A DNA stretch of 64,000 nt from an uncultured Pelagibacteraceae bacterium. Its GTDB lineage: Bacteria > Pseudomonadota > Alphaproteobacteria > Pelagibacterales > Pelagibacteraceae. Below, piece after piece: positions 1 through 64,000 of this stretch (positions are counted from its first letter, which is position 1; the number at the start of each line of letters is the position of its first letter). The DNA is taken from contig CACCYQ010000001.1 of NCBI GenBank assembly GCA_902550285.1, positions 1 through 64,000 of the forward strand, in the 5' to 3' direction. Below the pieces are notes generated by a model, which saw only the letters and a program-made list of their open reading frames with translations, was not told where the DNA came from and searched no databases. The position numbers were made by a program, and so were the translations under genes.

Positions 1-1279
1 CTCTAGCATCAACAAAATTTCTAGTTAGTTTAGAAGTTCTTTCATAAAATCCGGTGTTTCTAGTTAATTTTGTTTCTGAGTCTGTTTTCATTCTAAATGC
101 AAAGGATTTTGTAAATTCTTTTTTTTTATCATAAGTTCTTACAAAGATATCAGTTGGGTTCCATGAATTGCAAGCATCAATATCACTTGGACAAGCTGTT
201 GTTCCGCAAGTTAAATCTTTAAGTGCTTTAAATATTACATAATCACCAGGTCTAGAAAAAGATTCATCTGATAACACTGAGTTAAGACCGCCAGCTGAGG
301 TATTAAAAAAAAGGTTTATAGCATGCCAACCCCTTTTTTTTTGAACTCCAAACTTTTCCATAGAGTTATTTAAATTGTCAGAGCAATTTGCGTGGCCAAA
401 ATATCCTGCATCTTCATAATACTTTGATGTACAAGCTAAATTGAAAGTATCATGCTTTCCTACAGTATCCCTAATTACTTCTATTAAAGGCTCATGATCT
501 GTATCATAAAATTTAGAAAACAACCCTGGTCCTGGAAAAGTACTTGCCATAAAAGTTCTTGTTGTTTGCCAATCTAAACCTTTTTCAATTTTTTTATCTA
601 ATTTTGCTGTGTCAAAAGCCACAAAATCAGAGCATTGTCTTCCCGTTGGAGAAATTACCTGAATATAGTCACCTTCTTTTACTTGAAATGAAATAGCAGA
701 CGAGCGATCTATATTTGTTTCATTAAGAGGATCAAACATGGGATCTGGAATTACTTTATGTTCTTTATCTTTGGTAATTTTTGCTCTTTTCACAAAAATA
801 GTTAAATCAGTAGGAGGGTTTTGTTCACTAACTAACATTTCAGAACCTGGAGCTGCAAAAATACAATAACATTTATCTTTTGATTTTAATTTTACTTTTT
901 CTCCCCAGTTTGTATCTTTATCAAAAACAATAGAGGCTTTAGCTTTTGTAATTTCCAAATTTCTTTTTTTTAATTGGTAAGCAGCTATTTTTGAATTCTC
1001 ATCTTTACTCGAAAGTATTTTTTTTAATTCTGATGTATCTTTATTTTCTTTTAAATTTAAAATTCCTGTTTCTGACTTCCCATTTTTGTTAAAAACTGAA
1101 ATTTCGCAAATTTGATTTCCTTCGTTATTTATTATTTCTATTTCATCATCAGGAAAAATTTGAATTCCAGTAATACCACCACCATTTACAACATATCTTT
1201 CAACTCCAGGTGGTAGAATATTCAATCCTGGCTCTTTTATATGAAAACTTGTTTCAGCCATTTTTTTAATACTAACCAT
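1..1279 (-). CDS. tdm: Trimethylamine N-oxide demethylase (Tdm), N-terminal part with DUF1989 domain; truncated by window start
   Basis: Own reverse-strand translation from ATG at 1279 (MVSIKKMAETSFHIKEPGLNILPPGVERYVV...) is open to base 1. DUF1989-like motifs: ACTSKYYEDAGYFGHANCSDNL and SRPGDYVIFKALKDLTCGTTACPSDIDACN. Context: divergent from a betaine/TMAO-type ABC transporter and near tmm. The C-terminal GcvT domain would lie outside the window. Confidence 0.75.
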   Translation of the reverse strand, partial: MVSIKKMAETSFHIKEPGLNILPPGVERYVVNGGGITGIQIFPDDEIEIINNEGNQICEISVFNKNGKSETGILNLKENKDTSELKKILSSKDENSKIAAYQLKKRNLEITKAKASIVFDKDTNWGEKVKLKSKDKCYCIFAAPGSEMLVSEQNPPTDLTIFVKRAKITKDKEHKVIPDPMFDPLNETNIDRSSAISFQVKEGDYIQVISPTGRQCSDFVAFDTAKLDKKIEKGLDWQTTRTFMASTFPGPGLFSKFYDTDHEPLIEVIRDTVGKHDTFNLACTSKYYEDAGYFGHANCSDNLNNSMEKFGVQKKRGWHAINLFFNTSAGGLNSVLSDESFSRPGDYVIFKALKDLTCGTTACPSDIDACNSWNPTDIFVRTYDKKKEFTKSFAFRMKTDSETKLTRNTGFYERTSKLTRNFVDAR

Positions 1280-1361
1280 ATTATATCCAACACTTGTTGA
1301 CTATAGTTTTAATTAAGAACATACTTGAGCACTTAATATATTAAGAAAGGGGAAGTAAGTT

Positions 1362-2330
1362 ATGAAAAATAAGAATATGCCGATAATAATCGGTGTCATA
1401 GTTCTAGTAGTTATCGGACTTGTTTTCTTTATGCAGGGCGGAGATAAAACTGCAAAGAAAGCTGGTGATAGCGCAGAACCAATTGTAATACCAACTCACA
1501 ACTGGTCTAGCCAAGTAGTTATGGCTTACGTTATAGGTGGTATTTTTGAAGCCAATGGCAACAATGTAAAATATGTTCCAGCTGACTCCCAAGCTGTATA
1601 TGAATCAATTCGTATAGGTGATGTAACAATATCACATGAAGTGTGGGAATCTGCATTTGGTAAATCATTTACAACAGCTCTAGACAAAGGTGGTATACTT
1701 GATTGGGGAGATCACGAAGCGAGAACTCTTGAAGATATGGGATATCCTGACTGGGTTGCTGACAAATGTCCAGGTCTACCAGATTGGACTGCTTTAAAAA
1801 GTCCTGATTGTGCTGCAGCCTTTGTAACACCTGACTCAGGTGGAAAAGGTCGTATGTTAGAAGGACCTCAAACTTGGCACGGGGATTTAATACCTCAAAG
1901 AATTGACGCTTTAGGTTTAGGAGATCTATGGGTTGTTAAATTTGCTGGAAGTGCAGATGCACTTTGGGCAGAATTAGCAGCAGCTAAAAAAGAAGATAGA
2001 GGAACTATAATTTTTAACTGGACACCAAACTTTACTGATGGTGCTGGTTTTACATTTATAAAATTTCCTCCATACACTGCTGGTTGCAGACCAGAAGATG
2101 GTGGTGACGGAAAATGTGGTTCGCCAGATGGTTATTTGAAAAAGGCTGTTAATGCAGACTTTCCAAAAACTCATCCAGGAGCAGCAGGCATTTTCAAAAA
2201 AATGTCATTCTCTACTGGCCAAATTGGTGCAATGGCAGCTTTAGTTGACCTTGACAAAATGACTCACGAAGATGCAGCTAAAAAATGGTTAGCTGACAAC
2301 GAGTCAGTTTGGAAAGCTTGGATGAACTAA
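1362..2330 (+). CDS. tmoX: ABC transporter substrate-binding protein, OpuAC/ProX family, likely TMAO-binding (TmoX-type)
   Basis: OpuAC-like sequence with N-terminal membrane segment; linked to ATPase and permease genes of the glycine-betaine class and to tdm/tmm. Confidence 0.75.
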   Translation: MKNKNMPIIIGVIVLVVIGLVFFMQGGDKTAKKAGDSAEPIVIPTHNWSSQVVMAYVIGGIFEANGNNVKYVPADSQAVYESIRIGDVTISHEVWESAFGKSFTTALDKGGILDWGDHEARTLEDMGYPDWVADKCPGLPDWTALKSPDCAAAFVTPDSGGKGRMLEGPQTWHGDLIPQRIDALGLGDLWVVKFAGSADALWAELAAAKKEDRGTIIFNWTPNFTDGAGFTFIKFPPYTAGCRPEDGGDGKCGSPDGYLKKAVNADFPKTHPGAAGIFKKMSFSTGQIGAMAALVDLDKMTHEDAAKKWLADNESVWKAWMN

Positions 2331-2360
2331 TATTATAGAGCATAAAAGCTGAAAAATTAA

Positions 2361-2396
2361 AATCTCTCCCGACTTTGTTGGGGGGGATTTTTTTTT
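2361..2396 (+). terminator. Rho-independent terminator after the SBP gene
   Basis: Hairpin TCTCTCCCGAC-TTT-GTTGGGGGGGA followed by T-tract (aatctctcccgactttgttgggggggattttttttt). Confidence 0.8.
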
Positions 2397-2421
2397 ATAA
2401 AATATTGTGTAAAATGAAACA

Positions 2422-2799
2422 ATGAAAAAATATCTCTTTATCATAATTTTAAGTTTATTAATTTCATCTTCTGCATCAGCTCGTAAGGTAGGATGTAAAG
2501 AAGGTAATTGTGAAAATGGTTTTGGTTTATGGGTTTCTACAGACGGCACAACTTATGAAGGAGAATGGGCTGGAACAAAAAAAAATGGTCAAGGAATTGA
2601 AACTTGGCCTAATGGATATATTTATAAAGGTGAATTTAAAAATAGTGAATGGAGTGGACAAGGTATTTTAATTTTTCCAAACGGTGCAACTTATGAAGGA
2701 GAATGGGCTAATGGTTTTATGAATGGAAAGGGAACATTTACTTGGTCAGATGGAAAACAGGCTTCAGGAACTTGGAAAAATGGCAAGCTACAAGAGTAA
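2422..2799 (+). CDS. Secreted MORN-repeat protein
   Basis: Signal peptide (MKKYLFIIILSLLISSSASA) and MORN repeats (YEGEWAGTKKNGQG, YKGEFKNSEWSGQG, YEGEWANGFMNGKG). Confidence 0.85.
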   Translation: MKKYLFIIILSLLISSSASARKVGCKEGNCENGFGLWVSTDGTTYEGEWAGTKKNGQGIETWPNGYIYKGEFKNSEWSGQGILIFPNGATYEGEWANGFMNGKGTFTWSDGKQASGTWKNGKLQE

Positions 2800-2807
2800 A
2801 TAAGACA

Positions 2808-3359
2808 ATGATAGAAAACAAATATTTAAATAAATTAAAAGAGCTACCCGAACCAGTTAAACAATTCGGTGGGCTGATTTCTATAACAGTTTTGGTAATT
2901 TTATCTTTTACTATTTTAAATATTTATTGGGGTGGAGGTGATGAATTAATTAGAAAAATGAAAATAGAAGAGGAAAGAATTGAAAAAGAAAAAAAACTAA
3001 ATGAAGTTATATCAAATCTTCCATCAGGTATTGTAGTATTCTACGATGGATCTGATCATTATAAATTATCTAAAGAACAATACGAAGCAGTTTGTAAAAT
3101 AACTAAACTTATTCCACAACGTGCAATTATGGCTGCCCATTTCTTAAACTATAAAGCTTATGAATTATATACTATCAATGGTAATAAGATTAACGATACT
3201 TTTGTTAAATGGGACAAAGATAAAAATAAATGTTTTGCTGGTTACACCGTAAGCGGAAGTAATGTTGGAGTGAATGAAACAGCAAATGTCTCTGGAGAGG
3301 TTTTAAGTTTTTTGAGTACCGGAATTGATACCAGAGTCTATTTTATTAAAAATTTTTAG
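2808..3359 (+). CDS. Hypothetical membrane-anchored protein
   Basis: ORF 2742..3359, with likely start at ATG 2808 (MIENKYLNKLKEL) after the MORN gene stop; one N-terminal TM segment. Confidence 0.65.
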   Translation: MIENKYLNKLKELPEPVKQFGGLISITVLVILSFTILNIYWGGGDELIRKMKIEEERIEKEKKLNEVISNLPSGIVVFYDGSDHYKLSKEQYEAVCKITKLIPQRAIMAAHFLNYKAYELYTINGNKINDTFVKWDKDKNKCFAGYTVSGSNVGVNETANVSGEVLSFLSTGIDTRVYFIKNF

Positions 3360-3423
3360 GGAGGAAAAACAACAATATATAGATTTTAATTTTATTAAAT
3401 ATCGTATAACTTGTTAATTGATA

Positions 3424-4455
3424 ATGACTGATGCTGTAATTAAATGTGAATCTGTCTACAAAATATTTGGTGCAAACGCCAAAAAGATGCTCCAAGAAGC
3501 AAATGGAAATGTAGATGCAAAAACATTCCAAGAAAATGGATGTATTGTAGGTGTGAACAATGCTTCCTTTGAAGTTGCAAAAGGAGAAATGCTGGTTGTT
3601 ATGGGTTTGTCTGGTTCAGGAAAATCTACGTTATTAAGATGTATATCAAGATTAACAGATGCGACTGGTGGAAAAATTTATATAGAAGGCCAAGATTTGC
3701 TTTCATTAAAAGAAAAAGAACTTATTGAACTTAGAAGAAATAAAATGGGAATGGTTTTCCAAAGTTTTGCTTTACTTCCACATAAAACAGTTTTGGAAAA
3801 CATTGCTTTTCCACTTCAAATCAAAGGAATAGAGACTGAAAAAAGTATCAATAAAGCTATGGACATGGTTAAACTCGTCGGTCTTGATGGTAGAGAAAAT
3901 TATTTTCCAAGAGAACTTTCAGGTGGACAGCAACAAAGAGTAGGTATCGCTCGATCATTAGCTGTAGAACCCGATATTTGGTTTTTAGATGAACCATTCT
4001 CAGCGCTAGACCCATTAATTAGAAAGGAAATGCAAGACGAATTTTTAAGACTTCAAGAAAAATTAAAAAAAACAATCATGTTTATTACTCATGATTTTGA
4101 CGAAGCATTAAAACTTGCTGATCGTATTGCAATTATGAAAGATGGAATAATTGAACAGTTAGACACCCCAGCAAAAATTGTTTTAAATCCAGCAACTGAA
4201 TATGTAAAAAAATTCACTGAAGAAGTGCCAAGAGAAAAAGTTTTAATAATAGAAGATGTAATGGACGCACCAACCTCAGACAATTTAAGCAATCTAAAAG
4301 TTTCAAAAGACGAAATAATAGAAAATGTAGCTGAAAAGATTTTATCACAAGAAAAGTCTGTAGGTGTAACTGACGAAAATAATAAAATTGTTGGAACTGT
4401 TCATCCTTCAAAAATAATTCATACTGTTTTTGGAGGAAGAAAAGAAAACAGTTAA
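3424..4455 (+). CDS. tmoW: Glycine betaine/TMAO-type ABC transporter ATP-binding protein (TmoW/OpuAA-like)
   Basis: Walker A GLSGSGKST, signature LSGGQQQR, Walker B DIWFLDEPF; C-terminal CBS-like tail. ATG at 3424 preferred over TTG at 3418. Confidence 0.85.
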   Translation: MTDAVIKCESVYKIFGANAKKMLQEANGNVDAKTFQENGCIVGVNNASFEVAKGEMLVVMGLSGSGKSTLLRCISRLTDATGGKIYIEGQDLLSLKEKELIELRRNKMGMVFQSFALLPHKTVLENIAFPLQIKGIETEKSINKAMDMVKLVGLDGRENYFPRELSGGQQQRVGIARSLAVEPDIWFLDEPFSALDPLIRKEMQDEFLRLQEKLKKTIMFITHDFDEALKLADRIAIMKDGIIEQLDTPAKIVLNPATEYVKKFTEEVPREKVLIIEDVMDAPTSDNLSNLKVSKDEIIENVAEKILSQEKSVGVTDENNKIVGTVHPSKIIHTVFGGRKENS

Positions 4456-4458
4456 ATT

Positions 4459-6612
4459 ATGGAATTATTAAAAAAATATCCAAAATTATTTCAGTGGTTA
4501 TTTTTACTAGTTGTATTTTTTGCTTTATGTTTTGCTATTGATGTTCCTGAAACCTATAAGTTTATAAGGGGTCAAGCTGAGTTTATTAAAGATCCAAACC
4601 AAAGCACTTACACACTCTTTGGTAAAGAAGTAAGGTATTATGCATTTGATAATTTTTGGAGACTACCCCCTTTACTTGGATGGTTACCTATTTGGATAAA
4701 TGATGGCCTTTTTTTTCTATTGAATGAATGGATGCCAATGGAGTTTTGGGATTCAGCTACACAAGAATACAAAACTCGACCTTTAGTTCTACAAATATCA
4801 AGAAATATAACAGCGTTTATGACATTTCTTATAGAATTTATTAGAGAAATTTTATTAGGTGGTGTTGAAACAATTGTAGCATTCACTAGTTGGAATTTTG
4901 TAAGTGCATATCCGTGGGCAAAATTACCTGGTTTACCTTGGACAATTGTTGCTGCGGGTGCAGCCATATTAGCTTACAAATTAAGTGGTAAGGGTTTAGC
5001 TATATTTGCTGGCTTGGTAATGATTTATATTTCAGTGTTTGGTCAATGGAAACCTTCAATGCAAACGCTTTCTTTTATATTAGTAGCAGCACCACTTTCA
5101 TTTATTTTTGGATTGAGTTTAGGTGTTATGGCTTATAAGAGCAAACGTGTTGAGAAAGCATTATACCCAATACTTCTAGTTATGCAGACTATGCCTCAAT
5201 ATGCTGTTTTAGTTCCTGCTATGGTTTTGTTTGGAATTGGTGATCATGCTGCAGTTATAATAACAATGGTTGTTGCTATTCCACCGATGATCCTATTAAC
5301 TTTGATAGGCCTTAGAGGGGTATCTCCAGAAGTTATTGAAGCTGGGAAAATGAGCGGATGTAGTAATTGGCAGCTTATGACTGAAGTATTAATTCCAACT
5401 GCAAGAAGAGATATTCTAATTGGTGTTAACCAAGTCATTATGGTTTGTTTTTCTATGGCGGTTATCTCAGCTTTTATAGGTGCTAAAGGACTGGGATGGA
5501 ATTTATTGTTAGCTTTAAATCAGTTGAATATTGGTTTAGCACTAGAAGCAGGTTTATGTATTAGTTTTATCGCAATTCTTTTAGATAAAATGTCTTTGGC
5601 TTGGGCAAATAAACAAACAGATTATTTTGGTAACCTGACATTTTATCAACGTTATAAAAACTCAATATTTTTTGGAGGGGCTGTGCTGGTTGGATTGATC
5701 CTTGCTTTAGCAGGATCTTTTTTCTTTAAGGAAGGTTTTAATTATTTATACGAGGTTCCTCATAATAAAGGAATATCAACAGCAGACTTCTGGAACAAAG
5801 GCGTTGATTGGATTTTTGATACGTTTTTTGTATACATAAAAGCATTTAATACTTGGTTAATAACAGAAGTTCTCCAGCCAATGAGAGCATTGTATCTAAG
5901 AATGCCAGCAGTTGCTACTTTAGTGTTAGTTGTTGGTGCGGGTTATATAATTGGTGGAATTCGTTCAGCTTTTACAGTAGGTGGATTAACATTATTTATA
6001 GCTCTAAGTCCATGGTGGGATAGAGCATTAGTCACAACATACATGGCAACTTTTGGAGTTATTATATCTTGTACAATTGGATTTGTTGTTGGAACTTTAT
6101 GTCAACAAAACAAATATACTACAAATTTTATGTTAGGAATTTGTGATATTTTTCAAACATTTCCTTCGTTTGTATACCTAATTCCAGTAATGATGTTATT
6201 TGGAGTTACAGACACTTCCGTATTAATTGCTGTAATTGTTTATGCAACTATACCAGCAACAAGGTATACTATTGAGGGATTAAGAAGCGTTCCAGCTGCT
6301 TTGCATGATGCAGCTACAATGTCAGGTGTAACAAAATTACAAAGATTATTCAAAATAGAATTTCCCTTAGCATTTCCACATATGATGCTTGGCGTAAATC
6401 AAACAATAGTATTTGCACTATTTATGGTAATTATAGGAGCATTTATTGGAACAGAAGATTTGGGACAATACATTTTAAAAGCCTTATCAGATAAAGCTGG
6501 TGGTGGAAAAGGATTAACACTTGGCATTTGTGTTGCTTTCATAGGCCTTATATTTGATAATCTAATTAGAACTTGGGTTGAAAAAAGAAAAAAACATCTT
6601 GGCATAGATTAA
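4459..6612 (+). CDS. tmoV: Glycine betaine/TMAO-type ABC transporter permease with two fused permease domains (TmoV-like)
   Basis: 717 aa, many TM segments; two BPD_transp-like EAA loops (EAGKMSGCSNWQLMTEVLIP; DAATMSGVTKLQRLFKIEFP). Confidence 0.85.
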   Translation: MELLKKYPKLFQWLFLLVVFFALCFAIDVPETYKFIRGQAEFIKDPNQSTYTLFGKEVRYYAFDNFWRLPPLLGWLPIWINDGLFFLLNEWMPMEFWDSATQEYKTRPLVLQISRNITAFMTFLIEFIREILLGGVETIVAFTSWNFVSAYPWAKLPGLPWTIVAAGAAILAYKLSGKGLAIFAGLVMIYISVFGQWKPSMQTLSFILVAAPLSFIFGLSLGVMAYKSKRVEKALYPILLVMQTMPQYAVLVPAMVLFGIGDHAAVIITMVVAIPPMILLTLIGLRGVSPEVIEAGKMSGCSNWQLMTEVLIPTARRDILIGVNQVIMVCFSMAVISAFIGAKGLGWNLLLALNQLNIGLALEAGLCISFIAILLDKMSLAWANKQTDYFGNLTFYQRYKNSIFFGGAVLVGLILALAGSFFFKEGFNYLYEVPHNKGISTADFWNKGVDWIFDTFFVYIKAFNTWLITEVLQPMRALYLRMPAVATLVLVVGAGYIIGGIRSAFTVGGLTLFIALSPWWDRALVTTYMATFGVIISCTIGFVVGTLCQQNKYTTNFMLGICDIFQTFPSFVYLIPVMMLFGVTDTSVLIAVIVYATIPATRYTIEGLRSVPAALHDAATMSGVTKLQRLFKIEFPLAFPHMMLGVNQTIVFALFMVIIGAFIGTEDLGQYILKALSDKAGGGKGLTLGICVAFIGLIFDNLIRTWVEKRKKHLGID

Positions 6613-6616
6613 AACT

Positions 6617-8089
6617 GTGAAAAAATTTCTTGTTGCCATTGATCAAGGCACTACATCTAGTAGAGCTATTTTATTTAATTTGTCTGGCAAACCTATTTAT
6701 ATTTCTCAAAAAGAATTTAGGCAATATTTTCCAAAAAATGGTTGGGTAGAACATAATCCAAGTGAGATTTGGAATACAGTAAAAAAAGTTTTGTTAGATG
6801 TAATTGCTAAAAGTAAAAAATTAAAAGGTAAAATATTATCAATTGGTATAACAAATCAGAGAGAAACCACTATTCTATGGGATAAAAAAACAGGAAAACA
6901 TGTTTATAATGCAATTGTTTGGCAAGATAGAAGAACTGAAGAATATTGTAAGAAAATAAAAAAAAAAGAAAACTTAATAAGAAAAAAAACGGGCTTATTT
7001 ATTGATCCATATTTTTCTGCTACCAAAATAAAGTGGATATTAGAAAATGTTTCAAAGGCAAAAAATCTTTTAAAAAAAAAACAATTATTATTTGGTACAA
7101 TTGATAGTTTTTTAATCTGGAAACTTACTAAGGGCAAAGTTCATGCAACAGATGCAACTAACGCTTCAAGAACTATGCTTTTTAATATTAATAAAAATAA
7201 TTGGGATAATGAAATTTTAAAAATTTTTAAAATAAATAAAAATATATTACCAGTAGTAAAAAACTCAGCAGATGATTTTGGATATATTAGTAAAAAAATT
7301 ATTGGTGAAAAAATACCTATTTCAGGTGTTTTAGGTGATCAACAAGCAGCAGCATTTGGTCAAGCTTGTTTTGAAAAAGGATCTGTAAAAAGCACATATG
7401 GCACAGGAGCTTTTGTAATTATGAATACTGGTAATAAAAAATTGATTTCAAAAAATAAATTGCTCACAACCATTTGCTACAGATTAAATAACAAGAATAC
7501 TTTTGCAATAGAGGGCTCTATTTTTGTAGCTGGAGCTGGAGTTCAGTGGTTAAGAGATAAAATTAGGTTAATAAATAACGCTTATGAAACAGAAAAAATT
7601 GCAAAATCAAAAGAAAATAATAATGGTGTCTATATTGTGCCTGCTTTCACTGGTTTAGGCGCACCATATTGGAACTCGAGCTCTCGTGGATTAATTACTG
7701 GACTAACAAGAAATAGTGATTGGAAAGATCTGGTGCGTGCAACGATAGAGTCTGCTGCTTATCAAAGTTATGATTTATTTGAGTCTATGAGAAAAGATGG
7801 ATTAAAACCCAGGATTGTTAAAGTAGATGGTGGAATGGTTACTAACAATTGGTTTTCCCAATTTTTATCTAATATAATTGATACAAAAGTTATAAGACCA
7901 AAGGTTAAAGAAACTACAGCTTTAGGAGTAGCTTTTATGGCAGGATTAAAAATAGGAGTTTATAAATCACTTTCTGATATTTCAAATTATTGGAAAATAG
8001 ATAAAAAATTCAATCCAAAAATAAGCAAATCAAACCGTACTAAGCTGTTGAAAGGTTGGCAACAAGCAATTAGAAAAACATTAGTTTAA
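6617..8089 (+). CDS. glpK: Glycerol kinase
   Basis: FGGY family: AIDQGTTSSRAI, GVLGDQQAAAFGQ, VDGGMVTNNWFSQF. Confidence 0.95.
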   Translation: MKKFLVAIDQGTTSSRAILFNLSGKPIYISQKEFRQYFPKNGWVEHNPSEIWNTVKKVLLDVIAKSKKLKGKILSIGITNQRETTILWDKKTGKHVYNAIVWQDRRTEEYCKKIKKKENLIRKKTGLFIDPYFSATKIKWILENVSKAKNLLKKKQLLFGTIDSFLIWKLTKGKVHATDATNASRTMLFNINKNNWDNEILKIFKINKNILPVVKNSADDFGYISKKIIGEKIPISGVLGDQQAAAFGQACFEKGSVKSTYGTGAFVIMNTGNKKLISKNKLLTTICYRLNNKNTFAIEGSIFVAGAGVQWLRDKIRLINNAYETEKIAKSKENNNGVYIVPAFTGLGAPYWNSSSRGLITGLTRNSDWKDLVRATIESAAYQSYDLFESMRKDGLKPRIVKVDGGMVTNNWFSQFLSNIIDTKVIRPKVKETTALGVAFMAGLKIGVYKSLSDISNYWKIDKKFNPKISKSNRTKLLKGWQQAIRKTLV

Positions 8090-9051
8090 TGAAAAAAATA
8101 TTAGTCATTGGTGGTGGAGCAATGGGTTCAGCATTTACAATTCCTTGCCTAGAAAATAAAAATAAAGTTACTATTACAGAACCTTATAGCAAAGCTTTTA
8201 TTAAAAACCTTTCTTCAAAAAATAAATTTCACTCAAGTTTAAAGATAAATCTTCCAAAAAGTTTAAAATTTAGAAAATTTTCCACAAATTTATTGAGAGA
8301 AAAATTTGATTTGATTGTAATAGCTTTAAGTCTCTCGGGTATTGATTTTATTAGCAAAGAACTAAAAAAATCAAAATTTAAAAATCCAATATTGGTACTT
8401 ACTAAAGGATTAAAATACGAAAAAAAAAATAATAAAATTTTAACAATTTCGGAACAATTAAAAAAGAATTATAATGGAATGAATATTTCAGTTTTAAAAG
8501 GTCCTTGCTTAGCCAAGGAACTTGCTAGAAAAAGTCACACTAGTGTAATTGTAGCTAATAAAAATATTAAAATAGCTAAACAGATAGGCAAGATGATTTC
8601 TACAAAATATTACGCTATAGAATTTTCTAATGATATTATTGGTGTAGAAGTATGTTCTGCGATAAAAAATATATATGCAATGATAATTGGAGCAGGCCAA
8701 AGTTTAAATACATCATCAAGTTTATTTCAAAAATCAATAATTGAAATGAAATATTTAACTAAATATTTTAAAGGAAAAGAAGTAACAACTCTGGGACTTG
8801 CAGGAGTGGGCGATTTATATGTTAGCGCAGCAGGTGGAAGAAATAGCAAAATGGGGAGTTACTTAGGAAAAGGATTTACATTTAAAAAAGCAAAAAAAAA
8901 ATTTATGCCCAAAGATACAGTTGAAGGAGAGCAACTTGCTAGAGAGATAGCGCCATATATATTAAAAAAAATAAATAAGAAAAAAATTCCTTTAATGACT
9001 AATTTATTGAAAACTATCCTAAAAAATAAAAAATTAAATATAAGATTATAA
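8089..9051 (+). CDS. gpsA: NAD(P)-dependent glycerol-3-phosphate dehydrogenase (GpsA-like)
   Basis: ILVIGGGAMGSAF N-terminus, CSAIKNIYAMIIGAG, TLGLAGVGDLYVSAAGGRNSKMG; start overlaps glpK stop. Confidence 0.85.
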   Translation: MKKILVIGGGAMGSAFTIPCLENKNKVTITEPYSKAFIKNLSSKNKFHSSLKINLPKSLKFRKFSTNLLREKFDLIVIALSLSGIDFISKELKKSKFKNPILVLTKGLKYEKKNNKILTISEQLKKNYNGMNISVLKGPCLAKELARKSHTSVIVANKNIKIAKQIGKMISTKYYAIEFSNDIIGVEVCSAIKNIYAMIIGAGQSLNTSSSLFQKSIIEMKYLTKYFKGKEVTTLGLAGVGDLYVSAAGGRNSKMGSYLGKGFTFKKAKKKFMPKDTVEGEQLAREIAPYILKKINKKKIPLMTNLLKTILKNKKLNIRL

Positions 9052-9066
9052 ATAAAATTTAGTTTT

Positions 9067-10398
9067 TTATCGATCTAAAAAAGTTTTTGAAGAATCATCC
9101 ATTGCAGATGCCCATGGCGTATGATGAACTGGTGCAACAGATCCAGTCACTGGCGATGAAAAAGATTTATTCCTATAGGTCATAATATCTTCTACTTTGT
9201 GGTGTTCCCATTCTTTAAAATGCTTTCTAATTAATTCAAAATCTATTTTTGGATAATCAGACATCCCATGAAGTTCTTTTGTATATTCAGTTTGAAAATC
9301 TATCATTTGTTCTGGATTTTCTAATTTTTCTTCTAGAGCAACCCATTTATTAATATCTTTTTCTATTTCTGAGCTATTTGGAATTTTAGCTTTTCCCATT
9401 ATCACATCTCTTGCATACCACGCCTGACAATCAAACATATTAAAAGTATGAAATTGATCTTGCATACCTAAATAAAGTAATTTGTGATTATCTTGCCATA
9501 CGACACCTTTATATAATTTTGGTGGATATAATCTGTTTCTAGTTTTTAGCTTAAGATCCTCAGTTAAAAATGGGAAATGATGAAGATAACCAGAACACAA
9601 AATTATTGCATCAGCTTCTTGTTCATGCCCATCTTTAAAGATTGCTTTATTTCCAACCAGTTTATCTAAATAGTGCACTTCTTTTACTCCCTTAGGCCAT
9701 TTAAATCCCATTGGGTTATTTCTATAACCTATAGTTACACTTTTGGCTCCATACTTGTGGCATTGAAGAGCAACATCTTCTGCTGAATAACTGCTTCCTA
9801 AAACAATAACATTTTTTCCTCTGAACTCCTCTGCATCTCTAAAATCATGTGAATGCATAATTCTACCTGGAAAAGATTTCATACCAGGATATTCTGGAAT
9901 GAATGGAACTGAAAAATGACCAGTTGATACAACTACATAATCAAAAATATCTTTTGAAAATTTATCATTTTTTTTATCATGAGAAGTAATCTCAAAACTA
10001 TTCCCATCGAAAACAACTTTAGAAACACTTGTGCTAAATCTTACATTATTTTTTAGATTACCTTTTTTTACTCTGCCAGTTATATAATCATATAAAACTT
10101 CTCTCGGTGGAAATGATGGAATAGGTTTTCCAAAATGTTCATCAAACGAATAGTCGGCAAATTCCAAACATTCTTTTGGACCATTTGACCATAGATACCT
10201 GTACATGCTGTTAGGAACGGGATCACCATATTGATCAGATCCAGTTCTCCAACTATAATTCCATAATCCTCCCCAATCTTCTTGTTTTTCAAAACAAACT
10301 ATTTCAGGTATTTTTTCACCCTTCTTCTCAGCTTGTTCGAAAGCCCTTAACATCGAAAGACCGCAAGGTCCTGTTCCAATAATAGCTACTTTTGTCAT
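9067..10398 (-). CDS. tmm: Flavin-containing monooxygenase, probable trimethylamine monooxygenase (Tmm)
   Basis: FAD motif GTGPCGLSML, FMO signature FPGRIMHSHDFRD, NADPH motif GSSYSAED; overall resembles marine Tmm. Likely start MTKVAIIG at 10398 (ORF extends to 10422). Confidence 0.85.
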   Translation of the reverse strand: MTKVAIIGTGPCGLSMLRAFEQAEKKGEKIPEIVCFEKQEDWGGLWNYSWRTGSDQYGDPVPNSMYRYLWSNGPKECLEFADYSFDEHFGKPIPSFPPREVLYDYITGRVKKGNLKNNVRFSTSVSKVVFDGNSFEITSHDKKNDKFSKDIFDYVVVSTGHFSVPFIPEYPGMKSFPGRIMHSHDFRDAEEFRGKNVIVLGSSYSAEDVALQCHKYGAKSVTIGYRNNPMGFKWPKGVKEVHYLDKLVGNKAIFKDGHEQEADAIILCSGYLHHFPFLTEDLKLKTRNRLYPPKLYKGVVWQDNHKLLYLGMQDQFHTFNMFDCQAWYARDVIMGKAKIPNSSEIEKDINKWVALEEKLENPEQMIDFQTEYTKELHGMSDYPKIDFELIRKHFKEWEHHKVEDIMTYRNKSFSSPVTGSVAPVHHTPWASAMDDSSKTFLDR

Positions 10399-10476
10399 TG
10401 AATTTTTCTCATCTAAAAACAAATTTATAAATGTATTTTACTAACAAAAAAGTAAAAATTGCAATAATATTTTATT

Positions 10477-11634
10477 ATGAAAACTAATTGGAATTACCCC
10501 ACTTCTGTATGGGTAGGTGAAAATAGAATAAAAGATTTATATGAGGCTTGTAAAAATTTAGATATATCAAGTCCATTATTTGTAACTGATAAAGATCTTA
10601 TAAATCTAGATATGACTAAAAATGTAATTTTAGATGTTAAAAAAAAATTTAGTACTTTTGCTATATTTTCAAATTTTTCAGGGAATCCTATTGGAGAAAA
10701 TGTAGAAGAAGGAGTTTCAGTATTTAAAAAAAACAAATGTGATGGAGTTATAGCTTTTGGAGGAGGTAGTGGACTAGATGTTGGTAAAGCTATTGCATTT
10801 ATGTCAGGACAATCTAGACCTATATGGGATTTTGAAGACGTAGGAGATTATTGGAAAAGAGCAAATGAAAAAAAAATTGCTCCAATTATCGCCGTTCCAA
10901 CTACAGCTGGAACTGGATCTGAAACTGGGCGAGCCTCAGCAATTATAAATAAAGAAACTGGAGTAAAAAAAATTATTTTTCATCCTAAATTTTTACCTTC
11001 AATTGTTATTTTAGATCCAGTTTTAACAGTTGATTTATCTCCAAGACTAACAGCGGCAACCGGTATGGATGCACTAGCTCACAATTTAGAAGCATTTTGT
11101 GCACCTGGCTTTCACCCAATGGCAGATGGAATAGCTATTGAAGGTATAAAATTAATAAAAAAATCCTTACTAGTATGCGTAAAAAATGGAAAAGATTTAA
11201 ATGCAAGATCAGATCTTTTGGCAGCTGCAAGCATGGGATCAACAGCATTCCAAAAAGGGTTAGGTGCTATTCATTCTTTAAGCCATCCTGTTAACTCACA
11301 ATTTAATATTCATCATGGTCTATCAAATGCAATTTTTATGCCATATGTTTTAACTTTTAATAAAAACTTAATTAAAGATAGAATTGTTTCTATTTGTGAT
11401 TATCTTAATTTGGATAAAAATTTCGATAGTTTTTTAAATTGGATTTTAAATTTGAGGAAAGAACTAAATATTCCACACAAGCTTTCCGATGTAATTGAAG
11501 TAAAAAATATAAATATAGAAAAACTATCAAAAATGGCTTTAGAAGACCCTTCAACTGCAACAAATCCTAAGAAATTGACAATTGACGATATGAAAATATT
11601 ATACGAACATAGCATTTCTGGAAAATTATTTTAA
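10477..11634 (+). CDS. Iron-containing alcohol dehydrogenase
   Basis: GGGSGLDVGKA, PTTAGTGSETG, GMDALAHNLEA, HGLSNAIFMP. Confidence 0.9.
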   Translation: MKTNWNYPTSVWVGENRIKDLYEACKNLDISSPLFVTDKDLINLDMTKNVILDVKKKFSTFAIFSNFSGNPIGENVEEGVSVFKKNKCDGVIAFGGGSGLDVGKAIAFMSGQSRPIWDFEDVGDYWKRANEKKIAPIIAVPTTAGTGSETGRASAIINKETGVKKIIFHPKFLPSIVILDPVLTVDLSPRLTAATGMDALAHNLEAFCAPGFHPMADGIAIEGIKLIKKSLLVCVKNGKDLNARSDLLAAASMGSTAFQKGLGAIHSLSHPVNSQFNIHHGLSNAIFMPYVLTFNKNLIKDRIVSICDYLNLDKNFDSFLNWILNLRKELNIPHKLSDVIEVKNINIEKLSKMALEDPSTATNPKKLTIDDMKILYEHSISGKLF

Positions 11635-12431
11635 TGAGAAATTTAAATTTATTAGTTGTCGAAGGAAACCTTCAAAAAGAAAATGAAAATTTTCGAAAAA
11701 ATGGAATCCAAACTCATGCAGAAAGTTTAAAGGATAGTCTTGAATACTATTCAAAAAATTTAAATATTGATGTGTTTAACCCATGTTCAGAGAAAAGTTT
11801 TGATAAAATATTACCAAATATTAAAAAATATGACGGGTTGATATGGGGTGGAAGTAGCTTAAACATTTATAACGATTGTATAGAAATTCGTAGGCAAATT
11901 TCATTTATGAAAGAGTGTTTTAAGAATATAAAAAAAATATTAGCAATATGCTGGGGAATGCAAGTTGCTGTAACAGCTGCTGGAGGAACTGTAAAAAAAT
12001 CTACTAATGGTGCTCATATTGGAATTGCACAAGACATTGAAATTAATGAAAATGGAGAATCTCATCCTTTATATAAATCAAAAAAAAAAAAATTTAACTC
12101 TCCAGCCTTCAATTTTGACGAAGTTGTTACACTTCCAGAAGGAACTATTCATTTAGCATCAAACAAAATCAATAAGATTCAAAGCATTAATTTTAAATCA
12201 GGAGTTAGTGATGTATGGGGATTGCAATATCATCCAGAAATAACTTATCACAAAATGATTACTCTTATTAATTTTAGAAAAGATCGTTTAATAAATGATA
12301 GAAAATGTTTTAAAAATGAATTAGAAATTAAAAAACATATTGAGTTTATAGAGCAAGAAATTAAGAAATCTGAAAAAAATTCTAGAATGCTTGAATTAAA
12401 AAATTGGCTTAATCACTTAGCAGCAGCTTAA
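11634..12431 (+). CDS. Class I glutamine amidotransferase (GMP synthase-like), stand-alone
   Basis: Nucleophile elbow AICWGMQVA and LQYHPEI His-Glu; overlaps Fe-ADH stop by 1 nt. Confidence 0.85.
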   Translation: MRNLNLLVVEGNLQKENENFRKNGIQTHAESLKDSLEYYSKNLNIDVFNPCSEKSFDKILPNIKKYDGLIWGGSSLNIYNDCIEIRRQISFMKECFKNIKKILAICWGMQVAVTAAGGTVKKSTNGAHIGIAQDIEINENGESHPLYKSKKKKFNSPAFNFDEVVTLPEGTIHLASNKINKIQSINFKSGVSDVWGLQYHPEITYHKMITLINFRKDRLINDRKCFKNELEIKKHIEFIEQEIKKSEKNSRMLELKNWLNHLAAA

Positions 12432-14117
12432 CTAAAATAATCCTTCAATTTCACCTTTATTATTTAGTTTAATTGAATCTGCAGCAGGGATCTTGGGAAG
12501 TCCTGGCATAGTCATAATAGAACCACATATTACTACAACAAATTCTGCACCTGATGAAAGTCTAACCTCTCTCACTGGAAGAACATGGTCTGAAGGAGCA
12601 CCTTTCAAGCTAGGATCTGTAGAAAAACTATATTGAGTTTTGGCCACACAAATTGGTAGATTACCATAACCTTTTGCTTCAAAATCTTTTAATTGATCTC
12701 TAATTTTTGTATCAGCTACCACTTCACTGGCATGGTAAATTTCTTTAGCAATTGTTTCTATTTTTTTGAATAATGAAATTTTATCTTCATATAAGAATTT
12801 AAATTTATTTTTATTTTTATCACATATTTCAACAACATTTTTTGCAAGTTCTTTAGTTCCAGCACCACCATTTGACCAATGAGTACATAAAGATACTTTA
12901 ACTTTAAGATTATTACAGAAATTAATTAAAGCATTTACTTCTTTATCTGTATCAGTGATAAAATGATTTACTGCTACTGCAACAGGCAAATTAAATTTTT
13001 TTATATTACTTATATGCCTTTCTAAGTTTACTATACCTTTTTTAAGAGCATCTACATTTTCTTTTTTAAGGTCATCTTTTTTTACTCCACCGTGCATTTT
13101 TAAAGCTCTAATGGTTGCAACAATTACAACGCAATCAGGTTTTAAACCAGATTTTCTACACTTTATATCTAAGAACTTTTCTGCACCTAAATCAGCACCA
13201 AATCCAGCTTCTGTCACCACATAGTCAGATAATTTTAATCCTGTTTTTGTAGCAATAACTGAGTTGCAACCATGAGCAATATTTGCAAATGGTCCACCGT
13301 GTATTATAGCCGGATTATTTTCTAGTGTTTGAGTGACGTTGGGTCTAATGGCATCTTTTAATAAAACAGTCATTGGCCCATTCGCATTTAAGTCTTTTGC
13401 ATAAATAGGTTTTTTATCTCTGGTATAACCTATCGTAATATTTCCAATTCTATTTTCTAAATCTTTTAAATCATTTGATAAACAGAAAATAGCCATTATT
13501 TCTGAAGCTACGGTAATGTCAAATCCATCTTCTCTAGGATAACCATTTGAGACTCCTCCAAGATTTATATTTATTGATCTTAAAGATCGATCATTCATAT
13601 CCATTACTCGTTTCCAAACTACTCTTCTAACATCAATGTTTAATTTATTTCCCCAGTAAATATGGTTATCAATTAAAGCTGCTAGGAGATTGTGAGCTGA
13701 AGTTATTGCATGAAAATCACCAGTGAAATGTAAATTAATTTGTTCCATTGGAACAACTTGAGCATAACCACCTCCGGCAGCACCACCTTTCATTCCAAAA
13801 GATGGTCCTAAACTTGGCTCTCTAAGACAAACAACAGATTTTTTTCCTATTTTATTTAAACCATCACACAAACCTACAGAAGTTGTTGTTTTTCCTTCCC
13901 CAGCTGGCGTAGGTGTAATAGCTGTGACCAAAATTAATTTTCCATCTTTTTTGTTTTTTAAAGTTTCTAAATATTCAGGCTTAATTTTTGCAATATATCT
14001 TCCAATAGGGCTATAAACTTCTGCTTTGTCAGGAACATTTATTCCATCAAGAATTTCCTGAATGGGTTTCATTTTTGCAGCTCTCGCTATTTCTATGTCA
14101 GATTTGACTTTACCCAT
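12432..14117 (-). CDS. fhs: Formate--tetrahydrofolate ligase
   Basis: [59 protein letters not shown]. Confidence 0.97.
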
Positions 14118-14250
14118 TTCACTACTCCTATAGTATTCAAATTTCTTTGAAGTTGGATTAATATATCTTTTTAGGGATTTTTTAAAGTTCTAAAAAATAT
14201 ATATAAAAAAGATAAAGAACTATTTATACTAATTATTATAAAATTTATTC

Positions 14251-15507
14251 ATGCAAAAATATTCTGTATTTAGCCTTATTAAAAATGCTTTTAGTGGACA
14301 TAAAGATTGGGAAGTTGCCTGGAAAGATCCAACGCCTAAATCTGAATATGACGTTATTATAATAGGAGGCGGGGGCCATGGTTTGGCTACAGCATATTAC
14401 TTAGCAAAAGAACATAATATTACTAAAGTTGCCATTATCGAAAAAGGTTGGATTGGCGGAGGTAATGTTGGAAGAAACACTACCATAATTAGATCAAATT
14501 ATATGCACGATGAAAATGGTTTGTTTAGTGAATTCGGCATGGACTTGTGGAGAAATATGAGTCAGGATTTAAATTTTAATGTGATGTTTTCTCCGAGAGG
14601 AATAATTAATCTTGCACATTCTGATGCACAAATGAATGTTTATTCTAGAAGAGGAAATTCAATGCGTTTAAATGGAATTGATGCAGTACTGTTAAATAGA
14701 GATGAAGTTAGAAAAATTATTCCTATGGCAGATTTTTCTGAAAATGTAAGATTTCCGATATTTGGTGGTTTGATGCAACCAAGTGCAGGAACAGCTAGAC
14801 ATGATGCAGTTGCTTGGGGGTATGCACGTCAAGCAGACTCGATGGGTGTAGATATTATTCAAAATTGTGAAGTTACAGGTTTTGATGTTTCTAACGGAAA
14901 AATTTTAGGAATAAGAACTTCAAAGGGTAATATTAAAGCAAAAAAAATTGGTTTATGTGTTGCAGGAAGTACAAATGTTTTAGCAGAGAAATTAAATATG
15001 ACATTACCAATAGAAACACATCTTTTGCAAGCATGTGTTTCAGAACCAATTAAACCAATATTAGATAACGTAGTAACGTTTGGTGCGGGGCATTTTTATT
15101 GTAGTCAATCTGATAAAGGTGAAATGGTTATGGGTGGTGACCTTGATGGGTACAATAGTTATGCTCAAAGAGGAAATTTACCAACGTTACAACATGTATT
15201 GACAGAAGGAATAGCAATGTTTCCATTTCTAAGTAAATTAAAAATGCTTAGAACATGGGGAGGAATTATGGATATGTCTATGGATGGATCTCCAATTATA
15301 GATAAAACGCATATCGAAGGTTTATATTTAAATTGTGGATGGTGTTATGGTGGATTTAAAGCAACTCCTGCTTCGGGTTGGACTTTTGCGCATACGATAG
15401 CTCAAGACAGACCACACGAATTAAATTCTGGTTATAGTTTAAATAGATTTAGCACTGGACATTTAATTGACGAAAAAGGTCTTGGAACAAAAACTTGGAT
15501 TTCTTAA
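14251..15507 (+). CDS. soxB: Sarcosine oxidase subunit beta
   Basis: DVIIIGGGGHGLATAYYLAKEH FAD motif; operon soxB-D-A-G. Confidence 0.9.
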   Translation: MQKYSVFSLIKNAFSGHKDWEVAWKDPTPKSEYDVIIIGGGGHGLATAYYLAKEHNITKVAIIEKGWIGGGNVGRNTTIIRSNYMHDENGLFSEFGMDLWRNMSQDLNFNVMFSPRGIINLAHSDAQMNVYSRRGNSMRLNGIDAVLLNRDEVRKIIPMADFSENVRFPIFGGLMQPSAGTARHDAVAWGYARQADSMGVDIIQNCEVTGFDVSNGKILGIRTSKGNIKAKKIGLCVAGSTNVLAEKLNMTLPIETHLLQACVSEPIKPILDNVVTFGAGHFYCSQSDKGEMVMGGDLDGYNSYAQRGNLPTLQHVLTEGIAMFPFLSKLKMLRTWGGIMDMSMDGSPIIDKTHIEGLYLNCGWCYGGFKATPASGWTFAHTIAQDRPHELNSGYSLNRFSTGHLIDEKGLGTKTWIS

Positions 15508-15774
15508 ATGTTATATATAAAATGTCCTCATTGTGGATTAAGACCGCAAACTGAATTTTCATATGGCGGTGACGCAACAGTCAAAAGACCAGAATTAAAT
15601 AAAGAAGTTTCTGATCAAGAGTGGGATAACTTTGTTTATTTAAGAAAAAGCCCAAGAGGAAAACATTTAGAATTATGGCAACATATTTCCGGATGTAGGC
15701 AATGGATTAAAGTTGAAAGAGATACTTTAACCCATGAAATATTTACAACATTAAAAGCTAACGAAAATTTATAA
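15508..15774 (+). CDS. soxD: Sarcosine oxidase subunit delta
   Basis: CPHCGLRPQTEFSYGGDA; Cys/His Zn-binding small subunit; abuts soxB. Confidence 0.92.
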   Translation: MLYIKCPHCGLRPQTEFSYGGDATVKRPELNKEVSDQEWDNFVYLRKSPRGKHLELWQHISGCRQWIKVERDTLTHEIFTTLKANENL

Positions 15775-15776
15775 AA

Positions 15777-18773
15777 ATGTCAGAGAATTTTAGATTAGAA
15801 AAAGGCGGATTAATAAATAGAAATAAAAAAATTTCATTTACATTTAATGGAAAAAAATATTTTGGTTATGAAGGAGATACATTAGCTTCTGCATTACTCG
15901 CTAACGGTGTTCATTTAGTCGGTAGAAGTTTTAAATATCATAGACCTAGAGGATTTTTTGGAGCGGGAGTTGATGAACCATATGCAATAGTTCAAATGAA
16001 TAGAAATAATGAAGTAGACCCTAATGTAAGAGCTACAGAACAAGAGTTATTTGAAGGTTTAGAGGCAAAAAGTGTTAATTGTTGGCCAAATGTTAATTTT
16101 GATATTGGCGCAATAAACAATTTTTTAAATAAATTTTTTCCTGCAGGTTTTTACTACAAAACTTTTATGTGGCCAAAAAGCTTTTGGTATAAAATTTATG
16201 AGCCGATCATTAGAAAGGCTGCAGGTTTTGGAGCAGCATCCATTAAACATGATAAAGAGAGATATGAACACAAATACGAATACTGTGATCTTTTAATAGC
16301 AGGAACAGGACCTTCTGGACTAGCAAGTGCTTATGCAGCTGCAAAAAATGGAGCAAAAATAATTTTAGCAGAAGACAAATCTAGATATGGAGGAAGCCTT
16401 CTAACCAGTGAAGTCACTATAGGAAATCAAAGCGGGCAAGATTGGGCAGAACAAATAATTTCTGAATTAAAGTCAATGCCAAATGTAATTGTAAAAAATA
16501 GATCTCAAGTTTTTGGTTATTACGATCACAATATGCTTGTTATGTCAGAAAGAGTGAGTGACCATTTACCAAAAACAGATAAATATACTCCCAAACAACG
16601 GTTGTGGTATATACGTGCAAAAGAAGTTGTCATTTCTTCCGGATCAATTGAAAGACCATTAGTTTTTGGAAATAACGATACACCAGGAGTTATGCTTTCT
16701 TCTGCAGCAAAAGAATATTTAAAAGTTTATGGAGTTTTAGTTGGAAAAAAACCAATTATATTTACAAATAATGATAGTGGATATGAAACTGCAATAGAAT
16801 TTAAAAAAAATGGAGTAGATCCAATTGTATTAGACACTAGAAAAGATGCTAATTCAGAGATTATAAAAGAGGCAAAAGAACTAAATATAAATATCAAATT
16901 TTCTTATGTTGTTGTAGCTGCCAAGGGTTATAAAAAAGTCAACTCAGCAGATATTGCAAAAATTTCTGATGATAAAAAAGTTATTAGTAACATTGAAAAT
17001 ATAAAATGTGATTGTATTTGTGTGTCAGGATTTTGGACACCAACAATTCATTTAGCTTCTCAATCAGGAAACAAAACTAAATTTAATGAAGAAATAGATG
17101 CTTTTGTTCCAAGTCATTCTAAACAAAAAGAAGTAACTTTGGGATCGGCAAATGGTGTTTTTACGTTGGAAGAAACTTTAAAAACATCTTTTGAAAAAGG
17201 AAGCGAATTATCAAAACAAATAACTAATAAAGAAAATAAAGTCCCAATTCCAACAGTTGTAGAAAAAAAATCATCAAAGTATGATAAATTTTGGTGCGTA
17301 CCATTGCCTGAAGGTAAAAATTATAAAAGATTTTTAGATTTCCAAAATGATGTTGCTGTTGCTGATATACAACTTGCTTTAAGAGAAGGCTATAGATCAA
17401 TAGAACATGTTAAAAGATATACGACTTTAGGTATGGCAACAGACCAAGGTAAAACAAGTAATCTTAACGGATTACAATTAGTGTCGGAAGTTGAAAATAA
17501 AGTAGTACCTCAAGTTGGTCATACAACTTTTAGACCTCCTTATACACCAGTTTCAATAGGAGCAATTGTTGGAAGAGAAGTTGGAAAACATGCTAAACCA
17601 ACAAGAAAATCACCAATGCATCATTGGCACGAAAAAAACAATGCAGTATTTGTTGATGCAGGTGTTTGGTTGCGTCCAAGATATTATAAACAAGGAAATG
17701 AAAACTTATTTGAAGCTTCAAAAAGAGAAGCTAAAAATGTTAGACAAAATGTTGGAGTTTGTGATGTAACAACTTTAGGTAAAATTGATATTAAAGGACC
17801 TGACGCTGCTGAGTTTTTAAATAGAGTTTATACAAACTCTTGGCTTAAACTACCCGTTGGTAAAGCAAGATATGGAGTAATGTTAAGAGAAGATGGAATT
17901 GTAATGGATGATGGCACAACAACAAGAATTTCAGAAAACCATTATCATATGACAACTACCACCGCTCAAGCTGCAAACGTTTTATCTCACTTAGAATATT
18001 ATTTGCAATTAGTATGGCCAGAATTGAATGTAAATGTAGTTTCAAGCACTGAACAGTGGGCAGGCGCAGCAATAGCTGGACCAAAATCTAGAGATGTGTT
18101 GCAAAAGTTATTTCCTGATTTAGATGTTTCAAATGAAGGCTTGCCTTTCATGGGGTATATGGAGGGAAATTTATTTGGTGTTTATGCAAAAATTTTTAGA
18201 ATTTCATTTTCTGGTGAACTTGCTTACGAAGTAAACGTTGAATCAGACCATGGTAACTTTATGTGGGAAAAAATAATGGAAATTGGAAAAGAGTTTAATA
18301 TTCAAGCATATGGAACAGAGGCATTATCCACATTAAGAATCGAAATGGGCCACGTTGCCGGATCTGAATTAGATGGACGTACAATTCCTTATGATAATTC
18401 ATTAGAAGGATTAGTTAGTAAGAAAAAAGATTTTATTGGGAAAAGATCTTTAGGTAAAAAAGCTTATGTAGCTGCAAATAGACAAAAAATAGTTGGCGTC
18501 GTTCCATTAGATAAAAAAACAAGTATACCAGAAGGTTCATATATAGTTAAAGATCCAAAAGCAAAACTGCCAAATCCAAAATTGGGTCATGTATCAGCAT
18601 CATGCTGGAGTGTAGAATACGACAATCCTTTTTCATTAGCAATTATCAAAGATGGAAAAAATATGATAGGACAAAAACTTTATGCACTGTCACCTTTAAG
18701 AAATAAATCTATACCGGTTGAAATTGTATCTTCACATTATGTAGATCCAAAAGGTGAAAGGGTTAGATCATGA
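15777..18773 (+). CDS. soxA: Sarcosine oxidase subunit alpha
   Basis: 998 aa; N-terminal 2Fe-2S-like fold, FAD/NAD domain, C-terminal GcvT domain. Confidence 0.92.
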   Translation: MSENFRLEKGGLINRNKKISFTFNGKKYFGYEGDTLASALLANGVHLVGRSFKYHRPRGFFGAGVDEPYAIVQMNRNNEVDPNVRATEQELFEGLEAKSVNCWPNVNFDIGAINNFLNKFFPAGFYYKTFMWPKSFWYKIYEPIIRKAAGFGAASIKHDKERYEHKYEYCDLLIAGTGPSGLASAYAAAKNGAKIILAEDKSRYGGSLLTSEVTIGNQSGQDWAEQIISELKSMPNVIVKNRSQVFGYYDHNMLVMSERVSDHLPKTDKYTPKQRLWYIRAKEVVISSGSIERPLVFGNNDTPGVMLSSAAKEYLKVYGVLVGKKPIIFTNNDSGYETAIEFKKNGVDPIVLDTRKDANSEIIKEAKELNINIKFSYVVVAAKGYKKVNSADIAKISDDKKVISNIENIKCDCICVSGFWTPTIHLASQSGNKTKFNEEIDAFVPSHSKQKEVTLGSANGVFTLEETLKTSFEKGSELSKQITNKENKVPIPTVVEKKSSKYDKFWCVPLPEGKNYKRFLDFQNDVAVADIQLALREGYRSIEHVKRYTTLGMATDQGKTSNLNGLQLVSEVENKVVPQVGHTTFRPPYTPVSIGAIVGREVGKHAKPTRKSPMHHWHEKNNAVFVDAGVWLRPRYYKQGNENLFEASKREAKNVRQNVGVCDVTTLGKIDIKGPDAAEFLNRVYTNSWLKLPVGKARYGVMLREDGIVMDDGTTTRISENHYHMTTTTAQAANVLSHLEYYLQLVWPELNVNVVSSTEQWAGAAIAGPKSRDVLQKLFPDLDVSNEGLPFMGYMEGNLFGVYAKIFRISFSGELAYEVNVESDHGNFMWEKIMEIGKEFNIQAYGTEALSTLRIEMGHVAGSELDGRTIPYDNSLEGLVSKKKDFIGKRSLGKKAYVAANRQKIVGVVPLDKKTSIPEGSYIVKDPKAKLPNPKLGHVSASCWSVEYDNPFSLAIIKDGKNMIGQKLYALSPLRNKSIPVEIVSSHYVDPKGERVRS

Positions 18774-19357
18774 AATCAGTATCAGCTTTAAATAATGTAC
18801 ATAAGCCAGGTCTTTTTGGAAATTACGAAAATAAAAACGACAAAAATTTAATAAAAATTTCTGAAATTAAAAATTTACTCATCGTTCAAATCGTTCAATA
18901 TAAAAATTCTAAAATATTGTTAGGGGATCTAAATATTGATAATTTAAAATTAAAAAATGAACCTTTAACTGTAGTTTGTAATAACGATACAAGAATTTTA
19001 TGGAATGCTCCAAATAATTGGTTTTTAGTATCAACAAAAAAAGATTTATTAAAGAGCATCACAGAAACTTTTAAAGATTCTGATTTTGCTATAACAGATT
19101 TATCTCATTCGAGAGCCATAATTGAAATAGAAGGGCAAGAAATCAAAGAAGTATTAAAAAAAGGTTGTCCTTTTAATTTTAATATTTTAAAAAAAAATAA
19201 TTCAATAAACTCATCATTTAATGGTTTGGCATTTACGGTAGATATTACTGATGACAATCCTAATAGAATAAGACTATTTGCTCTAAGAAGTTTTGGAGAG
19301 TCTTTGTATGATTCAATAACAGACGCAAGTCTTGAATATGGCTATAAATCAATTTAA
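18770..19357 (+). CDS. soxG: Sarcosine oxidase subunit gamma
   Basis: Position after soxA (4-nt overlap); SoxG-like (DLSHSRAIIEIEGQEIKEVLKKGCPFN). Confidence 0.85.
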   Translation: MKSVSALNNVHKPGLFGNYENKNDKNLIKISEIKNLLIVQIVQYKNSKILLGDLNIDNLKLKNEPLTVVCNNDTRILWNAPNNWFLVSTKKDLLKSITETFKDSDFAITDLSHSRAIIEIEGQEIKEVLKKGCPFNFNILKKNNSINSSFNGLAFTVDITDDNPNRIRLFALRSFGESLYDSITDASLEYGYKSI

Positions 19358-19827
19358 TTTAAGTCTAGAGTGAAATAACAAGAATTAGGATCCTCTTTAT
19401 AATGTGCAAACGGTTCACAAGGTTTAAAACCACATTTTTGAAATAATTTTCTTGCAGAATAAAAAAAAGAGCCCGATCCAGTTTCAATACTTAATTTCTC
19501 TATATTTAGTTTTTTAGCTTCTGTTATTAAGTGATCAATAATTTTTACTCCTAATCCTTTTCCTCTAAAATTATCAGCAATTCTTATTGATTTAAATTCT
19601 CCATGCTTTTTATCAAGAAACTTTAGGGCACCACATCCAACTAATTTTTCATTTTCCCATAAACTCCAGAATTTAATACTTGGCACTTTCAGTCCAGGAA
19701 TGTCTAGAACATGAGTACTACCCTCAGGTGAAACTGATCTTAACTCAATAAAATGTTTTATCAAAAGTTCATTAACTTGTGGGTCATCGAAGTTATTTTC
19801 TATTGATTTCATAATTTTAAAAAACAT
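19354..19827 (-). CDS. GNAT-family N-acetyltransferase
   Basis: IADNFRGKGLGVKIIDHLITEAKKLN acetyl-CoA motif, SIETGSG. ORF bounds used; MKSIE at about 19812 is an alternative start. Confidence 0.85.
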   Translation of the reverse strand: MFFKIMKSIENNFDDPQVNELLIKHFIELRSVSPEGSTHVLDIPGLKVPSIKFWSLWENEKLVGCGALKFLDKKHGEFKSIRIADNFRGKGLGVKIIDHLITEAKKLNIEKLSIETGSGSFFYSARKLFQKCGFKPCEPFAHYKEDPNSCYFTLDLN

Positions 19828-19870
19828 ATAATCTAAAATAAAATTAAACCAACAAATAAATGAGATTAGG

Positions 19871-20497
19871 ATGTGTGGAAGATATGTAATAACTAATCCA
19901 GTTTCTAAGACAAAAAAAATAGTTAAATCTGCTATTAAGGTTGATGATTTAGAAAACTATAATGCTCATCCATACCAAAATTTACCTGTTATAAAGAAGT
20001 ATATTAATGGAAATACTCTAGAAAATTTAAAATGGGGGATGGTACCTTCGTGGTCTAAAAAAAAAGAATTTAAACCATTAATTAATGCAAGACTTGAAAC
20101 CATAGATGAAAAAGTATCTTTTAAAAAATTAATTAAATTAACAAGATGTATTGCGGTTGCTGACGGATTTTATGAATGGAAAAGAGAAGAAAAATATAAG
20201 GTGCCTTATTATTTTTTGAGAGAAGATAAAAAAATAATGTATATAGCAGCAATTTATGAAAATAATGAATTTTGTTTAATTACAGAACAAGCGTCAAATA
20301 ATGTAAATGAAATTCATCATAGGCAGCCTGTAATTATTAATGAAAATGATATTAATAGATATCTAAATTTAGAATTAGATGGATCAAGTTTTTTAAAAGA
20401 ATGTAAGAGACCTAAATTAGAATTTTATCAAATTTCTAAAGAAGTTAATAAACCCACAAATAATAGTATTTCTCTAATTCAAAAATCTTCTAATTAA
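19871..20497 (+). CDS. SOS response-associated peptidase (SRAP/YedK family)
   Basis: MCGRYVI N-terminus with Cys2, WGMVPSW, NARLETI, GFYEWK. Confidence 0.93.
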   Translation: MCGRYVITNPVSKTKKIVKSAIKVDDLENYNAHPYQNLPVIKKYINGNTLENLKWGMVPSWSKKKEFKPLINARLETIDEKVSFKKLIKLTRCIAVADGFYEWKREEKYKVPYYFLREDKKIMYIAAIYENNEFCLITEQASNNVNEIHHRQPVIINENDINRYLNLELDGSSFLKECKRPKLEFYQISKEVNKPTNNSISLIQKSSN

Positions 20498-21555
20498 AAT
20501 TTACCTAATAGTTTTTCTAAAGTTTCTATTTGTCCTATCTTAAAAATAATCGCATCATCAGGATGATAACCATATTGATTGGAAGAATTTTTGAAACGTT
20601 TAGGTGGTTCAAACAAAGGCTCTAGAGATAAAACCACTGTTCCCCAGTGCATGCCTAAAACTTTTTTACTTTTTAAGTCTTTTCCAATATTAAGTGCCTC
20701 TTCAGGGTTTGTATGATAAATAGATTTATCTTTTTGTGGTGCCATAGGATAAAAATTATAAGCACCTATATTGATAAAAGTTAAGTCAATAGGACCATAT
20801 TTTTCTCCTAGTTCTTTATAGATGTTTCCATAGCCAGTATCACTAGCAAAGAATATTTTTTTATTTTTGTATTCTATTAAAAAACTTCCCCACAAAGTTT
20901 TATTAGTGTCCCAAAGACTCCTCTTTGACCAATGAACAGCTGGTACTAGTGTAATTTTTAAATCATTTACTTTTATTTGGTCATACCAATCCATTTCAGA
21001 TACATCAGAAAAACCATTTTTAGTAAAATATTTTCCAAGTTTGAGTGGAGCTAAAACTTTAGATTTTTTATATGGAAATCTTTGTATAGTTCTTGTGCTT
21101 AAGTGATCATAATGATTATGAGTTAATAAAAATAAATTTACTTCTGGTAATTCTTTAAGATCTATTGCTGGATCTACAAATCTCTTAGGACCGAAAATTA
21201 AAGGTCCCATATTTTTTTCAAAGACTGGATCAGTAATAATTGTTGTATCACCTAGTTTAATTAGAAAAGTGGCGTGTCCTATCCAAGCTACATAATCATT
21301 ATTTTTATGTCTTTCTAGATTTTCTAAAACTTGCTTTTTATTTATTACATGATTTGTTGGAACATTCATATCGAGCTTCTTTTTTTCTTTATTGAATATT
21401 TTATAACTCCAATTGAATGAGGAATCTCTTACAGGCGAACCTTCAGGATTTCTAAAAGTTCCATCAGGTAAATGATGATAAGGTTTATTTTCCATAGATG
21501 CTAAATTTACATTATAAATAAATACAAATAATAATAATATTATAATTTTTTTCAA
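20494..21555 (-). CDS. Secreted/periplasmic metallo-beta-lactamase fold hydrolase (UlaG/NAPE-PLD-like)
   Basis: Signal peptide; GHATFLIKLGDTTIITDPVF, LTHNHYDHLS, HWSKR, ASDTGYG. Confidence 0.85.
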   Translation of the reverse strand: MKKIIILLLFVFIYNVNLASMENKPYHHLPDGTFRNPEGSPVRDSSFNWSYKIFNKEKKKLDMNVPTNHVINKKQVLENLERHKNNDYVAWIGHATFLIKLGDTTIITDPVFEKNMGPLIFGPKRFVDPAIDLKELPEVNLFLLTHNHYDHLSTRTIQRFPYKKSKVLAPLKLGKYFTKNGFSDVSEMDWYDQIKVNDLKITLVPAVHWSKRSLWDTNKTLWGSFLIEYKNKKIFFASDTGYGNIYKELGEKYGPIDLTFINIGAYNFYPMAPQKDKSIYHTNPEEALNIGKDLKSKKVLGMHWGTVVLSLEPLFEPPKRFKNSSNQYGYHPDDAIIFKIGQIETLEKLLGKF

Positions 21556-21573
21556 AATATATAATAAGTTATT

Positions 21574-22623
21574 TTATTGAATTTTAAGGGTGGTTAAGTG
21601 TCCCATTTTTCTTTTTGATTTAATTTCTGTTTTTAAATAATCAAAAAAGAATTCATTATCAGCATATTTTTTATTCCTATAATTTACAATATTATCTCCT
21701 AATATATTAATCATTTCAGCATCGTGTAATTTTTTTGTGGGTATTTTTTCTAACTCACACACAGCCCGTATATGATTTTCAAATTGACTTATATTGTGAG
21801 AATTAATAGTTAGATGACCTGAGTTATGGACTCTTGGTGCTATTTCATTAACAAACAAATTATCATTTTTATCTATAAAGTATTCAACACACATAGTCCC
21901 AATAAAATCTAATTCGTCGCCAATTATTTTTGCCCATTTTTTTGATTTATCAATTAATTCTGTACTAATTTGAGAAGGAATTTTAGATGATTTTAATATT
22001 TGGTCCTCGTGAATATTTTCAATTGGCTCATAAACTTCAAAACTTCCTGGACCAAATCTTGTTAGTATTATTGAAATTTCTTTTTTAAGCTTAACTAGTT
22101 TTTCAAGAATATATTCGTTTTTAAAGTCGATATTTAAATTTGCTAATTCTTCAACTGAGTTAATTTTTAATTGTCCCTTGCCATCATATCCAAACATAGA
22201 TGTTTTAAGAATGCCAGGTAACAAATCTTTATTCATAGTTAGATCATCAATTTTATTTATAGCTGCATATTGAGTTGTATTTATATTTAATTTGTTAATT
22301 AAATCTTTTTCAAAAAGACGATTTTGAACTATCCGATTGATATCTGGTTTTGGTAAAACAGGTTTAATTTTATTTATTATATTTAAAGTTTCAAAAGGAA
22401 TATTTTCAAATTCAAATGTTACTAAATCTACACAGTCTGAAAAATATTTAATTTTTTTCTCGTCTTTGTAGTCTCCTAAAATAAATTCATCACAAAAGTT
22501 TTTTGCAGGGGCATTTTTATCGTCAGAAAAAACAAATGTTTTAATATTTAGTTTTTTTGCAGAGGTGGCTAATAGGCTACCCAATTGACCCCCACCAAGA
22601 ATACCAAGAACAGAATTAGGCAT
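21574..22623 (-). CDS. purK: 5-(carboxyamino)imidazole ribonucleotide synthase
   Basis: LGILGGGQLGSLLA, FVNEIAPRVHNSGHLT; next to purE. Confidence 0.95.
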   Translation of the reverse strand: MPNSVLGILGGGQLGSLLATSAKKLNIKTFVFSDDKNAPAKNFCDEFILGDYKDEKKIKYFSDCVDLVTFEFENIPFETLNIINKIKPVLPKPDINRIVQNRLFEKDLINKLNINTTQYAAINKIDDLTMNKDLLPGILKTSMFGYDGKGQLKINSVEELANLNIDFKNEYILEKLVKLKKEISIILTRFGPGSFEVYEPIENIHEDQILKSSKIPSQISTELIDKSKKWAKIIGDELDFIGTMCVEYFIDKNDNLFVNEIAPRVHNSGHLTINSHNISQFENHIRAVCELEKIPTKKLHDAEMINILGDNIVNYRNKKYADNEFFFDYLKTEIKSKRKMGHLTTLKIQ

Positions 22624-22625
22624 TA

Positions 22626-23120
22626 TTATTTAGGCTTTTTTTTTACAGAATTAGTTTGTTTTGTTCTCCAACGAATTAAATTCTTCCTAATTTTTTTATC
22701 ACTGATCGATAAAATTGATGCTGATAGTAATGCCGCATTGATAGCACCATCATTACCTATAGCTACAGTTCCAACTGGAATGCCTTTTGGCATTTGAACA
22801 ATTGACAAAAGACTATCAAGACCTTTTAGTTTTTTACTTTCAATTGGCACTCCTATTACTGGGATTCTTGTTAAAGCTGCAATCATGCCAGGCAAATGTG
22901 CCGACCCTCCAGCTCCAGCTATTATTAAACTTATGTTATTTCTTTCGGCCTTTTTTGCAAAGTCATACATTCTTTTCGGAGTTCTGTGTGCGGATAGTAT
23001 TTTTATTTCTGATTTAATTTTTAATATTTTTAGTGTTTTTACGCAAAGCTTCATAGTTTTATAGTCAGATTGACTTCCCATTACTATAGCTACCTTTGGG
23101 CTAACATTTTTTGAGGACAT
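22626..23120 (-). CDS. purE: 5-(carboxyamino)imidazole ribonucleotide mutase
   Basis: VAIVMGSQSDYKTMK, SAHRTP, IAGAGGSAHLPGMIAALT, MPKGIPVGTVAIG. Confidence 0.96.
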   Translation of the reverse strand: MSSKNVSPKVAIVMGSQSDYKTMKLCVKTLKILKIKSEIKILSAHRTPKRMYDFAKKAERNNISLIIAGAGGSAHLPGMIAALTRIPVIGVPIESKKLKGLDSLLSIVQMPKGIPVGTVAIGNDGAINAALLSASILSISDKKIRKNLIRWRTKQTNSVKKKPK

Positions 23121-23169
23121 TTGTATCTTTTAATATCAAAAAATTATCTACTATTATATAAATTAATTA

Positions 23170-24141
23170 ATGAATTATAAAATTGACAACCTTCAATATT
23201 GTAAGTGGAATAGAGAAGTATTTAAAATTAATAGAGAGGCTGAGTTAGATGCTGTACATGTTACAGTTGTTTATCATGAGGATTATGATGAATTTCTAAA
23301 AAGAATTGAAGAATGGAAAAATCATTTCAAAGAAAATTCAGATCTTATTATTCATGGGAAAAATTACAAAGATATTGAAAAAGCAAATAAAGAAAACAAA
23401 ACTGCAATTTTCTTTGGATTTCAAAATTGTTCTCCAATAGAAGATAATATAGATTTAGTTGAAAAAATACATGAACATGGATGTAGGTTTATGCAGCTTA
23501 CATATAATAACCAATCTTTACTAGCCACAGGATGTTATGAAAAAAATGATAGTGGTGTTACAAATTTTGGCAGAGAAGTAATTAAAGAAATGAACAGAGT
23601 AGGTGTTGTGATTGATATGTCACATTCAGCTGAAAAAAGCACCTTTGATGCAATTGATATAAGTGAAAAACCAATTGCAATTACTCATGCAAACCCTTTT
23701 TTTTGGTATAACGCAAAAAGAAACAAATCTAATGAACTTCTTAAAGTTTTATCAGAAAGTGGTGGAATGCTAGGACTTTCACTTTATCCACACCACCTAA
23801 AAGAAGGCACCAATTGTTCTTTAGAAAGTTTTTGTGAAATGACAGCAAGACTATCTGACATAATGAATTTAGAAAAAATCGGAATAGGATCTGATCTTTG
23901 TTTAAACCAACCTGACAATGTTGTTGAGTGGATGAGAAATGGTACATGGACAAAAACAAAAAATTTTGGAGAAGGTACTAAAAATAAACCAGGATTTCCT
24001 AAACAGCCTTCGTGGTTTAAAGATGCTAGAGGATTTACTAATTTAAAAGAAGGTTTATTAAAAACTGGTTTCAATGAAAATGAAGTTAATGGTATCTTGG
24101 GTAATAATTGGTTTAATTTTTATAAGGAAATAGATAAATGA
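23170..24141 (+). CDS. Peptidase M19 (membrane/renal dipeptidase) family protein with altered N-terminal metal ligands
   Basis: VVIDMSHSAEKSTFDAI, AITHANPF, IGIGSDLCL match the M19 fold; canonical N-terminal HxD replaced by IDNLQYCKW. Confidence 0.8.
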   Translation: MNYKIDNLQYCKWNREVFKINREAELDAVHVTVVYHEDYDEFLKRIEEWKNHFKENSDLIIHGKNYKDIEKANKENKTAIFFGFQNCSPIEDNIDLVEKIHEHGCRFMQLTYNNQSLLATGCYEKNDSGVTNFGREVIKEMNRVGVVIDMSHSAEKSTFDAIDISEKPIAITHANPFFWYNAKRNKSNELLKVLSESGGMLGLSLYPHHLKEGTNCSLESFCEMTARLSDIMNLEKIGIGSDLCLNQPDNVVEWMRNGTWTKTKNFGEGTKNKPGFPKQPSWFKDARGFTNLKEGLLKTGFNENEVNGILGNNWFNFYKEIDK

Positions 24142-25799
24142 AAATAGAGTTAAGAGATCCAAATAAAATAATGAAACTTTCTAGGCTTGGATCTTTTCAT
24201 CAATCTAAACTTTCTTTTTTAAGATCCTTTCTTCAAGAATTTAAAGATTGGGATTACCAAAGAGATCTATTTGATTTGGATGAAAACGGTTATGGTAAGG
24301 CAATCTATTCTTTTAAAAAAAAAAATAAAATTTATTCTTTAATTTGTTTTTCTAATTATCTTAAGGATGAAGAGAGATCTGATAGGGTTATAGCAACAAA
24401 GTGGGATGCAGCTTTTGTTCTTCATGATGGCATACCAACAAAGCAAGATATAGAAAGATTATATAACAATGTACCAAAACAGGAAATTGGAAGAGTTTCA
24501 TATAAAGAGTTAAGTCTTTCAAGAGCAAATAAATCAGTTAGAATATTTAATCATGTGATAGAAAGTTTATCAGTTGGAAAACAACCAGATAAAAAAATAA
24601 TATCGGAAGTAGGATACCTTTATAGAACCACTGCGGTTTACGGTTCAGGAAAATTTGGTTTAGCAGACCGGTTCAGACTTAAGAATAGAGAAGAGATCAA
24701 TGGTCCATTTAGACTTGAAATGATGCTAGTTTATCTTGTAAGACAATTTACATTTGATCAAGTTAATCATGTAGCAAAATTAAAAAATCCTAATAAAGCC
24801 GTGGAACTGGATAAAGAAATTTGTCGTAATCTTGGAATTGGTAATTCAACAGGATTAGGTATGGCACCATTTATAGTTAATCACCCCATACTTTTAAATA
24901 ATTGGATTTTAGCAAGAGAAACAGCGTTAAAAAAAATAAGAGAAATTCAAATAGTTAAATCAGATGATAAAGATTTGTTTTATAGTTGTTTAAAAAAATC
25001 GATAAAAAATATTACAAGTTGGAATTCTGATAGCGAATTTCAGAAAAACAAAATTAAACAATTACTTTCTGATTTAAATAAATTTATAAATTTTATAGAA
25101 AATAAATTTGATTTTAATCAAGAATACGCATTTAATAAAATGTATCTTTGGATTGAGTCGAATCTTAAAGAGGAATGTATTGAATATATAGTATCAATTA
25201 TGATGGAACCTTATGAGCAAATTACAGGTCCATTAGTTAAACAAATGAGTTCTGATGAGGAAAAATACTTCAATATACCGACCGAAAGAACAATTTTTGA
25301 TTTAAGGGAAATTTTAGAAAAAAAATATGAAAATATAATTAAGATAGATTTTAACGAAAGGAAAAATAATAAATTTTTTTGGTTTGTTTCTAAAAATAAA
25401 GAGGAACCAAGATTGGCAGACAGGTTTATAGAAGAAGGACACGAACTAGAACAACCATTAGCAATAGCAAGAGATATAAAAAAACTATATGAAAGAATAG
25501 CGAATGAAAAAAATTCAAAATCTATTGGAAATTTTTTAATTGAAAATAATGATCTAAGACATGTTGTTAGAAGAGCTTTTATTATTGAAAAGTTTCCTTA
25601 TTCTGAGATCCAAGATAACATTATTGGATCTAATTTAATTCCAATAGACATGTTGAGACTAAAATTATCATTTTTTGGAGCATTAAAATTTGATCCGCGC
25701 TCTGACAAATGGTTAAGAATTACAATGTTCCAAGGAGCGCCTTTGCCCAATGAACTTAAAAATTTTAATGAACAATGGATATATAATTCTTTAAATTAA
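24138..25799 (+). CDS. Conserved hypothetical protein, 553 aa, no recognised domain
   Basis: 4-nt overlap with the M19 gene; long open frame with ordinary composition. Confidence 0.7.
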   Translation: MKIELRDPNKIMKLSRLGSFHQSKLSFLRSFLQEFKDWDYQRDLFDLDENGYGKAIYSFKKKNKIYSLICFSNYLKDEERSDRVIATKWDAAFVLHDGIPTKQDIERLYNNVPKQEIGRVSYKELSLSRANKSVRIFNHVIESLSVGKQPDKKIISEVGYLYRTTAVYGSGKFGLADRFRLKNREEINGPFRLEMMLVYLVRQFTFDQVNHVAKLKNPNKAVELDKEICRNLGIGNSTGLGMAPFIVNHPILLNNWILARETALKKIREIQIVKSDDKDLFYSCLKKSIKNITSWNSDSEFQKNKIKQLLSDLNKFINFIENKFDFNQEYAFNKMYLWIESNLKEECIEYIVSIMMEPYEQITGPLVKQMSSDEEKYFNIPTERTIFDLREILEKKYENIIKIDFNERKNNKFFWFVSKNKEEPRLADRFIEEGHELEQPLAIARDIKKLYERIANEKNSKSIGNFLIENNDLRHVVRRAFIIEKFPYSEIQDNIIGSNLIPIDMLRLKLSFFGALKFDPRSDKWLRITMFQGAPLPNELKNFNEQWIYNSLN

Positions 25800-26411
25800 A
25801 TGATAAGCCTAAGTGAAATAGACACGACTACAAAACGAGCTTGTAAAGCAATGGGATTTTCTTGGGGAATAGCAGAAGAAGTTGGTAAGAACATGCGAAA
25901 TATGGAGCTCTTTGGTTTGCCAGGTGTAAAAAATCTTAACGAATATTTTAAGATTTATCCAAATAAACAATATCAAAAAATTAGTCTAATATCCCAAAAT
26001 AATATTTCTGATAAAATTCCTTATTGTCCAATCATTTTAGGAGTTAATTTTTTAGATCAAGTAAAAGTTTTAGAAAAAAATAAAAAAATAATTTTTAAAA
26101 ATATTGCTTTTCCAATGCTTTTTTTGCCTTTTGTCAGCAGAGGTTCAGAAGTAATTGGAAAAAGAATTTTTCTAGAAATTGAAGAAAAGAAGTTTGTATT
26201 TAATTTTAATCAAACTATTTATTCTAATATTTCTGATCAATTGATTATTACAAACGTAGAAAATTTAAGCTTAAGTTTTATTGAAAATAGCAATTCTTTT
26301 TCAGATGATGAATGGAAAGAAATTTACAAATTATCTGAAAAAACATTTGTAGAAGAGAAAGATTCTCTAAAAGCACATAGTGCTGGAGCAGGATTAACTG
26401 ATAATGACTGA
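25800..26411 (+). CDS. DUF3726-like protein
   Basis: MISLSEIDTTTKRACKAMGFSWGIAEEVGKNMRNMELFGLPGV resembles DUF3726; abuts the 553-aa ORF. Confidence 0.7.
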   Translation: MISLSEIDTTTKRACKAMGFSWGIAEEVGKNMRNMELFGLPGVKNLNEYFKIYPNKQYQKISLISQNNISDKIPYCPIILGVNFLDQVKVLEKNKKIIFKNIAFPMLFLPFVSRGSEVIGKRIFLEIEEKKFVFNFNQTIYSNISDQLIITNVENLSLSFIENSNSFSDDEWKEIYKLSEKTFVEEKDSLKAHSAGAGLTDND

Positions 26412-26559
26412 AGAGTTAAAAGAACAAGATATAAAAGATTTAGATAATATTTGTGAAGAATGCCAAAAAGAAGATGAGAGTGTAACACAAAATCTAATTT
26501 TAACAGGTTTTAAACTCTGCAAGTCTTGCAGAACTTCAAAAACCGTTTTTCCTATTTAG
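26404..26559 (+). CDS. 51-aa CxxC/CxxC zinc-ribbon-like mini-protein
   Basis: Not in the ORF track (too short). Translation: MTEELKEQDIKDLDNICEECQKEDESVTQNLILTGFKLCKSCRTSKTVFPI*; start overlaps DUF3726 stop by 8 nt. Confidence 0.7.
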   Translation: MTEELKEQDIKDLDNICEECQKEDESVTQNLILTGFKLCKSCRTSKTVFPI

Positions 26560-27101
26560 CTTATAGCGCTTATTGGCATTGCTTCCATTCTACTCATTAC
26601 AAATGATATTGATATAAATGCTATAATTAGAAAAGATAAAAAAATAATTCCAAAAGATTTAAAATTGGATTTTATATTAAGTATTTGTTTAGTAGCGATA
26701 ATTAATGATGCAAAAATCCAAAATTGTGTAATAAAAATGATTGGTATTACTAGTTCTGGAACTACCGCAAAAAATCTTATTAATCCTGGCGCATGTGCGT
26801 ATCCAACACCAATTAATATTTTTTTAAATGATACTTTAGTTTCCTTATCAGGAAAAAGTTTTACTCCTATAACAAAAATAAATATTGCCCATATAAACCA
26901 CGTAATTATTGCGGTTAAACCTGACATACCAATAGCAGTTTTTATTATAGTGTTTGCGGCTACTGCTCCAGCAACACCATCTAAAATCATAACTAGTCCA
27001 GCAAAATATATTCCTGCTTCACCGAAATATTTATTATCTTTGTAAAGAGATTTATCTAATTTAATGGATCTAACTATTATATTTAAAAATTGAGCAAACA
27101 T
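26556..27101 (-). CDS. Yip1-domain-like integral membrane protein
   Basis: About 5 TM segments; FAQFLNIIVRSIKLDKSLYKD N-terminus and YAHAPGLIRFFA pattern of Yip1 family. Confidence 0.75.
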   Translation of the reverse strand: MFAQFLNIIVRSIKLDKSLYKDNKYFGEAGIYFAGLVMILDGVAGAVAANTIIKTAIGMSGLTAIITWFIWAIFIFVIGVKLFPDKETKVSFKKILIGVGYAHAPGLIRFFAVVPELVIPIIFITQFWIFASLIIATKQILNIKSNFKSFGIIFLSFLIIAFISISFVMSRMEAMPISAIS

Positions 27102-27165
27102 TAATTTATTCTCCTAAATGTTAGGATTATAAGTTATTAAATGATTAATTAAGATTATGCAAATT

Positions 27166-27192
27166 TTGTGGGGGAGTAAATATCCCCCACAA
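27166..27192 (-). terminator. Perfect inverted repeat downstream of the GcvT-family gene
   Basis: TTGTGGGGGA-GTAAATA-TCCCCCACAA: 10-bp perfect stem, 7-nt loop; weak U-tract. Confidence 0.6.
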
Positions 27193-27202
27193 TAAATTTT
27201 GA

Positions 27203-28561
27203 TTAGCCTTTTACCACTTCTCTTGTATTTGCGTTAAATGACTCTTTAAAAGGTATATCTACTACTACTGCGTCAACTGGTGTACCAGGTGTTTCAGAGT
27301 ATTTAGCTGGCAAATGCACTTTATATTTGGTTCCAACTTTTCCTTTTGGAAAACCATTAGCATTTAAAGTTCCATCAAATGGTACATATCCCATTGCAAT
27401 ATTTTGTTTTTTTTCAGGGTGATACCAAGGAGAAGTTATAAATCCTACTGGATCTCCACCATCAGCATTTGAAATTAACCAAAAATCAGGTGCATACTCT
27501 TCAATCGGTTTTCCACCCAATTCAAGTCCAACTAATTGAAGTTTATAAGGTTTTTTTCCTGCTTTAATTTCAGCACCCATTTTTTCCAGAGCTGCTTTAC
27601 CAACATAATCAGTTTTTTTATTCCATTCACCTTTTCCTGATAATGAAACTTGATAACCAAGATTACACTGAAAAGGATTGTGTTGTTGATCCATGTCTTG
27701 TCCCCATGAAAGAATCCCTGCTTGTATTCTTCTATGGTGAGCAGGAGCAATAACCATTAAATTATGTTTTTTTCCTGCCTCGAGAACGGCATTCCACATA
27801 TCATCAGCATGCAATGTTGCATTTCTTAAATATATTTCATATCCAGCTTCTCCTGAGAAACCAGATTGTGAAATAACACAACTTCTTCCAGCAACTTTAA
27901 CTTCAGCTAAACCATAAAAAGGCATATTATCTAAATCAACTTGGTCGCCTAACAAATCTTTCATTAAAGCTTTTGATTTTGGTCCTTGAATTTGCACAGG
28001 GCAAGCATCTATTTCTTCAACTGTACAATTAAATTTTCCATCATGATTAACACCTTGGAGATACATTCCAATATCGGAGTCTGACAATGAAAACCAAAAT
28101 TCATCCTTTGAAATTCTAAGAAGAATTGGGTCATTTAAAACTCCACCATAAGAATTACATAAAATTACATATCTAGCTCTCATTGGTGATATTTTAGTTG
28201 CATCTCTAGTTATTACATAGTCAGTAAATTTTTCTGCATCCGGTCCTTTGACTCTTATTTGTCTTTCAACAGCAACATTCCACATTGTTACATGATTAAC
28301 TATTGCATCATACTCAACCATTGCACCACCATCTTCTGGTTTTACATATCCTCTTGGATGATAAATTCGATTATAAACTGTTGCTCTCCAACAACCAGCT
28401 TGCATTGATAAATGCCAATAAGGTGATTTTCTTACTCTAGTAGAAATTAGCATTTCAACTTTAGTTGGACCACTTTGTCTTAAATTGTATGGAACTTCTC
28501 TGTCAGACTGATCAACAGAAGTTACATGTTTTAGTTTAGTATAGTCAAATTCATTAGACAT
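27203..28561 (-). CDS. GcvT/DmdA-family tetrahydrofolate-dependent (de)methyltransferase
   Basis: GcvT-fold: MWNVAVERQIRVKGPDAEKFTDYVITRD, GGVLNDPILLRIS, SQSGFSGEAGYEIYL; followed in operon by a MetF-like gene. Confidence 0.8.
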   Translation of the reverse strand: MSNEFDYTKLKHVTSVDQSDREVPYNLRQSGPTKVEMLISTRVRKSPYWHLSMQAGCWRATVYNRIYHPRGYVKPEDGGAMVEYDAIVNHVTMWNVAVERQIRVKGPDAEKFTDYVITRDATKISPMRARYVILCNSYGGVLNDPILLRISKDEFWFSLSDSDIGMYLQGVNHDGKFNCTVEEIDACPVQIQGPKSKALMKDLLGDQVDLDNMPFYGLAEVKVAGRSCVISQSGFSGEAGYEIYLRNATLHADDMWNAVLEAGKKHNLMVIAPAHHRRIQAGILSWGQDMDQQHNPFQCNLGYQVSLSGKGEWNKKTDYVGKAALEKMGAEIKAGKKPYKLQLVGLELGGKPIEEYAPDFWLISNADGGDPVGFITSPWYHPEKKQNIAMGYVPFDGTLNANGFPKGKVGTKYKVHLPAKYSETPGTPVDAVVVDIPFKESFNANTREVVKG

Positions 28562-29282
28562 AACTATTCTCCTTCAACCACTTGTTAGTTTCCTTCAAGC
28601 CGCCGAATGTATAAATGTGGAAGTTTTCTGAATATTTTTTTACTTTCCCAATTAATTCATTAGGGTCTTTAGGTCTCATTAAATCTAATGCCTTACTAAA
28701 ATTAGACTTAAGAAAGTTTAAGGAATTTTTTGCTCCTACAATATTAGCAAATTTAATTAAGCTAGTTATTTTAAGAGGGCCAGTAATTCCAACATGAACT
28801 GGTACTGTTTGTTTAGAAATAAAATCTATGATTGGCTGAGGATCTAATAACCATTGAGTTACTATATAATCAGCGTAAGGCTTTTTATCTTTCATAGCTT
28901 TTTCTAAGTCAGAATCGGATATATCAGGACTCCCCTCGGGATGTCCAGCGATTCCTATCTTCAATTGTTCAAAATAGCCCGTCTCTAAAAGCTGAATTGA
29001 ACTATCAAATTTTCCAACTGGTTCTCTACCACCACCAATAACAAGAACTTGTTTTACACCGCCATCTTTACATCTAGAGACATATTCTTTGAGTTGTTCA
29101 TCATTTTGAATAGATCTAGCAGGAAAATGAGGTATTGGATTAAACCCTTTTTTGGCTAGTTTAGCAGCTTGTTCAGAAGTATCTTTATAATCACCTCCTG
29201 GAAGCATAGTTATGTATACATCCTTTAAGGCTGGTAAGCTGTCTAACTCAGTTTTAGGTCCTATTTCCAAAGAAAAATTCAT
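28554..29282 (-). CDS. Methylenetetrahydrofolate reductase-family protein (short, MetF-like)
   Basis: MNFSLEIGP, TMLPGGDYKDTSEQAAKLAKKGFNPIPHFPARS, YIVTQWLLDPQPIIDF; 8-nt overlap with the GcvT-family gene. Confidence 0.8.
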   Translation of the reverse strand: MNFSLEIGPKTELDSLPALKDVYITMLPGGDYKDTSEQAAKLAKKGFNPIPHFPARSIQNDEQLKEYVSRCKDGGVKQVLVIGGGREPVGKFDSSIQLLETGYFEQLKIGIAGHPEGSPDISDSDLEKAMKDKKPYADYIVTQWLLDPQPIIDFISKQTVPVHVGITGPLKITSLIKFANIVGAKNSLNFLKSNFSKALDLMRPKDPNELIGKVKKYSENFHIYTFGGLKETNKWLKENSYV

Positions 29283-29346
29283 TACGGGATATTTATTTAT
29301 TTTAAAATATCTGTCTATAAAAATCGGCTCGAGTGAGCCAAGAAGT

Positions 29347-30231
29347 CTATCTTTTTATGCCTCTGTGTTTTTGAATTCTTCGACCATATTCTTGAGTAAT
29401 TCTATCAAATATTATTGCTAAAGCTACTATAGCTAAACCATTCATTAAACCTAAAGCTAGATATTGGTTTGATATCGCTCTTAAAATTGGAACACCTAGT
29501 CCTTTTACTCCTATCATTGAAGCAATAACAACCATTGCTAAAGCCATCATAATTGTTTGATTAACCCCTGCAAAAACAGTTGGTAGAGCCAAAGGTATTT
29601 GTACAGTTCTTAACTTTTGTATTTTAGTTGCCCCAAAAGCTTCACTGGCTTCTATTGTTTCTTTATCAACTTCTCTTATCCCTAAATTTGTTAATCTTAT
29701 AACCGGAGGTATTGCATAAATACAAACAGCAATTAAACCAGGAATTTTTCCTATACCAAGTAACATTAAAATTGGAATTAAATAGACGAAACTAGGAATA
29801 GTTTGCATCATATCTAAAACGGGAAGCATAGCTTTTTCAACTCTGTTTGACCTTGCCATAAGTATTCCGACAGGGATTCCAACTGCTATACACATAATTG
29901 TGCATACTGTTATTATGGCTACTGTTGCCATGCAATCTTTCCACATGCCAAAATATCCAATTAACATAAAAGCTACCACACTCCCGACGACAAGTTTCCA
30001 ACTTCTTGAACCTAACCATGCCAATATACCAAGTACCAACATTATTATTGGCCAAGGTGTTGCTAGTAATAATTTTTCTAATCTAATTAAAAAAAATAAT
30101 AATGGATCAAAAAAAGCCTCTATACCGTCGCCATATGCTCTAGAAAATTCTCTAAATGTATGATCAATCCCTTTTCTTAATTCCATTAGGGAGGTACGTT
30201 CCATTACTGGAAATTTAGTTAAAAATTCCAT
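29347..30231 (-). CDS. Glycine betaine/proline-type ABC transporter permease
   Basis: ProW/OpuAB-like; EASEAFGATKIQKLRTVQIPLALPTVFAGVNQTIMMALAM. Confidence 0.9.
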   Translation of the reverse strand: MEFLTKFPVMERTSLMELRKGIDHTFREFSRAYGDGIEAFFDPLLFFLIRLEKLLLATPWPIIMLVLGILAWLGSRSWKLVVGSVVAFMLIGYFGMWKDCMATVAIITVCTIMCIAVGIPVGILMARSNRVEKAMLPVLDMMQTIPSFVYLIPILMLLGIGKIPGLIAVCIYAIPPVIRLTNLGIREVDKETIEASEAFGATKIQKLRTVQIPLALPTVFAGVNQTIMMALAMVVIASMIGVKGLGVPILRAISNQYLALGLMNGLAIVALAIIFDRITQEYGRRIQKHRGIKR

Positions 30232-30247
30232 CTAATTCCTAAAAAAG

Positions 30248-30280
30248 TTAACGAGCCTATTTAAATTATAGGCTCGTTAA
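30248..30280 (-). terminator. Intra-operon hairpin terminator/attenuator between SBP and permease genes
   Basis: Perfect 13-bp stem TTAACGAGCCTAT-TTAAATT-ATAGGCTCGTTAA; on the minus strand it is followed by C then TTTTTT. Confidence 0.8.
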
Positions 30281-30292
30281 ACAAATTATATT

Positions 30293-31312
30293 TTAAAGAC
30301 CAGCTTTGATTTTTTTAGCAGCTGCTGAAGAAACCCATTTACTCCAAACGGCTTCATGCTGTTTTAAAAATTCAATTGCTGCATCTGAACCTTTAGCTTG
30401 GTTGTCTGCCATATATACAAGCATTCCATTCATTACTTCACCTGGGTAAGTACGTTTTTCAACATAACTTAAAGCTTCTTTTCCGCCAGTTTTAGCAAAG
30501 TTTGCTGTAACAATAGAATTAACTTCAGACTTTGTCCATGATGTTGGTTTAGGATTAGCACAATCTTGTTCAGCTAAAGTTATACAGTTATCCCAGTTAT
30601 CTCTTCCACCAAATGGAACTCCAAAATCAACTGAAATTAAACCATATTTTCCAACCATTGATGTCGGATTCCAGTAGTAACCAAACCAAGGATTTCCAGA
30701 ATCAGCTGCTTTAGATATTGTACCATCTAAACCTGCTGCAGAACCTGGATCTATTAATACCCATCCTTTTTTTTCCATTTCGAAAGCTCTGAAAAGGTTT
30801 GCATTAGCTAATTGACATCCCCATCCAGCTGGGCAACCAACAAAAGCTCCTTTAGAAGGATCTTCTTTTGATGGAAACCACTCAGGATGTTCTAGGATTT
30901 CCATTGCAGTCATACCTTTTATCTCAGGAATTTTTTTAAGAGTTCCTGGAGTTATCCACCAGCCTTCACCAAGACCAGTAATAGGTGCTCCATTTGCAAT
31001 GATTAATCTTTTCTCTGAAACAGCTTTCTTTAAAGGTGTGTAAACAGCATTAGCCCATTGTTCTGGATTCATATCTGGTTCACCTTTTTCGTCCATTGAA
31101 GTAAAAGTAGGCATAGTAGCACCTGGTATTAACTCTACTTCACAACCATATCCTTTTTCTAAAATTATTTTATCTACATTGGCCATTAATTCAGCCGATG
31201 CCCAGTTTTGTTCAGCAATAACTAATTTTCCACATCCTGCGTTAGCTACACTTGAAAAAGCACCGAATAAAAATACTGACAACATAGTAAAAAGTATTTT
31301 TCTTATTTTCAT
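30293..31312 (-). CDS. Glycine betaine/proline-type ABC transporter substrate-binding protein
   Basis: Signal peptide (MLSVFLFGAFSSVANA); OpuAC-like KLVIAEQNWASAELMANVDKIILEKGYGCEVELIPG. Confidence 0.9.
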   Translation of the reverse strand: MKIRKILFTMLSVFLFGAFSSVANAGCGKLVIAEQNWASAELMANVDKIILEKGYGCEVELIPGATMPTFTSMDEKGEPDMNPEQWANAVYTPLKKAVSEKRLIIANGAPITGLGEGWWITPGTLKKIPEIKGMTAMEILEHPEWFPSKEDPSKGAFVGCPAGWGCQLANANLFRAFEMEKKGWVLIDPGSAAGLDGTISKAADSGNPWFGYYWNPTSMVGKYGLISVDFGVPFGGRDNWDNCITLAEQDCANPKPTSWTKSEVNSIVTANFAKTGGKEALSYVEKRTYPGEVMNGMLVYMADNQAKGSDAAIEFLKQHEAVWSKWVSSAAAKKIKAGL

Positions 31313-31394
31313 TATTTCCTCTTACGTAAGTTTATTTTGTAAAAGAAAACATATTTAAGCAAAAAAATCAAATTTGATTCAACTACAGATAGAT

Positions 31395-33800
31395 TTATGA
31401 TCTCATTTTAATACCTTTTGGGTCATACAAAGGCTGTTTTATTATTGAACAATCATAAAAATCACCATTAATTTCAACTTGAAACTTTTCGTTAGATTTA
31501 CAAATTGTCTCATCTAGATACGAGTAGGCAATACTTTTCTTTACATAGTGAGCATATCCTCCTGATGTTATGTAACCAATGCTTTTTCCATCTTTCATAA
31601 CTGCTTCATTGTTAGTTACATCAATGTCTTTAGTTTCAACAATTAAAGGAGTAAGTTTTAAATTGCTTTTGTCATTTTCTGCACTTTTTTTACCAATAAA
31701 ATCTTTTTTCCAATCAATAAAAATATCTAAACCGGACTCTTTAGCAGTAAAGTCTGGTCTAAAATCTAATGTCCAAGCACCCCAACTTTTTTCTAGTCTC
31801 ATCGACATTAAAGCTCTTCCACCGAATGGTTTTAAATTGAATTCTTTTCCTGCATTTTCTATTTCCTCATAAAGCTTCAATTGAAAATGAGGAGCAACAT
31901 AAATTTCGTATCCCAGCTCTCCAGTAAATGAAATTCTATTTACTATTGCAGGTACACCTGCAACAAACATTCTTTTTGTATCTCTAAATTTAAAATTATC
32001 ATTAGAAACATCTTCTCTAACTAATTTTTGAAGCAAATCTCTTGATTTAGGGCCGGCAATTGAAATTCCATGAAAATCATCCGATTTATTTATATATTTA
32101 ACATTAAATTTACTTATATGGCTTTCAAACCATCTTCTATGCATTTCTTGTGCAGCACCAGAACCAAAAATCATAAATTCATTTTCATCAAGACATGCAA
32201 CAGTTAAATCTCCGTATAATTTTCCTCTGTAAGTAAGCATTGGACTTAAGGAAATCCTTCCCTGCTTTGGTAGTTTTCCAGCTAAAATATGATCTAAAAA
32301 TTTTCTGGCTTCTGGACCTTTAAATTCGTGTTTTGAAAAGTTTGCTACCTCAATAGCTCCTACATTTTCTCTTACATTTTGAACTTCTTTTGAGACATAA
32401 TCATGAGATCTTGATCTTTTAATTGTTGGCTCTTCATGAGCATCCTCTTTATTATTTGCAAACCACAAGACATTTTCTAGTCCAAAACTATCGCCCATAA
32501 CTGCTCCTTTTGATACGAAACGATCATAAAGAGCTGTAGTTTTTTGTTTTCTACCTTTTGGTAAAGTTTCATTAGGAAAGGTCATAATAAATCTTCTTTC
32601 ATAATTTTCTGAAGATTTAATTGTTCCATATTCAGGAGATGCATAATCTCCAAATCTTGCAATATCCATTGCCCAAACATCAATTGATGGTTCTCCGTCG
32701 ATTATCCATTCAGCAATACATTTTCCAACACCACCACCTTGACAGAACCCTGCCATAACACCAACTGCAACCCAATAGTTCTTCATACCAGGCACGGGTC
32801 CAATTAGAGGACTACCATCTGGACCAAATGTAAAAGGGCCGTTTACAATGTTTTTAATACCTGCTTTTTCTAAAGCTGGCATTCTTTCAAAACCAATTGC
32901 TAGCCTGTCTTGTATATTATCTAGCTTTGGTTCTAAAAGTTCATGGCCAAAATTCATTGGTGTACCATTTACTTTCCATGGAGTAGATTTTGGTTCATAA
33001 GTTCCAAGCAACATTCCTTTGCCTTCTTGTCTAAAATATATATTTCCTTCAAAGTCTGTTCCTATTGGTAATCGTTGATCACCCATTGCTTCTATTTCTG
33101 GAATAGCTTCTGTAATTAAATAATGATGCTCCATTGGTTGAACAGGTAAATTCAATCCCGCTAATTTACCGACTTCTCTTGCCCACAAACCTCCAGCATT
33201 AATAACTATTTCTGCATTAATATTTCCTTTGTCAGTAATTACTTCCCAAGTTCCATCATTTTTTTGTTTAGTATCTTTAACAGTTGTATGAGTATAATAT
33301 TTTCCTCCGTGCACTTTTGCAGCTTTGGCAAAAGCATAGGTTACTCCAGATGGGTCAACTTCACCATCAATTGGATCCCATAATGCTAAAAGATATCTTT
33401 TAGGATCGATCAATGGATTTTTCTTTTTAACTTCTTCTAGAGAAATAAATTCTTGATCAAGACCCATGTATCTTGCTTTTGATCTTTCTCTTTTTAAATA
33501 GTCAGCCCAAACTTCATTAGAAGCTAAATAAAAACCTCCACTTGGTTTAAATCCAATTGCGTGTCCAGACTCTTTTTCAATTTCTTTATAAAGGCCAATA
33601 GTATAAGCCATCATTCTTGAAATGTTTGGATCAGAAGAAATTACGTGAACATTTCCTGCGGCATGCCAAGAAGAGCCAGAAGTTAATTCGTTTCTCTCTA
33701 AAAGAATACAATCTTTTAAACCGAATTTAGATAGATGATAAAGTATAGAACAACCAACTACACCACCACCTATTACAACTACTTTGGCATGTTTTTCCAT
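31395..33800 (-). CDS. Dimethylglycine dehydrogenase-like FAD + GcvT-domain oxidoreductase
   Basis: VVVIGGGVVGCSILYHLSKFG; LTSGSSWHAAGNVH (likely flavinylation His region); C-terminal GcvT domain; adjacent to BHMT. Confidence 0.88.
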   Translation of the reverse strand: MEKHAKVVVIGGGVVGCSILYHLSKFGLKDCILLERNELTSGSSWHAAGNVHVISSDPNISRMMAYTIGLYKEIEKESGHAIGFKPSGGFYLASNEVWADYLKRERSKARYMGLDQEFISLEEVKKKNPLIDPKRYLLALWDPIDGEVDPSGVTYAFAKAAKVHGGKYYTHTTVKDTKQKNDGTWEVITDKGNINAEIVINAGGLWAREVGKLAGLNLPVQPMEHHYLITEAIPEIEAMGDQRLPIGTDFEGNIYFRQEGKGMLLGTYEPKSTPWKVNGTPMNFGHELLEPKLDNIQDRLAIGFERMPALEKAGIKNIVNGPFTFGPDGSPLIGPVPGMKNYWVAVGVMAGFCQGGGVGKCIAEWIIDGEPSIDVWAMDIARFGDYASPEYGTIKSSENYERRFIMTFPNETLPKGRKQKTTALYDRFVSKGAVMGDSFGLENVLWFANNKEDAHEEPTIKRSRSHDYVSKEVQNVRENVGAIEVANFSKHEFKGPEARKFLDHILAGKLPKQGRISLSPMLTYRGKLYGDLTVACLDENEFMIFGSGAAQEMHRRWFESHISKFNVKYINKSDDFHGISIAGPKSRDLLQKLVREDVSNDNFKFRDTKRMFVAGVPAIVNRISFTGELGYEIYVAPHFQLKLYEEIENAGKEFNLKPFGGRALMSMRLEKSWGAWTLDFRPDFTAKESGLDIFIDWKKDFIGKKSAENDKSNLKLTPLIVETKDIDVTNNEAVMKDGKSIGYITSGGYAHYVKKSIAYSYLDETICKSNEKFQVEINGDFYDCSIIKQPLYDPKGIKMRS

Positions 33801-33809
33801 TACAGAATA

Positions 33810-34856
33810 TTATAAAGTTTTTGCTGCGTCTGTGTTGTGTTTTTTTAAACTTGAATCAGTTCCATGTGCATAGTGCTTAGACATATCCGGGTAGTACTTA
33901 TATGAAATAGGTTTTCTGCCCAACGCAACTGCCATTTCTCTAACATGGTGAGGTTCTGCTCCACAACATATTCCTATAAAATTAATTTTTTTTTCTGCAC
34001 ATTCTTTTGCAAATTCTGCCATTTCAAATCTATTACAATACAAATTGTCTAATGCAACAGGGAAGGCATTTCCACCAGGTATGCAGTCACAACCATCATC
34101 AATCTGATTTAAAAAACCAGGATTTTTTTCTGTAGTTCTATAAGGAACAGGTAGTGCAGCAACATGACAAGAAACTGCTTTTCTTATTTCTGGTAAAAGT
34201 TTCATTGTCATTTTTGGACCCCTGAAGCAATTTAAACCAACAACATCAGCTCCGTTATCTTCTAGTATTTTGCACGCTTCTCCAGGTGAAGTTCCTTCTC
34301 TTGTTTTACCATCTCTTCTAAAAGCATAATTACAAACGGCTATTAAACCTGCATCTTTAATAACTTTAAGTGCAATTTTTAATTCTTCTACCCAAGTTAT
34401 TGTTTCAGCAATAACAAAATCAACTCCTGCTTCTTTTGCCCAACCAACTTGTTCTTCAAACATTTTTTGACACTCAATATTGCTTTTTTTATCGTTTGGA
34501 TCATATAAATTTGTATTAGCTACATTTCCTGCTACCAACAGATCAAGATCTTTAAATTCATCTCTTGCATCTTTGGCAATTTTTAAAGCATTTTTTTGTA
34601 GTGGTTCAAGAAGATTTTCTTTTCCAATTATTCTAAGTTTTTCTCTATGTCCGTAATAAGTAAATGCTTGAACAACTTCACTTCCCGATCTTATAAATTC
34701 TCTGTGCAATTGTGAAACTACTTCTGGATGCTCTAAAACTACTTCAGGTACAAAAGCCCCAGCTTGTAAATAACCTCTTCTTTCCATTGCAAAAAGATAA
34801 CCTTCTGCACAAAGGACAGGTCCGTTATTAAGCCTTTCAATTAAATTTTTTCCCAT
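33810..34856 (-). CDS. bhmT: Betaine--homocysteine S-methyltransferase
   Basis: Zn ligands in GLNCFRGP and GICCGAEPHHVREMA; EVVQAFTYYGHREKL. Confidence 0.9.
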   Translation of the reverse strand: MGKNLIERLNNGPVLCAEGYLFAMERRGYLQAGAFVPEVVLEHPEVVSQLHREFIRSGSEVVQAFTYYGHREKLRIIGKENLLEPLQKNALKIAKDARDEFKDLDLLVAGNVANTNLYDPNDKKSNIECQKMFEEQVGWAKEAGVDFVIAETITWVEELKIALKVIKDAGLIAVCNYAFRRDGKTREGTSPGEACKILEDNGADVVGLNCFRGPKMTMKLLPEIRKAVSCHVAALPVPYRTTEKNPGFLNQIDDGCDCIPGGNAFPVALDNLYCNRFEMAEFAKECAEKKINFIGICCGAEPHHVREMAVALGRKPISYKYYPDMSKHYAHGTDSSLKKHNTDAAKTL

Positions 34857-34945
34857 AAGCTTTTCCTTTTTTTTAATAGCTAATCATATTTTTATTCATT
34901 TTAAAATATATTTGTGAAGTTCAATTTTTACTGGTAGCCTTTAGA

Positions 34946-35575
34946 ATGGCACAAAAAGACGTAGGAAATAAAATACCAATATACAAATTAAAAAAAACCG
35001 ATGAGGTAATGAAATATTACGATGAATGGGGAGAAGGTAATAAATATGACAAAGATATGGTTGACTGGAATTATACAGGACCAAAGGAAACATCGGAGGT
35101 ATTGGTTAAACATCAGAAAAATAAGGATGCTAAAATTTATGATGCTGGTTGTGGCACTGGATTAGTAGGTGTTGAACTTAAGAAGTATGGTTTTTCAAAT
35201 TTTTATGGCGCAGATCTTTCACAAAAACTTTTAGATCTAGTTCCAAAAGATCTTTATCAAAAGTTAGATAAAGTTGATTTAAATAAAACAATACAAGAGA
35301 AAGATAACTATTTTGATGTTGTTATGTGTGTAGGCACTTTTACTTTTGGACATGTAAAACCTCCAGCTTTAGATGAATTTATAAGGATTACAAAAAACAA
35401 AGGATTAATTTGTTTTACAATAAATGAAGGTATTCATGAAGAATATGGTTTTGATAAAAAAATAGACCAACTCAAAAAAGATAATAAATGGAAAGAAATA
35501 GAATTTTTTAAATCAAATTATATAGCAAGCAAAGATGTAAATGCTTGGCTTGGCCTTTACGAGGTTATCAAGTAG
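34946..35575 (+). CDS. Class I SAM-dependent methyltransferase
   Basis: Motif I IYDAGCGTGLVGVELKKYG, DVVMCVGTFTFGHV. Confidence 0.85.
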   Translation: MAQKDVGNKIPIYKLKKTDEVMKYYDEWGEGNKYDKDMVDWNYTGPKETSEVLVKHQKNKDAKIYDAGCGTGLVGVELKKYGFSNFYGADLSQKLLDLVPKDLYQKLDKVDLNKTIQEKDNYFDVVMCVGTFTFGHVKPPALDEFIRITKNKGLICFTINEGIHEEYGFDKKIDQLKKDNKWKEIEFFKSNYIASKDVNAWLGLYEVIK

Positions 35576-36750
35576 TGTCAGAAGTATATAACATCATAGA
35601 AAAGAAAAAGTTAGATGTTGTAAGCAATCCAATAGAAAAATCACATGGTCTTCCAAATGAATGTTATACAAGTGAAAAATATACTCAACTAGAAAGAAAA
35701 AAACTATTTGAAGATAAATGGGTTGTTATAGGTGTAGCAAGCTCATTACCAAATAAAGGCGATGCAAAACCTTTTGATCTATTAGGTATTCCAATAATAA
35801 TTTTAAGAGATAAAAAAAATAAAATACGAGTTTTTCACAATGTTTGTAGTCATAGAGGATACAAAATTTTACAAAAAAGCTGCAAAATTAAAAATCTTAT
35901 AAGATGCCCATATCATTCTTGGTCCTATGATACGAGTGGCAAACTAATTGCAACTCCACATTTAGGAGGAATGAATAAACATGAATGTAAAAAATTTGAT
36001 AAATCTAAAAGTAATTTGAAAGAAATTAGATCAAGTGTTTGGTTGGATATGATATTTATAAACATTAGTGAAAATGAAATTTCATTTGAAAAATACATCA
36101 AACCCTTAAGTGATAGATGGGAACAGTTTTGGCCTAAAAAGGATAGAAAACTAATGGTTTATTCAAATGATTTTGGATATTTTAATTTAAATGCAAAATG
36201 TAATTGGAAATTTGCAATAGAAAATTATTGTGAAAGTTATCATTTGCCATGGGTGCATCCTGGTTTAAATTCTTATTCGAAAATTAGTGATCACTATCAT
36301 ATTCAAGGATTACCCAATCGTTTTGCAGGACAAGGTACTAAAGTTTATAATCCAAAACTTAAGGGAAAAGAAAAATTTCCTTGTTTTCCAAACTGGCCTA
36401 AAGATAAAGAACATATTGCAGAGTATGTAGCTTTATTTCCTAATGTTATGTTAGGTATTCATAAGGATCATTTTTATGCATACTGGCTTGAGCCAGTGGA
36501 TCATAAATTTACTAAAGAACATATGGAGATTTATTATGTGGGAGAAAAAGCCGCTAATTCACAAAAATATAAATCTTTAAGAAAACAGAATCACAAACTT
36601 TGGAAAAGTGTTCAAATTGAAGATGTTGGCATAATTGAAGGTATGCAAGAAGGAAGAAATTCACCATCTTATAATGGTGGAAATTTTTCACCAGTTATGG
36701 ATAATCCAACTCATCACTTTCACAAATGGGTTGCTACAAATATAGTTTAA
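35575..36750 (+). CDS. Rieske-type aromatic-ring-hydroxylating/choline-monooxygenase-like oxygenase, alpha subunit
   Basis: Rieske CSHRG...CPYHSW; mononuclear Fe site ENYCESYHLPWVH. Likely GTG start in TAGTG overlapping the methyltransferase stop (ORF extends to 35545). Confidence 0.88.
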   Translation: MSEVYNIIEKKKLDVVSNPIEKSHGLPNECYTSEKYTQLERKKLFEDKWVVIGVASSLPNKGDAKPFDLLGIPIIILRDKKNKIRVFHNVCSHRGYKILQKSCKIKNLIRCPYHSWSYDTSGKLIATPHLGGMNKHECKKFDKSKSNLKEIRSSVWLDMIFINISENEISFEKYIKPLSDRWEQFWPKKDRKLMVYSNDFGYFNLNAKCNWKFAIENYCESYHLPWVHPGLNSYSKISDHYHIQGLPNRFAGQGTKVYNPKLKGKEKFPCFPNWPKDKEHIAEYVALFPNVMLGIHKDHFYAYWLEPVDHKFTKEHMEIYYVGEKAANSQKYKSLRKQNHKLWKSVQIEDVGIIEGMQEGRNSPSYNGGNFSPVMDNPTHHFHKWVATNIV

Positions 36751-36751
36751 C

Positions 36752-37990
36752 ATGAAATTTAAAAGAAAGATTAATCCTGATTTAAAACCTAAAACAAATT
36801 TCATTACCAAAAAAAGATTAAGAGAAGATGAAATTAATTTTGATAAACTTAGATCTTACAGACTAGATAGAGTTAAAAAAGAATTAGAAAAAAATAATTT
36901 AGAGGCCTGTATATTATTTGATCCAGTTAACATCAGGTATGCATTAGATACCGTAAACATGAGCGTTTATAATATGCATAATCTTACACGATACTGCTTT
37001 ATCCCGGTGAGCGGACCAGCAATACTTTATGAGTATTTTAATTGTGAAATACTATCCAAGCATTTAAATTTAATTGATGAAATAAGACCAGCAATAACAT
37101 GGGATTATTTTAGCAATGGTGATCAAGCAAGTTCACAATTAAAGAAATGGATTAATGAAGTTAAGGAATTATCAAATTCTTATTTTAAAAGTAAAAAAAT
37201 AGCAATCGATGTTATTAATGGCCCTGCAGTAACTGCATTAAATCAAGAAAACATTAAAGTTGTTGATGCTAAATTAATTTTAGAACAAGCAAGAGTCATT
37301 AAATCTCCTGAGGAATTAAAATGTATGAAGGCAGCAATAGATGTTGCTGAAATTGGTGTAACTAAAATGCGTAATGAATTAAAAGCTGGTATGACCGAAG
37401 ATGAACTTTGGTCAATTTTACACAAAACTAATATCGAACATGGTGGAGAATGGATTGAGTGTAGAATTTTATCTTCTGGTGAAAGAACAAACCCATGGAT
37501 GCAAGAAAGCAGCAATAAAGTAATTCAAAAAGGTGAAATAGTATCTTTTGATACGGATATGGTTGGTCCTTACGGATATTGTGCGGATATATCGAGAGCA
37601 TTTGTAGAAGGACATAAATTTAATGACGATCAAAAAAAATTATATCAAATGGCTGTTGAGCAAATTAATCATAATTATAGATTAATAAAATCTGGAACAT
37701 CTTTTAAAGAATTTACTGAAAAATCTTGGAAACTTCCTGAAGAATATTATGGCAATAGATATTCGTGCATGCTCCATGGAATTGGCCTTTGTGATGAATG
37801 GCCACAAATAAAATATCCAACTGATGGTGGACAAAGAGAAGGTCATTTTGAAAAAAATATGACCATCACACTTGAGAGTTATATCGGCAAAGTTGGAGGT
37901 AAAGAAGGGATTAAGCTTGAACAACAGTACTTAGTAAGCGAGAATAACCTTGAACTTATGTCCCATCATCCTTTAGAAGATATCAAATGA
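36752..37990 (+). CDS. M24-fold protein resembling DMSP lyase DddP
   Basis: Creatinase/M24 fold; ILSSGERTNPWMQES, FDTDMVGPYGYCADIS, YSCMLHGIGLCDEWP, LESYIGKVGGKEGIKLE align with the DddP metal/catalytic residue spacing I recall. Confidence 0.75.
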   Translation: MKFKRKINPDLKPKTNFITKKRLREDEINFDKLRSYRLDRVKKELEKNNLEACILFDPVNIRYALDTVNMSVYNMHNLTRYCFIPVSGPAILYEYFNCEILSKHLNLIDEIRPAITWDYFSNGDQASSQLKKWINEVKELSNSYFKSKKIAIDVINGPAVTALNQENIKVVDAKLILEQARVIKSPEELKCMKAAIDVAEIGVTKMRNELKAGMTEDELWSILHKTNIEHGGEWIECRILSSGERTNPWMQESSNKVIQKGEIVSFDTDMVGPYGYCADISRAFVEGHKFNDDQKKLYQMAVEQINHNYRLIKSGTSFKEFTEKSWKLPEEYYGNRYSCMLHGIGLCDEWPQIKYPTDGGQREGHFEKNMTITLESYIGKVGGKEGIKLEQQYLVSENNLELMSHHPLEDIK

Positions 37991-38403
37991 AAATAATTTT
38001 AGTTATGGGATTACCTGGTGCAGGCAAAACGACTTTAGCAAATGAGTTAGCTAAATTAATAAAAGCAAAAAGATTAAACGCAGATGAGGTTAGAAAAGCT
38101 GCTAATGATTGGGACTTTTCTGAAGAAGGCAGAACAAGACAATCTAAAAGAATGTCAGATGCAGCAATAAAAATGAAAAGTGAAGGCAATAATGTAATAG
38201 CCGATTTTATATGTCCAACACCTGAAGCAAGAAAATTATTTCCAGCAGACTATGTTGTTTGGGTAGATACTATCCAAAAAGGTAGATTTGAAGATACCAA
38301 TCAAATGTTCGTAAAACCTGAAAAATATGACTTTCATGTTACTTCCCAAGACGCTCAAAATTGGGCACAAAAAATATTTGAAGAAATAAAAAAAATTTTA
38401 TAA
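37987..38403 (+). CDS. P-loop kinase, adenylylsulfate-kinase-like/AAA_33
   Basis: Walker A GLPGAGKTTLA; ATGA overlap with the M24 gene; ADFICPTPEARKLF. Confidence 0.8.
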   Translation: MKIILVMGLPGAGKTTLANELAKLIKAKRLNADEVRKAANDWDFSEEGRTRQSKRMSDAAIKMKSEGNNVIADFICPTPEARKLFPADYVVWVDTIQKGRFEDTNQMFVKPEKYDFHVTSQDAQNWAQKIFEEIKKIL

Positions 38404-38415
38404 CTAATATTTTTT

Positions 38416-40191
38416 ATGAGTATTTTAGTAAAAATTATTTTAGTTTTATTTTTTTCAATAATTTTTTCCAATAAATTATATGCTGCAAATGTTGCTGCAG
38501 ATACAACTTATTCAAGCAGTGTATCAGGAACTCAATATAATATTACTGCTGATGATGTAGATATCATTGTGACTAACGATATTACTCTTGATCGTAACCA
38601 AAAACTTTTTAATAATACTGATGCTGAAAGATCAGGTGCTACAATTACAATTCACTCTGGATCAACTATAACAACAACAAACTCTAATACGATATTCACT
38701 GGCGGTGGAGAATTCACGATAACAAACTCAGGTACAATTTCAACAAGTAACTCTAAATCAATCAATATAAGTAACTCTGATGGAGCATCAATTACAAATA
38801 ATAGTGGAGGTGTAATTTCATCTGCTGGAAATACTATTCTTGGAGATGCAGGTGATGGTGCAGATAATACAACAATTGATAATAGTGGAGAAATCTTTTC
38901 AACTAAAGCTACATCAGAATCTAGTGCAATTATTGTTGATGAAGATGATACTGGTACAACAATTACAAATAATGCTGGTGGATCAATTTATAGTAAGGGA
39001 AATAAGTCAACTATTGTTTTAGGAGCAAGCTCAACTCTTACAAACAGTGGTTCAATAAAAAATAATAAATCTGTTGATACAAATGTAATCCAATTAAAAG
39101 GAAATAATAATACTGTAACTTTAAAAGACGGTGGAGTTGTTGTTGGTATGATTAAATCTGCTACTGGTGCAACAGGAAATAAATTAAGAATAAACCATGG
39201 TGTTGGAATGAGTTATTATTATGATACATCTGGCACTTTCACTTTAGAAGATTTAGATGGCAACCAAGTTGTAAAAGGATCGGCAGGATCTGTTGGTCAA
39301 GGTAGTAGTGAAACTCTTGACGAATTATTAGGTACTAAATCAATAAATATTAGACAATCACTTACCAAATTTAAAAATGAAGAAGAAGATTTGGACGAGG
39401 GTAAAGGCTGGGGTGAAATAAATTTTTCTACTTTTAAAAGAAAACAAAACGATCAAGACCTATCATTAGGTTTTAATTATACTGGTTTAACTATAAATTT
39501 AATAAATCCGTACAAAGGAAAAGATTTTATTTTATCTTTGGGAACTGGAAATCAACAATTTACAAAAAAACATAATATCCATCGATATTCTTTACACTCT
39601 GGTTTTTATTTTAGAGATCAACCATTTTTAAATAAATTTTTAGATGAAAGCTTTATCTTAGGTGGAGTTAATTTACATAATAGCGTAAGAGAAATTTTAA
39701 CTAACACAACTACGTCAGGCAAACTTAATACGACAAGTATGTTTGAATCTTATGATTTGCTAGCGGGAACAAAAATAAATAATAATTTTTTAATACCTAA
39801 CTTTGGAACAACATTTGGTTTATCAATTACCCCTGGATATAGTGAAAATAAATTTTATCATTGGAATACAAAGACAGCCAGTAATATATCTGTTTTCCTT
39901 GATGATGATTATAAGTTTAATTTAGCAGAAAATTATCAACTTAATCTTGGATGGATTTTAGATCTTAGACATATGATTTTAGGTAAAGATCAAGATTATG
40001 AAATTAATGGAACTAGTGCTAGTTATTCTCAAGATGAAAACTTAATTAAAGAATTAACTTTAGCAACAAATTTAGGTTTTGAAAAAAAAATAGCAAACGA
40101 ACATTTTTTTAAATTTTATTTAGACAGCACAATCAGTACCCAGGAATTAATGAGCTTTTCAGGAAATTTTACTTATAAATTTGCCTTTTAA
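38416..40191 (+). CDS. Autotransporter-like outer-membrane protein, Ser/Thr/Asn-rich beta-helical passenger and C-terminal barrel
   Basis: Signal peptide; imperfect repeats (TITNSGTISTSNS, ITNNSGGVISS, TIDNSGEIFSTKA, ITNNAGGSIYSKG, LTNSGSIKNNKS); C-terminal strands ending FTYKFAF. Confidence 0.75.
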   Translation: MSILVKIILVLFFSIIFSNKLYAANVAADTTYSSSVSGTQYNITADDVDIIVTNDITLDRNQKLFNNTDAERSGATITIHSGSTITTTNSNTIFTGGGEFTITNSGTISTSNSKSINISNSDGASITNNSGGVISSAGNTILGDAGDGADNTTIDNSGEIFSTKATSESSAIIVDEDDTGTTITNNAGGSIYSKGNKSTIVLGASSTLTNSGSIKNNKSVDTNVIQLKGNNNTVTLKDGGVVVGMIKSATGATGNKLRINHGVGMSYYYDTSGTFTLEDLDGNQVVKGSAGSVGQGSSETLDELLGTKSINIRQSLTKFKNEEEDLDEGKGWGEINFSTFKRKQNDQDLSLGFNYTGLTINLINPYKGKDFILSLGTGNQQFTKKHNIHRYSLHSGFYFRDQPFLNKFLDESFILGGVNLHNSVREILTNTTTSGKLNTTSMFESYDLLAGTKINNNFLIPNFGTTFGLSITPGYSENKFYHWNTKTASNISVFLDDDYKFNLAENYQLNLGWILDLRHMILGKDQDYEINGTSASYSQDENLIKELTLATNLGFEKKIANEHFFKFYLDSTISTQELMSFSGNFTYKFAF

Positions 40192-40254
40192 ATTTATCAA
40201 TAATTTTGAATACTTTTAATTGAATTAAAACTAAATTCCTTTAAAAAGCAAAAA

Positions 40255-42513
40255 ATGTTTTTAATAAGAAAAATACTCATCTTATTTTTTTTTCTACTTT
40301 CAATTCCTAATTCATTTGGAGCTCCAGTAACTCTTGTCCATACAACGCAGTTTAATGATGGTCCTAGTCCAGGTGGTATCGAATTTAACAAAGATGGAAC
40401 AAAAATGTTTATAGTTCATTATACAAAAGATACAGGTGATGATTATGAGGCAATTTATGAATATGATTTATCTACACCTTTTGATTCTTCTGAAAGTTCA
40501 AGAACTTACACCGGAGACAGCGAAAGATGTGTTTTAGGAGATGGCACCAATGGTATAGATACCAATAACAATGCTGTTCTTTATGATTTGGAATTCAGTA
40601 GTGATGGAATGAAATTATTTACTAGCAGTAGAATAAATGGCGATGGTACGAATGAGGACATACTTTACAGATTTGATTTAACTTCTCCTTATGATGTTTC
40701 AACTTGTTCTTATGTAATGGAAACTACAGATCTTGAAACTGACGCTAATATCAATGGAAGTAAAGCTGGAACTTTTGATTTAGAGGCAACTCCTGATAAA
40801 AGTAATGATCACAGACTACAAGCTTTAGAAATTAATGATGACGGTACTAAATTATTTTTAGCTTGGATGGATTTGGTCTCTACCAATACTAGATTATTAG
40901 AGTATAATTTAACAACTCCATATGACATAACAACACTCCAACTTGTAACGAATGCCGGAATTTTAATAGGTTCGGGTACCACAACTGATGTAATTAATCC
41001 TGCTGGAATGAGATTTAGTGCAAATGGAAAAAGAATTTTTGTTGTTAGTCACCAAAATGGTAGCCAAGGTGTTAGTCAGATTTCTCTTACAAATGCTTAT
41101 GATACGTCTTCATTTGTTTTAGATGGTAAATATAGTTTAAAAGGTTCAAACAACCAACCAAGAGGTATTGGATTTAGCGCAAATGGTTTAAAAATGTACG
41201 TAGGAAGTGATACAAGCGGAGGTTATGGCACAACTAGAATTTACGAATATGATTTAGTTTGTCCTTTCAATATTATTCAAGGAAAATGTCCTCCTATATC
41301 AGAAAATAGTAACGAGACAGGTGTTGCTGAAGCACAAATAGAACTTGCAAGAAAAACAATTGAATATTCTACAAAGACAGCTTTAAATCGACTGAAATGG
41401 ATTAGAAGAAACAAAGATAAACAAAATTTAACAAACCAAAATATAAAATTTAATTTTTCAAATCAAATGCTTGCCTCTCTTACTGAAGCATTGAAAGTTT
41501 CTACTTTAAAAAATAAAGAAAATAAAAATCAAGATGTATTTTATTGGAGCGAAGGTAGTATTTCAATGGGAAGAGTAGGAGATACTAATATTTCATTATC
41601 AAAAGAAATTAAGACTAACTCAATTACGATTGGGGCAGATAAATTTATTGATGATAACGCAATACAAGGAGTTGCATTTAGATATGGCAAAGATGAAGCG
41701 GATGTTGGTTCAGAAGGTAGTAATGTAGATATGGATGCTTATAATGTCATGCTTTATTACTCTGTTCCTAAAACAGAAACTAAATATTTAGACACTATAA
41801 TTGGAGTAGGAAGACTTAGAACAGATATTACAACAGCATACGATGGTAAAAAATCAGCAGGTGATAGGTTTGGAACACAATTATATGGAACAGTAAAAAT
41901 TAAAGATGAGATAAAAAAAGATAATCTTACATTGATTCCATCTGGTCAAATTGATCTTGGCTATACTTTATTAAACTCCTATATAGAATCTGGGCCTAGC
42001 GCAAAAAATTTTGATAAACAAGGCATACAATCAAAGAACGTAAAATTAGCTATTGCCGCCGTTGATAAATTATTAACTGAAAAATATACTTTGAAAAGAC
42101 ATGGAAAGCTTGAATACAAAGCTGACTTGCACCGGTCATCAAGTTTAAAATATTCTTATGTTTCAGACGGAACTAAAATTGACACGAAATTACAAACTGG
42201 TGCATTACATAATATTAATGGAGAGATTGGTTTTGATTTAATTTTTTCAGATAATTATAGTGTTTTCGTTATCTATGAGAGAAGTCATGCATTTGGTTCA
42301 GGATATACTGATCAAATACATATCGCTTTAGGCTACCTTCCCTACAAAGATACAGAATATGCATTTTTATTAACTGGTTCAGAAAACCTCATGTCTCAAT
42401 TTAAAATTAACAAAAATATTAATGGTTATGACATTAGCTTTAATTTAAATGACGATTTATCTAATTTAGGAAACAACCGAGAAGCAAGTATAAATTTAAA
42501 TAAAGTCTTTTAA
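40255..42513 (+). CDS. Autotransporter-like protein with beta-propeller-type passenger and C-terminal barrel
   Basis: Signal peptide; five repeats of GIEFNKDGTKMFIVH type (also DLEFSSDGMKLFTSS, ALEINDDGTKLFLAW, GMRFSANGKRIFVVS, GIGFSANGLKMYVGS); C-terminal strands ending in F. Confidence 0.75.
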   Translation: MFLIRKILILFFFLLSIPNSFGAPVTLVHTTQFNDGPSPGGIEFNKDGTKMFIVHYTKDTGDDYEAIYEYDLSTPFDSSESSRTYTGDSERCVLGDGTNGIDTNNNAVLYDLEFSSDGMKLFTSSRINGDGTNEDILYRFDLTSPYDVSTCSYVMETTDLETDANINGSKAGTFDLEATPDKSNDHRLQALEINDDGTKLFLAWMDLVSTNTRLLEYNLTTPYDITTLQLVTNAGILIGSGTTTDVINPAGMRFSANGKRIFVVSHQNGSQGVSQISLTNAYDTSSFVLDGKYSLKGSNNQPRGIGFSANGLKMYVGSDTSGGYGTTRIYEYDLVCPFNIIQGKCPPISENSNETGVAEAQIELARKTIEYSTKTALNRLKWIRRNKDKQNLTNQNIKFNFSNQMLASLTEALKVSTLKNKENKNQDVFYWSEGSISMGRVGDTNISLSKEIKTNSITIGADKFIDDNAIQGVAFRYGKDEADVGSEGSNVDMDAYNVMLYYSVPKTETKYLDTIIGVGRLRTDITTAYDGKKSAGDRFGTQLYGTVKIKDEIKKDNLTLIPSGQIDLGYTLLNSYIESGPSAKNFDKQGIQSKNVKLAIAAVDKLLTEKYTLKRHGKLEYKADLHRSSSLKYSYVSDGTKIDTKLQTGALHNINGEIGFDLIFSDNYSVFVIYERSHAFGSGYTDQIHIALGYLPYKDTEYAFLLTGSENLMSQFKINKNINGYDISFNLNDDLSNLGNNREASINLNKVF

Positions 42514-42554
42514 TTTTTATTATTAAGATTAAACTAAAATTTAAAGGAGTATCT

Positions 42555-42929
42555 ATGAGCTATCAATGGGACAACAAAAAACCAACTGCACAAATGCTAG
42601 GCAGATGGCAACCATTTCACGATGGTCATTATGCTTTATTTGAAGAAATTATAAAAAAAACTGGCCAAGTTTGTATTCAAATAAGAGATGTACAAGGTGT
42701 AGATGATAACCCTTTTGATTTTGAAACAGTAAAGAAAAAAATAGAAGAAAAGTTAAATCCTAAATACGAAGGTAGATTTAAAATTATGTTAGTGCCCAAT
42801 ATAACAAACATTTGTTATGGCAGAGGGGTTGGTTATAAAATAGAAGAAATAGTTATGCCTGAAGAAATACAAAAAATTTCTGCAACTAAAATTAGAGCTA
42901 AAATGCGAGAGGATGGAGATTTAAAGTGA
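42555..42929 (+). CDS. Adenylyl/cytidylyltransferase-family protein
   Basis: GRWQPFHDGHYALFEE (HxGH-like) and ISATKIRAKM motif. Confidence 0.8.
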   Translation: MSYQWDNKKPTAQMLGRWQPFHDGHYALFEEIIKKTGQVCIQIRDVQGVDDNPFDFETVKKKIEEKLNPKYEGRFKIMLVPNITNICYGRGVGYKIEEIVMPEEIQKISATKIRAKMREDGDLK

Positions 42930-43777
42930 ACGAAAGACTTAAGTCGATAGTAGATTTAGAAAAATATCCAATCTATGACTTAAATTCTCCAATAATTAAA
43001 AATTTAATCAAAAGATGCAAAGAAGAACTAGACCAATTTAGTTGTTCCACTATACCTAATTTCATTTTACCAAAATCATTAGAGATAATGAATTCAGAAT
43101 TAGAAAAACAGTTAGATGAGGTTTATATGTCTAAAGAAAGTATAAACGCTTATTTGTATGCTGAAGATGATCCAAAATTACCTAAGGATCATCCAAAAAG
43201 AACTTTTATGAATAGATACAACGGATATTTAAATTCTGATTGTTTTCCTAAAAATTCTGAAATGAAATATCTTTATGAAACAGATGAACTTTTAAAATTT
43301 GTATCTGCATGCTTAGGAGTTTCTCCAATATATAGATGGGCTGATCCTTTAGCTTGTCATGCTTATAATGTTATGGAGCCTGAAGGAATACTTCCTTGGC
43401 ATTTTGATAGTTGTGAATTTACATTAAGCTTAATGATTCAAAAACCAGAGAAAGGTGGAATATTTGAATACTGCCCAAATATAAGAGAACCTGGTAATGA
43501 AAATTTTGACGAAGTTAAAAAAGTTTTAAATGGTGATAGAGCACGAGTTAAACAATTAAAATTAGAACCAGGTGATCTGCAAATATTTAAAGGAAGATTT
43601 ACTTTACATAGAGTTACAAAAATAGAAGGGCAAAAATCAAGATACATGTGTATACCAGCTTATGTTTTAGATCCCTGGAGAGTAAACACTCCAGAACATT
43701 CAAAAGCAATTTATGGTAAAGTGTTACCAATTCATTTAGAGAGAAATGTTGCTAGATCAGATGGCCTAGCAGATTGA
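42926..43777 (+). CDS. Fe(II)/2-oxoglutarate-dependent oxygenase-like protein (HalD/ArpA-like)
   Basis: LPWHFDSCEFTLSLMIQ (HxD), LQIFKGRFTLHRVT (distal His), SRY; ATGA overlap with upstream gene. Confidence 0.7.
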   Translation: MNERLKSIVDLEKYPIYDLNSPIIKNLIKRCKEELDQFSCSTIPNFILPKSLEIMNSELEKQLDEVYMSKESINAYLYAEDDPKLPKDHPKRTFMNRYNGYLNSDCFPKNSEMKYLYETDELLKFVSACLGVSPIYRWADPLACHAYNVMEPEGILPWHFDSCEFTLSLMIQKPEKGGIFEYCPNIREPGNENFDEVKKVLNGDRARVKQLKLEPGDLQIFKGRFTLHRVTKIEGQKSRYMCIPAYVLDPWRVNTPEHSKAIYGKVLPIHLERNVARSDGLAD

Positions 43778-43791
43778 TATGAGAATTAATT

Positions 43792-43989
43792 ATGATAAAA
43801 AAATCTAAAGAGCATTTAGATTTAGTAAACGAGACTTATATTAAACATTTTAAAGTTGCATTTAGTGTTAGTAGCTTAATGATTATAGGAGGCTTCCAAG
43901 CAATAATTCACGCAATATGTCCCGCAATATTTCAGACTTCTGCAAGTGACAAGATAAAAAAATTACACGAAAAAATTTCTAAAAGATGA
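43792..43989 (+). CDS. Small DUF6356-like membrane protein
   Basis: 65 aa, one TM; HFKVAFSVSSLMIIGGFQAIIHAICPAIFQTSAS. Confidence 0.65.
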   Translation: MIKKSKEHLDLVNETYIKHFKVAFSVSSLMIIGGFQAIIHAICPAIFQTSASDKIKKLHEKISKR

Positions 43990-44933
43990 AAAGCAATATT
44001 AAAAATGTTGCTGTTGTTGGCACAGGGGTAATTGGAACTGGATGGATAATTAGATTTTTAGCTCATAATAAAAAAGTTGTAGCTTTTGACAAAGATCTTA
44101 AATTGAAAAAGAGAATAATTGCAGAGATAAAACGTACTTGGCCTTATGTAAAAAAATTATTCAATAAAAAAAAATTAAATCTAAAAAATTTTATTTATGT
44201 TACTTCTGTTGAAGAAGCTTTAAAGGAAGCAGATTTTATTCAAGAATGTGCATCTGAAAACTACAAAATCAAAACAAAACTGATGAACGTAATTGGTAAT
44301 TATGCAAAACCAAATGCTATAATTTCATCAAGTTCATCTGGGTTACTTCCAACAAGAATATATTCAAAATGTAAAAATCCAGCTCGTACCATGATAGCAC
44401 ATCCATTTAATCCAGTTTATATGTGCCCTGGCGTTGAAATTGTTCCAGGTAAAAAAACAAAAAGAAAGTTTTTGAATGAAGCTAATAAATTTTACAAATC
44501 TATCTCGATGAATCCAATCATGGTAAAAAAAGAATTACCAGGTTATCTATCAGATAGACTCCAAGAAGCCTTATGGAGAGAAGCATTACATATAGTAAAC
44601 GAAGGATATGCTACTACAAAAGATTTAGATAGAGCAATTGAAGATGGTCCTGGCCTAAGATGGTCATTAATGGGAACTTTCCTAACATTTCATTTAGCAG
44701 GTGGTAAGGCTGGTATGAAACATATGTTAGAACAATTTGGGCCTGCGTTAAAATTACCTTGGACAAAACTGAAAGCTCCAAAACTTTCAAAAAAACTTTC
44801 TTCAAGAGTTATTATTGGCACTAGAAACCAAGCAAAAGGCAAATCAGTAGAACAATTATCAAAAATTAGAGATGAATATTTAGTTAAACTTCAGAAGTTA
44901 AGAAAAAAATATGAAGACAAGATAAGAAAATGA
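43986..44933 (+). CDS. 3-hydroxyacyl-CoA dehydrogenase-family protein, L-carnitine dehydrogenase-like
   Basis: VAVVGTGVIGTGW; SSSSGLLPT, AHPFNPVYMCPGVEIVPG, RLQEALWREALHIV, GLRWSLMGTFLTFHLAGGKAGMKHMLEQFGPALKLPWTK. Confidence 0.78.
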   Translation: MKSNIKNVAVVGTGVIGTGWIIRFLAHNKKVVAFDKDLKLKKRIIAEIKRTWPYVKKLFNKKKLNLKNFIYVTSVEEALKEADFIQECASENYKIKTKLMNVIGNYAKPNAIISSSSSGLLPTRIYSKCKNPARTMIAHPFNPVYMCPGVEIVPGKKTKRKFLNEANKFYKSISMNPIMVKKELPGYLSDRLQEALWREALHIVNEGYATTKDLDRAIEDGPGLRWSLMGTFLTFHLAGGKAGMKHMLEQFGPALKLPWTKLKAPKLSKKLSSRVIIGTRNQAKGKSVEQLSKIRDEYLVKLQKLRKKYEDKIRK

Positions 44934-44948
44934 TAGTAATAAAATATC

Positions 44949-45722
44949 ATGAATGTCTTGGTCAAAAATTTGGGTAACGGCATAAAAAACATAACAATAA
45001 ACGATCCAAAAACATATAATTCGCTATCTTTTGCAACTTTAAGATCTCTTTTAAATACTTTTAAAAGACTTGATAAAGACAACAATACAAAAGTAATAAT
45101 TTTGAATGGAGCCGGCAAAGGCTTTAGTGCAGGTCATAACCTGAAAGAAGTAAAATCTTTAAAAGTAAGATCAAAATATCTCAAACTGTTTAATCTTTGC
45201 TCAAAATTAATGATCCAAATAGTTGAAGGAAGAAAACCAGTTATAGCAAAAGTGCATGGAGCAGCTTATGCCGCTGGATGCCAACTAGCAACAAGTTGCG
45301 ACTTGGCTTACAGCACTACTAATGCAACATTTGCAACTCCTGGAGTTAATATTGGATTATTCTGTAGTACACCAATGGTTGCCGTTAGTAGAAAAATTAG
45401 CAGAAAGAGAATGATGAAAATGCTTTTAACTGGTGAACCCATTAATGCAAAATATGCAAAAGAAATAGGATTGATTAATGATTGTTTCTCAAAATCGAAA
45501 CTAAATAAGGAAGTTTTAAAAGTAGCCAAAACAATTGCATCCAAATCAAATTTAACAATTAAGATTGGAAAACAAGCTTTTTACAAACAATTAGAAATGC
45601 CGTTAAGAAAAGCTTACGCATATACAAGTAGAGCGATGACTTTAAACATGATGTCAGTTGATGCTCATGAGGGTATATCGGCGTTTTTAAACAAAAGAAA
45701 ACCTAAATGGAAAAATAAATGA
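44949..45722 (+). CDS. Enoyl-CoA hydratase/isomerase family protein
   Basis: AGKGFSAGHNLKE, VHGAAYAAGCQLATSCDLAYS. Confidence 0.9.
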   Translation: MNVLVKNLGNGIKNITINDPKTYNSLSFATLRSLLNTFKRLDKDNNTKVIILNGAGKGFSAGHNLKEVKSLKVRSKYLKLFNLCSKLMIQIVEGRKPVIAKVHGAAYAAGCQLATSCDLAYSTTNATFATPGVNIGLFCSTPMVAVSRKISRKRMMKMLLTGEPINAKYAKEIGLINDCFSKSKLNKEVLKVAKTIASKSNLTIKIGKQAFYKQLEMPLRKAYAYTSRAMTLNMMSVDAHEGISAFLNKRKPKWKNK

Positions 45723-46186
45723 ACGATGATCAAGTAAAAGAAATTCTAAAAAATTCTAAAACAATTGCAATGATCGGTGTAAGTTCCGAAAAGAAAGGCG
45801 AAGATCCAAAAAACTTAAAAAGAAAACCAGCAAATGTTGTTATGAAATATATGCAAGATTTTGGTTACAAAGTAATACCTGTAAACCCTTTTGCCAAAGG
45901 AGAAGTTATAAATGGAGAAACAGTAGTTGAAAGTTTAGATAATATTTCTGAAAAAATAGATATAGTCGATGTATTTAGACCATCAAAAGAAACACCAGGT
46001 TTTGCTAAAGAAGCCGTTAAAATTGGAGCTAAAACTCTGTGGCTACAGTACGGAATTCAGAATGAGGAAGCTAAGAAAATTTCTGAGGAAGCTGATGTAA
46101 AATACATAGATAACAAATGTATTAAACAAGAATACCAAAAATTATTTCAAAAATCTAACCCGGTATTTCCAGTATTAAAAAAATAG
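45719..46186 (+). CDS. CoA-binding domain protein (YccU-like)
   Basis: TIAMIGVSSEKKGEDPKNLKRKPANVVMKYMQDFGYKVIPVNP; DVFRPSKETP; LWLQYGI. Confidence 0.88.
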   Translation: MNDDQVKEILKNSKTIAMIGVSSEKKGEDPKNLKRKPANVVMKYMQDFGYKVIPVNPFAKGEVINGETVVESLDNISEKIDIVDVFRPSKETPGFAKEAVKIGAKTLWLQYGIQNEEAKKISEEADVKYIDNKCIKQEYQKLFQKSNPVFPVLKK

Positions 46187-46755
46187 TGAAAAAAATTTTA
46201 TTTTTCCTTTTTTTGTTTCAAACATCAGTATTAGCCCAGAATCTTGAAAAGGCATATTTTGCAGGAGGATGTTTTTGGTGCATGGAAGAATCTTTTGAAA
46301 AAAAAGAAGGAGTAATTCAAGTAATTTCAGGTTATTCAGGCGGTGATACAAAAAATCCAACATATGAAGAAGTTACATATGGAAATACCGGACACTTTGA
46401 AGTTATTGAGATTATTTATGATAAAAATAAAATTAATTTTAAAGATCTGTTAGATCATTTTTGGATTAATATTGACCCATTTGACTCAAGAGGTCAATTT
46501 TGCGATGTAGGATATAGTTATAGATCAGTTGCATTTTATCAAACAGTTGATCAAAAGGACGATATAAAGAGATCAATAGTAAAATTAGAGAAGAAATTTA
46601 ATAAAAAGGTAGTTACATTCATAAGAAAATTTGATGAATTTTATAAAGCAGAAGAATATCATCAAGATTATTATAAAAAAAAATTTTTAAACTATCTTAA
46701 GTATAAAAATGCTTGTGGAAGAGAAAAAAAATTAAATAAGATTTGGAAATCATGA
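46186..46755 (+). CDS. msrA: Peptide-methionine (S)-S-oxide reductase, exported
   Basis: GGCFWCMEESFEKKEGV, GYSGG, EYHQDYY; N-terminal signal peptide. Confidence 0.93.
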   Translation: MKKILFFLFLFQTSVLAQNLEKAYFAGGCFWCMEESFEKKEGVIQVISGYSGGDTKNPTYEEVTYGNTGHFEVIEIIYDKNKINFKDLLDHFWINIDPFDSRGQFCDVGYSYRSVAFYQTVDQKDDIKRSIVKLEKKFNKKVVTFIRKFDEFYKAEEYHQDYYKKKFLNYLKYKNACGREKKLNKIWKS

Positions 46756-47321
46756 AAAAGATTTTTTTAGTTTATGGTCATTATAATGACAAATCTTTTA
46801 ATGCAGCAATAAAAGATACATTTATAAAGACAGCAGAAGAGAATGGTCATAAAATTGATTGCGTAGATTTATATAAGGAAAAATTTGATCCAGTATTTGC
46901 AGGTGAAAAACCTTCTTCTGAAGTTTTAGATCATAGAAAAAGAATTGAACAATGTGATGTTATTACTTTAGTTGCACCCATCTGGAACTTTAGAATGCCA
47001 GCAATACTTGAAGGATGGATTGATAAAGTTCTGGCTCCACCATGGGCATTTAGTTTTAAAAAATTGTTTGGTAATTATGGTTATCCCGTGGGAAACTTGA
47101 AAGGAAAAAAAGCAATTGTATTTTGCACTTATGGATCTCCTCAATTCGCAATAAGAACATTTTTTTTAAATATGCCTACTAAAAGACTTAGAAGAGGAGT
47201 CTTCAATATATGCGGAATAACAGATGTAATATATAAAAGGTATTTTGCGGTACCATTTGTAAGTGATGAGAAGAGAAAAAAATTTTTAGAAGATGTTAAA
47301 AAAACTGTAAAAAATATATGA
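46752..47321 (+). CDS. NAD(P)H dehydrogenase (quinone)/flavodoxin-like fold protein
   Basis: IFLVYGHYNDKSFNAAI, VAPIWNFRMPAILEGWIDKVL; ATGA overlap with msrA. Confidence 0.85.
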   Translation: MKKIFLVYGHYNDKSFNAAIKDTFIKTAEENGHKIDCVDLYKEKFDPVFAGEKPSSEVLDHRKRIEQCDVITLVAPIWNFRMPAILEGWIDKVLAPPWAFSFKKLFGNYGYPVGNLKGKKAIVFCTYGSPQFAIRTFFLNMPTKRLRRGVFNICGITDVIYKRYFAVPFVSDEKRKKFLEDVKKTVKNI

Positions 47322-47325
47322 GTAA

Positions 47326-48579
47326 ATGATTTATATAATTGGCTCAGGTTTTTCGGGGTTAACCACAGCATACGCATTAAATAAAAAAGGAATAAAATCT
47401 ACTGTAATTTCTCCAGGAGAAAAATATAAAACAAAAAATATTTCTTTAATAAAATATTTATTAAAAAATAACGGAGAAATTTTAAACAATTCTAATTTTT
47501 TATCAAAAAAAATTAATAAATTAAATAAAGCTAATGTAATTAATTGCAAATATTTGCTTTCACATATGGACGGTGGACAATCAAATATATGGGGTGGTGT
47601 AGTTGGTAATATTGGTGAGTATAATTATAATGATAGCCATATAAAAAAAAGTGAAATACTAAAATATAAAAAAGAAATAATAAATTTATTAAAAATAATA
47701 AACATTAAATATATAAAAAAAAAGAACAAAAAAATAAATAGTTATTTATTAGAAAAAAACTATTCAGTATCAAAAAAGGATGTTTCAAATTTAAAAAGGT
47801 ATTTATTAAAAAAAAAGGTAATTTTTAAAAATAATTTATTCGTAAAAAAAATTGATTTAAAAAAATCTATATTAAAGATTCACGATATCAAAACTAACGA
47901 TCAAATTAGTTTACCTTATACAAGGCTATTTTTGTCATGTGGTCCGATAGAAACATCTAAATTAATATTAAATTCTATTAAAAATATCAAAAAAATAGTT
48001 TTAAAAGAAACCCAACATTTTTATGCTTTAATTAAGGTTAATCATAATTTAAAAAGTCGCTTTTTTGATGCAAAATGTGGAAAGTATAAATTTTCTTGTC
48101 AACTTTATTCATTAAAAAATATTGTAGGTTTATTTTTTAAAAACTATTTAAAGAATTTAAATAGTTTTAATAAAAACAAATTCTTTATTGGACAATGTTA
48201 TCTTCACTCTAATTATTCCGGTAAAATAAATATTTCTAAAAAATCTAACAAATTTATAATAGAAGGAAAACCAAATTTAAGATTTAATATATCTCAATTT
48301 AAAACTGATATAAAAAAATTTAATAAACAAAATAAAATTTTAAAGATAAAAAAATTATTTTTTAATAAAATTGGCGCCTCAAACCATTTGGGTGGCTCGA
48401 TACCAGTTACTAATAATAAGAATATTAAACTTGGAGTCAGTAAATTTGGTAAATTGAACAATCAAAAGAATATATATATTTCCGACTCTTCAATACTTAA
48501 CGATATAGACATTTCGCCAATTACAATATTTTCATTAAATAACATTTTAAGAATGATACTTAGTAATAAAAAAATATAA
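47326..48579 (+). CDS. Lys/Asn/Ile-rich FAD-dependent (GMC-like) oxidoreductase
   Basis: MIYIIGSGFSGLTTAYALNKKG; C-terminal NHLGGSIPV...NIYISDSSIL...SPITIFSLNN. Confidence 0.7.
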   Translation: MIYIIGSGFSGLTTAYALNKKGIKSTVISPGEKYKTKNISLIKYLLKNNGEILNNSNFLSKKINKLNKANVINCKYLLSHMDGGQSNIWGGVVGNIGEYNYNDSHIKKSEILKYKKEIINLLKIINIKYIKKKNKKINSYLLEKNYSVSKKDVSNLKRYLLKKKVIFKNNLFVKKIDLKKSILKIHDIKTNDQISLPYTRLFLSCGPIETSKLILNSIKNIKKIVLKETQHFYALIKVNHNLKSRFFDAKCGKYKFSCQLYSLKNIVGLFFKNYLKNLNSFNKNKFFIGQCYLHSNYSGKINISKKSNKFIIEGKPNLRFNISQFKTDIKKFNKQNKILKIKKLFFNKIGASNHLGGSIPVTNNKNIKLGVSKFGKLNNQKNIYISDSSILNDIDISPITIFSLNNILRMILSNKKI

Positions 48580-48588
48580 TAGAACCAT

Positions 48589-49419
48589 ATGGATAAAAAA
48601 AAGTGCATCATAACAGGTAGCAATGGATATTTAGGAAAACAATTATCAGTAATATTTAAAAAATATGGTTGGCAAGTAGTAGAGTTATCAAGCTCAAATA
48701 AAGATGATCAATTTAATTTTAATTTGAAAAATTTAGAAAATTTTAAATATAATGTGCTCGAAAAATGTAATTTATTAATTCACACAGCTTACGATTTTTC
48801 AGCAAACAGTTTAGAGAAAAGTATTTCAACAAATGTCAATGGATCAGAAAAATTATTTTATTTTGCAAAAAAAATGAATGTAGAAAAAATAATTCATATA
48901 TCATCTTTAAGTTCTTTTAATAAAGCAAAATCTATTTATGGAAAAACAAAAATAGAAATAGAAAATGTTTCAAAAAAATATGGTGTAATTAATTTAAGAG
49001 CAGGACTTTTTTTTGGAGGAGATTCAAAATTAATAGAAAAAATTAGTAATATTTGTAAAAAAATTCCAATCATTCCTTTAATTGGCAATGGTAGTTTTAA
49101 GTTACATTTATGTCACTATGAAGACTTGTCAAACTTTATAATAAATATTTATAATGACAAAAATTGTGATTTATCAAAAATTTATTATTGTTGCTCTAAA
49201 ACAAGCATAACGTTTAAACAGCTAGTTAAAAAAATTTCTAATAATAAATTAACAATCCCAATACCAGTATATTTTATCATTATTTTTTTAAAAATTATTG
49301 AAATAATAAAAATTAAATTGCCTCTAAATTTAGATAATCTTTACGGATTGATAGTATATAATGATGAGATAGAATTTGAAAATTCTGATAAATATAAAAT
49401 TCTTTTTAGAACTTTATAG
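48589..49419 (+). CDS. NAD-dependent epimerase/dehydratase family protein
   Basis: CIITGSNGYLGKQL; SIYGKTKIEIE (YxxxK). Confidence 0.85.
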   Translation: MDKKKCIITGSNGYLGKQLSVIFKKYGWQVVELSSSNKDDQFNFNLKNLENFKYNVLEKCNLLIHTAYDFSANSLEKSISTNVNGSEKLFYFAKKMNVEKIIHISSLSSFNKAKSIYGKTKIEIENVSKKYGVINLRAGLFFGGDSKLIEKISNICKKIPIIPLIGNGSFKLHLCHYEDLSNFIINIYNDKNCDLSKIYYCCSKTSITFKQLVKKISNNKLTIPIPVYFIIIFLKIIEIIKIKLPLNLDNLYGLIVYNDEIEFENSDKYKILFRTL

Positions 49420-49468
49420 TTTGTTGATTCAAGTTTAAACATCACTTTTTTTATGGTAAAAAATAAAA

Positions 49469-50056
49469 ATGAAACTATCAGGCTATTATCAAATTAATCA
49501 AAATAAACAAAAAGTTTGGGAAGCATTAAATGATCCTGAAATTTTACAAAAATCAATTCCCGGATGCGAAGAATTTAAAAGAAATTCCGATACAAATTTT
49601 ACTGCCACAGCAACAAATAAAATTGGACCATTCAATGCTACTTTTACTGGTGATATTGAATTAAAAGAAATAAAAGCACCTGATAGTTATGTAATTGAAG
49701 GTTCGGGAAATTCACCAGTAGGTTTTGCTTCTGGAAATGCAAAAGTAAAACTAGAAGAGTCTGATGGGGGAACAAAACTTGTTTATGAAGTTGAAGCAAA
49801 TGTTGGAGGAAAAATTGCTCAAGTTGGATCGCGATTAATTGATATGACAGCTAAAAAAATGGCTGACATTTTTTTTGGAAAATTCTCAGAACTGATTTCA
49901 ACACAAGAAAAACCGCAAGAAGTGGATTTTAAAGCAATTAATGACAATCAAAAATCAAATACTCCAAATCAACCAAACAATTTTTTAAGTAAAAAAATCA
50001 TAATTTATATATCTGCAGTAATTTTATTAGGAATAACAGCATATTTAATTATTTAA
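49469..50056 (+). CDS. coxG: CoxG-family (SRPBCC) membrane-anchored protein
   Basis: MKLSGYYQINQNKQKVWEALNDPEILQKSIPGCEEF; C-terminal TM segment; upstream of coxSLM. Confidence 0.92.
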   Translation: MKLSGYYQINQNKQKVWEALNDPEILQKSIPGCEEFKRNSDTNFTATATNKIGPFNATFTGDIELKEIKAPDSYVIEGSGNSPVGFASGNAKVKLEESDGGTKLVYEVEANVGGKIAQVGSRLIDMTAKKMADIFFGKFSELISTQEKPQEVDFKAINDNQKSNTPNQPNNFLSKKIIIYISAVILLGITAYLII

Positions 50057-50159
50057 GTCGCGTCAAAGTAGAATCAAAATTTCATAATTAATTGAACATT
50101 TTTTTTTATTATGATTAAATGATTGTAACAAATTAGTAACTTTTTCAAGGAGGTGGGAC

Positions 50160-50621
50160 ATGAAAAAAGTTAGTGTTGAAATTAATGGTAAGAAAGTTAC
50201 CAAAGAGATACAAGATCACACAATATTATCAGTTTTTATTAGAGAAAATTTAAATTTAACAGGTACGCATGTTGGATGTGATACTAGCCAATGTGGAGCT
50301 TGTGTTGTTCATGTTGATGGAAAATCAATAAAAAGTTGCACGGCACTTGCCGCTGATGTTAATGGATCGAAAATTACAACGATAGAAGGCATTACTAAAA
50401 ATGGGAATATGCACCCGATGCAAGAAGCATTTAAAAAACTTCATGGATTGCAGTGTGGTTTTTGTACTCCAGGAATGGTTATGAGTGCAATTGATCTATT
50501 ACAAAATAATAAAAAACCGTCTGACACCGAAATAAGAGAGTGGCTAGAAGGTAATATATGTAGATGTACCGGTTATCAAAATATAATAGCTGCTGTAAAA
50601 GAAGCAGCTTCTAAAATGTAG
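50160..50621 (+). CDS. coxS: Molybdenum hydroxylase, 2Fe-2S small subunit (CoxS-type)
   Basis: [21 protein letters not shown] and CGFCTPGM...[27 protein letters not shown]. Confidence 0.95.
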
Positions 50622-50635
50622 GAGGGAAATAAGAT

Positions 50636-53011
50636 ATGGCAAGTTTAGTTGGATCTAGGGTCGAAAGAAAAGAAGATAAAAAACTTTTAACTGGAAGAGG
50701 AAAATATACAGCGGATGTGAACTTTGTTAACCAAACATTTGCATATTTTGTAAGATCACCTCATGCAAGAGCACAAATTAAAAAAGTTGATATAACTAAA
50801 GCAATGAAAGCACCCGGTGTGGTGTCTATACTTACAGGAGCAGATATTGCAAACGACAAAATAGGAGGATTGATAGCTGGATGGAGAATTAAAAGTGAAG
50901 ATGGATCTGATATGAAAGTTCCAGCTCACCCACCACTTGCAAATGAAATAGTTAACTATGTAGGAGATCATGTTGCTGTTGTAATAGCTGATTCACTCGA
51001 CGAAGCAAGAAATGCAGCAGAGTTTGTTAAAGTTGACTATAAAATCCTAAAAGCTGTAGTAGACACAAAAGGTGCAATGGATTCAGATCAAATTTATAAA
51101 GATATTCCAAAAAATTTATGTTTCGATTGGTTGTTAGGTGATAGAGCAAAAGTAAAAGAAGCTTTTGAAAAAGCAGACAAAATAATTAAAATTGATTTAA
51201 TTAATAACAGAGTTATTCCTAATGCTATGGAGCCTAGAGCAGCTAATGCTGATTATAATCCATCAACCGAAGAAATAACTTTATACACAACAAGTCAAAA
51301 CCCACACTTAGCTAGAATAATTATATCTGCATTTAATGGTGTCGCTCCAGAAAACAAATTAAGAGTTATAGCTCCAGATGTTGGAGGAGGATTTGGGTCA
51401 AAGATTTATCCTTACGCTGAAGAAGTTGTATGTAGTTGGGCAGCAAAAAAAATTGAAAGACCTGTCAAATGGGTTGCTGATAGAACAGAGTCTTTTTTAT
51501 CAGATTGTCATGGAAGAGATCACGTTACACATGCTGAACTTGCAGTTAAAAATGATGGAACGTTTTTAGGTTTTAAAAATGAAACAATAGCAAATATTGG
51601 AGCTTATGCTTCAGTGTTTGGAACAGTAACTCCAACTTATTTATTTGGACCTTGTGCTACCGGAGTTTATAAAATGCCTGCGGCTTATACCAATGTAAAA
51701 GCAGTATTCACTAATACTGCACCAGTAGACGCTTATAGAGGAGCTGGAAGACCAGAAGCAACCTATACAATAGAAACACTGGTAGAAAAAGCAGCAAGAG
51801 AACTTGGTATGGATCCAGCTGAAATTCGTATGAAAAATTTTCCAACTCAATTTCCATTCCAACAAACATTAGTTCATTCTGTAGACTCAGGAGATTATGT
51901 TGCTAGTTTGAACAAAGCAATGGAAGTAGCTGACTACAAAGGTTTTGAAAAAAGGAAAAGAGAGTCTGCTAACAAAGGTAAATTAAGAGGAATTGGATTA
52001 TGCTCATACTTTGAGGCTTGTGGTATAGCACCATCGCCTGTTGTTATGATGCTAGGATGTGGAATAGGATTGTGGGAATCTGCAGAAGTTAGATTTAATC
52101 CGACAGGAAATGTTACTGTATTTACTGGTTCACATAGTCATGGACAAGGCCATGATACTACTTTTGCTCAAATAGCTGCAGATCAACTAGGTGTACCAAT
52201 AGAAAACATTGAAATCTCTCATGGAGATACGGACAAAGGACCTTTTGGATACGGAACTTATGGTTCAAGATCTTTAACAGTAGGTGGAACAGCAATAGTT
52301 AAAGCCTGTGATAAAATAATAGCAAAAGGAAAAAGAGTTGCAGCAAAAATGTTAGAAGCAAGTGTAGATGACGTAGAGTTTAGCAATGGAGAATTTGTTG
52401 TAGCAAAATCGAATAAAAAGAAAACAATTGGTGAAATAGCATTTGCTTGCTACTTACCAGGTACTTATGGTGAGGTTAAATCACCTTTACCTGAAGGAGA
52501 GGAGCCAGGACTTAAAGAAACATCCTTTTTTGATCCTGCTAACTTTTCTTTTCCAGCAGGTTCACATATTTGTGAAGTGGAAGTAGATCCTGATATAGGA
52601 GAAACAAAAGTAGTTAAATATACTGCAATAGATGATTTTGGAACTATTATTAATCCTTTGGTAGTCGAAGGACAGGTTCATGGAGGAATAGTTCAAGGAA
52701 TAGGACAAGCACTCTATGAAAATTGTCATTACGACGAGACAGGCCAATTAGTTACAGCATCTTATATGGATTATACTATGCCTAGAGCTGATAATTTTCC
52801 AGAATTTGATTTAGGATTTACATGTACGCCTGCCACTTCAAATCCGCTTGGAACTAAAGGATGTGGGGAAGCTGGAGCAATTGCATCACCGCCAGCAGTG
52901 ATGAACGCAGTGATGAACGCTATAGGAACAGAAATTTCAATGCCAGCAACTGCAGAAAAAGTTTGGAAAGCTTGTAATCAAAATAAGAAAAAAAATTCGG
53001 AAGCAGCATAA
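50636..53011 (+). CDS. coxL: Molybdenum hydroxylase large subunit, form II CoxL-type
   Basis: Form-II active-site loop AYRGAGR; GGGFGSK; GCGEAGAI. Confidence 0.92.
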   Translation: MASLVGSRVERKEDKKLLTGRGKYTADVNFVNQTFAYFVRSPHARAQIKKVDITKAMKAPGVVSILTGADIANDKIGGLIAGWRIKSEDGSDMKVPAHPPLANEIVNYVGDHVAVVIADSLDEARNAAEFVKVDYKILKAVVDTKGAMDSDQIYKDIPKNLCFDWLLGDRAKVKEAFEKADKIIKIDLINNRVIPNAMEPRAANADYNPSTEEITLYTTSQNPHLARIIISAFNGVAPENKLRVIAPDVGGGFGSKIYPYAEEVVCSWAAKKIERPVKWVADRTESFLSDCHGRDHVTHAELAVKNDGTFLGFKNETIANIGAYASVFGTVTPTYLFGPCATGVYKMPAAYTNVKAVFTNTAPVDAYRGAGRPEATYTIETLVEKAARELGMDPAEIRMKNFPTQFPFQQTLVHSVDSGDYVASLNKAMEVADYKGFEKRKRESANKGKLRGIGLCSYFEACGIAPSPVVMMLGCGIGLWESAEVRFNPTGNVTVFTGSHSHGQGHDTTFAQIAADQLGVPIENIEISHGDTDKGPFGYGTYGSRSLTVGGTAIVKACDKIIAKGKRVAAKMLEASVDDVEFSNGEFVVAKSNKKKTIGEIAFACYLPGTYGEVKSPLPEGEEPGLKETSFFDPANFSFPAGSHICEVEVDPDIGETKVVKYTAIDDFGTIINPLVVEGQVHGGIVQGIGQALYENCHYDETGQLVTASYMDYTMPRADNFPEFDLGFTCTPATSNPLGTKGCGEAGAIASPPAVMNAVMNAIGTEISMPATAEKVWKACNQNKKKNSEAA

Positions 53012-53021
53012 GGAGCAAAAT

Positions 53022-53807
53022 ATGAAAACATTTAATTATCATTCAGCTAAAGACGTAAAAGAAGCTTCAAAAATATCATCTTCTAGCTCAGCTTTTTTAG
53101 CAGGAGGAATGACAACTATTCCGTCTATTAAATTAGGATTAGCAAGTTATAGAGATATTATAGATATAAAAGGAATAAAAAGTTTGTCAGGAATTAAAGT
53201 TAGCGGCAAGTCTGTAAAAATTGGATCAACGACAAAACATGTTGAAGTAGCAAATTCAAAAGAAGTAAAAAAAGCAATACCATCTTTAGCTGCTTTAGCC
53301 GAAGGAATTGGAGACCCGCAAGTAAGAAACAGAGGTACAATTGGAGGATCAGTTGCTAACAATGATCCATCTGCTGATTATCCATCAGCTTGTATAGCTT
53401 TAAATGCTGTTATCCACACAAATAGTAGAAAAATAGAAGCTGAAAAATTTTTTAAAGGTATGTTTGAAACTGCATTAAAGAGTGGAGAAATTATTGAAGC
53501 GATAGAATTTTCAATTCCAGAAAAATCGAATTATCAAAAATATCCGAACCCAGCATCAAGGTATGCTGTTGTTGGAGTTTACGTGGCTAAACATAAAAGT
53601 GAAGTTAATGTTGCAGTTACGGGAGCAAAATCATGTGTTTATAATGATAAAGATTTGGCAAAAGCATTATCAAATAATTTTTCATCTTCAGCAGTAGATG
53701 CAGTTAGAATTTCCTCATCAGGAATGAACTCAGATATACATGCATCAGCAGAATACAGAGCAAACATGGTAAAAGTTTTTGCAAAAAAAGCTGTTGAAGC
53801 TTGCTAA
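53022..53807 (+). CDS. coxM: Molybdenum hydroxylase FAD subunit (CoxM-type)
   Basis: FLAGGMTTIPSIKL, RNRGTIGGSVANNDPSADYPSA. Confidence 0.93.
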   Translation: MKTFNYHSAKDVKEASKISSSSSAFLAGGMTTIPSIKLGLASYRDIIDIKGIKSLSGIKVSGKSVKIGSTTKHVEVANSKEVKKAIPSLAALAEGIGDPQVRNRGTIGGSVANNDPSADYPSACIALNAVIHTNSRKIEAEKFFKGMFETALKSGEIIEAIEFSIPEKSNYQKYPNPASRYAVVGVYVAKHKSEVNVAVTGAKSCVYNDKDLAKALSNNFSSSAVDAVRISSSGMNSDIHASAEYRANMVKVFAKKAVEAC

Positions 53808-53837
53808 TTTAATCTAACGGTATTAACCTAATATCAA

Positions 53838-54167
53838 ATGAAAAACTCATTTGATGAAAAGATTCTTGAAGAGGCAAATGATTGGGTTAAAGCTAATCAG
53901 AAAGTTGTTTTGGCTACTGTCATACAAACTTGGGGCTCTTCACCAAGGCAAGTTGGAAGCAGAATGATAGTAAATGAAACTGGAGATTTTTCAGGTTCAG
54001 TTTCAGGCGGATGTGTTGAATCTGCCGTTGTTAGAGAATGCATAGGTTTAATTAAAGATAATAAACCATGTAAAAAAATTGAATTTAAAGTTTCAAATGA
54101 AAGTGCCTGGGAAGTAGGACTTGCTTGTGGTGGTGAGATAGCAGTCTATCTTGAGCAAATAAATTAA
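53838..54167 (+). CDS. XdhC/CoxI N-terminal-domain protein
   Basis: VLATVIQTWGSSPRQVGSRM, SGSVSGGCVESAV, ACGGEI. Confidence 0.88.
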   Translation: MKNSFDEKILEEANDWVKANQKVVLATVIQTWGSSPRQVGSRMIVNETGDFSGSVSGGCVESAVVRECIGLIKDNKPCKKIEFKVSNESAWEVGLACGGEIAVYLEQIN

Positions 54168-54847
54168 TGAAACTAAAAATTCTTCAAGAAATAATTAAAA
54201 AAAAAGATTCTAAAACTGAATTTTCAATTGTAACTAATCTAAAGGATGGTGATAGCGAGATATTTGAAAAAGGAAAAAAACTAAGTAAAAATTTTGAAAG
54301 TTATCAAGATCAGATAGAAATTTTTTTTAAAACAAAAAAAAATGGAGTTATAGAAAATACAGAGATTTTTGTTGAAACATACATAAGACCAATAAAAGTA
54401 ATTATTGTAGGCGCAGTACATATTGCTCAATACATTGTAGATTTTGCAAAAAGTTTAAATTTTGAAATATCAATAATTGACCCAAGAGGTTATTTTGCAT
54501 CAGAACAAAGATTTCCCGATTTAAAAATAATAAATAAATGGCCAGATGAAGCATTTAAAGAAATAGAAACAAATGAAAATACAGCTTTAATTGCTTTAAC
54601 ACATGATCCAAAAATTGATGATCCGGCCTTACAACATGCTTTAAATAAAAAATTTTATTATATAGGTGCTCTTGGAAGTAAGAAAACTCATGAGAATAGA
54701 TGTCAAAGATTAAAAACAACTGGCTTTAGTGATGAACAAATTAATTCAATTCATGGACCAATAGGAATTAAATTAGGTGGTAGGTCAGCACCTGAGATAG
54801 CTTTATCAATTATTGCTCAATTGGTTTCTGAAACTTATAAAAAATAA
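54167..54847 (+). CDS. XdhC Rossmann-domain protein (separate C-terminal half)
   Basis: VIIVGAVHIAQYIVDFAKSLNFEISIIDPR; YIGALGSKKTHENR; GIKLGGRSAPEIALSI. Confidence 0.88.
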   Translation: MKLKILQEIIKKKDSKTEFSIVTNLKDGDSEIFEKGKKLSKNFESYQDQIEIFFKTKKNGVIENTEIFVETYIRPIKVIIVGAVHIAQYIVDFAKSLNFEISIIDPRGYFASEQRFPDLKIINKWPDEAFKEIETNENTALIALTHDPKIDDPALQHALNKKFYYIGALGSKKTHENRCQRLKTTGFSDEQINSIHGPIGIKLGGRSAPEIALSIIAQLVSETYKK

Positions 54848-55419
54848 TGATTAAAGCAATTTTTCTTGCTGCAGGCCAATCAAAGAGAATTAAATACGAA
54901 AATAAACTAGTTAAGAGATATAAAAACACACCTTTAATTAATCATTCATTAAAAGTATTACACAAAACTAAAGTAAATAAAGTTATCATAGTTCTTGGTC
55001 ATCAACGCAAAGAAGTCAAAAAAATAATTTTGAAGAATAAAAAAAATATTTTTATCTATAATAAAGATTATAAAAAAGGCATTGCATCTTCAATAAAAGT
55101 TGGATTAAAAAAAGTAGCAAGAAATGATAAAGGATTTATTGTTGTTCAGTCAGATATGCCATTTATCAAAAAATCAGATATCAATAAAATTTACAATTCA
55201 ATTAAATTAAAAAAGTTTTTAGTTCATGTTTTAAAGTTTAAAAATAAGATAGGCAATCCAATAGGTTTTGACATCTCATTAACTAAAAGATTTAAAAAAA
55301 TAAAAGGTGAATACGGTGCAAAATTTATGGTGAAAAGATTAAAAAATAAGACAAACTTTATCAAAGTGAATTCAAGTAAAGTTTTTAAAGATTTTGATTT
55401 AAAAAAAGATTTTAATTAG
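54847..55419 (+). CDS. MobA/MocA-like molybdenum cofactor nucleotidyltransferase
   Basis: IFLAAGQSKRIKYENKLVKRYKNTPLINHSLK; VVQSDMPFI. Confidence 0.82.
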   Translation: MIKAIFLAAGQSKRIKYENKLVKRYKNTPLINHSLKVLHKTKVNKVIIVLGHQRKEVKKIILKNKKNIFIYNKDYKKGIASSIKVGLKKVARNDKGFIVVQSDMPFIKKSDINKIYNSIKLKKFLVHVLKFKNKIGNPIGFDISLTKRFKKIKGEYGAKFMVKRLKNKTNFIKVNSSKVFKDFDLKKDFN

Positions 55420-55858
55420 CTTGAATAGGATTTCCTTTTAACCATTCACTTTCATTATTTTCATAGTGTTCTTTTTTCCAAATTGGAGATCTTTTTTTAA
55501 TTTCTTCAATGATGTATCTTGATAAATCGTATGCCTCAGATCTATGGGGACAAGCTACTGCAATAATAATGCTAATTTCACCAAGTCCAACATAACCTTT
55601 AACATGTTCAATAAATACAGATTTATCTTTAATATTCAGTTTTTTATCGGCTTCATTATAAATTTCTTTAAAACTTTTAATTACTAATTCGTCGTGACTG
55701 TCATAAGTAATTCCAGTAACTTTTTTATTTTCACTATTTTCTCTTACAGTTCCGTAAAATACTATTGAAGCACCAAATTTTGATGAAGCAATAAACTCTT
55801 CAGCATTTTCTGGTTTAATTTTTTCTTTTGAAAGATCAATTATTTTTGCATGAAGCAT
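55412..55858 (-). CDS. moaE: Molybdopterin synthase catalytic subunit
   Basis: ASIVFYGTVREN, GYVGLGEISIIIAVACPHRSEAYD, SPIWKKEHYE. Confidence 0.93.
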   Translation of the reverse strand: MLHAKIIDLSKEKIKPENAEEFIASSKFGASIVFYGTVRENSENKKVTGITYDSHDELVIKSFKEIYNEADKKLNIKDKSVFIEHVKGYVGLGEISIIIAVACPHRSEAYDLSRYIIEEIKKRSPIWKKEHYENNESEWLKGNPIQAN

Positions 55859-56127
55859 TAACCACCTCCTATGGGAGGAATAATTCCAATTTTTTGATCT
55901 TTAGTAATTTGATAACTGTCAGAAATAATATTGTTATCTTCAGAACAAAATGCAGATGTTTCAATTATTTTTTTATAATTTTTGTTTCCTTTAAATTTTT
56001 CATCTACATAGTGAATTATTTTTTTTCTTAGGTCTTTAATAGAAATGTTTTCTTTAATATTAAGTTCTAAAAATTCTTTATTACTTAAATCTCTACTTGC
56101 ACCAAATAGTTCAAGTTTTATTTTCAT
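55858..56127 (-). CDS. moaD: Molybdopterin synthase sulfur carrier subunit
   Basis: Ubiquitin-like, C-terminal IIPPIGGG; between moaE and moaC. Confidence 0.92.
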   Translation of the reverse strand: MKIKLELFGASRDLSNKEFLELNIKENISIKDLRKKIIHYVDEKFKGNKNYKKIIETSAFCSEDNNIISDSYQITKDQKIGIIPPIGGG

Positions 56128-56673
56128 TTAAAAAATATTTTCTAGAAATTTAGGTAAGCCATCTGGATTAGTCCACAAACCACTTTTTCCACCTTCCTTT
56201 ATTAACAATTTTACATTATCAATTTTTAGATGTGGATTAACAATTTTACTTAAATCATAAATAGTTATTAGCGCTGCATTAACACCCATGATTGCTTCCA
56301 TTTCAACACCTGTTTTTGCAACAGCAGATACCACACAAAAAACTTCCAGAGAGTTATCTATTTCATTCATAACAATTTTTGTTGCTGTATGGTCAATAGG
56401 TAGAGGGTGGCACAAAGGTATTAATTCACTAGTTTTTTTAACACCCAAAACAGCCGACACTTCTGCTAGACTTATAGGGTCTCCCTTAGGCATTTTTTTA
56501 TTTTTTATTAAATCAAAAACTTCTTTACCAATATAAATTTTTCCTGAGGCAAGCGCTCTTCTGAATGTTTCTTTTTTTGAAGAAACATCAACCATATTAA
56601 ATGAATTTTTTTTAAAAATTTCTTTTGCCCAATCTTTTAACTCATCTTGGTTTACTAATTTTAATTTAGTCAA
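56128..56673 (-). CDS. moaC: Cyclic pyranopterin monophosphate synthase
   Basis: MVDVSSKKETFRRALASGKI, KKTSELIPLCHPLPI, GVEMEAIMGVNAALITIYDLSK. Confidence 0.95.
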   Translation of the reverse strand: MTKLKLVNQDELKDWAKEIFKKNSFNMVDVSSKKETFRRALASGKIYIGKEVFDLIKNKKMPKGDPISLAEVSAVLGVKKTSELIPLCHPLPIDHTATKIVMNEIDNSLEVFCVVSAVAKTGVEMEAIMGVNAALITIYDLSKIVNPHLKIDNVKLLIKEGGKSGLWTNPDGLPKFLENIF

Positions 56674-57666
56674 TTATCCTCCAGTTTTAGATAAATTTTT
56701 AGTTGAACCCGTTTCTCCAAGTTCTAAATAATGAGACTCTTTTTTAAATTGCATTTGCTTTAGTATTAGATCTTTTAACTCACTAAGTTGATCATCTTTT
56801 TGTAACAAATGTCTTACACTAATTCCAGTATTCCCGAATAAACAGAGTCTTAAATCTCCCCTAGATGTAATTCTTAAACGATTACAAGTTCTACAAAAAT
56901 CTTTTGAATAAGGAGCAATAATTCCAAACTTGCCCTTAAATTCAGGATTTATATAATTTAAAGAAGGACCCGCATCCTTTCCTAGTGTTTGAAATATCCA
57001 TTTATTTTCATTTAAATAATTCTTAAATATCTTAGATGAAACATGATATTTTTTAAAATAGTCTAAATTATCACCCGTTTGCATTAACTCTATATATCTA
57101 AAATCAACTTTATTAGTTCGAATAAAATCTGACCATTTAGCAAAATCTTTTTCTGATGAATTAATTTTATTTAATAGAACAGCATTAATTTTAATGTTCT
57201 CAAATCCTAAATCTTGTAAATTTTTTATTCCTTGTAAAATTTCTGGCAATCTATCATGACCGGTAATATTTTTAAAAGTTTCACGGTCGAGACTATCTAT
57301 GCTTATATTAATTCCATTTAAACCACCATCAACTAATAACTTTGCTTTTTTATCCAGATGATAGCCATTTGTAGTAATTACAACTTTTTCAATTCCAGAT
57401 TCAAATTTTAAGACTTTAATGATTTCAAAAAAATCCTTTCTTACTGTTGGTTCTCCCCCAGTAATTCTAATTTTGCTAACTCCTAATTCAGAAAAACATT
57501 TTGCAAGACGTTTTATTTCATCGAGGTGAAGAAATTTTCTATTATCACTTTTATCTACCTGATAACCGTTTGGTAAACAATAACCACATTTAAAATTACA
57601 AACATCTGTAATTGACATTCTTATGTAAGGAAATGTTCTACCAAAACTATCTCTAAGAATTTTCAT
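56674..57666 (-). CDS. moaA: GTP 3',8-cyclase
   Basis: Radical-SAM DVCNFKCGYCLP; C-terminal CRTCNRLRITSRGDLRLCLFG; ends GGSTK-like ETGSTKNLSKTGG. Confidence 0.95.
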   Translation of the reverse strand: MKILRDSFGRTFPYIRMSITDVCNFKCGYCLPNGYQVDKSDNRKFLHLDEIKRLAKCFSELGVSKIRITGGEPTVRKDFFEIIKVLKFESGIEKVVITTNGYHLDKKAKLLVDGGLNGINISIDSLDRETFKNITGHDRLPEILQGIKNLQDLGFENIKINAVLLNKINSSEKDFAKWSDFIRTNKVDFRYIELMQTGDNLDYFKKYHVSSKIFKNYLNENKWIFQTLGKDAGPSLNYINPEFKGKFGIIAPYSKDFCRTCNRLRITSRGDLRLCLFGNTGISVRHLLQKDDQLSELKDLILKQMQFKKESHYLELGETGSTKNLSKTGG

Positions 57667-57710
57667 TTAATTTTTTATAAAATAAGTTAACATATATAAT
57701 CAAATATATC

Positions 57711-58547
57711 ATGAGCAAAATCCTTACCAATGATGAGATAAATCAGTTCAAAAAAGATGGAGCTGTATTTTTAAAAGGAAAATTTGATATTAGTTGGATA
57801 AAAAAACTTCAAACTGGAATAGAAAAAGATATAAAAAACCCAAGTCCTAGATTTAAATCTCATACTATAGAAAAAGGTGTTCCTGCTTATTTAGAAGACT
57901 ATTGGACTTGGCACTTGGTACCAGAATTTGAAGATTTTGTATTCAACTCTCCTTACGCACAAATAGCATCTGAATTGATGTCTGCAAAAAAAATTAATCT
58001 TGTTATGGATAATTGGTTTTTAAGAGAAAGTGGATCTAAATCTAAAACACCTTTTCACCATGATGTAAGTTATTTTGATATGGAGGGTACAATGTGTGTA
58101 CTTTGGTTACCACTTCAACCAAGCAAAAAAGATGAAGGTGTTGCTTGGGTAAAAGGATCGCATTTATGGAATAAACTTTTTTTAAGAGTATTGTTTAAAG
58201 ATGGACATAAAATTGAAGGGAAAGAATGTATTATCGATGGAAAAAAATATGAACTTCCACCAGATATTCTAGGAAATAAAGATAAATATGAATTTTTAAA
58301 TTGGGATTGTGAATTAGGAGATTGTGTAATTTTTGATATGAGAACACTCCATGGAGCTCTTAGTACAAATATTCCAGACAAAAAATTAAGTCGTTATACT
58401 TTAAGAGTAGCAAAAGAAGATGCAAAAATAAGTTATATTGGAGATTGGACCAGTTATAATTACAGAAAAGCTATGCAAGATGCTGGGTACAAAAACGGGG
58501 ATTCTTTAGGTGGAAAAATGTTTCCAACTTTGTTTGAAGCCATCTAA
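57711..58547 (+). CDS. Phytanoyl-CoA dioxygenase (PhyH) family protein
   Basis: HHD Fe motif in TPFHHDVSYF, MRTLHGAL, SRYTLR. Confidence 0.87.
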   Translation: MSKILTNDEINQFKKDGAVFLKGKFDISWIKKLQTGIEKDIKNPSPRFKSHTIEKGVPAYLEDYWTWHLVPEFEDFVFNSPYAQIASELMSAKKINLVMDNWFLRESGSKSKTPFHHDVSYFDMEGTMCVLWLPLQPSKKDEGVAWVKGSHLWNKLFLRVLFKDGHKIEGKECIIDGKKYELPPDILGNKDKYEFLNWDCELGDCVIFDMRTLHGALSTNIPDKKLSRYTLRVAKEDAKISYIGDWTSYNYRKAMQDAGYKNGDSLGGKMFPTLFEAI

Positions 58548-58574
58548 CTTCCAGTTAAAAAAAACTGGAAGTTA
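58545..58574. terminator. Bidirectional terminator hairpin between convergent genes
   Basis: TAACTTCCAGTT-AAAAAA-AACTGGAAGTTA: perfect 12-bp stem; left arm includes the PhyH stop codon. Confidence 0.75.
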
Positions 58575-58585
58575 AAAATTTATTT

Positions 58586-58909
58586 TTATTTACCTGGTTC
58601 TTTATATCCAGAAGCCATTTTCTGAGCAGTCTCAGCAATTTTATTAAGATCTACATCTTCTAAAATTGTAAAATCTGAAACAGCTCCACTTCCTACTGCT
58701 GTCATTGCAGCAGCAGCACATTGTTCAAAAGTACCTTCTATCTCTGCCATAAAATCATACTTACCTCTTAGTCCGGCATAACGAGTCACTTTTGCTCCAA
58801 CTGAAGCAGCTAGCGCAGATGTAGCAGCTTTTCTATCTGTACTTGGGTTACTAACAAATCCAGCTAGACCTTTTGCTGTATAACATCCTAAAGTTATAAA
58901 TTTAGCCAT
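58586..58909 (-). CDS. GYD-domain-like protein
   Basis: KFITLGCYTAKGLAGF...GLRGKYDFMAEIEG; good SD (AGGAGGTTGATATG). Confidence 0.75.
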   Translation of the reverse strand: MAKFITLGCYTAKGLAGFVSNPSTDRKAATSALAASVGAKVTRYAGLRGKYDFMAEIEGTFEQCAAAAMTAVGSGAVSDFTILEDVDLNKIAETAQKMASGYKEPGK

Positions 58910-59019
58910 ATCAACCTCCTTTCAAAATATTAAATTATCATTATTACAGAAATATTATAACTAGTAATGATTAAATTGCATAGTAGACACAACCTAAAGT
59001 AATGTTAAATTAGATAACT

Positions 59020-60462
59020 ATGTACGAAAAATTTGGACAATTTATTGATGGTAAATGGCTAGAGTCATCTGACAAAGGAACTTACGAAGTAATTAATCCT
59101 GCTACAGAAGAAGTTATAGGAAATGCATCAAAAGCAACACCGAAAGATGTAGAGAGAGCATTAAAATCTGCAGAAAAAGGTTTATTAGTTTGGAAAAAAA
59201 CAGCGCCATGGCAAAGATCATATATTTTAAGAAAGATCGCTGACAAAATGAGAGAGAAACAAGATGTGTTGGCAAAATGGATGACATTAGAAGTTGGTAA
59301 ACCTTTTGCAGAAGCCAAAGGTGAAGTTGGTGGAGCAGCAGATATATTTGAATGGAATGCAGAGGAAACAAAAAGAATTTATGGTCAGACTGTCGAAAGT
59401 AGATTTCCAGATACAAGGGTTCATGTTTATTATCAACCAGTTGGCGTTGTCGCTGCATTATCTCCATGGAACTTTCCATTAGTTTTATCTTCTAGAAAAA
59501 TCTCAACTGCACTTGCTGCAGGATGTTCAGTTATAATTAAACCAGACGTAATAACTCCTGGAACTGTTATGGAATTAGTTGACATATGTAGAGAATGTGG
59601 CGTACCACCAGGCGTGGTTAATTTATTATCAGGCGACCCACCAAGCATTGCTTCACAACTAATTGCCTCAGATATAGTAAAAAAAATTTCTATTACTGGT
59701 TCATCAAGAGTTGGAAAATTAATTCTAAAGCAGGCTGCAGATAAAGTTCAAAGAGTAACCATGGAATTAAGTGGTCATTCACCATTTATAGTATTTGATG
59801 ATGCTGACATTAAAAAGGCAGCTGATATGGCGATAGCTTCTAAGTTTAGAAACAATGGACAAGTTTGTATTTCTCCTAATAGGTTTTATATCCAAGAAAA
59901 TAAAAAAGATGAATTTGTAAATTTGTTTGTTGAAAAAGCAAAAAAATTGAAAATTGGAAATGGAATGGATCCAGATGTTCAATTGGGACCAATAACTACA
60001 AAAAAAAGATTAAATGAAATAGAACAATTGGTTGAAACTACAAAAAAAGAAGGTGCAAAAGTATTATTAGGTGGAAAAAGACCTTCTGGGTTTAACAAAG
60101 GCTATTATTATGAACCCACAATATTTGATGATGTAAAAGATGATTTTACTATAATGAAAATTGAACCATTTGGTCCATTAGTTCCAATGTTATCTTTTAA
60201 AACATTTGATGAAGTAGTTGAAAGAGCCAACAAACATGAATTGGGACTTGCAAGTTATATATGTACGAATTCAATGGAAAAAGCTCATAGAGCATCTGAA
60301 TTAATGGAAACAGGTACTGTTGCAGTAAATACTCCTGTTGTAGCTATAGCCGAAGCTCCTTTTGGAGGAATTAAACAAGCAGGATATGGAAGAGAAGGTG
60401 GTTCTATGGCTATTAAAGATTACTTAAATGTAAAATATACTCATCTTGGTTTAAAAGGTTAA
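59020..60462 (+). CDS. NAD(P)-dependent aldehyde dehydrogenase
   Basis: SPWNFPLVLSSRKISTALAAG, TMELSGHSPFIVFDDAD, NNGQVCISPNRF. Confidence 0.93.
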   Translation: MYEKFGQFIDGKWLESSDKGTYEVINPATEEVIGNASKATPKDVERALKSAEKGLLVWKKTAPWQRSYILRKIADKMREKQDVLAKWMTLEVGKPFAEAKGEVGGAADIFEWNAEETKRIYGQTVESRFPDTRVHVYYQPVGVVAALSPWNFPLVLSSRKISTALAAGCSVIIKPDVITPGTVMELVDICRECGVPPGVVNLLSGDPPSIASQLIASDIVKKISITGSSRVGKLILKQAADKVQRVTMELSGHSPFIVFDDADIKKAADMAIASKFRNNGQVCISPNRFYIQENKKDEFVNLFVEKAKKLKIGNGMDPDVQLGPITTKKRLNEIEQLVETTKKEGAKVLLGGKRPSGFNKGYYYEPTIFDDVKDDFTIMKIEPFGPLVPMLSFKTFDEVVERANKHELGLASYICTNSMEKAHRASELMETGTVAVNTPVVAIAEAPFGGIKQAGYGREGGSMAIKDYLNVKYTHLGLKG

Positions 60463-60467
60463 TTGAA

Positions 60468-61238
60468 TTGAGAAAAAACAAACTTAAAAAAATTTTTAAA
60501 GAAGGAAAAGCAGCTATCAACGGATGGATAGAAATTCCAAGTTCATACTCTGCAGAAACTATGGCCCATCAAGGTTGGGACTCCTTAACAATAGACATGC
60601 AACATGGAGCAATTAGTCAGTCCGATGTTTTACAAATCTTTCAAGCCATCTCAACAACAGATGTTGTCCCAATGGCTAGATTAAATTGGAATGAACCAGG
60701 ACAAATAATGAAGGTGCTTGATTATGGAGCTTACGGAATAATTTGTCCAATGGTAAGTAATAGAGAACAAGCAGAAAAATTTGTTCAAGCATGTTTATAT
60801 CCACCAAAAGGATATAGAAGTTTTGGTCCAACAAGAGGTTTTATGTATGGAGGAAGTGATTATGTAGATCATGCGAATGATGAAATTTTAAAAATAGCAA
60901 TGATTGAAACAAAGCAAGCTTTACAAGAATTAGATAAAATAATGAGCACCAAAGGAATTGATGGAGTTTATATTGGACCAGCAGATTTAAGTCTAGCAAT
61001 AGGTGAAAAGCCAGGATTTGATAAACCAGAAGGACACCCAACATATGAACAAATACTAAATATATTGAGTCACGCAAAAAAACATAATTTAATTGCTGGA
61101 ATACATAATGCCACTCCAGAATATGCAAAAAAAATGATTGATTTAGGATTTCAAATTGTAACAGTTGGAAGTGATAAAATATTTATGAATGACTGTGGAA
61201 AATCAATCGTATCAAAACTAAAAAATTACAGTAAATGA
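60468..61238 (+). CDS. HpcH/HpaI-family aldolase
   Basis: GWIEIPSSYSAETMAHQGWDSLTIDMQHGAI, CPMVSNREQAEKFVQACLYPPKGYRSFGPTRG, VYIGPADLSLAIG; TTG start. Confidence 0.9.
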   Translation: MRKNKLKKIFKEGKAAINGWIEIPSSYSAETMAHQGWDSLTIDMQHGAISQSDVLQIFQAISTTDVVPMARLNWNEPGQIMKVLDYGAYGIICPMVSNREQAEKFVQACLYPPKGYRSFGPTRGFMYGGSDYVDHANDEILKIAMIETKQALQELDKIMSTKGIDGVYIGPADLSLAIGEKPGFDKPEGHPTYEQILNILSHAKKHNLIAGIHNATPEYAKKMIDLGFQIVTVGSDKIFMNDCGKSIVSKLKNYSK

Positions 61239-62077
61239 AATTATTAAGAGTTGGAGATAAGGGAAAAGAAATACCAGCGATAGTAGATAATGAAAATAAT
61301 TATAGAGATTTATCTTCTTTAGTTGATGATTTAAAACCTAGCACGTTAAATTTTGAAATTCTTAAAAAAATTAAAGACTCAGATATATCAAAACTTCCAA
61401 TTGTTTCTAAAGATCAAAGACTAGGATCATGTGTAAATAAACCAGGAAAATTTATAGCCATAGGTTTAAATTATTCAGATCATGCAAAAGAAACAGGAGC
61501 CAAAACACCAACTGAACCAATAGTTTTTATGAAGGCATCAAGTTCTATTTGTGGACCAAACGATGAAATAGAAATTCCAAAAGGATCTAATAAATTAGAT
61601 TGGGAAGTAGAGTTAGCTTTTGTTGTTGGCAAAGACACAAAAAATATTTCAGAAAAAGATGCACCAGATCATATTCTGGGTTACTGCATTGTAAATGACG
61701 TAAGTGAAAGAGAATGGCAAATAGAAAAATTAGGACAATGGGTTAAAGGAAAATCAGGTGATACATTTGGACCAACAGGACCTTATTTAGTAACCAAAGA
61801 AGCAATTGATGATATTAATAATTTAAATTTAACTACTGAAGTAAATGGAAAAAAAATGCAGTCAGGAAATACAAAAAATATGATATTTAATACAAATTTT
61901 ATACTTTCTTATCTAAGTAAGTTTATGTCATTACAGCCCGGAGACTTGATAACCACAGGAACACCAGCAGGAGTAGGAATGGGAATGAACCCACAAGTAT
62001 TTTTAAAGCCAGGCGACAATATTAAAATAGCAATTGATAATTTAGGAACTCAAACTTCGAAAATTGTTTCAAAGTAA
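61235..62077 (+). CDS. Fumarylacetoacetate hydrolase-family protein
   Basis: IAIGLNYSDHAKETG, WEVELAFVVGKDTKNI, TFGPTGPYLVT, TTGTPAGVGMGM; ATGA overlap with aldolase. Confidence 0.92.
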   Translation: MKLLRVGDKGKEIPAIVDNENNYRDLSSLVDDLKPSTLNFEILKKIKDSDISKLPIVSKDQRLGSCVNKPGKFIAIGLNYSDHAKETGAKTPTEPIVFMKASSSICGPNDEIEIPKGSNKLDWEVELAFVVGKDTKNISEKDAPDHILGYCIVNDVSEREWQIEKLGQWVKGKSGDTFGPTGPYLVTKEAIDDINNLNLTTEVNGKKMQSGNTKNMIFNTNFILSYLSKFMSLQPGDLITTGTPAGVGMGMNPQVFLKPGDNIKIAIDNLGTQTSKIVSK

Positions 62078-62080
62078 TAT

Positions 62081-62785
62081 ATGACAGAATTAATTATTGC
62101 ATTTGGAGCAGGACTAATAAGTTTTTTATCTCCGTGTGTTTTACCATTAATCCCTGGTTATATTGCATTTATATCAGGAAGTACTTTTAATGAACTTTTA
62201 GAAAAAAAAATTAGTTTAACACCGATTATTTACTTCACGTTAGGATTTTCAATAATATTTATAATTTTTGGAATGGCGGCAACATTTATAGGACAATTGT
62301 TGTTAAAAAATTCTAATGAGCTTAGAATCATTGCTGGACTTATAATAATTATTTTTTCTTTACAAGTAATCGGAATTTTAAAATTAAATTTTTTAAACTT
62401 TGAAAAAAAATTTCATTCAAATAATAACAAAGGTTTATTTGCTCCTTTAATATTGGGAATGGCATTTGCTTTTGGGTGGACGCCATGCATAGGACCTATA
62501 CTAGGTTCAATTTTGATTTTAGCTTCTACAGAAGAAAGTATTAATAAAGGAATATTACTTTTATCATTCTACTCTTTGGGTCTTGCTATACCTTTTATTT
62601 TATCTGGTTATCTATTTCAGAAATTCATAACTGTTTCTAAAAATTTAAAAAAAAGAATGAATTTAATCACAAAGTTAGGTGGGAGTTTACTATTAATTAC
62701 AGGTATTTTAATAATCACAAATCAACTTCAAGCTTTAGGTTTTTATCTATTAGAATATTTGCCTTTCTTAGCTAAATTTGGATAA
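62081..62785 (+). CDS. ccdA: CcdA-type cytochrome c biogenesis protein
   Basis: SFLSPCVLPLIPGYIAFISG, FAFGWTPCIGPILGSIL paired membrane Cys motifs. Confidence 0.92.
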   Translation: MTELIIAFGAGLISFLSPCVLPLIPGYIAFISGSTFNELLEKKISLTPIIYFTLGFSIIFIIFGMAATFIGQLLLKNSNELRIIAGLIIIIFSLQVIGILKLNFLNFEKKFHSNNNKGLFAPLILGMAFAFGWTPCIGPILGSILILASTEESINKGILLLSFYSLGLAIPFILSGYLFQKFITVSKNLKKRMNLITKLGGSLLLITGILIITNQLQALGFYLLEYLPFLAKFG

Positions 62786-62837
62786 TTTTTTTTTCAATCT
62801 TATTTTTAATATTGTATAAAGGTTACAATAGCTATTT

Positions 62838-63377
62838 ATGAATATAGTTAACGAAATAATTGAAAATTTTAAAACCAATAAAGAACTTTACATTGGTGAG
62901 AAAGTTACAATTTCTGAACATATGATACAGACAGCAATGCTTGCGGAAAAAAATAATTCTTCTAAATCACTAGTTTGCGCATGTTTACTACATGACTATG
63001 GACATTTTATTGTTAAAGATCCAGATTTATTAGTTTCAAAATCATTAGACGGAAAACATGAGGATTTAGGATATGAATTTTTAAAAAAATACTTTGTATC
63101 AGATGTTATTGAGCCAATTAAATTACATGTAGATGCCAAGAGATATTTGTGCCGAAATAAATCTTACTATGAACATCTTTCTCAAGCCTCTAAAGTTAGC
63201 TTAGATCTTCAAGGAGGCTTCATGACTGATGATGAAGCTAAAAAATTTTCATTGTTAAAATATTTTGAAGAGGCAGTAAAAGTTCGCAAGTATGATGATG
63301 ATGGAAAAATTCCAGATATTAAAATTAAAAAAATTGATGATTATCAAGAATTAATATCTTCTCAGTTAATTAAGTAA
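62838..63377 (+). CDS. HD-domain protein resembling mixed-valent diiron oxygenases (PhnZ-like)
   Basis: YIGEKVTISEHMIQTAMLAE, CACLLHDYGHF, LHVDAKRYLCRNKSYYEHLSQASKVSLDLQGG resemble recalled PhnZ motifs. Confidence 0.7.
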   Translation: MNIVNEIIENFKTNKELYIGEKVTISEHMIQTAMLAEKNNSSKSLVCACLLHDYGHFIVKDPDLLVSKSLDGKHEDLGYEFLKKYFVSDVIEPIKLHVDAKRYLCRNKSYYEHLSQASKVSLDLQGGFMTDDEAKKFSLLKYFEEAVKVRKYDDDGKIPDIKIKKIDDYQELISSQLIK

Positions 63378-64000
63378 TTATTTTTTTTGTGGTTTGTTAA
63401 ATATTATTAGTATTACTCCAACAATAATTATAGCACCACCAATAAATAATTCTTTAGTTGGTTCTTCACCTAAAAGAAAAATTGCAGCTAATAATCCAGT
63501 AGGAGGGATACCCATGGTAACTATGGGTAATACTTTATATAAAGGGTTATTTTTTAAAACATAATAGAAGCAACCATATGTAATGGGCTGCATAATAAAT
63601 CCTAAATAAATTGCAATCATCCAAGCTTCAAAACTCGCGGTTCTAAAGTAATTAATTGGATTTCCATCAAAAGTAGCTGAAAGAGCAATCAATAGTGGAC
63701 CTGAAAACAAACCTAACCAAGCAACGAGTGCTAATGGATTTATTTCTTTACTTAAAGGTTTTACTAAAACTTGTCCTAAAGCCCAGACACCCGATCCTAT
63801 AATTACTAAACTTACGCCAATGAATTTACCGTCTAAATTTGGAGAACCAGTTAAAATATAAACTCCAACAAATGCTATAGCTATTCCTATTAAAGCCCTT
63901 AGTGTTGGTTTTTCTTTAAGCATAAAATATGCAAACACAACTCCAAAAGGAACTTCAGTTTGAACAAGTAACACAGCTGCTGAAGCATCTATAAAACTTA
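63378..64000 (-). CDS. EamA/DMT-family transporter, truncated by window end
   Basis: Multiple TM segments, EVPFGVVFAYFMLKEKPTLRALIGIAIAFVGVYIL; reading frame appears to continue past 64000. Confidence 0.82.
   Translation of the reverse strand, partial: SFIDASAAVLLVQTEVPFGVVFAYFMLKEKPTLRALIGIAIAFVGVYILTGSPNLDGKFIGVSLVIIGSGVWALGQVLVKPLSKEINPLALVAWLGLFSGPLLIALSATFDGNPINYFRTASFEAWMIAIYLGFIMQPITYGCFYYVLKNNPLYKVLPIVTMGIPPTGLLAAIFLLGEEPTKELFIGGAIIIVGVILIIFNKPQKK

Follow-up and report, generated by a model that had tools for sequence, protein, structure and literature searches.

A SAR11-specific branch of the DddP superfamily, with DddP-like catalytic residues, in a predicted osmolyte-catabolism island

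The M24-family protein encoded at positions 36752 to 37990 of the window (the whole stretch of 64,000 nucleotides of Pelagibacteraceae DNA that was analyzed) represents a genuine and conserved branch of the DddP superfamily in SAR11, with DddP-like catalytic anatomy. By score and phylogeny, the SAR11 clade to which it belongs is best placed as a separate deep branch outside DddP. We put at about one in two the chance that this protein is a non-peptidase, lyase-type metalloenzyme whose substrate is less likely to be DMSP than a quaternary-ammonium osmolyte (one like carnitine, gamma-butyrobetaine, or betaine, or a compound derived from such an osmolyte by hydroxylation or demethylation). DddP releases DMS, a climate-active gas, and SAR11 is among the most abundant marine groups. 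Homologues of DddP, those of Pelagibacterales among them, are tallied as DMS producers in surveys (PMC8520302, which used an HMM cut-off of 1e-30; PMC13280387). If the SAR11 clade does not cleave DMSP, such homologue counts may overstate the DMS potential of SAR11; if it does, a lyase is added to a major group. A search of a limited collection of papers found none testing the SAR11 M24 clade or linking M24 proteins to Rieske betaine operons.

The open reading frame (plus strand, ATG start, 412 amino acids) had been predicted to retain the catalytic and metal residue spacing of DddP, and this was borne out. Its best solved relative is RlDddP (4rzy; E = 8e-82, ∼36% identity, full-length over residues 29 to 409), RdDddP (4b28) matches at E = 3e-78, and all eight sites align with 4rzy free of gaps. 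The six metal ligands of DddP (D295, D297, D307, H371, E406, and E421) and the counterparts of Y366 and D377 are all present. They correspond to D267, D269, and D279 (37550 to 37588, plus strand, as for all residues given here), to Y337, H342, and D348 for Y366, H371, and D377 (37760 to 37795), and to E375 and E390 (37874 to 37921). Because these matches are full-length and the Pfam M24 match reaches 113 bits, the eight-residue agreement is not due to chance. The residues that are invariant in the wider superfamily (R84, K207, E211, E244, and NPW, with the metal ligands) are likewise all present. The dN/dS ratio of 0.03 to 0.07 against eight SAR11 orthologues means that strong purifying selection acts on the gene and keeps it. 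A structure predicted by AlphaFold from 42 closely related SAR11 proteins had a mean pLDDT of 65.9 with a poor active-site loop, and details of the fold are inferred. In the PDB chains 4s00 and 4s01 of RlDddP, position 366 is Ala and position 377 is Asn, which means that these two residues were mutated by the depositors.

The loss of the peptidase histidines bears on what the protein can be. In alignment with the M24 peptidase 2zsg, one histidine is replaced by M250 (37499 to 37501) and the other by D348. DddP itself has Asp and Phe in place of two M24 histidines, a change reported to abolish peptidase activity (PMC5395565); the window protein has the Asp, whereas the Phe position (F278 of RlDddP) is occupied by Met. 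With both histidines gone, the protein is no ordinary aminopeptidase. It is thus highly improbable that it acts as an Xaa-Pro aminopeptidase or prolidase, as pipelines annotate its relatives, even though it matches Pfam M24 and relatives on plasmids go by the name "Xaa-Pro peptidase family protein"; its match to DddP is 278 bits, compared to 72 bits for the best peptidase. A hydrolase that cuts a C-N or amide bond of an osmolyte, as creatinase and ectoine hydrolase do, would feed the betaine demethylases; this reading seems quite unlikely. M24 enzymes normally hydrolyze C-N bonds (PMC5395565), the window protein has weak matches to ectoine hydrolase models, and in Parasedimentitalea a relative has sarcosine oxidase and MttB as neighbors. 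However, the window protein has Met and Asp in place of the two histidines that M24 hydrolases use, and it is a change of this kind that was reported to abolish the peptidase activity of DddP (PMC5395565).

The original prediction also took the Asp six residues after the His as a mark of a DMSP lyase. This residue does set the window protein apart from M24 peptidases, which have His at that position in 2zsg, but it is not lyase-specific. In a superfamily alignment of 88 sequences, every row has the six ligands and Y366 (88/88), and D377 is kept in 81 of the 88, with Gly in seven deep rows. The set includes soil proteins of Rhizobium, Paraburkholderia, and Caballeronia that come from Rieske operons and are annotated as Xaa-Pro peptidases. 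Therefore, the eight residues are superfamily-wide and are necessary for DddP but not diagnostic, and it does not follow from them that the protein is DddP.

Identity with DddP was accordingly only partly upheld. DddP is the nearest structurally characterized family, with the catalytic and metal residues kept and both peptidase histidines lost, but several differences set the SAR11 protein apart from the DddP clade. First, it scores 348 bits on the NCBIfam DddP model NF043017, below the cut-off of 600 bits. Second, in a maximum-likelihood tree the SAR11 clade groups at 100/100 with its nearest relatives from outside the clade, the small-genome Alphaproteobacteria of family f32 (L223 and L224; ∼1.4 Mb), and falls outside a 65-row group (99/89) that consists of DddP and the Rieske-linked soil proteins. 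The tree was computed without the divergent functional fungal FgDddP; M24 peptidases from the same genome failed as a root, with branches near 10, and the tree is read without root-dependent claims. Forcing the SAR11 and f32 proteins into one clade with the DddP core was rejected (p-AU = 3.8e-5). The protein does not fall among the prolidases or creatinases either, so that the phylogenetic check on its DddP identity gave a split answer. Third, every DddP core and Rieske-linked row has Trp at position 95 (RlDddP numbering), whereas the SAR11 and f32 proteins have Tyr or Phe there (Y73 in the window protein, 36968 to 36970). We take Trp95 of RlDddP to be the Trp that contacts the sulfur of DMSP, which would mean that the sulfur-binding Trp is absent in the whole SAR11 clade. 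In DddP, this sulfur is held by a Trp and a Tyr (PMC5395565). About 40 further positions that are conserved in the DddP core also differ in the SAR11 clade. Finally, the gene partners differ from those of DddP.

The 80 best relatives (85 to 99% identity) all come from Pelagibacteraceae or Candidatus Pelagibacter. Of 297 Pelagibacterales genomes sampled, 65 have a member of the M24 clade, all of them in the same family as the window. Another family, f2, contributes 15 genomes with a different M24 relative (37% identity), which scores 787 bits on NF043017 and is placed inside the Roseobacter branch of DddP in the maximum-likelihood tree. The distribution of cupin DMSP lyases (PF16867) showed no clear exclusion with that of the M24 gene.

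The gene lies in a variable island of osmolyte genes. A class I SAM methyltransferase (34946 to 35575), the alpha subunit of a Rieske oxygenase (35545 to 36750, with an uncertain TTG start) that ends just ahead of the M24 frame, the M24 gene, and a P-loop kinase-like gene (37987 to 38403) that overlaps the M24 stop codon form a tight run on the plus strand with overlaps or gaps of a few bases. The nearest solved structure to the Rieske protein is carnitine monooxygenase CntA, and its best NCBIfam match, below the cut-off, is glycine betaine monooxygenase GbcA. On the minus strand are a gene for a betaine-homocysteine methyltransferase-like protein (BHMT; 33810 to 34856), one for dimethylglycine dehydrogenase (DMGDH; 31395 to 33800; 5l46, E = 5e-181), and the OpuAC substrate-binding protein (30293 to 31312) and ProW-like permease (29347 to 30231) of one ABC transporter. 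The best structure for the OpuAC protein is RnDmpX 7yle, which was solved with DMSP bound (PMC10030565), and 7 of the 8 pocket residues are kept, with Ala153 changed to Gly. Farther along the plus strand are an Fe/2OG oxygenase (42926 to 43777) and an L-carnitine dehydrogenase-like protein (43986 to 44933; 348.6 bits, cut-off 414). The oxygenase is HalD-like, but a halogenase reading was rejected, as its HxD motif (WHFD) is intact and of the hydroxylase type.

Comparison of loci marks the MetF-like gene (28554 to 29282, minus strand) as the left border of this island. Five M24-negative genomes keep the MetF, Rieske, P-loop, 42555, and ECH genes without the M24 insert, the P-loop gene being part of the core locus; the island is thus variable but occupies a fixed site. 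Most M24-negative genomes also lack the genes for BHMT, DMGDH, the transporter, and the 2OG oxygenase. Between the P-loop gene and 42555, two large open reading frames (38416 to 42513; 591 and 752 amino acids, the second with an autotransporter beta-domain) are absent or divergent in most relatives, which makes this a hypervariable spot.

Co-occurrence with oxygenases is strong among the Pelagibacterales genomes. The Fe/2OG oxygenase is found in 62 of 65 M24-positive genomes compared to 9 of 232 others, and the Rieske gene in 64/65 compared to 61/232; these genomes share ancestry, so that Fisher p-values on such counts are overstated and indicative only. The association does not depend on linkage. 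In 15 M24-positive genomes, the Fe/2OG oxygenase is on another contig or more than 100 kb from the M24 gene, and in 7 of the 8 such loci inspected it lies beside a carnitine dehydrogenase. In one annotated locus, the remote cluster also has BKACE, gamma-butyrobetaine dioxygenase, and an OpuAC transporter. A glycine betaine/carnitine genomic island has been published for Arctic SAR11 (PMC12421898), and the part of its description considered here gives the same gene types (BBOX, CDH, BKACE, GDPD, and ABC transporter) as the remote cluster. That part does not mention an M24 gene, unlike the island in the window.

These gene partners point to the breakdown of nitrogen-containing osmolytes (carnitine, glycine betaine) at least as strongly as to that of DMSP. 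A quaternary-ammonium substrate is preferred because the Rieske neighbor is nearest to CntA and the other neighbors are DMGDH, a BHMT-like protein, and a DmpX-like transporter; because the 2OG oxygenase accompanies the M24 gene even without linkage and then usually lies with carnitine dehydrogenase; and because of what surrounds the relatives, a Rieske oxygenase and reductase in Rhizobium and Burkholderiales and BHMT, DHDPS-type, and aldehyde dehydrogenase genes in f32. The clade shared with f32, the rejected grouping with the DddP core, and the change of Trp95 to Tyr or Phe argue in the same direction.

DddP works by an ion-shift beta-elimination (PMC5395565). By analogy, a small zwitterionic carboxylate would be bound on the binuclear metal center of the M24 protein, Asp348 would take the alpha proton, and the beta substituent would leave, breaking the bond beta to the carboxylate. 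A quaternary-ammonium analogue would then give a tertiary amine and an enoate, whereas DMSP would give DMS and acrylate. The enzyme would act within an osmolyte-catabolism island together with a betaine/DMSP-type ABC transporter, BHMT, DMGDH, a carnitine/betaine-type Rieske oxygenase, and an Fe/2OG hydroxylase.

The SAR11 protein may nevertheless release DMS. That it is a true DMSP (or DMSOP) lyase, though a divergent one, supplied with DMSP by the DmpX-like transporter and cleaving it with Asp348, is a serious though doubtful alternative. DddP provides the closest solved structures, and all eight residues are conserved. DMSP could be the substrate given the match of the transporter pocket to that of DMSP-specific DmpX and the true DddP of f2 in a similar BHMT-DMGDH-transporter context. 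Cation-pi binding by Trp can also be provided by Tyr. Furthermore, a fungal DddP only 32% identical to RdDddP confers DMS production (PMC4108388), and hence the ∼36% identity seen here does not exclude activity. Against this stand the position outside the DddP clade, the score of 348 against 600 bits, and the replacement of the Trp presumed to face the sulfonium. The tight coupling to Fe/2OG and Rieske oxygenases, which DMSP cleavage does not need, also weighs against it, and no f2 genome that carries true DddP was among those listed for the Rieske gene or for the 2OG gene.

The f2 operon itself runs, in three loci, BKACE, L-carnitine dehydrogenase, gamma-butyrobetaine dioxygenase, true DddP, BHMT, and DMGDH, with a betaine transporter and acetoacetate-CoA ligase adjoining. 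A true DddP inside a gamma-butyrobetaine/carnitine/glycine-betaine operon raises the question of the physiological role of DddP.

Similar partners recur in the wider superfamily. The Rhizobium, Paraburkholderia, and Caballeronia proteins are 41 to 45% identical to the window protein, have the same eight residues, and share its Rieske partner; unlike it, they retain Trp95, their operons include a GbcB-like reductase, and they belong to another clade. An independent association is that of MttB and DMGDH beside an M24 relative, and a 2OG-like gene adjoins the relative in Pseudomonas MPC6. Betaine genes were found near 11 of 31 M24 loci compared to 5 of 40 control windows from the same genomes (p = 0.02), a modest association. 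The f32 proteins are 53 to 56% identical to the window protein, have Phe at the Trp95 position, and, like it, have BHMT neighbors, joined in L223 by a methyltransferase. They differ from it in their DHDPS-type and aldehyde dehydrogenase neighbors, which suggest hydroxyproline-type substrates. An FAD oxidase is also present there, L223 has two BHMT genes in addition to the DHDPS-type and aldehyde dehydrogenase genes, and the neighborhood resembles hydroxyproline (betaine) catabolism. A broader and rather speculative proposal, which we think is probably not correct as a whole, is that DddP forms a single branch within a larger M24 lyase superfamily, mostly uncharacterized, whose ancestral role was quaternary-ammonium osmolyte breakdown. 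The SAR11 clade would then be a new betaine/carnitine-pathway enzyme coupled to an Fe/2OG hydroxylase, and such an origin would account for the poor Km that DddP shows for DMSP.

Two other parts of the window are of related interest. Beside the MetF-like gene is a GcvT-family protein (27203 to 28561) that is conserved across SAR11 and has weak similarity to DmdA (231 bits, cut-off 410); the real DmdA of the same genome is on contig C17 (577 bits). Molybdenum hydroxylase subunits at 50636 to 53807 resemble glyceraldehyde or CO dehydrogenase, with scores below the family cut-offs.
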